Below, in pieces: positions 1-40,771 of a stretch of 40,771 bases of DNA. The notes beneath the pieces were generated by a model. It saw nothing but the letters and a program-made list of their open reading frames with translations, made no database searches and was not told where the DNA came from. The translations under genes were made by a program, and so were the position numbers. The DNA comes from Acidimicrobiales bacterium (GTDB lineage: Bacteria > Actinomycetota > Acidimicrobiia > Acidimicrobiales > UBA8190), in assembly GCA_031292675.1 (NCBI GenBank), contig JARLGQ010000185.1, forward strand, positions 1-40,771, read 5' to 3'. Every line of letters starts with the position of its first letter. Position 1 is the first letter of the stretch.

Positions 1-56
1 AGCGCGAATCCCTCGACGCGCACTGCTTCGCCGAGCGCGACGACTCGGCCCATCAC
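1..56 (-). CDS. V/A-type ATPase subunit F, N-terminus only (partial)
   Basis: Only the first 17-18 codons are inside the window; the gene runs off the left edge. The start is either the GTG at 56-54 or the ATG at 53-51. The translation begins MGRVVALGEAVRVEGFA, which has the short beta-strand and loop pattern expected at the N-terminus of the V/A-ATPase central-stalk subunit F. The frame is open further upstream, so the start is uncertain. It lies 35 bp downstream of the proteolipid subunit gene in the same orientation, where F would be expected. The identification rests mainly on context because so little sequence is visible. Confidence 0.45.
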   Translation of the reverse strand, partial: MMGRVVALGEAVRVEGFA

Positions 57-91
57 CCGACCACTCGCGAGCAAGACGAACTCTGCAACTG

Positions 92-1903
<1,812 letters not shown>

Positions 1904-1917
<14 letters not shown>

Positions 1918-2833
1918 CGAACAGCTCCACCATGTCTCCGCCGCCTCGAGCCGCGATCTGAAGCGCGGCGCGTGTGCGCCAGGCGTCAACAGCAAGAAGA
2001 CCCACCACCCCAACGCTCGAGGACGCGTCCAGCGTCGAGCGCGCCGCCAGCGCAGCACCGGACGCCTCGAGGTTCGACCACCATAAAGCCTCTGCGCGCC
2101 ACAAATCGTCGGGACCCGAGGCGGCCTCGAGAACCTTGGCAGCGGCCCTGGGTACATGCCGGGCAAGCTCACCCGGTGATGACGCTTCTTGCCAACCCGA
2201 ACCCAAGAGATGGTGGGCATCGCGACGCGCAGAGGTTCCCAACGCCGCAAACGCATCGGCCATGAGCACACGGCACAGCACAAGGGCCGATCCCGAGATT
2301 GCCCAGTCGGCGGCACCGGGGACTCCATCGAGCACTCGGCGCGCCCAGCCCAACAAGAGCGCCAGCCGGACGGTCGCCAGATCCTCTCCCCCGGGATCGC
2401 CCCATGACGATGAGGCGAGCGCCACACGAACCTCTGCCGCCGTCTGAGCCTCGGAGATGGCTGGCCAAGCAGTGCCCATGGAGCCCAGTGCATAGGGAGA
2501 CGGAGTGTTCTGACCCCCGATACGCGCCAACTGACCCGTCACGTTGGCAACCTCGAATCCTGTTGCAAGCAGGCGAAGTGGGCCGGAGCCAAGCGGCGGG
2601 CCCCAGCCGGCCAGGATCCGCATGTGCCACAACAAGGTGGCGAACACCGCACGCTCGGCCGAAGCCAGGTCCATTTCCGTTCTCACCTCGCTCCCATAGG
2701 TCGTGTGCGCCAGAGTGCCGAGCGCGGCAGCAAGAGAGTCGGATGCGGCCAGGTCGCGCGCGCCATCCCGCCCCAGCTGCCGGCGCGCCAGGCCCCTTGC
2801 CCGGACTCCGGCTGCGACCCAGCCGGCGTTCAT
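1904..2833 (-). CDS. V/A-type ATPase subunit C (AC39 family)
   Basis: 309-residue, mostly alpha-helical, Ala/Leu-rich soluble protein assigned to the V-ATPase subunit C/AC39 family, the socket that joins the rotor to the membrane ring. The C-terminal segment VVGLLAVDAWRTRAALQIAA resembles the conserved end of actinobacterial subunit C. The start ATG at 2833 overlaps the stop of the preceding gene by 4 bases (ATGA), and the stop overlaps the start of subunit I. The sequence is divergent, so the assignment leans on operon position between the peripheral-stalk subunit and subunit I together with length and composition. Confidence 0.75.
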
Positions 2834-3315
2834 GGCCTGCGGGTCGTCGTCGGGTCTGGTGCGGTCCCGTCCGTCTGCTGGCCCATGGAGAGGACGCGTC
2901 GCACCAGCTCCTCCACTAGCTCCGGTGCTCGCTCGGCGGAGACGCGCGCGATCCGCTCAGCCTCGTGTCGTGCTCCCTCGGCGAGGGTCCACCTCTGCCC
3001 CTCTGCTTGTGCAAGTCGCACGGCGGCCGACTCTGCACGGGCCGCGTCAGCCTGTGAACGCGCTTGAACCAGGATTCGCCGCGCTTGTTCGGCGGCCGCT
3101 GCACGACGGCGCGCCGTTTCGACCGTAGCCTCTTCGACCAATTCCGTCGCACGAAACTGCGCAGCTTCGAGCAACAAAAAGACAGGTGTCAGCTCAGCCT
3201 CGATCTCCGCGGCTCGGTCGACGGGGACTCCGGTTGCGATCGGCGCCCCAGGCACCCCGTGGAATCGAAAACGACGGAGGATGTCCCCGACCGCCACCAC
3301 CGTCACCTCCGTCAT
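2830..3315 (-). CDS. V/A-type ATPase peripheral stalk subunit (G/H or E type)
   Basis: 161-residue protein with a short N-terminal domain (residues 1-45) followed by a long Ala/Glu/Arg-rich coiled coil (about residues 45-145), the composition expected of a V/A-ATPase peripheral-stalk subunit. It is the first gene of the minus-strand ATPase operon and overlaps subunit C by ATGA. The promoter must lie in the 171-bp gap shared with the divergent universal stress gene; I could not recognise convincing -35/-10 boxes there. The charged tail after residue 145 is low in complexity. Which stalk subunit it is (G/H or E) cannot be decided from the sequence. Confidence 0.7.
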   Translation of the reverse strand: MTEVTVVAVGDILRRFRFHGVPGAPIATGVPVDRAAEIEAELTPVFLLLEAAQFRATELVEEATVETARRRAAAAEQARRILVQARSQADAARAESAAVRLAQAEGQRWTLAEGARHEAERIARVSAERAPELVEELVRRVLSMGQQTDGTAPDPTTTRRP

Positions 3316-3486
3316 AGGCTTCTACCTGGTGCGACGCTACGCCGGAAAGGGGCGCCGCTCCAGGGTCGAACGTCACCTGCCCGTGGAGGCATTCTGGCCG
3401 GGCACCTGCGGCAATGCGGTCGACCCCATCGAAGCCGGGACCTTGTACCCTGTCACTTCGACGCTCAGAACGCGACGCTGAGGTCC

Positions 3487-3900
3487 ATGGGGCGAATCGT
3501 CGTGGGTGTGGACGGATCGAACTCGTCGAGGAACGCTCTGCGATGGGCGGCGGGAGAGGCGGAACAGACCGGTGCCGACCTGCAGGTCGTAATGACCTGG
3601 CACAATCCCTATCCCGACTTGTGGATCCCCCACGACCCGTCGGGCACCAAACCCCTGGAACTCATTGGTAGGACGCTCGAACGGATCGTGAAGGAGGTCC
3701 TGGGCGATCATCCGGCGGTCAAAGTCGAGGCTTCGGCCCTCGAAGGCCCTGCGGCTCGCGTCCTCATCGAGACCGCCAAAGGCGCAGACCTTCTCGTCGT
3801 CGGGAACCGAGGACTGAGCGGATTCGTCGAGGTGCTGCTCGGGTCCGTAACCCTGCACTGCGTTTCGCATGCTCCGTGCCCGGTCGTGGTGGTGCGCTGA
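3487..3900 (+). CDS. universal stress protein, UspA family
   Basis: 137-residue single-domain universal stress protein. It begins MGRIVVGVDGSNSSRNALRW, the Usp first strand with the ATP-contacting D10, and ends with GNRGLSGFVEVLLGSVT, matching the ATP-binding pattern G-2x-G-9x-G-S/T. The fold is a Rossmann-like alpha/beta sandwich acting in the cytoplasm, usually as a dimer, in stress or energy-starvation responses. The ATG at 3487 has GAGG a few bases upstream. It is transcribed divergently from the ATPase operon and may share its upstream region. The frame is open well upstream of 3487, but that part has no Usp similarity. Confidence 0.9.
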   Translation: MGRIVVGVDGSNSSRNALRWAAGEAEQTGADLQVVMTWHNPYPDLWIPHDPSGTKPLELIGRTLERIVKEVLGDHPAVKVEASALEGPAARVLIETAKGADLLVVGNRGLSGFVEVLLGSVTLHCVSHAPCPVVVVR

Positions 3901-4089
3901 GAAGCTCAAAGGGCGCAACACCGAGGTCTCGCTCCCGGCCAGCGGTGGCCGTTCTGCCACTCATCCGCCGTTCCCGGGATCACCTACAGCACTACTGACG
4001 GTGGCGGTGCGATTGGCCTGGTCGACTCGCCGGACGAGAAGGTCCAATGGCCCTAGAACCGATGAAGGCCACGGGCAGACACTTTGCCT

Positions 4090-6081
4090 ATGGCTCCTCT
4101 CGAGCAGCGGCGCGATCGGCCGGTCGAGACCGCCGCTCCGGGTGGGGCGTCGGAAGCTGTCGTCGGCGGCGTCAGACGCTGGATCGTGCTGTCGGTGCTG
4201 TGTATCACCCTCCTGTTGATCAGCCTGGACACCACGGTCCTCAACGTGGCGATGCCGACGATCGTGCGACGCCTGCGGGCCACGTCTAGCCAGCTGCAAT
4301 GGACGGTCGATGCGTACGCCGTGGTGTTCGCAGGGCTCCTGCTTGTGCTCGGAAGCCTGGGCGACCGGGTGGGCAGGAAATGGATCTTCCTGGCGGGGCT
4401 GGCCGTGTTCGCCGGCGGATCCGCCGGATCGGCGTTTTCGGGGACTCCAGATCGACTGGTGATCGCCCGAGCCTGTATGGGTGTCGGGGCTGCTGCGATC
4501 ATGCCGTCCACGCTGTCCATCCTCTCCAACGTATTCACTGCGGATCGCGACAGAGCACGTGCCATCGGGATTTGGTCGGGCACAACGGGTTTGGGGGTGG
4601 CCGCAGGACCCATCGTCGGCGGATGGTTGCTCGCGCACTTCTGGTGGGGTTCGGTGTTCTTGGTCAACGTGCCGATCGCTCTCGTGGGCATCATCGCAGC
4701 TGTGTTCCTCGTCCCCAACTCGCGGAACATGGCCGCCAAGCGGCCCGATCCGGTCGGCGCGCTTCTCTCCGTGGCCGGGATGGGAGTCCTGCTGTGGGGC
4801 ATCATCGAGGCGCCGAACCGGGCGTGGACGTCCCCGCTGGTGCTGGGCGCCTTCGGAACGGCCATCATCGTCCTTAGCGCCTTCGTGCTCTGGGAGTTGC
4901 GTTGCGATCATCCCCTGCTGCCGCTCGACTTCTTCCACTCCCCGCGTTTCAGCGCCGCCATAGGTGCGATGGGGCTTGTCCTTTTCGGCTTGCTGGGAAT
5001 GTTCTTCCTCTTAACCCAGTGGTTGCAATTCTCTCTCGGCTACAGCCCGTTGCAGACGGGAGTACGGGTCGGACCCATCGCGGTCGTGCTACTGGTCGCC
5101 GCGCCCCTGTCGAGCGTCTTGGCTCGGATGGTCGGCACCAAACCCGTGGTCTTCTCCGGCATGGCCCTCATCGCCGTTGGCCTTGGACTGCTGTCGCGCA
5201 CCACCGTTCACGGCACCTACTTCGACGCCCTCCCTCTGTTCGTCCTCATCGGGTTTGGGACGGGACTGGCATTGGCGCCATCGATCGAGTCGGTCCTGGG
5301 GTCCGTTCCCCGCGAGGAGGCCGGGGTGGGTTCGGCCACCAGCGATACCGCCCTGCAGCTCGGCGGGGCTCTCGGCGTCGCCATCCTGGGCACCGCTCTC
5401 AACATCCGCTACCAGGGGCGCATGATTCCGCTCCTCGCGCACCAGCCCGTCCCTGGTGGCATTCGCCACCTCATCCTCGGGTCCTTGGGCGGGGCCCTTG
5501 CCGTGGCCCAGCACGTCGGAGGGTCCCTCGGGACGGAGCTGGCCGACGCGGCCCGGCAGTCGTTTGTGAGCGGTATGGATCTCGGGCTTGTGGTGGGTTC
5601 GGTAATGGTCGGAGTGGCTAGCTTGGTCGTGCTCGCCCTCCTGCCGAACCGGGCCTCGGGCTACCGGTCCGAGAACTTGGCGAAACCGCGATCGCCCACG
5701 AAGGACTCCGTCGACCACGACTTGTCACGTGCGTGCGCGGTCTCTGCGGCGCGAAAGACCATGGGCAAAGACTCGACGAAGGCAGCGGGGGGGCGAACCG
5801 GTCAGAGCGATGTCCTCCCACCTGGATGGGGAGTTCCATGCGCGGGAAGCGAGGCTGGAAACGCGAGGCTTTCGTCCTCGATAGGTAGGCATGGTGCGTG
5901 GACAACACCGATCGAATCATGCTCGCCTAAGAGGTCACCGGTGTCGGCTGGTGGGGTGTCGAGCCAAGGCGCTCAGCACGCCGGCGACCAACTGGGCAGG
6001 CTCGCCGGCACCAGAGGCCCGTCGGCCGGCGAACTCCAGCTCGAGGGGCACGAGCGTCGAGCGCTGGAGGTCAGCCAGTGA
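4090..6081 (+). CDS. MFS transporter, DHA2 (EmrB/QacA-like, 14-TM) drug exporter
   Basis: Major facilitator of the 14-helix DHA2 family, a proton-coupled multidrug exporter in the cytoplasmic membrane. Visible marks are LDTTVLNVAMPTI in TM1 (DHA2 motif D1), LGSLGDRVGRK (motif A) and a glycine-rich motif C region GTTGLGVAAGPIVGG. Membrane helices run from about residue 30 to 520. The remaining 140 residues are Ser/Gly/Arg-rich with no membrane segment and do not look like the family; they overlap the opposite-strand gene by 147 bp. The native stop may have been lost or frameshifted near 5660-5880, where a run of seven G occurs at about 5788. The ATG at 4090 was preferred over TTG at 4084. Substrate unknown. 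Confidence 0.85.
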   Translation: MAPLEQRRDRPVETAAPGGASEAVVGGVRRWIVLSVLCITLLLISLDTTVLNVAMPTIVRRLRATSSQLQWTVDAYAVVFAGLLLVLGSLGDRVGRKWIFLAGLAVFAGGSAGSAFSGTPDRLVIARACMGVGAAAIMPSTLSILSNVFTADRDRARAIGIWSGTTGLGVAAGPIVGGWLLAHFWWGSVFLVNVPIALVGIIAAVFLVPNSRNMAAKRPDPVGALLSVAGMGVLLWGIIEAPNRAWTSPLVLGAFGTAIIVLSAFVLWELRCDHPLLPLDFFHSPRFSAAIGAMGLVLFGLLGMFFLLTQWLQFSLGYSPLQTGVRVGPIAVVLLVAAPLSSVLARMVGTKPVVFSGMALIAVGLGLLSRTTVHGTYFDALPLFVLIGFGTGLALAPSIESVLGSVPREEAGVGSATSDTALQLGGALGVAILGTALNIRYQGRMIPLLAHQPVPGGIRHLILGSLGGALAVAQHVGGSLGTELADAARQSFVSGMDLGLVVGSVMVGVASLVVLALLPNRASGYRSENLAKPRSPTKDSVDHDLSRACAVSAARKTMGKDSTKAAGGRTGQSDVLPPGWGVPCAGSEAGNARLSSSIGRHGAWTTPIESCSPKRSPVSAGGVSSQGAQHAGDQLGRLAGTRGPSAGELQLEGHERRALEVSQ

Positions 6082-6357
6082 GCAATTCCGTCTCGTCGCC
6101 TGGCTGATGAGCTCCTGGGCCAGGAAGGCCAGGGCCTGTTGCCACACCGAAGCGCCCTGGGCGTGCTGCCCAGGCGGCTCACCGGTGGCCAGGGAGGTGA
6201 GGTCGTCGTCGCTGCCGTGGGCGACGACGTTGAGCCAGGCCCACACAGGGACGGGGCGGTTCTCCTCAGCCAGCCACTGTGCATAGTGACCGGACAGGAA
6301 CGCCTCGCACTCGGCCACGAACTCCTGTTCCCAGGCTCGGTTTCGAGTTGTCCACAT
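5935..6357 (-). CDS. hypothetical protein (140 aa, conserved-looking)
   Basis: 140-residue soluble protein I cannot assign to a named family. It looks genuine: it is rich in Trp, Glu and Leu (VWAWLNVVAHGSDDDL, WQQALAFLAQELIS), balanced in charge and ends in a basic tail. There are no signal peptide or membrane segments. Its 3' part overlaps, on the opposite strand, the atypical C-terminal tail of the drug exporter; of the two, this protein has the more natural composition. The start is the ATG at 6357. It may be convergent with the transporter and monocistronic. Confidence 0.55.
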   Translation of the reverse strand: MWTTRNRAWEQEFVAECEAFLSGHYAQWLAEENRPVPVWAWLNVVAHGSDDDLTSLATGEPPGQHAQGASVWQQALAFLAQELISQATRRNCSLADLQRSTLVPLELEFAGRRASGAGEPAQLVAGVLSALARHPTSRHR

Positions 6358-6556
6358 CGCTTCGATCCTTGCTCGCCCTCTCCCGTGTCATGCTGCGACC
6401 TCCAAGGAGCGCGCAGAAGGGTCGAACGTCACAAACGGGGCGAGATCTCGGGGAGAGATCTCGGGGCGAGACCGGGTCCAACCGTGGGCCGGGGCGGGGA
6501 CGGAGTCGCGGCGCACCCCGCCGGCCAGGCCACCGGCCGTCGAAGGCCGCGCCAGA

Positions 6557-7915
6557 TCAGAAGCCGCTCGGAAATGTCTCCGGTGGTTCGCCCGCGTCCC
6601 AGAGGGAAGTGCGCTCGAGCGGCTCGAGGGCTCGGGTATGGCCGAAATGGATCACTGCATCGAACTGATCGGCAAGACGAGCCTCGAAGTAGTGACTTGC
6701 GCGTTCGGTGGCGGGCCGGTAGATCACCCCTATCGCCCGCTCCAGACGCGGGGTTGCCAAGGTTTGATGCACGGCGGGCTGCGCCGTATCCAACCAGAAG
6801 CACGGCATCCCCGCCTCGTGGAGGAGCGCTTCGTGACTATCGGTCAAGGCGGGCCGCACTCGCTTGCGCTCGGCGGGGTCACCCCAGTTCGTAGCGGCCG
6901 TGACCGTGCCGTCAAATGTCGTGAAGCCCACCAGGACGCACTCATTGCCATAGCGCTGGCGGACCAATTGCCCTACGTTGAGTTCACCTCGTGCGTTCAT
7001 CGCGGTCGCGCGTGCATCGCCCACGTGTGAATTGTGCTCCCATACGACGATTTTCGCTCGGGGGAGCTGGCCATCGAGATGCTCCACGAGCGCGTCGAGT
7101 GTGCCAGCCATGTGCCGGTCGCGAAGGTTCCACGACGAAACCTCGGCTCGATACATCTGTTGGTAGTACTCCTCGGCGTCGCGAACCAGACGAGCATTTT
7201 GCTCTGCGAAGAAGAACTCGTCGTCGGCGACCCAGCCGTCACGGCGCAGATAAGCATCGGCTCGCCGCCGCAACTCGATCAGCTGGGCCACGACTTCGTT
7301 CTCGCACGGAATCGCATTCGAGAACGCGAGCCCGTAGCCATAGGCCTGCCCCTCGCCGCCGACCTGGTCGAAGCACGAATAACGCTCACGGGCCCGACTC
7401 GCCTCGCCGGGATCGACGCGCTCGAGATACTCCACGACCGCCTCCATCGAGGCACGGAGGCTGTAGAGATCGAGCCCGTAGAAGCGGGCCTTGGTTGCGG
7501 GGTGGCCGTGGGCATCGTTGCGGGCCCGGAGCCACTCCACGAAACCGAGGACGTCACGGTTTCTCCACATCCACGCCGGAAACCGTCGAAAGTCCGACAA
7601 CGCCGCATCCGCGTCCTCGTCATCCGACAGCCCCATCACGTAACGGTTGACCCGGTAGGCATCGGGCCAATCGGCCTCGACAGCGACGGCGGTGAAACCC
7701 CTCTCGTCGATGAGGCGACGCGTGATTCGGGCCCGCTCCCGGTAGAACTCGTGCGTACCGTGAGAAGCCTCCCCGATCAGGACAAGACGTCGATCGCCCA
7801 CGATCTCGAGTAGTGCGTCGTAATCCTGGTGCTCGCCACGGATGACACGACCGTGATCGACGATCACGGCGGAGTCCAGGGTCAGGGGCATGAGCCCAGT
7901 GTCGCTATCCCCCAC
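6557..7915 (-). CDS. erythromycin esterase family protein
   Basis: 452-residue member of the erythromycin esterase/succinoglycan biosynthesis (EreA-like) family. Visible family signatures are IGEASHGTHEFYRER (catalytic-region Glu and His), VAVEADWPDAYRVNRYV, FYGLDLYSLRASMEAV and VWEHNSHVGDARAT. Ere enzymes hydrolyse the macrolide lactone, but many chromosomal relatives have no known resistance role, so the substrate is open. The GTG at 7915 gives the longest frame; the ATG at 7891 is equally possible because neither has a strong ribosome site. It is transcribed away from the phosphoribosyltransferase/hydrolase fusion gene across a 279-bp gap. The two families are often adjacent or fused in other bacteria, so a joint function is likely. 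Confidence 0.88.
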   Translation of the reverse strand: MGDSDTGLMPLTLDSAVIVDHGRVIRGEHQDYDALLEIVGDRRLVLIGEASHGTHEFYRERARITRRLIDERGFTAVAVEADWPDAYRVNRYVMGLSDDEDADAALSDFRRFPAWMWRNRDVLGFVEWLRARNDAHGHPATKARFYGLDLYSLRASMEAVVEYLERVDPGEASRARERYSCFDQVGGEGQAYGYGLAFSNAIPCENEVVAQLIELRRRADAYLRRDGWVADDEFFFAEQNARLVRDAEEYYQQMYRAEVSSWNLRDRHMAGTLDALVEHLDGQLPRAKIVVWEHNSHVGDARATAMNARGELNVGQLVRQRYGNECVLVGFTTFDGTVTAATNWGDPAERKRVRPALTDSHEALLHEAGMPCFWLDTAQPAVHQTLATPRLERAIGVIYRPATERASHYFEARLADQFDAVIHFGHTRALEPLERTSLWDAGEPPETFPSGF

Positions 7916-8194
7916 TCGTGATGCCAGGGTCTATGGTCATGATCCCCCCGATGGATGGGGAAACCGCTCGGACTGCTCGCCTGGAGCTCTCCGTAGCCTC
8001 AATGGACCCGGACCGATGTCCCGACCGTCACGAGGGGGCCGGGACCCGGAGCGAGGAAGCCGCTTCGTCGCTCTGCGAAGGCCTTTCCGGCAACAGCCTT
8101 CAACCCCATCGGGCACCGGCATCAATTGCAGTGACTATTGACCCTGGCGTGACGGAAGCGACCGCGAGATCCTGGAGTCGAGAAGGAGATCGCC

Positions 8195-9538
8195 ATGCCC
8201 TTCATCGATCGTGCTGATGCCGGAAGACGCCTAGCCATCCTGCTGGAGCACCTACGGGGTCCGGACGTCGTGGTGCTCGGCCTTCCCCGGGGCGGGGTGC
8301 CGGTGGCCTTCGAGGTCGCCCGGGTGCTCGGGGCGCCCCTGGATGTGATCGTCGTACGCAAGCTGGGCGTACCCTTCCAACCCGAACTGGCCATGGGGGC
8401 GGTCGGCGAAGGAGGGACGCGGGTCGTCGACGAGGAGGTTCGGCACGCGGCTGGAGTGAGCGCCGAGGAGTTCGCCGCCGTCGAAGTACGCGAACGGGCC
8501 GAGGTCGAGCGTCGGGTACGGCAGTTCCGGGGTGATCGCCCACCGGTATCCGTGGCGGGACGCACCGTGATCGTCGTCGACGACGGCATCGCCACCGGGT
8601 CGACGGCGCGGGCCGCGTGCCAAGTGGCTCGGTCCCACGGCGCCGCCCGAGTGGTGCTGGCCGTTCCCGTCGCCCCTCGCGAGTCGATCGCCACAATGCG
8701 CGGCGTCGCCGATGAGGTGGTGTGCGTCGAGATGCCGCGCTCGTTCTTCGCCATCGGCCAGTTCTACGAGGACTTCACCCAGACGGGCGACAGCGATGTG
8801 GTCGCCTTGCTCGAACGGGCAGCCGATCGACAGGCATCGGCCCCGAGGGCCACAGGTGGCGCCGGCGCCCCTCCCGGGCAGGCTGATCCTCCCCTCCTGG
8901 ACATGGATGTCACCGTGCCGGTGGGACAGGGTGGCCTCTCGGGACACCTGATGGTGCCCGTCGCGGCCACGGGCCTCGTGGTGTTCGCCCACGGGAGCGG
9001 CAGCAGCAGGCACAGTCCCCGCAACCGCTTCGTGGCCGCCGTGCTCAACCGCGACGGCCTGGCGACGTTGCTCTTCGATCTCCTCACCCCCGAAGAGGAG
9101 GTCGACCGGGCCAACGTCTTCGACATCGCCCTCCTCGGGGATCGCCTGGTCGAGGTAACACGCTGGCTCCGGAAGGATCCGGCCACCTCGTCGTTGCACA
9201 TCGGGTACTTCGGCGCGAGCACCGGCGCCGCGGCTGCGCTGTGGGCCGCAGCAGAGCCCGACTCGGGGATCGCAGCAGTCGTCTCCCGAGGAGGCCGCCC
9301 CGACCTGGCCGCCGAGCGACTGGCGTTCGTGGCCGCACCGACCCTCCTCATCGTGGGTGGTCACGACGAGGTGGTGTTGGACCTGAATCGCTGGGCACGG
9401 GCGCAACTGCGCTGCGAGCACAGGCTCGAGGTCGTCCCCGGCGCGACCCATCTCTTCGAGGAGCCCGGCACCCTCGAAGCCACCGCCTCCCTGGCAAGCC
9501 GATGGTTCACCGACCATATGGCCACGGCGTTGAACTGA
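8195..9538 (+). CDS. phosphoribosyltransferase / alpha-beta hydrolase fusion
   Basis: 447-residue two-domain protein. Residues 1 to about 210 form a type I phosphoribosyltransferase: GLPRGGVPVAFEVA, RKLGVPFQPELAMGAV and the PRPP-binding loop VIVVDDGIATGSTARA. Residues about 235-447 form a dienelactone-hydrolase-like alpha/beta hydrolase: oxyanion region VVFAHGSGSSRHS, nucleophile elbow GASTG (Ser), an acid in GGHDEVV and the His in PGATHLFEE. All three triad residues appear present. The linker is Ala/Gly/Pro-rich. A site AGAAGGAG lies just before the ATG at 8195. Fusions of this type occur in actinobacteria and proteobacteria next to erythromycin-esterase-like genes; the reaction is unknown. 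Confidence 0.88.
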   Translation: MPFIDRADAGRRLAILLEHLRGPDVVVLGLPRGGVPVAFEVARVLGAPLDVIVVRKLGVPFQPELAMGAVGEGGTRVVDEEVRHAAGVSAEEFAAVEVRERAEVERRVRQFRGDRPPVSVAGRTVIVVDDGIATGSTARAACQVARSHGAARVVLAVPVAPRESIATMRGVADEVVCVEMPRSFFAIGQFYEDFTQTGDSDVVALLERAADRQASAPRATGGAGAPPGQADPPLLDMDVTVPVGQGGLSGHLMVPVAATGLVVFAHGSGSSRHSPRNRFVAAVLNRDGLATLLFDLLTPEEEVDRANVFDIALLGDRLVEVTRWLRKDPATSSLHIGYFGASTGAAAALWAAAEPDSGIAAVVSRGGRPDLAAERLAFVAAPTLLIVGGHDEVVLDLNRWARAQLRCEHRLEVVPGATHLFEEPGTLEATASLASRWFTDHMATALN

Positions 9539-9562
9539 CCCGTTGACCTGACCGTCAGGGCC

Positions 9563-10912
9563 TCAGCGAGCGGGGTGCTTGGTTCGAGGGCCGAGCCCGG
9601 CACGCACGTCGTCGGTGAGCTGGCGAAGTCGTGGCGTCAGTGTCGGCGTGGGTTGCTGGGGATGGCGCAGGCGCCGGGCCGGACCGGGCAGGGCGGCGAG
9701 GTCGATCTCGAAGCGGGCCTGCGCTGCGCCCAGGGTGGTGACGGGATCGGCGCGCGGGCCCAGACGCCTCCCACCGGTCATGATCACCTCGAGCACGGGT
9801 CCGGTGCCCGGTGGTGCGGGTTCCTCTGCCAATCCCAGGTGGTCGACCAGGCCATCGGCACGAAAGACCTGCTTGGCTCCTGGGTACGTCGCCTTTCCGG
9901 TCGAGAGCTTGGCGACAGGCCGCCCGTCGTACGACACCAGCTTGTAGACGCTGTCGAGGTACGGGGCGTCGGCGGACACTCCGAGGCGGGTTCCCACTCC
10001 CACGGCGTCAACCGGCACGTCTTGGTCCACAAAGCCGGCGACGTCGTGCTCGTCGAGGCTGCCCGAGACGAAGATGCGCACGTCGGGGTGTCCGGCGTCG
10101 TCGAGCAGCAGGCGGGTCGCCCTGGCCAGCGCGGCGAGGTCCCCGCTGTCGAGGCGGACGCCCACGTCGTGACGGAGACCCAGGTCCTCGATGACGCCGA
10201 TGGCACGAGCCACACCCTCCATGGTGTCGTAGGTGTCGACGAGGAAGGTGGTTCGCCCCGCGAAGTCCCGGGCAAAGGCCTCGAACGCCTCGAGCTCGGT
10301 GGCGAACGCCTCGATGTAGCTGTGGGCCATCGTCCCCGCCGGGCGCAGCCCGTAGCGGCGGGCCGCCTCGACGTTGCTGGTTGCGGAGAAGCCGACCATC
10401 GCCGACCCACGGGCCACGGCCATTCCGGCCTCCACACCCTGGGTCCGGCGGAAACCGAACTCCACCAGCTCGACCCGCCCGCGCCCCGCCAGCCGGCACC
10501 GGGCCGCCTTGGAGGCGAGCGTCGTCTGGAAGGTCAGCTGGTTCAAGAGGATCGTCTCGACCAGCTGGGCCTCGGCGATCGGGGCGGTCACCTCGAGGAG
10601 CGGCTCGTCGGCGAAGACGATCCTCCCTTCGGGCACGGCACGAACTTCCCCCGTGAAATGCAGGTTCGCGAACCTCTCGACGGCGGCGTCGTCGAAGCCC
10701 AACGTGGCGAGATAGGCGAGTTCGCTCTCGCCGAAGCAGAACGCCTCGAGGACGTCGAGGCAATCCTCGATCCCGGCCGCCACCAAGAAGCCACGCTCGA
10801 CGGGAAGGCGCCGCACGAACAGGCTGAAGGTGGCCTCGCCCGTCATCTCGCGCCGCAGATAGCTGGCCGCCATGTTGAGCTCGTAGAGATCAGTCAGCAG
10901 CGCCCCCGCCAT
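9563..10912 (-). CDS. pncB: nicotinate phosphoribosyltransferase
   Basis: 449-residue nicotinate phosphoribosyltransferase, which converts nicotinate plus PRPP (with ATP) to nicotinate mononucleotide in NAD salvage. Evidence: the N-terminal LLTDLYELNMA motif, the region EFGFRRTQGVEAG, GTMAHSYIEAF carrying the phosphohistidine-site His, and VRLDSGDLAALAR. The ATG at 10912 is chosen because the upstream GGAGGAGGAGAGG is an excellent ribosome site; the frame runs on to 11008 without family similarity. It is convergent with the phosphoribosyltransferase/hydrolase gene (24 bp apart) and divergent from PEP synthase. The last 50 residues are Pro/Arg-rich and probably flexible. Confidence 0.92.
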   Translation of the reverse strand: MAGALLTDLYELNMAASYLRREMTGEATFSLFVRRLPVERGFLVAAGIEDCLDVLEAFCFGESELAYLATLGFDDAAVERFANLHFTGEVRAVPEGRIVFADEPLLEVTAPIAEAQLVETILLNQLTFQTTLASKAARCRLAGRGRVELVEFGFRRTQGVEAGMAVARGSAMVGFSATSNVEAARRYGLRPAGTMAHSYIEAFATELEAFEAFARDFAGRTTFLVDTYDTMEGVARAIGVIEDLGLRHDVGVRLDSGDLAALARATRLLLDDAGHPDVRIFVSGSLDEHDVAGFVDQDVPVDAVGVGTRLGVSADAPYLDSVYKLVSYDGRPVAKLSTGKATYPGAKQVFRADGLVDHLGLAEEPAPPGTGPVLEVIMTGGRRLGPRADPVTTLGAAQARFEIDLAALPGPARRLRHPQQPTPTLTPRLRQLTDDVRAGLGPRTKHPAR

Positions 10913-11154
10913 CGCCTCTCCTCCTCCGCCCAGCTCAGACGCCAGGGTGGCCGCCCGCTGTCGAGCTCCCGGCGACGATGTCCGCCCTTCACCGTCGCCC
11001 ATCACCACCGGCGTCGCAAGTGCCGGGAGCCTCCCGGCACGCCCCCACCGGGCTGGGCCAGGGCCACAGGTCCCTTCCCCCCAGCGTCGTTGCCGGTAGC
11101 TCTTAGGGGAATTGGCCTCTACTGTGGCCGTGCGTTCCGGTTGATCCTGAAGAC

Positions 11155-13566
11155 ATGCCTGCCACGAGCTATATCAGGACCTTCGGAGAGATCGGCAACG
11201 AGGACGTCCCGCTTGTGGGCGGGAAGAACGCCTCGTTGGGCGAGATGTACTGCAGCTTGTCAGCCGAGGGTGTTCGAGTACCCAACGGGTTCGCCATCAC
11301 CTCGGAGGCGTACCGCTACATGCTCGACAAGGCCGGGGCCTGGGAACCACTGCACGATGCGCTCGACGACCTGGACATCTCCGACGTCGTCGACCTCGCC
11401 CGTCGGGGCAAGCGGGCCCGCGACATCGTCTACGGCGCAGGGATCCCGGAGGACCTGGCTCACGAGATCCTCGACGCGTACCGGGGGCTGCAGGAGGAGT
11501 ACGGCGAGGAGGTGAGCCTGGCCGTCCGGAGCTCGGGGACGGCCGAGGACCTGCCGACGGCAAGCTTCGCCGGACAGCACGAGACGTACCTCAACGTGCG
11601 CGGTGACGCCAACCTGCTCGAGGCGTGCCGGCGCTGCTTCGCCAGCCTCTTTCTGGACCGGGCCATTCACTACCGGGTCGATCAGGGTTTCGACCATTTC
11701 AAGACTGGCTTGTCGATCGGTGTCATGAAGATGGTGCGCTCGGACCTGGCCTCCTCTGGCGTGATGTTCTCCTTGGACACGGAGTCCGGCTTCCGCGACG
11801 TGGTCCTCATCACGGGCTCGTACGGGCTGGGCGAGAACGTCGTGCAAGGAGCGGTCGACCCTGACGAGTACCTCGTCCACAAGCCGACATTCAAGGCAGG
11901 CCACCGAGCAGTGCTGCGCCGGCTGCTCGGGGACAAGGCCGTCAAGATGGTCTTCGTCGAAGGTGAGAGCAAACACACCACACGCAACGTCCCCACCCCC
12001 AAGGCCGACCGGCACCAGTTCTGCCTGAACGACGTCGACGTGCTCGAGCTCGCCGGTCATGCCTGCACGATCGAGAACCACTACGGCCGGCCGATGGACA
12101 TGGAGTGGGCCAAAGATGGCATCGACGGCCTTCTCTATCTTGTCCAGGCACGGCCTGAGACGAGCATCTCGCAGCGTTCGGCCACCGTGATCGAGCGGTA
12201 CGTGATCGGCGGCGCCGGAGAGGTCCTCGTCGAAGGCCGAGCCGTGGGAGAACGCATCGCGGCCGGGAGTGTCCGCCGAATCGACAACGTGTCACAGCTG
12301 CGGGAGTTCACGCCCGGAGAGGTGTTGGTCGCCGACACGACAACGCCGGACTGGGAGCCTGTCATGAAGATGGCATCCGCCATCGTCACCAACCGGGGTG
12401 GTCGCACGTGCCACGCCGCCATCGTCGCCCGAGAGCTCGGCATCCCCGCAGTCGTGGGAACAGGGGACGCCACCACCCGGCTGCAAAGCGGAGACGTGGT
12501 CACTGTTTCGTGCGCAGAAGGCGACACGGGTCACGTGTACCGCGGGACCATCTCCTTCCACGTCGAGCGAACGGAGACCGACGAGCTCCCTCGTCCGGCC
12601 ACCCGGATCATGGTCAACCTGGGCAACCCCGATCTGGCCTTCATCACGTCGTTCCTCCCCAACGACGGAGTAGGGCTGGCTCGCATGGAGTTCATCGTCA
12701 ACGAGTCGATCAAGGCGCATCCCCTGGCCCTCCTGCACCCCGAACGCGTGACGGACCCGAAGGCACGTCAGGAGTTGGCTCGTCTCACGAGGGGGTACCG
12801 GGACGGTGAACAGTTCTTCGTCCAGAGGCTGTCGGAGGGAATCGGCACGATTGCTGCCGCCTTCTGGCCCAAGCCCGTGGTGGTGCGGATGTCCGATTTC
12901 AAGACCAACGAATACGCGAGCCTCGTCGGCGGCGCGGACTTCGAGCCACACGAGGCCAACCCGATGCTGGGGTTCCGGGGTGCTTCGCGTTATGCCCATC
13001 CCGCCTACGCGGAAGGATTCGCCTTGGAGTGCAAGGCCATGAAGCGAGTCCGCGAGGACATGGGCCTGACCAACACGGTGATCATGCTTCCCTTCGTCCG
13101 CCGGGTCGACGAAGCCAGAAAGGTCTTGGATCGCATGGCCGAGCTGGGGCTCGAGCGTGGCAAGAACGGGCTTCAAGTCTTTGCCATGTGCGAGATCCCC
13201 AACAACGTCATCCTCGTCGATCGCTTCGCGGAGCTCTTCGACGGGTTCTCGATCGGCTCCAACGATCTCACCCAGCTCACCTTGGGTGTCGACCGCGACA
13301 GCGAGATCGTCGCCTTCGACTACGACGAACGGGACGAGGGGGTCAAGGAGATGATCCGCCTCGCGGTGGAGGGGTGTCGCCGCAACAAGATCCACTCGGG
13401 CTTCTGCGGGCAGGCTCCGTCGGACTATCCGGAGATGGCCGAGTACCTGGTGGAACTGGGTATCGACTCGATGAGCCTCAACCCCGACACGGTGGTCGCC
13501 ACGACACGCGAGGTGCTCGAGGTCGAGAGCCGGCTGAAGCGGCCGGCGCGCCACCCCGCCGCGTGA
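11155..13566 (+). CDS. ppsA: phosphoenolpyruvate synthase
   Basis: 803-residue PEP synthase (pyruvate, water dikinase), which makes PEP, AMP and phosphate from pyruvate and ATP for gluconeogenesis. Domain order is standard: an N-terminal ATP-grasp domain (GGKNASLGEM at residue 22, RSSGTAEDLPTASFAGQHET), the swivelling phosphohistidine domain (GGRTCHAAIVARELGIPAV, His near residue 420), and the C-terminal TIM barrel (GSNDLTQLTLGVDRD, CGQAPSDYP with the catalytic Cys). The length is typical. The ATG at 11155 follows a 242-bp gap divergent from pncB. A small gene follows 22 bp downstream and is probably co-transcribed. Confidence 0.95.
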   Translation: MPATSYIRTFGEIGNEDVPLVGGKNASLGEMYCSLSAEGVRVPNGFAITSEAYRYMLDKAGAWEPLHDALDDLDISDVVDLARRGKRARDIVYGAGIPEDLAHEILDAYRGLQEEYGEEVSLAVRSSGTAEDLPTASFAGQHETYLNVRGDANLLEACRRCFASLFLDRAIHYRVDQGFDHFKTGLSIGVMKMVRSDLASSGVMFSLDTESGFRDVVLITGSYGLGENVVQGAVDPDEYLVHKPTFKAGHRAVLRRLLGDKAVKMVFVEGESKHTTRNVPTPKADRHQFCLNDVDVLELAGHACTIENHYGRPMDMEWAKDGIDGLLYLVQARPETSISQRSATVIERYVIGGAGEVLVEGRAVGERIAAGSVRRIDNVSQLREFTPGEVLVADTTTPDWEPVMKMASAIVTNRGGRTCHAAIVARELGIPAVVGTGDATTRLQSGDVVTVSCAEGDTGHVYRGTISFHVERTETDELPRPATRIMVNLGNPDLAFITSFLPNDGVGLARMEFIVNESIKAHPLALLHPERVTDPKARQELARLTRGYRDGEQFFVQRLSEGIGTIAAAFWPKPVVVRMSDFKTNEYASLVGGADFEPHEANPMLGFRGASRYAHPAYAEGFALECKAMKRVREDMGLTNTVIMLPFVRRVDEARKVLDRMAELGLERGKNGLQVFAMCEIPNNVILVDRFAELFDGFSIGSNDLTQLTLGVDRDSEIVAFDYDERDEGVKEMIRLAVEGCRRNKIHSGFCGQAPSDYPEMAEYLVELGIDSMSLNPDTVVATTREVLEVESRLKRPARHPAA

Positions 13567-13588
13567 CGCCACGGAGAAAGGACCAACG

Positions 13589-13831
13589 ATGCAACTGGAA
13601 CTGACCGTCGAGCAGGCGCAGGAGCTCAAGACGCTCCTCGAGCAGTCGTTGCCGGAGTTGAGCCACGAGATCGCCGCCACCGACAACACCGTGTACCGGG
13701 CCGGGCTGAACGTGTATCGCGATCGTCTTGTCGAGGTCACAGAGGCGCTGAGCCGGTTGCTGGCGGCTGCCCCGGGGGCCCAACTTCCGCCTGCGGAGCT
13801 CGTCCGTGAGCTTGCCCACCCCGGCGACTAG
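13589..13831 (+). CDS. small hypothetical protein (80 aa) behind ppsA
   Basis: 80-residue acidic, helical protein (MQLELTVEQAQELKTLLEQ). It contains a helix-loop-helix pattern rich in Leu/Glu and the segment YRAGLNVYRDRLVEVTEAL. I do not recognise a named family, although similar small proteins occur in actinobacteria. The ribosome site AAAGGA precedes the ATG by 6 nt, and the gene is 22 bp behind ppsA in the same direction, so co-expression is likely. There are no membrane or signal segments. Confidence 0.7.
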   Translation: MQLELTVEQAQELKTLLEQSLPELSHEIAATDNTVYRAGLNVYRDRLVEVTEALSRLLAAAPGAQLPPAELVRELAHPGD

Positions 13832-13868
13832 CCGGCGACAGGCCATCTTGGATCGTGACGCCATCTGA

Positions 13869-15107
13869 TCACGGCCACCCCGCGTCGAGCAGTGCGTCGA
13901 TGTTGCCATTGGACGAATCGGCCGCGTCGGCGAGGTACGGCAATGCGTATGCGCCTTCGATGGAGTGCAGCACGCCGGCGGTGTTCACGGGGGTGGCATC
14001 CTGCTTCGGGCTGGCCTTGAGCGCCGCGCTGACGACGATGGTGACAATGCGGCCACCACCACCCCCGCCGGCGTTGCCCACGCGCGAGGCGTCGGAATCG
14101 GCACCCTCGTCCCATTCGACGACGATCCGGCCGCCGTGGGCATACCAGGCGGTCGCCTGCACCTGTGAGACGAAGCTCCCCAGCCACGCGTCGCCCACCG
14201 AGGGATTCACGTCCCCGTTGGCGTTGGTCGACCCGTCGTGCATGTCGTCGGTGCCGTTGGGGGTGACCCACACGAAGTCGGGAGGTGCCGTCGCGTTGAG
14301 ATCGCTGACGAGGGTCGTCGACGGCACCACGTTCGTGGCGAAATCCGGCATCGCGACAACCGCGGGGAAGTAGACGAAGGGGTTGTGGTGCTGGTAGTAC
14401 TGCCCGCCACAACAGGTGGTGTCTCCCCCCGTGTACCCCGCCGAAGGCATGGACTCCATGTACGCCTTCCAGGAGATCCCCGCCTTCTCGAGCTGATTGG
14501 CCAACGTCGGCACGCTCGCCGCAATAGCCTCGGAGGACGGCGTTCCGTCATCGGTGACCCCGGAGCTGGTGCCGGACAACAATTCGAGGTAGTTCGGTAG
14601 TGACGGGTGCCCGATGGAATACGACTGGGTCGCCACGCCGTACTGAGTGGCCAGGACGTTGGTATTGGGAGCCTCGGAGTTCCCGATGAGCTCGCCCTGG
14701 CTCTCGTTCTCCATCATGACGACCATGATGTGCGGCACCGCGGGAGCGGGGGGTGGGACGGGAGCACTCTTCGGAGCCGTGGCCGCTTTGACCCGGGTTG
14801 GCGATGGCCGCGTCGGCGGGGGCTGTCGCTTCGCTGAGGGTGCGGACGTGCCTGGTGAGACTGCGGTCGAGGAGCTCACAGCGGGCGGCGCCGACGTGGG
14901 CGCCGAATCCGCCGGAGGCGACGAGGTCACCGACGTCACCGGCTCGTGTGGGAGCGCTGATCGCTCGGCGGGGGCCGGAGTCAACACAAAGAATGAGATC
15001 AGTCCGAACGTGAGACCCATGGCACCCGCGGAGACCAGCGCCACCCGTCGGCTCGAACGCCGGCGTCGATGCTTCGCCCCGCCACGCGACCGGGGCGGTG
15101 ACACCAT
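13869..15107 (-). CDS. membrane-anchored phosphoesterase (acid phosphatase-like, PF04185 type)
   Basis: About 412 residues. A basic N-terminus is followed by one hydrophobic helix (VALVSAGAMGLTFGLISFFV), a Ser/Pro/Thr-rich spacer of about 100 residues and a phosphoesterase domain. The domain shows MVVMMENESQGELIGN near its start and the conserved GHPSLPNYLELLSGTSSG. These are the marks of the phosphoesterase family that includes phospholipase C-like enzymes and acid phosphatases. It is probably anchored in the membrane with the catalytic domain outside. The ATG at 15107 follows GGGAG; an upstream GTG at 15164 is possible. A glycine run (GGGGGG) sits late in the domain. The substrate is unknown. 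Confidence 0.8.
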   Translation of the reverse strand: MVSPPRSRGGAKHRRRRSSRRVALVSAGAMGLTFGLISFFVLTPAPAERSALPHEPVTSVTSSPPADSAPTSAPPAVSSSTAVSPGTSAPSAKRQPPPTRPSPTRVKAATAPKSAPVPPPAPAVPHIMVVMMENESQGELIGNSEAPNTNVLATQYGVATQSYSIGHPSLPNYLELLSGTSSGVTDDGTPSSEAIAASVPTLANQLEKAGISWKAYMESMPSAGYTGGDTTCCGGQYYQHHNPFVYFPAVVAMPDFATNVVPSTTLVSDLNATAPPDFVWVTPNGTDDMHDGSTNANGDVNPSVGDAWLGSFVSQVQATAWYAHGGRIVVEWDEGADSDASRVGNAGGGGGGRIVTIVVSAALKASPKQDATPVNTAGVLHSIEGAYALPYLADAADSSNGNIDALLDAGWP

Positions 15108-15419
15108 GTTCTCCCGGTGCGGATGCCGTGCGTGCCGAGCCGTTCCATGGCCCACCTCCGTCACCTTGGCAGGGATTCGATGCGGTGTCCAAGGGCGAGG
15201 TCACGGCGCTTTCTCGGCGCCGGGCGCCCTTCGTTCCGGTCACACGCGGCCAGGACGCGACAGCACAATTGCTTCGAGGTCCGGACCATATAGTGTTTCG
15301 ATCCCGGCGGTCGGTGCCGGCGCGGCATCGGTACGGCACAGTGGGTCGTTTCGGAGCACCGCACCGAGGGGGCGACAGGGGGCCGCCCCGGGTGGTGCCG
15401 GATGTTCGGAGGGCGGGAC
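15108..15419. promoter_or_regulatory. divergent intergenic region between two exported-protein genes
   Basis: 312 bp separating the minus-strand phosphoesterase from the plus-strand HEYAE-motif protein, so it should hold both promoters. The only AT-rich patch is around 15265-15300 (CACAATTGCTTC and CATATAGTG). I could not fit clean -35/-10 boxes with normal spacing. A GGAGGG site at 15408-15413 serves the start at 15420. I see no gene in it. Confidence 0.3.
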
Positions 15420-16817
15420 ATGGGACGGTTCGACCAGGGCTCGGGGGCCCGCTGCCGGCGTGGGATGCGTGGGCGCGCCAGCCTCGCATTCGGAGCCGCT
15501 CTCGTGGTGGCCGGACTGGTGACCGCCACGGGTGGAGCCATCTCCGCCGCCACCCCGGCGAGGTCTTCGCAGAACCAGCCCGCCCTCACCGATCCCACGG
15601 CCGGCCACGCCTACCGACACGGTGCGGTCCCGCTGCGCACCTCGAGCGCAGCACTCCACAGCACGGCCGGGCCCCGCACGGGAACGACGCGGCACGGGCG
15701 CGCCCCTGCCGGTACGGTCAAGGGCCCCGTGAGCTCCGACGGCGGAACCGTCGTCACCGGGTCACCCAAGGTCTTTCTCGTGTTCTGGGGATCCCGGTGG
15801 GGCACGCAGGGCACGGGGGCAGGCGGCTACCAGGTGTTTTCAGGCGACCCCCACGGCCTGGCCCAGAATCTCCAAGCCCTCTTCAAGGGGTTGGGAACCG
15901 ACAACGAGCCGTGGAGCGCCATCGTCGCCCAGTACTGCCAAGGGGTGGCAGTGGGAACGAAGACCTGTCCGCTCTCGCCTTCGTCGGGCCACGTTGCCTA
16001 TCCGAGCAGCACTGTCCTGGCGGGGGTGTGGGAGGACATTTCGGCCAACTTGGCGGCCGCCACCGGGACGCAGATCGCGCAGGAGGCGGCCAACGCCGCC
16101 GTCCACTTCGCGAATCCCCCTGGCGCGCAGTATGTGATCGTCTCACCCACCGGCACCGACCCCGATCAGTGGCTCGATCCCAACTTCGGGTACTGCGCCT
16201 ACCACGACAACACCGGAGACCCTTCCATCGGCGCGGTGAGCGGGCCCAACGTCCCGTACACCAACATGCCCTACGTTCCTGACGTGGGTGCCGAGTGCAG
16301 CTCCTTCACCAACCCCGGGGCTCTCGACGGCGCCGACGAGACCGTCACCCATGAATACGCCGAGGTGCTGACCGACCCCTTCCCGCCGTCGGGGTGGACA
16401 GACATCCACGGCAACGAGGTCGCCGACAAGTGCGAGAACCTCGTCGGGGGCGGGCCCGGCGGTTCCACCTACGTGCCCCTGGCCACCGGGACATTCGCCA
16501 TGCAGGGGATCTGGGCCAACGACAGCGGCAAGAGAGGTGGATGCGAGAACGCCCACGCACTCATCTTGACGATGAGCCCCGGCAAGCAGAAGGGCACCAC
16601 CGGGACACCGGTGGCTCTTCAGATCAGCGCCCTCGACCTGCGGGGACAGACTCTGCACTACGCGGCAACAGGCTTGCCCGCCGGCGTGGGGATCAACCCG
16701 GCGACGGGGCTGCTCGCCGGTACCCCGTTGGCGCACGGCCGCTCCGACACCACGGTGACGGTGACGGACAGCTCCGCGAGCGCCGCGGTCGGCTTCGTGT
16801 GGACGATCAGGCGCTGA
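15420..16817 (+). CDS. secreted protein with HEYAE motif and C-terminal Ig-like domain
   Basis: 465-residue exported protein. The N-terminus has a basic stretch and a hydrophobic signal helix (LAFGAALVVAGLVTATGGA) ending with AISAATPA. The central region carries FLVFWGSRWGT, six or more cysteines, and VTHEYAEVLTDPFPPSGWTD followed by GNEVADKC. This His-Glu plus downstream Cys pattern occurs in actinobacterial secreted proteins and in EXORDIUM-like proteins and may be a metal site, but I cannot assign an activity. The last 75 residues are a putative Ig domain (LPAGVGINPATGLLAGTPLA). The ATG at 15420 was chosen over 15402 because GGAGGG sits 7 nt upstream. It neighbours two other exported enzymes. 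Confidence 0.7.
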   Translation: MGRFDQGSGARCRRGMRGRASLAFGAALVVAGLVTATGGAISAATPARSSQNQPALTDPTAGHAYRHGAVPLRTSSAALHSTAGPRTGTTRHGRAPAGTVKGPVSSDGGTVVTGSPKVFLVFWGSRWGTQGTGAGGYQVFSGDPHGLAQNLQALFKGLGTDNEPWSAIVAQYCQGVAVGTKTCPLSPSSGHVAYPSSTVLAGVWEDISANLAAATGTQIAQEAANAAVHFANPPGAQYVIVSPTGTDPDQWLDPNFGYCAYHDNTGDPSIGAVSGPNVPYTNMPYVPDVGAECSSFTNPGALDGADETVTHEYAEVLTDPFPPSGWTDIHGNEVADKCENLVGGGPGGSTYVPLATGTFAMQGIWANDSGKRGGCENAHALILTMSPGKQKGTTGTPVALQISALDLRGQTLHYAATGLPAGVGINPATGLLAGTPLAHGRSDTTVTVTDSSASAAVGFVWTIRR

Positions 16818-16990
16818 CTCGGCACTGAGCCGCCCCCCTGCTGCCGGCAGCGGGAGATGCGTCGTCAATTTTCGGGATGTCGGGCCGCGCCGGCGAGGCT
16901 TAGGGTAGGTCTGAGCAGGGGCGGGACCCACAAATGCCGATGATCCCCCGAGCATCGGCTCACTGTCGTGGAGTCTGCGAGGGAGGCGAT

Positions 16991-18460
16991 ATGGCTTTGT
17001 CGATGCGGCGCCGTCGGAGACACACCCGCGCCTTGAGCGCTGCAGCCGCCGCTGCAGCGGTGGCCCTGTTGTCCACACTCATCGGTGTGGTCCAGTCCAG
17101 CCCGGCGGGCGCGAACTCCACCGCCAGCGCCACGGTCAACGGCAACACGCAGTATCAGAGGATCACCGGCTTCGGCTCTTCGGAAGCCTTCCTGGAGGCG
17201 GAAATCATCATGGGCGCCCCCCACGGCACCCAGAACAAGGTCCTCAAGTTGCTGTACAGCACCAAGACCGGGGCCGGGTTGACCATCCTCCGCAACATGA
17301 TCGGCTCCACGGGCGAGTTCGGCTCCATCGAGCCCACGGCCCCCTCCAGTCCCACCGCTCCCCCCGTCTACCGGGCGCTCGGAAACGATGCCGGCCAGGA
17401 ATCGCTGGCAAGCACCATCCAACACAAGTACGGCGTGAACCAGTTCTTCGCCGACGCATGGTCGGCGCCACCGTTCATGAAGACCAATGGCTCCGACGTC
17501 AACGGCGGCACGTTGTGCGGCGTGCCCGGTGCCAGCTGCGCCAGCGGGGACTGGCAACAGGCATACGCCAACTACCTGGTGCAATACGCCAAGGACTACG
17601 CCGCCGACGGGATCAAGCTTCAGTACATCGGCTTCGAGAACGAAGCCAGCTACGCACCCGACTACTCAGGCATGGTTCTGACACCTGCCCAAACCGCGAC
17701 CTTCGCCGACGTCCTCGGCCCGACGTTGGCCGCTTCCGGGCTGTCGACCCAGCTCGAGTGCTGCGCCACGATAGGTTGGGACCTCGCCGCGCCCTACTCG
17801 AGCGCCATCGAAGCAGACTCCGTGGCCAGTTCCTACGTAAAGGTCTTCACCAGTCACGGCTACACGGCCGCGCCGGCATCGCCGCTGCCCGGATGGACGG
17901 GCCCGGCGTGGGAAACCGAGTGGTCCACGTTCGACACCTGGGATCCGTCCTGGGACGACGGCACCGACGCCTCGGGGCTCACATGGGCACAGAACATCTA
18001 CACCGGATTGACAGCGGCCAACCTGAGCGCATTCCTGTACTGGTACGGCGCAGACTCCTCCGGCCTGTACAGCGACAACGAGAGTCTGATCCAGATGAGC
18101 GGATCCACCGTCACGCCGTCGGGCCGGCTGTGGGCATTCGCCAACTACAGCCGGTTCGTCCGACCGGGAGCCGTGCGCATCGCGGCGACCACCACCGACA
18201 GCAACCTGGAGCTCACCGGTTTCAAGAACACCAACGGCTCCATCGCCGTGGTGGCGCTCAACACGGCCACGAGCCCCGTGACGGTGAGCTTCTCGCTCTC
18301 GGGCACGGGGATCTCGAGCAATGCGGCGGCGAAGCCCTATCTCACCGATGCGTCCCACGACACCGCCAAGCAGAAGACCATCAAGGTCAGAGGGGATTCC
18401 TTCAGCACCACGATCCCGGCGCGCTCGCTCGTGACGTACGACATCCCGGCTCCCCGGTGA
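16991..18460 (+). CDS. secreted glycoside hydrolase, GH30-like
   Basis: 489-residue exported glycosidase. The signal peptide has a run of arginines, an Ala/Leu core and ends near PAGANS (about residue 42). The catalytic TIM barrel begins ITGFGSSEAFLEAEI. The general acid/base is probably E218 in GFENEASYAPDY, and the nucleophile is one of the glutamates in WETEWSTF (E308/E310). A C-terminal beta-sandwich with SIAVVALNT and a SLVTYDIP ending completes the GH30 layout, the family of glucuronoxylanases, glucosylceramidases and beta-1,6-glucanases. Substrate not determinable. The ATG at 16991 follows GGGAGG. Together with its upstream neighbours it suggests degradation of external polymers. Confidence 0.82.
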   Translation: MALSMRRRRRHTRALSAAAAAAAVALLSTLIGVVQSSPAGANSTASATVNGNTQYQRITGFGSSEAFLEAEIIMGAPHGTQNKVLKLLYSTKTGAGLTILRNMIGSTGEFGSIEPTAPSSPTAPPVYRALGNDAGQESLASTIQHKYGVNQFFADAWSAPPFMKTNGSDVNGGTLCGVPGASCASGDWQQAYANYLVQYAKDYAADGIKLQYIGFENEASYAPDYSGMVLTPAQTATFADVLGPTLAASGLSTQLECCATIGWDLAAPYSSAIEADSVASSYVKVFTSHGYTAAPASPLPGWTGPAWETEWSTFDTWDPSWDDGTDASGLTWAQNIYTGLTAANLSAFLYWYGADSSGLYSDNESLIQMSGSTVTPSGRLWAFANYSRFVRPGAVRIAATTTDSNLELTGFKNTNGSIAVVALNTATSPVTVSFSLSGTGISSNAAAKPYLTDASHDTAKQKTIKVRGDSFSTTIPARSLVTYDIPAPR

Positions 18461-18707
18461 GCTCATGATTCGGCTCCCCTTCCCCCGACGCAATACCTGA
18501 CCGCTTAACGGGGGACCTCAGCGACCGCCTTCCCAGTGGCGAGAAGAACGTCGCCGGCGCGGTCCACCGCAGTCGTGGCGGACGAGGTCGCGCCAGAAAC
18601 GCGCTGGGGATGACCAGAGGCCATAGCATGTCGACCATGTCCGACGGTCGGCGCGACCTCGGTGACGGGCCATCACGATCGCCGATCGAGAGCGGCGAAG
18701 GAACTCG
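18461..18707. other. intergenic region upstream of the antiporter
   Basis: 247 bp between the GH30-type gene and the antiporter start. I see no gene and no convincing terminator. GAAGGA ahead of the ATG at 18708 is the ribosome site of the antiporter. Confidence 0.3.
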
Positions 18708-19911
18708 ATGATCCAGGCTGCGCTCCCGACTCTCGCCCTCATCGGCGTGGCGGCGGTGCTCGCGCCGATTCTCTCCGAAGCAAACCAGGGCACTCCGTGT
18801 GCCCTCGGTGGTGATCGAGCTCGGGTTGGGGATCCTCATGGGCCCATACGTGTTCAAGCTGGCCCACCCCAACACCTTGGTGACAGGGCTGTCGGACATG
18901 GGGCTCACGTTCCTCATGTTCCTGGCCGGCTTCGACCTGGAGCTCAACCGGGTCAAGGGGCAGCCGCTCAGATTGGCTGCGGTCAGTTGGCTGCTGTCTG
19001 TCGTTCTGGCGCTCGGTGTGGCCTTCGCCCTGGTGTCGACCGGACTGGCACTCGACACCCTCATCGTGGGTCTCGCCCTCACCACCACGGCGCTGGGCAC
19101 CCTGCTGCCCGTCGTCAGCGACGCGGGGGTGCTCGCCACGCCATTCGGGGCCTATCTGCTGGGCATCGGGACGGTCGGTGAGTTCGGGCCCATCGTGTTG
19201 GTGGCGGTCCTCCTGACCCACAAGGATCCCGTGGTCAGCAGCTTGTTGCTGGTGTCCTTCGTGGTGGTGGCGACCGTCACCGCGATGCTCGCCACCCGTG
19301 CCCATCCCCCCAAGGTCGTGGCGCTCCTCCGGCGGCACCTCGACTCCAGCGCGCAGCTCCCGGTGCGCGTCGCGGTCCTGCTCGTGCTCCTACTCGTCTA
19401 CCTCGCCTTCGAGCTGGAGCTCGACGTCCTCTTGGGGGCCTTCGCGGCGGGAATCGTGGTCCGGCTGTTCACCAACGGCGGGAACAGCGAGGACAACAAG
19501 ATCATCCAGGGCAAGCTGGAGGCCATCGGGTTCGGTTTTCTCATCCCCATCTTCTTCATCGTGAGCGGGACCCAATTCGACTTGCACATCCTCGTCTCCC
19601 GACCCAGTGCGCTGCTCCGCCTGGTGCTGTTCCTGGTCCTCCTGCTCGTGGTCCGCGGGGCGCCCGTCCTCCTGGTGTACCGCCACGTCCTCTCCCGTGC
19701 CGAGCGCGTGCCACTCGCCCTCTTCTCGGGCACCGGGCTTCCCCTCATCGTGGTCATCACCACGATCGGGACCGCCGAGGGCAAGATGCTTCCCGAGAAC
19801 GCAGCTGCCCTCGTGGGGGCCGGCATGTTGTCGGTGCTGTTGTTCCCGGTGCTGGGTCTGCGGCGACTACGTGCCGCGACAGGACCCGACGCCTGTGCCG
19901 AGAATCCCTGA
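18708..19911 (+). pseudogene. Kef/CPA2-type cation:proton antiporter split by a one-base frameshift
   Basis: Sodium(potassium)/proton antiporter of the CPA2 type, an integral membrane protein. The main frame (from 18799 to the stop) begins VPSVVIELGLGILMGPYVFK and contains about eleven helices, including FLMFLAGFDLEL and GIGTVGEFGPIVL. Family proteins start earlier with one more helix. That helix is present in another frame from the ATG at 18708 (MIQAALPTLALIGVAAVLAP, then ILSEA), preceded by GAAGGA. Dropping one base in the AAA at about 18781-18783 would join ILSEA to TRALRVPSVV and restore the family pattern. So this is a one-base insertion, either a real lesion or a sequencing error. A GTG start at 18799 would give a protein lacking TM1. 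Confidence 0.75.
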
Positions 19912-19937
19912 GGCTCGGCTCCTGGAGATCTCCGCCC

Positions 19938-21041
19938 TCAGCAGATACGCGGCAGCGGGTCGCCCACGAGCATGTCCACGATGCGGGTACCGCCGAATGC
20001 GGTGACGAGCACGACCAGACCGGGCGGCTCGGCTCGAATCTCGCCGATCTGCACCGCGCCACGCCCCAAGGGGTGGTCCCGAAGCGCACCGAGCGCGTCG
20101 GCTGCTTCCCCGGCCGGGACGACGGCGACGAACTTCCCCTCGTTGGCCACGTAGAGGAGGTCGATGCCGAGCAGCTCGCACGCCGCCGCCACCGGTGGCC
20201 GGACGGGAAGCGCCGCCTCGTCCAGCACGACCGTGAGGTTGCAATCCCGGACCAGTTCGTTGCAGACCGTGCCGACCCCGCCGCGGGTGGCGTCGCGGAG
20301 CCACCGGGTCGACGGCGCCGCCGCCAACAGGCACTCCATGAGCTCGTGGAGAGGGGCGGTGTCCGAGACGATGTCGGCCTCGAGTGCGAGGTCTCCGCGG
20401 GCGAGCATGACCGCGGTGCCGTGGTCACCGATGGTCCCCGACGAGATCACGGCATCCCCTTCGGCAACCTTCGCCGCCGAAAGCTGGCGCCCGGCAGGGA
20501 TGGCGGCGACACCGGAGGTGGAGATGTACATGCCGTCGGCGGCGCCGTGCTCGACGACCTTGGTGTCGCCCGTCACGATGTCGATCCCGGCGGCCGCGGC
20601 CGCGTCGGCCATGTCGGCGACGATCTCCCGCAGCGAGTCGATCGGGAAGCCCTCCTCCAAGACGAAGGCGGCCGACAGGGCCAGGGGCCTGCCGCCCATC
20701 ATGGCCAAGTCGTTGATGGTGCCGTGCACGGCGAGATGGCCGGCTGAGCCGCCGGGGAACCGCAGCGGCTTGACGACGAACGAATCCGTGCTGAACGCCA
20801 GGCGCTCACCCGAGGGGAGCGTGAGGACGGCAGCGTCGGTTGACATGCGCAGGAGCTCGTTGGAGAACGCGGGCATGAAGACGGCGTCCAGCAACGCCGC
20901 CGAGGCCTTGCCGCCGGCCCCGTGCGCGAGTGTGACAACCTCGTCGAGCAGGCGGGGCCGCCTCCGGCGGAACGCTTCGATGCGCTCGAAGACCGCCGCC
21001 TCTCGGCCCGAAGCGGCCAGGTTCTGTACCAGGTCGGTCAC
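19938..21041 (-). CDS. hypE: hydrogenase maturation protein HypE
   Basis: 367-residue HypE, which dehydrates the thiocarbamate made by HypF into thiocyanate on its C-terminal cysteine, giving the CN ligands of the [NiFe] centre. The C-terminus is the diagnostic PRIC with the terminal Cys. Other marks are VTLAHGAGGKAS, HGTINDLAMMGG, the ATP region DIVTGDTKVVE and RDATRGGVGTVCNEL, in AIR-synthase-like order. The GTG at 21041 follows AAGGGA and overlaps the stop of the upstream SIS gene by GTGA, so it is translationally coupled. It is the last gene of the hyp operon inside the window and is convergent with the antiporter. Confidence 0.93.
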   Translation of the reverse strand: MTDLVQNLAASGREAAVFERIEAFRRRRPRLLDEVVTLAHGAGGKASAALLDAVFMPAFSNELLRMSTDAAVLTLPSGERLAFSTDSFVVKPLRFPGGSAGHLAVHGTINDLAMMGGRPLALSAAFVLEEGFPIDSLREIVADMADAAAAAGIDIVTGDTKVVEHGAADGMYISTSGVAAIPAGRQLSAAKVAEGDAVISSGTIGDHGTAVMLARGDLALEADIVSDTAPLHELMECLLAAAPSTRWLRDATRGGVGTVCNELVRDCNLTVVLDEAALPVRPPVAAACELLGIDLLYVANEGKFVAVVPAGEAADALGALRDHPLGRGAVQIGEIRAEPPGLVVLVTAFGGTRIVDMLVGDPLPRIC

Positions 21042-21697
21042 GCGCTGATCCCTTCGTCCATGCACCGTTGCACCGTGGCCCACAGCTGCATCAGCAGGGC
21101 GCTTTGCGTCTCCTGGACGCGGTGGACGCTGTCCGACTGCACCACCAGGCAGTACTCGACGGCATCGCTCACCGCTATCGCCCCGCCGTCGTATCCGCAC
21201 AACCCGACGGTGAGGATCCCTCGGCGCGCCGCCTCCTCCAAGGCCCGTAGGACGTTGACCGAGTCCCCGCTGGTCGAGAACCCGACGACGACGTCCTCGG
21301 CGTGGCCGTAGGCGATGATCTGCCGTGAGAAGGCCAGCTCGAAGCCCACGTCGTTGGCCAGGGCGCTGAGCACCGCCGTGTCGTCCACGAGCGACATCGC
21401 CGGCAGGGGGCGGCCCGCGGGCGGATTCCGGAACAGCGCCACCGCGCCCTCGGCGTCCGTGGCACTGCCCCCGTTGCCGAAGCACAGGAGCCGACCGCCA
21501 CCACCCAGACGTTGCGCCACGGCCTGGCCCGCCTGCACCACGCGTGCTTCGCAGCGCTCGAGCGTGGCGCTCCGCAGCGCCCTGCTGTCGGCCATCTTCG
21601 CCTGGGCCGAGGCGGCCAGGTCGTGCACCAGGGCCGGGGCGTCGCGCTCCTCGGACTCGATGAACGGGTAGAGGAAGCCGGTCGGGTCCCTGGTCAC
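21038..21697 (-). CDS. SIS-domain protein, phosphoheptose isomerase (GmhA)-like
   Basis: 219-residue SIS (sugar isomerase) domain protein. The signature LLCFGNGGSATDAEG and the later VVVGFSTSGDSVNVLRALE form the phosphosugar-binding loops seen in sedoheptulose-7-phosphate isomerases. Its place inside a hyp operon, coupled on both sides by GTGA overlaps (21697-21694 with the SIS-HypC gene, 21041-21038 with hypE), is not explained by LPS heptose synthesis in an actinobacterium. SIS proteins are recorded near actinobacterial group 1h hydrogenase genes, so a maturation or regulatory role is more likely (inference). The start GTG was chosen by the overlap; the frame runs further upstream without family similarity. 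Confidence 0.85.
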   Translation of the reverse strand: MTRDPTGFLYPFIESEERDAPALVHDLAASAQAKMADSRALRSATLERCEARVVQAGQAVAQRLGGGGRLLCFGNGGSATDAEGAVALFRNPPAGRPLPAMSLVDDTAVLSALANDVGFELAFSRQIIAYGHAEDVVVGFSTSGDSVNVLRALEEAARRGILTVGLCGYDGGAIAVSDAVEYCLVVQSDSVHRVQETQSALLMQLWATVQRCMDEGISA

Positions 21698-22416
21698 GGC
21701 CCCGTCCCCGAAAGCGTGGTGATCGCCACCCCGGCGTGTGCCAGGACCAGGTCCCCGGGCAGCACCGGCGCCACCAAGCTGACGTCGAGGGTCTCGGTAA
21801 CCCCGCCCACGACAACTTCGGCGGTTCCGTCGGCGCGCACCGTCCGGACCTCGGCCACCCGCCCCTCGTCGGCGCAGGTCACACACACCTGCTCCGTGCA
21901 TTCCGGCTCGGCGTCGACGAGCCCGGGGTGCTCGAACACCACGTGGGTCAGTTCCCACAGCAGGTGGTACAGGAGCACGATGTCACCGGAGTAGGCCGCG
22001 TCGGGGGTCTGACGCCAGGCCACGTGCTCGGCGAGCCCCGATGCCGGGGGGGCGCCCGCCCCCAGCCACAGCCGGGTCAGGCCCCAGGCCTCGGATCGCC
22101 GCAACAAGTCGACCGTGCCGTGGTCGTCGGCCGAGCTCACGGCCAGGAGCACGTCACCGGGGCGCGACAGGAGGCGCAGCGCGCCGCGGAGGTCGGGTCC
22201 CCCGAGGTGCACGGCAGGGAGCGCCCGCTTGCCCACGACGACCGGGTGGACGAACTCGACCGCCACATGTCGGCCGTGTGCCGGCCACTGCGGCGCCACG
22301 CACCACATCACCGCTCCGGCCGCGAACCGGCGGGCCAGCGTCAGTGAGGCCGAGGCGAGCTCGAGCGCCGTCGAAGCGTCCTCGACCGATCGCTGTGCGT
22401 CCTCAGCTTCCATCAT
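21694..22416 (-). CDS. SIS-like / HypC fusion protein (hydrogenase maturation)
   Basis: 240-residue fusion. Residues 1 to about 165 look like a degenerate SIS fold (GDVLLAVSSADDHGTVDLLR, AWGLTRLWLGAG), without the clear GNGGS loop of its neighbour. Residues about 170-240 are a HypC/HupF-type OB-fold chaperone (EQVCVTCADEGRVAEV, LVAPVLPGDLVLAHAGVAIT). In ordinary HypC the essential Cys is residue 2, whereas here the domain is internal with a CVTC pair. A second, canonical HypC is encoded in the same operon. The ATG at 22416 overlaps the hypF stop by 14 nt with GAGGGGG just upstream. It probably carries the Fe(CN)2CO unit or holds the large subunit; the role of the SIS part is unknown. Confidence 0.78.
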   Translation of the reverse strand: MMEAEDAQRSVEDASTALELASASLTLARRFAAGAVMWCVAPQWPAHGRHVAVEFVHPVVVGKRALPAVHLGGPDLRGALRLLSRPGDVLLAVSSADDHGTVDLLRRSEAWGLTRLWLGAGAPPASGLAEHVAWRQTPDAAYSGDIVLLYHLLWELTHVVFEHPGLVDAEPECTEQVCVTCADEGRVAEVRTVRADGTAEVVVGGVTETLDVSLVAPVLPGDLVLAHAGVAITTLSGTGP

Positions 22417-24730
22417 GCCCCCTCAGAGCCCGATGGCTCGCCACTGCGACCTGGCCCAGAGCCAGTCCCCCGTCGTTGGGGGGCACGGCCCGGTGTGTGA
22501 GCGTCTGCAGGCGACGGGCCGACAGCTCGGTGCGCACCAGGTCCACGAGGAGGATGTTTTGGAACACTCCCCCGCTGAGCGCGACCTGATCGATACCGGT
22601 GTCCGCCCTGATCCGGTCGGCCACGTCGCCCACCACACGGGCCAGGGCGAGGTGGAACCCCGCCGCCATGGCACCCACGGGATGGCCACGGCGCCGGTCG
22701 GCGACGAGGGAGCACAACACCGGGGCGGCATCGATCTCGTCGCCCCTCACCTCGAAACGGTAGCGACGGGCCTCGTCGAGATGGGCAGCCGCCATCGTCT
22801 CGAGCTCGATGGCGGCCTGGGCCTCGTACGAGACGGTGTGGCGCACTCCGAGAAGGGAGCTGACGGCGTCGAAGAGCCGGCCCATGCTCGAGCTGCGCAC
22901 GCAGTAGAGGCCTCGCTGGAGCTGGCGCTCCACCACGGCCCGTTCCTCGGCCGTGGCCGTCCGGACCGGCGCCAGGTCCCCCGTCCACGGGATCCCAGCC
23001 GCGAACAGATGGGCCAGGGCGCTGCGATAGGGCCTGCGGACGGTGCTGTCGCCGCCGGGCATCAACACGTAGCGCAGATGGGCGAGTCGTTCGAAGGCGC
23101 CATAGCCGGCCAGGAGCACCTCCCCACCCCAGATGGCCGCGTCGGTGCCGTAACCGGTGCCGTCGAAGGCGAAGCCGATCACGCGCTCGTCGACACCCAC
23201 GGCGTGTTCCACCATGACCGCAGCGATGTGGGCATGGTGGTGCTGCACGAGCTCGACCCCCTGCACCGCCTGCTGTTGGGCCCACCGGCGCGTCTGGTAC
23301 CCCGGGTGGAGGTCGGCCACCAGACGACGGACCTCGACGCCGTGGACATCGGCGAACTGCCGGGTGGAACGCTCGAAGGCCGAAAGCGTCTCGACGCTGC
23401 CCATGTCCCCGATGTGCTGGCTCATCCAGGCTTCTCGTCCCGTGGCGAGGCAGAACGTGTTCTTGAGCTCCCCCCCCGTGGCGAGCACCGGCACCGCCTC
23501 GAAGGGCAGGCGCACCGGGAGGGGCGCGTACCCCCGCGACCTGCGGATGGGCAGCTCCTGGCCACCTTGGGCCCGGACCACCGAATCGTCGCACGGTACG
23601 TGGATGGGCCGGTCGTGGACCAACCAGGCGTCGGCGATGCCGCCCAAGCGGCGACGAGCGTCCTCGTCCTCGTAACACAGCGGCTCGTCGCTCAGGTTGC
23701 CGCTCGTCATGACGAGGACGTCGGGCACCGGGCCCGGGTGGGCGGGAACGGACCGGAAGAGCAGATGATGCAGCGGCGTGTACGGGAGGACGACCCCCAC
23801 GTGGGGGCTGAGGGGCGCCACGTTGGGCGCCAGCGGGCTGTCGGGACGCCGGTGCAGCAACACGATGGGCGCTTGCGCGCTGAGCAGCAGCGACGACTCG
23901 TGCTCGTCGGTGAACGCCAACCTCCGGGCGCCGTCGAGGTCCCGGACCATCACGGCCAAGGGTTTGTGGGGCCGATCCTTGCGGCGACGCAGCTCGTCGA
24001 CGGCGGCGGCCGAGGTGGCGTCGCAGGCCAGGTGGTACCCGCCCAGACCCTTCACGGCCACGATCCCACCACCGGTGAGCGCCTCCTGGGCGGCGGCCAG
24101 CGCCGCGCCGGCCTCGTCCACAGTGCCGGTCGGGCCCTCGAACCACAACCGCGGGCCGCAGTCGGCACAGGCCACCGGCTGGGCGTGGAAGCGCCGGTTC
24201 GTCGGATCGTGGTATTCGCGGGCGCACTCGTCGCACAGGGCGAAGCCGCGCATGGTCGTGTTGGGCCGATCGTAGGGAAGGGTGGTGGTGATGGTGAACC
24301 GGGGACCGCAATTCGTGCAGTTGATGAATGGGTACCGGAAGCGCCGGTCATCGGGGTCGAGCAGCTCGGCCAGGCAGTCCCCGCACACGGCCACGTCGGG
24401 GGCCACCGAGGTCCGGACCGCGCCCTGCGCGTGGCTCTCGACGATGGCGAAGCCCTGTTCCTCCCGGGCCGGGATGGTCGTGGACCGGACGTGGCGGATC
24501 TGGGCCAGCGCCGGCGCGTCGCGGACCAGGCGGACCTCGAAGGACTCGAGCAGCGTGGCAGCGCCCTCGACCTCGACGAAGACCCCCTCGGTGTCGTTGC
24601 CGACACAACCTGCCAACCCGAGCTCGGTCGCCAAACGGTGCACGAACGGCCTGAACCCGACCCCCTGGACCACGCCTGCGACTCGGATCCGATGACGCAG
24701 GGTCGGGTCCGAGACGGCCAACGTGCTCAT
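22403..24730 (-). CDS. hypF: carbamoyltransferase HypF
   Basis: 775-residue HypF, which turns carbamoyl phosphate and ATP into the carbamoyl group passed to HypE. Domains in order: acylphosphatase (GVVQGVGFRPFVHRLA near residue 20), two zinc-finger pairs (CGDCLAELLD with CTNCGPRFT, then CDECAREYHDP with CADCGPR), a YrdC-like domain (GGIVAVKGLGGYHLACDATS, KPLAVMVRD) and a Kae1-like carbamoyltransferase domain (VQHHHAHIAAVMVEH metal motif, ALSGGVFQN). The length is standard. The ATG at 24730 overlaps the hypD stop by ATGA. No defect is visible. Confidence 0.95.
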   Translation of the reverse strand: MSTLAVSDPTLRHRIRVAGVVQGVGFRPFVHRLATELGLAGCVGNDTEGVFVEVEGAATLLESFEVRLVRDAPALAQIRHVRSTTIPAREEQGFAIVESHAQGAVRTSVAPDVAVCGDCLAELLDPDDRRFRYPFINCTNCGPRFTITTTLPYDRPNTTMRGFALCDECAREYHDPTNRRFHAQPVACADCGPRLWFEGPTGTVDEAGAALAAAQEALTGGGIVAVKGLGGYHLACDATSAAAVDELRRRKDRPHKPLAVMVRDLDGARRLAFTDEHESSLLLSAQAPIVLLHRRPDSPLAPNVAPLSPHVGVVLPYTPLHHLLFRSVPAHPGPVPDVLVMTSGNLSDEPLCYEDEDARRRLGGIADAWLVHDRPIHVPCDDSVVRAQGGQELPIRRSRGYAPLPVRLPFEAVPVLATGGELKNTFCLATGREAWMSQHIGDMGSVETLSAFERSTRQFADVHGVEVRRLVADLHPGYQTRRWAQQQAVQGVELVQHHHAHIAAVMVEHAVGVDERVIGFAFDGTGYGTDAAIWGGEVLLAGYGAFERLAHLRYVLMPGGDSTVRRPYRSALAHLFAAGIPWTGDLAPVRTATAEERAVVERQLQRGLYCVRSSSMGRLFDAVSSLLGVRHTVSYEAQAAIELETMAAAHLDEARRYRFEVRGDEIDAAPVLCSLVADRRRGHPVGAMAAGFHLALARVVGDVADRIRADTGIDQVALSGGVFQNILLVDLVRTELSARRLQTLTHRAVPPNDGGLALGQVAVASHRALRGHDGS

Positions 24731-25866
24731 GCGCCCAGCACACTCCCGCGACCCAGGGTCACCGCTGCCTCCCGGTGCATCCGTCCGAAGTTGTAGTAGG
24801 CGGCACAGGCACCTTCGGAGGAGACCATACAGGTGCCGATCGGCGTCTCTGGGGTGCAGGCGGTTCCGAACACCTTGCACTCCCATGGCTTGATGACGCC
24901 CTTCAACACCTCGCCGCACTGGCACGCCTTGGGATCCGCCACCCGCACCCCGGGGATGGGGTATCGCACCTCGGCATCGAACGGGGCGAATTCCGGGCGC
25001 AGCTTCAGCGCGCTCTGGGAGATGAAGCCCAGCCCCCGCCACTCGAAATGCGGCCGGAGCTCGAAGACCTCGTCCAGGACAGCCAGGGCCCTCGGATTGC
25101 CGTCCTCGCGCACCACCCGGGAGTACTGGTTCTCGACCTCGCACCGGCCTTCGCGGATCTGGGTGAGCAGCATGGCGATGGCGTGCAGGATGTCGAGCGG
25201 TTCGAACCCCGCCGTCACGAGAGGCTTCCCGTACCGGGACGGCACGAACCGGTACGGCCGCTGACCCACGACGGTGGACACGTGCCCGGGGCCGAGGAAA
25301 CCGTCCAGGCGGAGGTCGGGCGACTCGAGGATGGCGCGCAGCGGCGGCACGATCGTGACGTGATTGGAGAACACGCTGAAGTTGTCCACCTGGCGGGCCC
25401 TGGCCTGAAGGAGGGTGAGCGCGGTCGACGGAGCCGTGGTCTCGAATCCCACGGCGAAGAACACCACCTGCCGGTCGGGACTCTCCATGGCGATGCGCAG
25501 GGCGTCCAGTGGCGAGTAGACGAGGCGGACATCGGCCCCTTCGGCCTTGGCCTTCAGGAGGTTGCCCCGGCTGCCGGGGACCCGCATCATGTCGCCGAAG
25601 GACGTGAAGGTCACCCCCGGCTCCTTCGCCACCGAGATGGCGTCGTCCACACGTCCCATGGGGATGACACACACCGGACACCCCGGCCCGTGCACCAATT
25701 CCACAGACGCCGGGAGGACGTGCTCGATGCCGTGGCGGTAGATGGTGTGGGTGTGGCCCCCGCACACCTCCATGAACTTGAATTCGTCGTCGCCGGCCAG
25801 CGCCGTGATCTGCGCGAGCAGAGCACGCGCCGCCACCGGATCGCGGTACTCCTCGACGAATCGCAT
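24727..25866 (-). CDS. hypD: hydrogenase formation protein HypD
   Basis: 379-residue HypD, the [4Fe-4S] scaffold on which, with HypC, the Fe(CN)2CO moiety is assembled. Motifs: EVCGGHTHTIYRHG, the redox motif HGPGCPVCVIPMG, FFAVGFETTAP, and the C-terminal cysteine set ACQCGEVLKG, CKVFGTAC and GTCMVSSEGAC. Length and motif order are standard. The ATG at 25866 lies 8 bp after the 54-codon ORF, and the stop overlaps hypF by ATGA. Confidence 0.95.
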   Translation of the reverse strand: MRFVEEYRDPVAARALLAQITALAGDDEFKFMEVCGGHTHTIYRHGIEHVLPASVELVHGPGCPVCVIPMGRVDDAISVAKEPGVTFTSFGDMMRVPGSRGNLLKAKAEGADVRLVYSPLDALRIAMESPDRQVVFFAVGFETTAPSTALTLLQARARQVDNFSVFSNHVTIVPPLRAILESPDLRLDGFLGPGHVSTVVGQRPYRFVPSRYGKPLVTAGFEPLDILHAIAMLLTQIREGRCEVENQYSRVVREDGNPRALAVLDEVFELRPHFEWRGLGFISQSALKLRPEFAPFDAEVRYPIPGVRVADPKACQCGEVLKGVIKPWECKVFGTACTPETPIGTCMVSSEGACAAYYNFGRMHREAAVTLGRGSVLGA

Positions 25867-25874
25867 GGGCGGGC

Positions 25875-26039
25875 CTACGCGGCGGAGTGCAGCCGGGAAC
25901 GGGCCACGGAATCCCCCGCGGTCCCCGCGGAGATGTCACTGCCCCGGCGCACGGAACCGCGACCGGGCGAGAACCCGCCCGCCACGAGGCCTTTGACCTC
26001 GTCCGAGGTGCAGATGACCACAGCGATGATGGTCCCCAT
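25875..26039 (-). CDS. 54-aa unrecognised protein inside the hyp operon
   Basis: A 54-codon gene between hypC and hypD. It begins MGTIIAVVICTSDEVKGLVA, then GGFSPGRGSVRRG, and ends in a basic Ser/Ala-rich tail. There is one cysteine (C10) and a short hydrophobic N-terminal strand; it is too short for a clear membrane helix or signal peptide. The ribosome site AGGAGGAGG ending about 5 nt before the ATG is one of the strongest in the window. The start is 1 nt after the hypC stop and the stop is 8 bp before hypD, so it is embedded in the operon and surely translated with it. I do not recognise the family. A role in cofactor assembly or a hydrogenase accessory part is only inference. Confidence 0.7.
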   Translation of the reverse strand: MGTIIAVVICTSDEVKGLVAGGFSPGRGSVRRGSDISAGTAGDSVARSRLHSAA

Positions 26040-26040
26040 C

Positions 26041-26331
26041 TCATCCTCCTCCTGTATCGCTCGTGATCTTCGACGACCGGAACGCCTCGAGCTCCTCGCC
26101 GTAGGCCCTTCCCATGAGCTGCAGGGAGGCGAGAGCGAGGTTGGCCTCCTCCTCGTCGATCTTCGACATGGCGAACCCGACGTGGACGAGGACCCAATTG
26201 CCGGGCTCCAGGTGCTCGTCCTCGAGCAACCCGATGCTGATGATGCGGGTCACCCCGGACACGTCGACCCGGGCCAGGTGCTCATCGGCGTCCACGAACT
26301 CGACCAGCTGGCCGGGAATGCCTAGGCACAT
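26041..26331 (-). CDS. hypC: hydrogenase maturation chaperone HypC
   Basis: 96-residue HypC beginning MCLGIPGQLVEF, with the essential Cys2 that coordinates the iron fragment together with HypD. The OB-fold body includes RIISIGLLEDEHLEPGNWVL and VHVGFAMSKIDEEEA, the conserved HypC end. The ATG at 26331 was chosen by Met-Cys and by GAGGAGG about 8 nt upstream; a longer frame upstream has no similarity. It lies 13 bp after the hypA end. The C-terminal 20 residues extend past the usual core. Confidence 0.93.
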   Translation of the reverse strand: MCLGIPGQLVEFVDADEHLARVDVSGVTRIISIGLLEDEHLEPGNWVLVHVGFAMSKIDEEEANLALASLQLMGRAYGEELEAFRSSKITSDTGGG

Positions 26332-26344
26332 GTCGGTGGCCTCC

Positions 26345-26598
26345 TCACCCTCGATACTCGATCGACTCGAGCAAGAGCTCATCGCCCCCTCCGAGGTCCA
26401 TGTCTAGCGAACCGCAAGCCGGACAGGCCACGGGCACGTCCTCGCACTGCCAGTCCCCCTCGCATCCGAGGCAGTGCGCAACCATCGGGACGAGCACCGA
26501 TTCCACGGCGGCGTTCACGGCGACGGTCCCCATGACGGCAAGGACGAATGAGCGGTCGAAGGCGTCGGCATGGACTTGATGGAGACGAGCTCGTGCAC
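26345..26598 (-). pseudogene. hypA: hypA with an internal deletion and frameshift
   Basis: Nickel metallochaperone HypA delivers Ni to the hydrogenase large subunit. The GTG at 26598 has an AAGGAGG site and encodes M-H-E-L, the Ni-binding start of HypA, but that frame then turns non-homologous (SIKSMPTPSTAH) and stops near 26515. The conserved rest lies in another frame: ADAFDRSFVLAVMGTVAV, then the zinc site HCLGCEGDWQC and VACPACGS, then GGGDELLLESIEY. From start to stop is 254 nt, not a multiple of 3 and about 30 codons short of the usual 110-115 residues. The C-terminal frame has no start codon until the ATG at 26533, which would give 62 residues with the zinc site but without MHE. Seen directly: broken frame. 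Inferred: deletion, real or an assembly fault. Confidence 0.65.
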
Positions 26599-26600
26599 GA

Positions 26601-27116
26601 CTATGCCTCCTTCGCGGCGACGATCTCCACGCGCACGGTCACTTCGGGCTGGACCTTCAACATCAGCACTCGCGGTGGCTCCATCCCGTATTCCCGAACG
26701 TCGAAGCGCGACTCCCCGGCGAGCCTGATCGTCTGGTCGTCCAGGGCACGGATCGTCATCTCGTCCTCGTGATGACGGGTCACACCCCTGAAGGCGATCT
26801 CTCCACTCACCTTGTAGGTCCCGTCCGCCCCGCTTGGTTCCAGACTCGTGAGGACTCCGTCGATGGTGGGGTACTTTCGCGCTTCGATGCGCTTGTGCAT
26901 CTCGTGCTCCTCCATACGGTTGTCCGACTTCAGACGCGATACCGCCAGCGACAGCTTCCCGACGGGCTTCGTGCTCAGATCCACTGATCCGTCCGGGTCG
27001 AGCTCGATCTCGATGAACCCTTCGAGACCGTCGGTGCCGGAGTGGATGGGATGGACACTGGACCGGGCCTCTATCCACACCTGGGAGCGCTCGGGGACGA
27101 TGCCGAAGCGGGCCAT
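26601..27116 (-). CDS. YceI-family protein (cytoplasmic, hydrogenase-associated)
   Basis: 171-residue YceI-like lipocalin-fold protein. It begins MARFGIVPERSQVWIEARSS and contains the family strands SDNRMEEHEMHKRIEARKYP and FRGVTRHHEDEMTI. Most YceI proteins are exported, but this one has no signal peptide, so it should be cytoplasmic; signal-less YceI proteins of this type are found beside actinobacterial hyp genes. It is the first gene of the operon, with its stop 2 nt before the hypA GTG. The promoter should lie in the 167-bp gap up to 27283. The ATG at 27116 was preferred over a GTG at 27146 because similarity begins there. Ligand unknown (isoprenoid-like lipid by family). Confidence 0.85.
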   Translation of the reverse strand: MARFGIVPERSQVWIEARSSVHPIHSGTDGLEGFIEIELDPDGSVDLSTKPVGKLSLAVSRLKSDNRMEEHEMHKRIEARKYPTIDGVLTSLEPSGADGTYKVSGEIAFRGVTRHHEDEMTIRALDDQTIRLAGESRFDVREYGMEPPRVLMLKVQPEVTVRVEIVAAKEA

Positions 27117-27283
27117 CGGCCCTAGATCCCCATGGTGACGCGACAACGGAGGACGATCAGAGATCGTACCGACTCGCCGTTTCGCCGCCCCGAGCGTGTG
27201 CGCTTCGCCTTCATGTCACATGGGGCGCATGTTGCGGTACCGGGCCATGTCGGACAGGGACTTCAGCGGGAAGCGACCACCGC

Positions 27284-27991
27284 TCACAACAGCGGCCCGG
27301 TTGCCCGCAACGAGCCGATACCGAGGCTGCCTGTGCCTTCCAAGGCTCCGCCCGGCTTCCGGGCCGACGCGGCCAGCGGGTTGAGCTCGGGTGGACCGAT
27401 CCTCGTCAGCGTGTTGCGGTCGATGTGGCTGAACGGTTCGTCCCGACCGGGGATCTGCAGCACCCCTTCCTCTTCGTAGGACCACGTCCCGTCACCGTTG
27501 ACCGTCACGTGGATCCGGTAGCTGAGAGTGCGGAACGCCTCGTCAAGGAAGGGGTTGGACAAGATGCCGTGGACCTCGGAACCAACCGTCGCCGTGAGCT
27601 CGAACTCGGTGGCGTCGGGGGCAGCGGGACCCGAAGCCAGGAGCACCTGGGCACGAGGGATCCCGAGCGTGAGGGTCACCGCCCCGGCGGCGGGCTCGAA
27701 GAGCCAGTACCCCACTTGGTCGTGGAAGGTCTCCGCCTCACCGGGCTTGGTGATGTGGGTGTGGTACCTCAGGCCGTAGAAGAGCTGGGGACCGTTGGTC
27801 TGGCGGTCGATCGGGTGCAATTCGTAGTGCTCGACGAAGGTGTTCTCCTCGGTCCCCTCGACGACGGGATGCTGGTCGGAGCCCTTGGTCCCCTCCCACA
27901 CACCGGCCATCGGGCGCAGAGGCCCGAGATTCGCCAACGTGTCGGGATCGCCGTCAGGCTCGGTGTAGATGTCGGGTCCGTACACGGTCAC
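27284..27991 (-). CDS. heme-binding beta-barrel (nitrobindin/FABP-like) protein
   Basis: 235-residue soluble protein of the nitrobindin/THAP4-like beta-barrel family, a ten-stranded barrel that binds ferric heme. It shows the leading LRPMAGVWEGTKGSDQHP, then FYGLRYHTHITKPG, DQVGYWLFEPAAGAVTLTLG and a strand-rich remainder with RTLSYRIHVTVNGDGTWSYE. The C-terminal 30 residues are Gly/Ala-rich and probably disordered. The GTG at 27991 follows GAGGGTGG. The heme-ligand His cannot be fixed from sequence alone. It lies directly upstream of the hyp operon in the same direction across a 167-bp gap, probably as its own unit. Confidence 0.8.
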   Translation of the reverse strand: MTVYGPDIYTEPDGDPDTLANLGPLRPMAGVWEGTKGSDQHPVVEGTEENTFVEHYELHPIDRQTNGPQLFYGLRYHTHITKPGEAETFHDQVGYWLFEPAAGAVTLTLGIPRAQVLLASGPAAPDATEFELTATVGSEVHGILSNPFLDEAFRTLSYRIHVTVNGDGTWSYEEEGVLQIPGRDEPFSHIDRNTLTRIGPPELNPLAASARKPGGALEGTGSLGIGSLRATGPLL

Positions 27992-28315
27992 TGTGCCACC
28001 CTCGCTCCGCGGCCATCCCACCACGTCCGCCCAGGCCGACGGATCTCGCCCCGGGGGGTGGGGCCACACTATCGGGACCACCGGGTTGCCCCGACTCGAC
28101 GACCGTGGACCGGAACGGTCGTGGATCGTCGGGCGCCTCTGGGTCAGCGGGCCCGGAAGGGCCCGGGCTGACGTGGGCGGGACCCGTCCCGACCGGTCCG
28201 CGGAAAGGCGTGAAGCGGTGTTTCGATGCTTTCGTCACAACTGATGACGACCCTGTCGACCGGCTAGGTGTAGAACGGGGCTTCGGGACTTGGAAGGCGG
28301 AACCAAGGGAAACAC
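27992..28315. other. intergenic region between divergent genes
   Basis: 324 bp between the minus-strand beta-barrel gene and the plus-strand DUF2510 gene, so it should hold both promoters. The sequence is GC-rich with several short inverted repeats (e.g. GGGCCCGG around 28150-28180). I found no convincing promoter boxes and no gene. Confidence 0.3.
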
Positions 28316-29089
28316 ATGGACCTGGAGGGCTGGCACCCCGACCCATTCGGGACACATGAGGAGCGGTTCTTCAAACAGGGCCAGCCGACTCCCCTGGTAA
28401 GAGACAGTGGCGTCGGTTCGTACGACGAACCGCCGGCCTCGGTCACAACGGCGACGGCGGTACCCACCAGAGCGGCCACCCAAGCAACTTCGACACCTGC
28501 AGCTCCTCCGGACAACGGATCATCCCGAGGACCCGGGCGGTCGGAGGGAGACCGGAAGAAGCGGAATCCACCCCAGCAATACCCGAACGATCAACCTGCA
28601 CCGCCGACGCCGGTGCCCGCGACCAAAGTCCCCGCCGGCCCTGCCGGGCGGTCTCGGCCCTCCTGGACGCTTGGTGCATTGCCGAGGAACTGGTGGGTGC
28701 TCGTCACCGCGGTCATCGTCGTGGTCATCATCATCATCTCAGTGGCCGTCGTGAGCGGGAAGAACGGTCCCAATTCCGGTACCGCTCAGACGACGGCTTT
28801 CTGTATAAAGGCGCCACACGACACGGCATGCCCGGATTCACTCCTGCGATCCCAAGAAGCGTTGCTCCACGACTTCTGGGAGGCCTACCTCACGGGCAGC
28901 GCGTGTTACCCGCAGAAGTGCCCAGCGAACAAGGCCGAACTCCTTCTGGCAGCTGCCTCGACTGCAAAGAAGTGGCGTCCGGAGGTAGAAGGTGGTCGAG
29001 CGACGACACCGGCGGCAAGGGCTCTGAACAACGAGATCGCTCACGTTCTCGCTGCAGCGAATACTGCGGACGAGAGCAACGGGCAGTGA
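28316..29089 (+). CDS. DUF2510 membrane protein with extracytoplasmic Cys-rich domain
   Basis: 257 residues. Residues 1-40 are a DUF2510-type element (GWHPDPFGTHEERFF) extended by TPLVRDSGVGSYDEPP. Residues 40-124 are a Pro/Thr/Gly-rich spacer. One transmembrane helix (WWVLVTAVIVVVIIIISVAV) sits at about residues 126-148, and the outer domain carries four cysteines (FCIKAPHDTACPD, ACYPQKCP), likely two disulphides, and ends in a helical stretch. DUF2510 elements are thought to sit on the cytoplasmic side of actinobacterial envelope proteins. The same extended motif occurs twice in the protein at 38232-39578. Start ATG at 28316. Function unknown. Confidence 0.75.
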   Translation: MDLEGWHPDPFGTHEERFFKQGQPTPLVRDSGVGSYDEPPASVTTATAVPTRAATQATSTPAAPPDNGSSRGPGRSEGDRKKRNPPQQYPNDQPAPPTPVPATKVPAGPAGRSRPSWTLGALPRNWWVLVTAVIVVVIIIISVAVVSGKNGPNSGTAQTTAFCIKAPHDTACPDSLLRSQEALLHDFWEAYLTGSACYPQKCPANKAELLLAAASTAKKWRPEVEGGRATTPAARALNNEIAHVLAAANTADESNGQ

Positions 29090-29140
29090 CCACAACGACC
29101 CCGGCGCCTTGAACCCGAGCACACCCTGCGTCTGGGTCGA

Positions 29141-29920
29141 TCACATCAGCGGTGCACTCCGCGACGCGGACGCCGATCCTGGTAGCGACGAGAACGGGAT
29201 CGCCCCCGCTGGAGCCATGATCGCACTGTTGTCGCCCCAACCAGAAAAGGAAATGGTGCTCGACCACGGCTGCCCGTCGTCCGATCCATGGGCGGCATAT
29301 GCCGAGGGGAGCTTCGAGCGCGACATCAGGTCGAGCCGCGCCGAGCCTGTCACGGACCTGCCGTGAGGGATGCGGCCCTCGATTCGCGACACCAGCACTC
29401 CGCGTGTCCGGCCTATCGGCGAAGTGGCAAATGGAGCGATCAAGACCTGAGCCAGCGCCGCCGACGTCGTCACTCCGTCTCCGACCGATGGGTACGGACC
29501 GTCGGACTGCCGGAGTGAGAGCCATTTGCCTGCGGTCGCCGATGCCTTCGTCGCCGAAAGTCCGAGTTGGTCGCGTAATGCGGCGGCATCGCCTTGGAAG
29601 TATTCCACCTGCCCTGTGGACACCACGGTAAATCGGTCATCACCCACAGAGACGGATTCCGTGCCCGAGGAGGGCCGGGCGTCACCCACGACGATCTGCG
29701 AAAAGCCGTCGGCGCTCCACACGGCCCGGTAGTGGAAGCCTGGGGCAGCCGCGCCAGCCCTCAAGGCCTCCTGGAGGAGCTGATCGGGACCGGGGGCTCG
29801 CACCGTCGGAGCCTGAGTCACCGCCAGCCCGATCTCTGTGCCGAGGCCGGCGACGAGCACGAGCGTGACCCACGTTGCGACCCTGGTGGTCCGCGACCGC
29901 ACGCCGGGGGTCCTCGCCAT
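29141..29920 (-). CDS. exported protein of unknown function (lipoprotein-like fold)
   Basis: 259-residue protein with an N-terminal basic stretch and hydrophobic helix (VATWVTLVLVAGLGTEIGLA, residues 15-34), then a secreted domain. The domain has pairs of beta-like segments (SQIVVGDARPSSGTESVSV, VEYFQGDAAALRDQLGL, GKWLSLRQSDGPY) and a late SGWGDNSAIMAP. There is no lipobox cysteine, so it is probably anchored by the uncleaved helix or released. The repeated GD...G...V strand pattern recalls mycobacterial LprG/LppX-type lipid-binding proteins, but this is a guess. It is convergent with the DUF2510 gene. Start ATG at 29920. Confidence 0.6.
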   Translation of the reverse strand: MARTPGVRSRTTRVATWVTLVLVAGLGTEIGLAVTQAPTVRAPGPDQLLQEALRAGAAAPGFHYRAVWSADGFSQIVVGDARPSSGTESVSVGDDRFTVVSTGQVEYFQGDAAALRDQLGLSATKASATAGKWLSLRQSDGPYPSVGDGVTTSAALAQVLIAPFATSPIGRTRGVLVSRIEGRIPHGRSVTGSARLDLMSRSKLPSAYAAHGSDDGQPWSSTISFSGWGDNSAIMAPAGAIPFSSLPGSASASRSAPLM

Positions 29921-30178
29921 GGGCGCAGCGTACGTCGCAGGCTTCCCTCATCGGCTTCGGGGTTCCCTCATCGGGCCGCGAGGAACGGAAGGGATCGACT
30001 CCCCTCCCGGGACGTGCCCGAGTCCGTACGGGATGCCCAGCCATCTCACGGATTCCCGACCTCCTGGGACACGTCACACCCCCTCTGCGAACGCCGGGAG
30101 GAGTGCGGAACATCAACAGAGCCGGATCAAGCCTGACCGTCCGGGATCGGGCAATGTGTCTGTGGGAGACGCTCCTCG

Positions 30179-30457
30179 CTACGGCTGGATCGTCTCGTAG
30201 ACCGGGAACTCCTCGATGACCGGGGGCCCCTGCATTGTCACGCCAGACGCTGCTATTCCCTGTTGAACCCGAGGCAGAGCTGCGTCATAGTCCTGACGCG
30301 ATTCCCAGAAGTCGACCACACACCAACCGCCGTCGACCGGACCCGACGAGTGGAATATGAGGCCTTTCGGCGGTCCGCCGGTCGTAACGTGCTTGTGCAC
30401 GGCAACGAATTCTTCTTCGGTGACACCGGCAAGGTTGGTATGAATCCGAACGGTCAT
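30179..30457 (-). CDS. small ferredoxin-like alpha/beta-barrel protein (ABM-like)
   Basis: 92-residue soluble protein (MTVRIHTNLAGVTEEEFVAV). It shows the beta-alpha-beta layout of the antibiotic-biosynthesis-monooxygenase/dimeric alpha-beta-barrel families: an N-terminal strand, a helix with a HKHV segment, GLIFHSSGPVDGGWCVVDFW, and a C-terminal EEFPVYETIQP. These fold families act in oxidation, heme or degradation reactions, but no catalytic residue is diagnostic here. The ATG at 30457 follows GAGGAG by about 10 nt; GTG at 30466 is possible but has no proper spacing. It lies about 70 bp downstream of the SRPBCC gene in the same direction. Confidence 0.65.
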   Translation of the reverse strand: MTVRIHTNLAGVTEEEFVAVHKHVTTGGPPKGLIFHSSGPVDGGWCVVDFWESRQDYDAALPRVQQGIAASGVTMQGPPVIEEFPVYETIQP

Positions 30458-30529
30458 ATGGACCACTCTCCTCTGATCGCGGTGCCCGATTGTAGGCCAA
30501 GGGGCCCTCGTGGCACCCGCCGATCCCGG

Positions 30530-31210
30530 CTAGGCGCAAGGTGAGGCCTCTACGCGCCGACAATCCGGGCTGAGCGATTCGGCTCGCGCCTTGATGCCAC
30601 CGAGCATTCTTCGGCACATGGCGAAGTCGCCGAACTCCATCAGCAGCACGCCAAGGACAGCCGTCAGCGGGTGTCGCCAGTCGTAGACGGCACAGATGCG
30701 GGTTACGAGGCGGGTGCCGTTGTCGTCGGTGGGAGTGAGCTGCCACGCCCATGTACTGTCCGGCTTGCTCCAGAGCAACCACTCGCCGACTCGAAACGAG
30801 TGGACCTTGAAGGCGGTCTTGAGGGAGGGCGCCCCCGAGGGGGACATCGGCACCCACTGGCCGACCTCGAGCCCCTGCAGGTCGGGCACGACGGTGGTGG
30901 CGCTGGGATGGCCGAGGTTGTCCAGCAGGTCGTTGCTGTACCAGCCGGCGCGCAGACAGCCGACCTGCACGAGCCACGGCCCTACGTCTGCAGGCGGGAC
31001 GTCGATGGTGATCGCCCTGGTCGCTTTGAACTGGGCGTCCGACAGGAGCGCGTCACCGGGAAGGGAGCTGTCGACTTCGGCGGGCGTGGCCCCCCAATGG
31101 AGGTGCCGTCTTCTGAAGAACGGGGCGGTCAAGAAGGACGGCAGATCGTGGGTGACGTCACGGATCTCCGCGAGCAGGTCCCGCAACGTCGGCCTTGCGA
31201 CATCGGCCAT
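30530..31210 (-). CDS. SRPBCC (polyketide cyclase/START-like) protein
   Basis: 226-residue soluble protein. A helical N-terminal region (MADVARPTLRDLLAEIRDVT) is followed by a START-like ligand-binding fold: AITIDVPPADVGPWLVQVG, CLRAGWYSNDLLDN, VGQWVPMSP, EWLLWSKPDSTWAWQL and TRLVTRICAVYDW. This is the layout of actinobacterial SRPBCC proteins, which bind hydrophobic ligands; the ligand is unknown. The ATG at 31210 is preceded by AAGGAG with 8-nt spacing; the frame runs on upstream without similarity. It is followed by the CoA-binding gene's end on the same strand, and the pair could be one operon (93-bp gap). Confidence 0.75.
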   Translation of the reverse strand: MADVARPTLRDLLAEIRDVTHDLPSFLTAPFFRRRHLHWGATPAEVDSSLPGDALLSDAQFKATRAITIDVPPADVGPWLVQVGCLRAGWYSNDLLDNLGHPSATTVVPDLQGLEVGQWVPMSPSGAPSLKTAFKVHSFRVGEWLLWSKPDSTWAWQLTPTDDNGTRLVTRICAVYDWRHPLTAVLGVLLMEFGDFAMCRRMLGGIKARAESLSPDCRRVEASPCA

Positions 31211-31302
31211 CTCGAACGCTCCTTGGGCGGACTTGAGAGCACGTGCCGGCCCGCTGTCACCGCCCTTTGGCGGACAACGCACCACGGCTCCCCTCGGCCG
31301 GA

Positions 31303-31779
31303 CTACACCCGCGTCGGCACCTTGCCTGTCAGCGTGAACATCACGCGCATGACCTTGTGTCCAGGATCGGCCGTGGGATCGAACATGCACGGGCAACCCC
31401 CGTCGATCACCTTGATGCCTTGCTGGCGGCCGAAATCCGCAGCCGACTTCGAGACGCTGCCCGCGCCGAAGGCCCGGTGCATCCAGACGCGCTTGATTCC
31501 GAGCTCGGCACACTCGTGCATCGTGGCATCTGCGGTCTCGGGCTTGGTGCCGATCACGACCCAATCCACCCCGTCGGGAATCGACTTCAGATCGTGGTAA
31601 GAGCGATCGCCTTCGACTTCGTCGGCATGAGGATTGACTGCAAAGACCTCGTATCCCCGCTCTCGGAGGCGTTTGTAGACGACGTTGCTGCCGTGATTGC
31701 CGGGGGTTCGTGACACACCGGTTACCGCCACCCTCCTCTGGGCCAAGAACTCGCTAGCGACTCCTTTCATCTTCTCCAT
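31303..31779 (-). CDS. CoA-binding domain protein (YccU-like)
   Basis: 158-residue Rossmann-fold CoA-binding protein. Visible motifs are VAVTGVSRTPGNHGSNVVYK (nucleotide loop), RGYEVFAVNPHADEVEG, DWVVIGTKPETA and a conserved end with VIDGGCPCMF. It resembles stand-alone CoA-binding proteins related to succinyl-CoA synthetase alpha subunits. No partner gene indicates a reaction. The ATG at 31779 was chosen because GGAGGAGG sits 7 nt upstream; a longer frame to 31881 has no similarity. Confidence 0.82.
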   Translation of the reverse strand: MEKMKGVASEFLAQRRVAVTGVSRTPGNHGSNVVYKRLRERGYEVFAVNPHADEVEGDRSYHDLKSIPDGVDWVVIGTKPETADATMHECAELGIKRVWMHRAFGAGSVSKSAADFGRQQGIKVIDGGCPCMFDPTADPGHKVMRVMFTLTGKVPTRV

Positions 31780-32117
31780 CAGAAGTCCTCCTCCGCGAGC
31801 GACGTTCGCTGACCCCCACGAACGCCAGACCCACCCGACGCGCTCCCCGTAGAGCAGGGAGACGGGGGCCACGGCCGCCATCGTCCCTCACATTTCCTTG
31901 GTTCCAGGGTGACACCTCAGGGTCGTCGACGGCAGGGCCGAAGGACCCCCATCGGGAACCGTCGGGCCATACACGGCGTGTCGAGCACCGTCCTCGGAAT
32001 GCCAGCCGGGGGCACGGTCTTGTCGGACGAGGCCTCAGGCCCCACGGCGCTAGAGACGTTCCCTTTCGTCCTGCTCAGCGGCTCGACAGGTCGCGTGACC
32101 CGGTGACGTGGCGTGTA
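31780..32117. other. intergenic region
   Basis: 338 bp between the CoA-binding gene start and the end of the secreted glycosidase, both on the minus strand. It should hold the promoter for the former. I see no gene and no clear promoter boxes or terminator. Confidence 0.3.
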
Positions 32118-33245
32118 TCAACCTCGTTCCCGGTGTCTCGCCGAGACCGGGCCGGCCAGTCCGTACGTCCGCTTCTCAGAGAGGTAGGACCGGAAGAATG
32201 AGGCCAGATCGTTGGCGGCAGGGCGTAGCGTCCAAGCTCCAGCACGACCGGCGAAGATGTGCGTATACCCACCGGAGGTCGATGTCCCGGGGCCCACCCA
32301 GTAGTTGAGGCCGGCTACATAGCCAAGGGTGCGTATTCCGGTCAGCTCCTCTGCGATGACGGATTCCTGCTGCGCATCGCTGACGGGTAGCCCGTCGCTG
32401 TATCCCATCTCTCCGACAATGACGGGAACGTCTGGTCGGGCGGCATGGATGGCCGCGAGTTCACTCAGCCGCGCATGGGCGGCTGCGGTTGGGTCGGTCA
32501 GTGTCCCTTCTGGATAGCTGTCGAAAGTGACGTTTCCGAGCCGATCGACAGTGCGGTTGTAGAGAGACTTCGGGCTGGCTGCCCACCACCCACTGACTGA
32601 TCGGATGTTCGTGATGACCCCCCTCACTCCATTGGCCTTCAGAGCCCGGTTTGCGATCTCCGTCGTCTGCAGGATGAACCGGTTGAACTGATTGGTGTAG
32701 GTATTGGGCGCATGCCGCCAACTCCAGCCCGACGGGAATGTCGCGTTCCAGTACAGGCCATCCTCGGGCTCTGATATCGGGTCGAAGATGTCCCCGGCTC
32801 GAAAGAAACCCGGATGAGCATCGATGAACGATCGCTCGGCCGATTCGAATTGCGACGGACTCATGATGCCCGTCGCTCCGTTGTCGTCGTGCCATTGGTT
32901 CGGTTGGGTTCGGAACCACACGTGTTTCCCCGCCGCCCGGATGGCATCAATCCATTCCTTCATGTAGGCGGGATACTCCCAGTTCGTGTCGACGGTGATG
33001 TACGTCGTATTGAGCGATGCACAAAGATCGACTGCTTGGGCAATCTGGCTGGCTGTCTCGGGGTGCGTTGCCGTATCCCGACTGACCTTCATCGTGTCGA
33101 TCGACGCGATGAAAGCGCTGGTCCTGCTGGGTGACCTCAGGCTCCCCACCGCCACCATCGGCAACAGCGCCAGCAGTGCCAAAGACAGGACGGCTCCAGG
33201 ATGTGCGAGCTGTTGGTAGAACCTCAGCCGACCAGCCGTGGACAC
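32118..33245 (-). CDS. secreted TIM-barrel glycosidase-like protein (clan GH-A type)
   Basis: 375-residue exported protein. The signal or anchor helix is at residues 18-36 (AVLSLALLALLPMVAVGSL). The barrel begins FIASIDTMKVSRDT and has eight beta-alpha-like units. The likely acid/base is E159 (FDPISEPEDG) and the nucleophile E279 (VIVGEMGYSDG), spaced 120 residues apart as in clan GH-A. WFRTQPNQWHDD and GLNYWVG are other substrate-cleft candidates. The GH family number is uncertain. The GTG at 33245 follows GGAGGCGGAGAG. It is upstream-adjacent to a tRNA-Gly half copy, and the next gene (OsmC) runs the other way. Confidence 0.65.
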   Translation of the reverse strand: MSTAGRLRFYQQLAHPGAVLSLALLALLPMVAVGSLRSPSRTSAFIASIDTMKVSRDTATHPETASQIAQAVDLCASLNTTYITVDTNWEYPAYMKEWIDAIRAAGKHVWFRTQPNQWHDDNGATGIMSPSQFESAERSFIDAHPGFFRAGDIFDPISEPEDGLYWNATFPSGWSWRHAPNTYTNQFNRFILQTTEIANRALKANGVRGVITNIRSVSGWWAASPKSLYNRTVDRLGNVTFDSYPEGTLTDPTAAAHARLSELAAIHAARPDVPVIVGEMGYSDGLPVSDAQQESVIAEELTGIRTLGYVAGLNYWVGPGTSTSGGYTHIFAGRAGAWTLRPAANDLASFFRSYLSEKRTYGLAGPVSARHRERG

Positions 33246-33355
33246 CTCTCCGCCTCCGTCTTACCCTTACGCCTTCATGGTCGCACAACGGGGCAGAGCT
33301 CGCCGAAGTCGGCTATGCCCATGCACCCTTGTTGAGTCGCTGCCTGGACCTTCTC

Positions 33356-33400
33356 CGGAGCGGACGACGAGATTCGAACCCACGGCGCGGACCTTGGCAA
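33356..33400 (-). repeat. decayed 3' half of tRNA-Gly(GCC)-like sequence (site A)
   Basis: On the minus strand the sequence reads TTGCCAAGG, then GGGTTCGAATC and CGTCGTCCGCTCC: the anticodon loop of tRNA-Gly(GCC), the T-loop and the acceptor end. The T-stem has mismatches and the CCA is altered, so it is not a working tRNA. The 5' half is not recognisable. A related copy lies at 39966-40010 in the same orientation, and similarity continues outside the tRNA part (GTCCAGG downstream; GGGGAGTTG and GACGCTGCGT upstream, about 33343-33448). It could be a mobile-element attachment scar or a dispersed tRNA-derived repeat. Confidence 0.6.
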
Positions 33401-33481
33401 GGACCAGAGTCGCAACTCCCCACCAACTTCGGAACTTGACGCAGCGTCATCGGCGTCTTCCACCGACCACAGGAGGCACAC

Positions 33482-33988
33482 GTGGATCCTGAGGAACTGA
33501 AGGAACTCCAGGCCCCGCTGAAGGCTCGCTATCGCGACGACCCGACGGCAGCGAGGATCACCTTGGAGGCAGAGGGCCGCCTTGGGAACGAAGAGGTGAG
33601 CTGTTCCGTGGCGACTGGTCGAGCAGTAGTCGAGGCCGGTCTTCACCCGGCGACAGGGGGCGATGGCACCTTTGCCTGTTCTGGAGACATGCTGCTCCAG
33701 GCGCTGGTGGCTTGCGCTGGCGTGACGCTTCGATCCGTGGCTACCAACCGGGGGGTTGAGGTCGACGGCCTCGTCCGTGCGGAGGGTGACCTCGACTTTC
33801 GTGGAACATTGGGTGTCGATCGAAATGTCGCCGTTGGGTTCACGTCGATCCGGCTGTCGTTCGACCTCTCGAGTTCCGCGTCGGAAGACGAACTCAATGC
33901 CCTTGTCGAGACGACGGAGCGATATTGCGTGGTTCTACAGACGCTCATGCGATCACCACAGATCGAGGTCTCCTCAGCCTCCATGTGA
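33482..33988 (+). CDS. OsmC-family protein
   Basis: 168-residue OsmC/Ohr-like protein, probably a thiol-dependent hydroperoxide or related stress enzyme. The two conserved cysteines appear in QALVACAGVTLR and TERYCVVLQTL, the usual pair of the OsmC family. The N-terminus (MDPEELKELQAPLKARYRDD) is helical with a lead of about 30 residues before the barrel. The GTG at 33482 follows AGGAGG with 5-nt spacing, a strong start. It lies just inside the region between the two tRNA-Gly half copies. Confidence 0.85.
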   Translation: MDPEELKELQAPLKARYRDDPTAARITLEAEGRLGNEEVSCSVATGRAVVEAGLHPATGGDGTFACSGDMLLQALVACAGVTLRSVATNRGVEVDGLVRAEGDLDFRGTLGVDRNVAVGFTSIRLSFDLSSSASEDELNALVETTERYCVVLQTLMRSPQIEVSSASM

Positions 33989-34155
33989 GGGGAGCCGCGG
34001 TGGCCAGTCCGCCAAGCAGCGCCCGCGAGTACTGAGCGGGACGCCTTCGATGCGGACCGCCCTCATACGGCATCCACTGCGCCTGGTGAAGGTCCGTAAT
34101 GGCAACCCCATGACCGACGTGGGACACTTCCCGTCACGTTCGAAGGGAGGTCGGA

Positions 34156-34314
34156 ATGGCTGCACCACAATTCGTCAGCAACAACAGGGACATCGTGATG
34201 GTGCTGCAAGCTGGGTCGTCTGAAATCGCCGGCGACTTCCCCCCCTCGCTGGACGCAAAGGTCAGGGCGGTCCTTGCAACATTGAGGCGCGAGATGAAAG
34301 GGAACGAGGAATGA
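34156..34314 (+). CDS. 52-aa protein coupled to a class II aldolase
   Basis: A 52-codon gene (MAAPQFVSNNRDIVMVLQAG, then SSEIAGDFPPSLDAKVRAV, ending with a charged MKGNEE). The ribosome site AAGGGAGG lies 5 nt before the ATG. Its stop TGA overlaps the aldolase ATG at 34311 (ATGA), so the two are translationally coupled and probably act together. It is soluble with no membrane segment, a short beta-like start and a helical end. I do not recognise a family. It could be a regulatory subunit or just a coupling leader. Confidence 0.65.
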   Translation: MAAPQFVSNNRDIVMVLQAGSSEIAGDFPPSLDAKVRAVLATLRREMKGNEE

Positions 34315-34976
34315 GCGAACTGCTCTTGGCAGCTGAACGAGAGGCCGTGGCAGGCGCGAGCCGCTATCTGGCCGAAAAGGGCCTCGTCATCGGCACGGCG
34401 GGTAACATCTCCGCCCGTCAGGGAGACCTGATCGCGGTGACTCCTACGGGGTCTGACCTCGGGACGGTGACGGCAGAGATGATCACCGTCATCGACCTGG
34501 GTGGCATGGTCGTGGACGGCGACCTCGCCCCCACATCAGAGGTACCGCTTCACACAGGAATCTACGCCGCCACGAATGCCCTTGCCATAACACACGCCCA
34601 TGCCATGGCGTCCACTGCGCTTTCATGTTGTCACGACGAGCTACCGGCACTGCACTACAGCTGTTTGGAATTGGGAGGCACGCCCCGCACGGCACCCTAC
34701 GCCACCTTTGGCTCTCAGGAGTTGGCCGACAATGTCATCGAAGCACTGAAGGGGCGGAACGCCGCCATGATGCAGAACCACGGTTCGGTTGCCTACGGCT
34801 CAACCATGGATCAGGCCATACACCGCCTGGAGCTTCTCGAATGGCTGGCCGAGCTGTACTGGCGAGCCTCTTCCATGGGGATACCCCATGTGCTGACGGA
34901 CAAGGACTTCGAGGCCATCATCACGGCAGCCATCGAGCGTGGATACGGTGCCCTGAAGAAGGTCGACAAGGGCTGA
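34311..34976 (+). CDS. class II aldolase/adducin family protein
   Basis: 221-residue class II aldolase (fuculose-phosphate aldolase/AraD family), which cleaves or epimerises sugar phosphates using a zinc ion. Motifs: GTAGNISARQGDLIAVTPTG, the acid in SEVPLHTGIY, the zinc-ligand pair THAHAMAS, and the third His in QNHGSVAYG. The length is typical. The start ATG at 34311 overlaps the small upstream gene. No sugar-specific transporter or kinase lies nearby, so the substrate is not known; the GC content looks lower than in the hyp operon. Confidence 0.9.
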   Translation: MSELLLAAEREAVAGASRYLAEKGLVIGTAGNISARQGDLIAVTPTGSDLGTVTAEMITVIDLGGMVVDGDLAPTSEVPLHTGIYAATNALAITHAHAMASTALSCCHDELPALHYSCLELGGTPRTAPYATFGSQELADNVIEALKGRNAAMMQNHGSVAYGSTMDQAIHRLELLEWLAELYWRASSMGIPHVLTDKDFEAIITAAIERGYGALKKVDKG

Positions 34977-35296
34977 AGTCAGGATCGGAGGCGGCGATCC
35001 CTGACCGCCCGTAGCACGCGACGCGGCTCGCTGGGGGGCGAATGGAGAGCAAGAAGACCGCGACGTCCCAAAATATCGGGGGCGTCGTCGGCAACCTCGA
35101 GGGTTCGTCTGATTGCTGTGTCGGGTCTACCTGGCTGCCTGTGACAAAACCCTGTCACACCACGTCGACAAACACACCCTTCGCACATCACGGTCGAAAT
35201 GATCTCAGCACCCGCGCTCTACTATGACCGGCACCATGTCGCCCTCGCCCTGCAGACGAATCCCCTGGTCGCCTACGGTAGAAGTGTCAACGTGGG
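34977..35296. other. intergenic region with an inverted repeat
   Basis: 320 bp between the aldolase and the cyclase remnant. It contains TGTGACA at 35140-35146 and TGTCACA at 35153-35159, a perfect 7-bp inverted repeat with a 6-nt spacer, which could be a regulator's operator. It does not fit the CRP site because the TGTGA/TCACA spacing is 10, not 6. A short frame from 35042 exists but I do not regard it as a gene. Promoter boxes are not clear. Confidence 0.35.
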
Positions 35297-35623
35297 ATGG
35301 GAGCATCGGTGACCACCGACAAGGTCATTGCGCTGTTCACCGACCTCGTGGGTTCAACGGAGTTCCAGTCGAGCGTCACACCAGAGATCTCCTACGAGGT
35401 GCGACGAAACCATTTCTCGGCCCTGGGCAAGGCCGTGGCGAAGACCGGATGCCCTCCGGGAACGACGCTGGAGGCCCCAAGTGCAGATGGTCCGCGTCTG
35501 GAGGACTTTCGGGACCCCCAAGGCGGTCGCGACCCATCGCGTCGTCACGATTCCACCAAAAGGTCTTGCCAGTTGGCGGGAACCCGTCCAGCGGGTCCAG
35601 GCACGGGTTGGTCGAGGGGATGA
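35297..35623 (+). pseudogene. remnant of a class III adenylate/guanylate cyclase
   Basis: From about 35309 the translation reads VTTDKVIALFTDLVGSTEFQ and continues SYEVRRNHFSALGKAVAKTG. This is the start of a class III nucleotide cyclase domain with the first metal-binding Asp (FTDLVGS). After about 35465 the match stops: the expected second metal Asp (GDG segment) and the rest of the 170-residue catalytic domain are missing, and the frame continues as Arg/Pro-rich noise. The 3' end overlaps the opposite-strand UBP zinc-finger gene. So this is a truncated, inactive fragment. A deletion junction is likely near 35465. Confidence 0.6.
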
Positions 35624-35892
35624 TGCTGCGGGGGTGCGAGGTGAGGCCCTTCCATGTATTCGTTTGTTCGGTAGTTCCAAAACCAATCCTCGCCTGGCTC
35701 GAAGCTGCGGATGACAGGGTGCCCTGACGAGTTCGCATGCGCGGTCGCGTGCCGGCTGGGCGAGTTGTCGCAACATCCAATGTGGCCGCACTCCGTGCAC
35801 CGTCGTAGGTGTAGCCACCAACCGCCAGAGTCGAGACACTCCACGCAACCGTTCCCGCTTGGTGGAACCTCTGGATCGAAGGAATTCGTCAT
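35545..35892 (-). CDS. UBP-type zinc-finger protein
   Basis: 115-residue protein dominated by a UBP-type zinc finger: GCVECLDSGGWWLHLRRCTE, CGHIGCCDNSPSRHAT, then HANSSGHPVIRSFEPGEDWF. The Cys/His set is complete. Such stand-alone domains are common in actinobacteria with unknown partners; ubiquitin is absent there, so the ligand differs (inference). The ATG at 35892 follows GGGAGGTG. The C-terminal 40 residues are Pro-rich. It lies on the opposite strand to the cyclase fragment and overlaps its non-homologous tail. Confidence 0.8.
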   Translation of the reverse strand: MTNSFDPEVPPSGNGCVECLDSGGWWLHLRRCTECGHIGCCDNSPSRHATAHANSSGHPVIRSFEPGEDWFWNYRTNEYMEGPHLAPPQHHPLDQPVPGPAGRVPANWQDLLVES

Positions 35893-36083
35893 GTCGGCAC
35901 CTCCCGCTACGTATCTGTCGGCGGTTATGGGAAAGAGCTAACGTCGGGAACCACAATGAAGTTGTCTTCGGTCAGCCCCAACTCGTCATACCGCAGGTGG
36001 CCTTTCGCCCACGGTCCGAACGATGTGTTCACCCGAGTCAGACTGACTCTGCTTTCTGATCGCGCTCGAAAGACTACCTCTCC

Positions 36084-36575
36084 ATGATCCGCCTGATTGC
36101 TGCCATGGACACGAACAGGGGTATCGCCACCGACAAGGGCATTCCTTGGAAGTTGCCCGGCGATGCTGCCTACTTCGAAAGCCAGACCACGACCGGACTC
36201 ATAGTCATGGGCTGGGCCACGTACAGCGAGTTCTCAGCCCCACTGCACGATCGGGACAATTACGTGCTGACCCGCGAGCAGAGTCGCCTAAGGTCCGGCT
36301 TTGAATCAATCGCCACTTTGACTGAGCTGATGAAGAGCCACCCCAACAAGGATGTGTGGGTCATCGGAGGGGCCTTCGTATTTGCAGAAACAATCGACCG
36401 AGCCGACGAGCTCTTCATCACTCAGGTTCTCGAGGATTTTCATTGCACAAAGTTCTTCCCCGACTATCGCAGCGGATTCACCAGGTTCGAACAAGGCAAG
36501 GACCAGGAGGAGAGCGGCGTTCGATACCGATTCGAGAGATGGCGCCGGAGCATCGAACCCCGGATCGGACTCTGA
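36084..36575 (+). CDS. dihydrofolate reductase
   Basis: 163-residue dihydrofolate reductase, which makes tetrahydrofolate with NADPH. It begins MIRLIAAMDTNRGIATDKGI with the strand and loop of DHFR. PWKLPGDAAYF gives the catalytic Asp, GLIVMGWATYSEF corresponds to the usual MGRxTW segment, and DVWVIGGAFVFAETI is the NADPH-binding GG motif with FVF in place of the more usual QIY. It may be an additional, accessory-region copy rather than the housekeeping enzyme, since no thyA is nearby; trimethoprim insensitivity cannot be told. GC content looks lower than the window average. Confidence 0.85.
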   Translation: MIRLIAAMDTNRGIATDKGIPWKLPGDAAYFESQTTTGLIVMGWATYSEFSAPLHDRDNYVLTREQSRLRSGFESIATLTELMKSHPNKDVWVIGGAFVFAETIDRADELFITQVLEDFHCTKFFPDYRSGFTRFEQGKDQEESGVRYRFERWRRSIEPRIGL

Positions 36576-36880
36576 CGTAACGAGAGCGTGCCCAACCTCC
36601 ACCCGCCCCATATCCACCCCTCCCCTCGTGCCCGTGTGGCCCGCCCGCTCGGCCACGTCGCGCCGCGAAGGTGTCGCATTGCCGTCGGCCGCCACGTCGG
36701 GCTCATGGACCGGCAACCGGAGGTCCAGCCAAGAGAGCGCCTCACCCATGCCATTTGAACGGGAATTGACAGCAATAGGATTGCGGCCGCGCCATACCGG
36801 GTGGGTCGGGGTTCCTCTCAGGTCCTACCGGGGGTGATGTATCCGGCTCAGGCCACAGACATTTCCGAACACTGGTACAG
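36576..36880. other. intergenic region downstream of DHFR
   Basis: 305 bp between the plus-strand DHFR stop and the minus-strand MBL gene stop (convergent). I see no gene. I found no strong hairpin terminator in the part I examined. Confidence 0.3.
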
Positions 36881-37534
36881 CTAGCCATCCTTCTTTGCGA
36901 TGACTGTCCGCGAGGAGTGCCAGAGCGTGCGGAGGTTTCCCCAGTCGGGATACCGTTCGACCATTCGGGCGATGATGCCAGCTGCCGTGGTCTCCTCAGT
37001 CACGATCCGGGAGAAGTCGCGCAGGTACTGCTGGGATTCTCCGATGATCTTCGGATCGTTGTCGTTCTCGACTTTCTTGTGCCCGGCGACAACGAAGGTG
37101 GGATTGAGGGCAGCAACCGCGTCCAGGTTGGCGATCCACTGCTGCCGTTCGGCTTCACCGCATTCCGCCGTCATCATGTGCACTTCGTTGTAGGCCAGAT
37201 CCCCGGTGATGACGGCGGCCAGCGACGGAACGTGGAGCACAGTCGATTCGGCGGTATCCGCCTGACCGATCTTGATGACCCGGATCTTGTTGCCTTCCAG
37301 GTCAATCGTGTCGGTCGTCAGAAGCTGCGGCAAGACCTTGTCGGCTCCGGTAGGAACTTCGCCGGGGAAGATCCCCTCCCAATACCCGGCCATGCCCGCT
37401 CCCGCCTCGAACTCCACTCGGGCGAGAACCTCAGGCGTCGCCAGACCCGTAGCGTCGAAGATCTCGCCGTCGTAGTCGCCCGTGTGGGCCGGGTAACCGT
37501 GGGGATTGGCGACGTCAAGGAGCGCCTCGACCAT
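36881..37534 (-). pseudogene. N-terminally truncated MBL-fold metallo-hydrolase
   Basis: 217 residues from the ATG at 37534. The C-terminal part resembles MBL-fold hydrolases: DTIDLEGNKIRVIKIGQADT, then HVPSLAAVITGDLAYNEVHM with the GD metal Asp, AECGEAERQQWIANLDAV and TFVVAGHKKVEND with the last His. The N-terminal third, which would carry the HxHxDH zinc motif, is missing: before GLATPEVLARV the sequence (MVEALLDVANPHG) is unrelated. The frame is open a further 144 nt upstream, also without similarity. Probably an inactive relic of a roughly 290-residue enzyme, cut by a deletion or insertion near 37460. Confidence 0.65.
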
Positions 37535-38231
37535 CTGGAGCGTACCTTCGGCACGTGAGCTAGGGCCTTGCACGCGCCACCTTGCGGCGTCTGAGCGGGT
37601 CGAGATCGAGGTTCTCAGCCTGCTGGGATGACACGGCGAAGACATCCACCTCCGGGCGTCAACGAGCACCAAGGCCAAGAGGACCTCGTCACTCGTCGAT
37701 TAGCACAGTCAGCGGCGTTTGGCACCGACATCGCCTTCAAACTCCGAGACACCATCCGGATCGACACGATCCCCGCCGGAGGACCCTCGTCGGCAGTCTC
37801 GGCCAGCGCAGGCGACGGGCGCAAAGACTCGTAATGGACCCAGTCGGCCCTTGAGCAGTCAACGGGACCCTCCCCCATCGCTGTCGGGCGCTCCCGAGCC
37901 CGCACAGAACGTCACCCACGTGGACGTCGTGGGGAAGATCAACGGGATCGGCGTATAACGGTCGACGACTCGCCTCCTGCCTCAATCGACCCGACGTGAC
38001 CTCATCAACATTGACGAAGGGACGGCCCCAACTTGGGTCATTGGCATCCAAAGCGCGCCGGCATGACAGTTGGACTGATCAAGGCTGGCTCCCGAGAGGC
38101 AAAGGGAGCAATAAGTCTGATTCTCGGACCAAGTGTAAGGTCAAGGAAGGAAGATTTGACTCCCAGTCAGTTCCTGACCAGTGCAACACGTTGGTCGCTC
38201 GTAGCCAGCGACCATAGGGTGGGGGAGCATC
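37535..38231. other. 697-bp region without a recognised gene
   Basis: Between the truncated MBL gene and the DUF2510 gene. Short frames on both strands have no ribosome sites or family-like composition. It may hold the lost 5' part of the MBL gene in degraded form, but I found no HxHxDH motif in any frame I looked at. The start of the DUF2510 gene is preceded by GGGTGGGGGAG. Confidence 0.3.
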
Positions 38232-39578
38232 ATGAGGTTGGACGGCTGGCATCCAGACCCTTTTGGGATTCACGAAGAGCGCTTCCTCAAAGATGGTGAG
38301 GCGACGCCGCTAGTTCGAGACAGTGGCATCGGTTCATACTCAGAACCACCCGGTGCTCTGAATGTCGTCCTGTCATCCCCACCGGCTCCACCCCCACCGC
38401 CACCGGATACCCCGGCGCCAGCGATCTTGATTGGACCATCCTCACCACCGCCACCAGCTACCCCATCTCCGGCGAGCGCGGTGGAAAAGAATGGCTGGCA
38501 TCCAGACCCTTTTGGGATTCACGAAGAGCGCTTCCTCAAAGATGGTGAGGCGTCGCCGCTAGTTCGAGACAGTGGCATCGGTTCATACTCAGAACCACCC
38601 GGTGCTCTGAATGTCGTCCTGTCACCCCCAGCAGCGACCCCACCGCCACCGGCTCCACCCCCACCGGCTACCCCGGCGCCAGGGATCGTGCTTGGATCGT
38701 CCTCACCACCGCCAACGGCATCGACGGACGGATCTGGGAGCGATCTTTCTGAACAGTGCCATCATTGTAATGCCGCCCTTCGTCCCGGAACGAAGACTTG
38801 TGAGAACTGCGGTGCTCAGCCGGGCTCCGAAACTGGTTGGTTTCAGGATCCGGCTGGTCGATGGGAAGCTCGATACTTCGATAACGGACAGATGACTAAT
38901 CAGGTGCGGGTGGTGGGGAGCACGTACCTAGAGTCGAAGCTCAATTTCGCGGACATCGAAGAGAGTCGCATCGAAGCCATCTTGATCAATGGTGAACGAC
39001 TGCTGCATGAGGCGTGGGTCTACAACGATAAACGTGGCATCTTGGCCTTGACGTCATATCGTGCCCTCAAATACCACACTGGAAGGGGTGACCGGTCGAC
39101 CAGACGGGGGGCTGGTTCGCTCAAACTCCACTGGGAGCTTGTATGGAATCCCCTGTACCTGGAGGTGCTTCGAAAGAGTGAAGAAACGGGTCAAGGAGGT
39201 GCCCCGGATCATCGTCGCACAGGAGTGAAGGTTCTTGCCGGCTATGAATCAGGAGTTTTCAAGAGGGTAGGGAGGAGTGATCCAGAACTTGTCGGTTCCA
39301 AGACGATCACGCTCTGGCGAAGAGTGGAGATGAATAAGGACCAAGTACCAACTGAGACACCCGGTGCCGGAGAGGGACCCTTGCGCTCCGCCATCCGCCT
39401 CAATCAGCGACTGGGTAAAGCGTTCAGACGGCACAATCAGGTTGCGACTGAAACGGGCAACCAGGCTGGATCGGTACCCTCAAGAGTTGAGGACAAAGTA
39501 TTAGAACTACAGCTGGTGGGCCGGACTCCCGCCCTCTTGCGAATCGATGAGTTGTTGAAAGCAGCAGCGGCGAAGTGA
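38232..39578 (+). CDS. DUF2510 protein with tandem units, zinc ribbon and a C-terminal PH-like domain
   Basis: 448 residues. Two near-identical units (residues about 1-83 and 84-166) each hold a DUF2510-type element GWHPDPFGIHEERFLKDGE plus LVRDSGIGSYSEPPGALNVV and a Pro/Ser spacer. A zinc ribbon follows (CHHCNAALRPGTKTCENCG), then a third, more typical DUF2510 (GWFQDPAGRWEARYFDNGQM), then a PH-like region (RLLHEAWVYNDKRGILALTS, YRALKYHTGRGD). No membrane helix is visible, so it is probably cytoplasmic or envelope-associated through partners. The ATG at 38232 has GGGGGAG before it. Function unknown. Confidence 0.72.
   Translation: MRLDGWHPDPFGIHEERFLKDGEATPLVRDSGIGSYSEPPGALNVVLSSPPAPPPPPPDTPAPAILIGPSSPPPPATPSPASAVEKNGWHPDPFGIHEERFLKDGEASPLVRDSGIGSYSEPPGALNVVLSPPAATPPPPAPPPPATPAPGIVLGSSSPPPTASTDGSGSDLSEQCHHCNAALRPGTKTCENCGAQPGSETGWFQDPAGRWEARYFDNGQMTNQVRVVGSTYLESKLNFADIEESRIEAILINGERLLHEAWVYNDKRGILALTSYRALKYHTGRGDRSTRRGAGSLKLHWELVWNPLYLEVLRKSEETGQGGAPDHRRTGVKVLAGYESGVFKRVGRSDPELVGSKTITLWRRVEMNKDQVPTETPGAGEGPLRSAIRLNQRLGKAFRRHNQVATETGNQAGSVPSRVEDKVLELQLVGRTPALLRIDELLKAAAAK
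38244..38375 (+). repeat. direct repeat copy 1 (DUF2510 unit)
   Basis: 132 bp, matching 38493-38624 with a single visible mismatch (GACG in copy 1, GTCG in copy 2, near 38313). The two are 249 bp (83 codons) apart, so the reading frame is kept. The following proline-rich spacers are also related (CTCACCACCGCCA in both), so the duplicated unit was probably about 249 bp. Confidence 0.9.
38493..38624 (+). repeat. direct repeat copy 2 (DUF2510 unit)
   Basis: Second copy of the 132-bp unit of 38244-38375, in frame within the same gene. Near-identity at synonymous sites means a recent duplication or gene conversion, not selection on the protein alone. Confidence 0.9.
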
Positions 39579-39917
39579 TTCGACCCGGGAAGCCTGGAGA
39601 GGCTCTAGGAAACCCGGGCCGTGTCATAGGGTTCTGACCAGGCCCTCGACGCCGTGTTCTTGGACTGTGCGCGGCCCATTGCCGTGGCTTGTGCGTCGAG
39701 GCTGCTCTCTCCCCAACACTTCGAGTGGGCGCTAGTGGAGTCGAACATCGACCACCCGCCCGCGGTTTGCCGGGGGAAACGCTCGGGTCGGATGACCCTG
39801 ACACGCAAAGATAAGGGTCAACGGCCCACCCCCGAAAAACACCCAACAACCCCACCGAAAAACACCAAGATGTGGTGTGTGGTGCAAATGTGGTGCGCCT
39901 CGCTCTCAAACGCGCCA

Positions 39918-39941
39918 CGAGAGGCCCATTTCGGCCTCTCG
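39918..39941 (-). terminator. 9-bp hairpin downstream of the tRNA-Gly half
   Basis: Perfect inverted repeat CGAGAGGCC / GGCCTCTCG with a 6-nt loop. On the minus strand it lies 24 bp past the tRNA-like 3' end and is followed by a weak T-rich stretch, like the terminator of a tRNA gene. It supports the idea that 39966-40010 is the displaced end of a real tRNA-Gly gene. Confidence 0.5.
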
Positions 39942-39965
39942 CACCGTCCACTACCTGGACTTTCT

Positions 39966-40010
39966 TGGAGCGGACGACGGGATTCGAACCCGCGATCCTC
40001 ACCTTGGCAA
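39966..40010 (-). repeat. 3' half of tRNA-Gly(GCC) with CCA (site B), candidate attachment scar
   Basis: Minus-strand sequence begins TTGCCAAGGTGAGGATCG and ends CGTCGTCCGCTCCA. It has the GCC anticodon loop, a fully paired T-arm (GCGGG/TTCGAAT/CCCGT, one G-T), the 3' acceptor strand CGTCCGC and CCA. The 5' half (acceptor, D arm and anticodon 5' strand) is absent: the sequence to the right does not pair. Integrases often use the 3' half of tRNA genes, leaving such a fragment at the far end of an element. By that geometry the element would lie to the right of 40010, where the toxin-antitoxin genes are. Confidence 0.65.
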
Positions 40011-40171
40011 CAAAAAGGGGCCCAACTCCCCCGCCTGCATCTTTGCAATACACGCAGCGTCAATCGGCAATTTCGGTTGACCACAATGAACCGCGAGTGA
40101 CCGAAATTGTCAATGGCGCGTGCGTCTGATGTGGAGCGTGAACCCGGGAATCCCGTACCACGTGCACCACA

Positions 40172-40681
40172 TCACAACCCGAGGTTGCGCTCTACCGAAC
40201 TCATCTTGATGGCCAACCTCAACGGAAACTGCGCTACGGATGTGACGCGTATGAACCCGAAGTGCTCGTAAAACGAGGCCGCTCGTTCGTCCAGCGCGTC
40301 GACCACAATCGCGCGGGCCGCCGCGAGCGAATTCGCTGTGAACGCACGGGTGAGGGCGTCCCATAGGAGTTCTCCCCCTATGCCTCTCCCCTGTGCTTTC
40401 CGGTCCACGGCAAGGCGAGCGACCAGCACGACGGGGACCACTCGCGGGCCACCCCGCGCGACGGACAACGGGAGCTCTTCTTCCTCAACCTGCCCCATGG
40501 CCAAGCTGTAGTAGCCGATCACCCGTTGGTCGCCCTCGTGGAGGACGAAGGTTCGGGCGGTGTTCATTCGATCTGCATGTGCCGCGTGATCTCGAAGCCA
40601 TTTGTCCAGGGACGCTTGGCCACTATCAAATTGACTGAGATCGTGGACCTCGGAGAGGCGCTCCGAGACCCATAGGGTCAT
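40172..40681 (-). CDS. GNAT acetyltransferase, TacT/AtaT-like toxin
   Basis: 169-residue GNAT-family N-acetyltransferase. The N-terminal FDSGQASLDKWLRDHAAHAD, the middle VIGYYSLAMGQVE, the acetyl-CoA loop RLAVDRKAQGRGIGGELL (Q-x-x-G-x-G) and the end AASFYEHFGFI are marks of the GNAT toxins (TacT, AtaT) that acetylate aminoacyl-tRNA and stop translation. The ATG at 40681 overlaps the stop of the preceding gene by ATGA; that gene's C-terminus looks like the DUF1778/RHH antitoxin usually coded just before such toxins. The toxin role is inferred from family and context. Confidence 0.82.
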   Translation of the reverse strand: MTLWVSERLSEVHDLSQFDSGQASLDKWLRDHAAHADRMNTARTFVLHEGDQRVIGYYSLAMGQVEEEELPLSVARGGPRVVPVVLVARLAVDRKAQGRGIGGELLWDALTRAFTANSLAAARAIVVDALDERAASFYEHFGFIRVTSVAQFPLRLAIKMSSVERNLGL

Positions 40682-40771
40682 CGTTGTACAATTCGTCGTT
40701 CTCGCCGCGCCAGCCGGGCCAGTGCGGGAATCTCCTCGGCAGGGGTGTCCAACCAGCGGTAGAAGGACTCA
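40678..40771 (-). CDS. DUF1778-type antitoxin, C-terminal part (partial)
   Basis: Only the last 30 codons are in the window; the gene continues off the right edge. The visible end reads SFYRWLDTPAEEIPALARLA and then a basic tail, resembling the C-terminal neutralising segment of DUF1778 (TacA-like) antitoxins. Its stop overlaps the GNAT start by ATGA, the usual order and coupling of antitoxin then toxin. The DNA-binding ribbon-helix-helix domain would lie outside the window. Confidence 0.6.
   Translation of the reverse strand, partial: ESFYRWLDTPAEEIPALARLARRERRIVQR

Follow-up and report, generated by a model that had tools for sequence, protein, structure and literature searches.

A probable recent pseudogene of hypA in an otherwise intact hydrogenase maturation operon of an Acidimicrobiales bacterium

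The hypA gene in the window, which is the entire contig C11 (40,771 bases) of a fragmented metagenome-assembled genome (MAG), was found to be split between two reading frames on the minus strand (26345-26598). As sequence, the gene is broken here. It is likely a real pseudogene, probably of recent origin, whose parent was a dispensable HypA borne in the hyp operon and separate in lineage from the HypB-linked HypA. A deletion of 82 nt that removed roughly residues 5-31, with a shift of frame, would have occurred after the split from the lineage of the closest relative (L045). Translation from the ribosome site would now stop after 27 codons, with the zinc-binding half left out of frame, and the loss would have been tolerated since the operon HypA is dispensable, as suggested by several relatives that have lost it wholly or in part.

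The operon is arranged on the minus strand and by hypD its closest named relatives are Acidimicrobiia and other actinobacterial MAGs. Genes identified in order were a YceI-like gene upstream in the same operon (26601-27146, PF04264, E 2e-10), the hypA remnant, hypC (26041-26331, MCLGIPG..., PF01455, E 7e-24), hypD (24727-25866, TIGR00075, 499 bits), hypF (22403-24730, 775 aa, TIGR00143, 782 bits), a SIS-like protein with a C-terminal HypC-like domain (21694-22416, PF01455, E 3e-8), a SIS-domain, phosphoheptose isomerase-like gene (21038-21958, true start probably near 21660) and hypE (19938-20948, TIGR02124, 397 bits), which forms the C-terminal part of a longer open frame. HypC, HypD, HypF and HypE matched their Pfam and NCBIfam models over essentially full length, which bears out the original prediction of a broken hypA among four intact maturation genes. 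No hypB was found in the operon or in the bin by profile search. The gap between hypC and hypD (25870-26040) of about 170 nt may hold a gene for a small protein of roughly 54 residues (MGTIIAVVICTSDEVKG...), compared with a spacing of the hypC and hypD matches of only 8-23 nt in L044 and L045. Many actinobacterial hyp clusters conserve the SIS-like/HypC-like fusion next to hypE. Scans for promoters and terminators around hypA found nothing and an Rfam scan of the window gave no match.

The first frame of the remnant (26515-26598) starts with GTG-CAC-GAG (fMet-His-Glu) at 26598, behind a ribosome-binding site AAGGAGG (26606-26612) located within the end of the YceI gene. It carries the nickel-site motif V(M)HE and reads VHELVSIKSMPTPSTAHSSLPSWGPSP*, a total of 27 aa, with the stop at 26515-26517. 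The second frame (26345-26587), next to the first, reads ...RLHQVHADAFDRSF...CLGC...CPAC...LLLESIEYRG* and is open to 26345. In HypA, nickel is bound by the N-terminal amine, His2 and probably Glu3, and zinc is held by two CxxC motifs (PMC5557546). Both zinc motifs (CLGC and CPAC) are present in the second frame, and the nickel site at 26598 does not share a frame with the remainder of the protein. The earlier description of a strong ribosome site and M-H-E start in one frame and the zinc half in another holds, except that the start codon is GTG instead of ATG. The second frame matched the Pfam HypA family (PF01155) at positions 35-111 of 112 with an E-value of 3e-12, and its resemblance to HypA is not due to chance since the score was 47 bits against a cut-off of 28.9. 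The equivalog model TIGR00100 scored the remnant at 34.8 bits, below its cut-off of 88.1, and intact members of the operon HypA clade likewise scored below it (58.6-72.8 bits). The L045 HypA had no match among solved structures at E 0.001. Overall, the remnant shares with the HypA nickel metallochaperones (PF01155, TIGR00100) the zinc half with two CxxC motifs, the conserved C-terminal strand, the GTG-His-Glu start and the position next to hypC and hypD. It differs from them in that its halves lie in different frames and about residues 5-31 are missing, and the single open frame of about 110-117 codons of a functional HypA is not found at this place.

The deletion junction was located at 26585-26588 on the minus strand (GTGCACGAGCT, CG, TCTCCAT), where the two sides overlap by 2 nt. 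In five relatives (L045, G034, G007, G044 and L051), 31 residues precede the residue (Arg, but Ala in G007) that aligns with the Arg of the window's RLHQVH, and in the window only 11 nt precede it. The missing length is thus 93 - 11 = 82 nt, or 27 codons plus 1 nt, which accounts for the frame shift. A piece is indeed missing between the halves, and it is somewhat shorter than the 30 or so codons first estimated.

In the HypD tree the sister of the window is L045 (MAG LSA5.bin83; support 94/85), which has the same gene order (YceI-hypA-hypC-hypD-hypF) and a whole hypA of 110 codons with 54% identity to the window over the remnant. An in-frame hypA of about 113 codons in a close relative had been named as evidence against a break; the L045 gene is such a hypA, and it shows an intact ancestor, not an intact copy in the window. 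The intact operon hypA genes of L045, G034, G007 and G044 occupy the same place as the remnant, before hypC and after YceI where present, and belong to the same sequence class (LHxVH...GGDELxLESI), but they are single open frames of 110-126 codons whereas the remnant lies in two. In L044 and L046 the YceI match and the hypC match are about 16 and 11 nt apart, and in G008 and G020 about 72 and 4 nt apart, with no hypA between them. In L051 (MAG CP_BM_ER_R9_11), an in-frame HypA of 78 residues adjoining hypC (2105-2338) keeps the V-H-E start and is missing both CxxC motifs, and no further HypA match was found in that genome. The hypA slot therefore shows four states: some genomes have the gene whole, some have it empty, L051 has it without the zinc half and the window has it frame-broken. 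Deep branches of the HypD tree are poorly resolved and the number of losses is thereby not fixed, although there were at least two separate partial losses because the missing parts in L051 and the window differ.

HypAs from the slot and HypAs adjoining HypB fall on either side of one branch (support 93/100; 100% of bootstrap trees). The remnant falls in the operon clade, unlinked to HypB, with L045 and L051 as its nearest rows. L045 carries both kinds. L044, L046 and G020 carry only a HypB-linked hypA elsewhere in the genome and have an empty slot, while G034, G007 and G044 carry only the slot kind, with no HypB over the cut-off. Judged from these sequences, HypA in this bacterial group seems to comprise two distinct lineages, of which the first is linked to HypB and the second resides in the hypC-hypD operon and has been lost repeatedly. 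The HypA/HybF paralogues of bacteria with several hydrogenases, such as HypA and HybF of E. coli (review PMC12134894), resemble this arrangement in that a genome can hold more than one HypA, as in L045, and one copy can be spared. Here, in contrast, several genomes have the operon copy but no HypB, and in the window's bin this copy is the sole trace of HypA.

Over the codons shared with the sister gene, and with G034 as outgroup, the window had 17 unique residues and L045 had 6 (chi2 5.3), a comparison that rests on 23 sites. HypD and HypC showed no such excess, and their identities to G034 were similar for the window and L045; together with the 17:6 ratio this suggests relaxed constraint on the remnant. 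In the zinc half, the third-position share of changes was 0.48, the same as for the intact pair, GC3 was 0.80, all four Cys were kept and there were no further stops. The third-position share and the retained Cys argue that the break is probably recent. Either the decay is recent or some constraint may remain on the zinc half, which still looks coding.

The bin (406 contigs, 86% complete, 7% contamination) contains a hydrogenase at C205 with an intact large subunit (RICGICPVAYQ...DPCISCAAHFL, both CxxC motifs), small, FAD and iron-sulphur subunits and a protease; its group 3b type was assigned from gene content and not by a classifier. A short PF00374 match had raised the possibility that the genome has no hydrogenase, which was rejected once the locus was read and the intact 3b-like large subunit was found. 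HypCDEF would still build the Fe(CN)2CO part for this group-3b-like hydrogenase, which lies elsewhere in the bin; nickel would enter without HypAB or via genes absent from the incomplete bin. Alternatively, the hydrogenase system itself may be beginning to decay. Intact 3b-type large subunits were also identified in G001, G003 and G005 (L141, L144 and L140), whose bins contain neither hypD nor hypF; binning may therefore miss hyp genes, and these cases reflect either a binning gap or something stranger.

How nickel is supplied bears on two further readings. A second HypA, with HypB, could lie outside the bin and serve the nickel step, leaving the operon copy redundant. This is a possible complement, held to be somewhat doubtful; it bears on why the loss was tolerated and agrees with a pseudogene. 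It agrees with the HypB-linked hypA found elsewhere in L045, L044, L046 and G020 and with a bin that is fragmented and incomplete. Against it, no second hypA and no hypB was found in the bin, so that the proposal of a nickel step served elsewhere was not borne out here. In addition, G008 (96% complete) and G009 (91%) contain hydrogenase large and small subunits and HypCDEF and neither HypA nor HypB, and since all three bins are without both genes, absence by chance in each of them is unlikely. The hypF of G009 at first appeared broken; a run of N interrupts its reading, and it was not taken as evidence of decay. The other reading, considered improbable, is that some Acidimicrobiia may mature a group 3b [NiFe] hydrogenase by HypCDEF without HypA or HypB, with nickel arriving via another route or unassisted, and that the window would capture this loss at its final stage. 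In E. coli, HypAB can be bypassed when nickel is high (PMC12134894); H. pylori lacking HypA does not regain hydrogenase with nickel in excess (PMC5557546).

Whether contig C11 belongs to the bin affects how these absences are read. Its tetranucleotide correlation with the bin was 0.42-0.80, compared with 0.75-0.93 for most other contigs, and it is possible that the contig is mis-binned or an island. Its most atypical part was 30580-40771 (GC 0.616, correlation 0.42). In G001, the only congener compared, there was one 60-base DNA match to the central 20 kb of C11, and the C205 large subunit had 90% identity. For the NAPRTase gene of C11 the best matches (63-68%) came from the same family, a result in keeping with the right family and no proof of the right species. 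Because C11 is atypical for the bin and absences from the bin may refer to another organism, the genome-wide absence of another HypA is less sure. A stretch at 33343-33433 resembles the 3' part of a tRNA-Gly (anticodon GCC, by eye) with the normal 5' part missing, and similar stretches occur in G001, G003 and G008. It could be an attachment-site remnant; ARAGORN called no tRNA in the window, this stretch included.

That the organism's hypA is intact, with 82 nt lost by the metagenome assembly through collapsed strain variants, for example, or by a base-calling error, was judged quite unlikely, as was the corresponding suggestion of dropped bases in the original prediction. The contig does come from a MAG whose bin is partly contaminated, the frame is otherwise clean and the sister L045 carries an intact gene. 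However, the junction lies mid-contig, the contig has no N and no repeat of ≥14 nt occurs at the join. A join on 2 nt common to both sides argues against a graph-assembly error because an assembler would need a longer overlap. An assembly error would also leave the faster evolution of the remnant relative to the sister gene unexplained, and the relatives show recurrent loss at the same slot.

A short functional protein was considered least probable, whether made as a zinc piece of 62 residues by reinitiation or as a product of about 85 residues by frameshifting near the junction. A 62-codon ATG frame does exist inside the remnant (26345-26533), its ATG lies 16 nt ahead of the stop of the first frame, near enough for reinitiation, and the zinc half keeps its four Cys, its open frame and third positions that look coding. 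A HypA shortened in frame can exist, as L051 shows, though there it is the other half that is retained. The use of a 62-residue HypA, as once proposed, is nevertheless disfavoured since this piece misses the entire nickel site (the N-terminal amine, His2 and probably Glu3; PMC5557546) and its start is not preceded by an evident ribosome site. A frameshift product would miss about residues 5-31, no slippery site was seen by eye, and the zinc half itself is where the faster change is seen. Programmed frameshifting as the main reading was rejected, as 27 codons would remain missing.

A limited literature search found no paper on hypA loss in Acidimicrobiia. As an event, the decay of this hypA is most likely ordinary; the pattern of two HypA lineages and the possible HypAB-free 3b hydrogenase add some interest. 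The probable pseudogene in the window would be a maturation gene caught during loss. If closed genomes were to confirm a [NiFe] hydrogenase matured without HypA and HypB, such organisms would offer a direct test of the need for HypAB at natural nickel levels.
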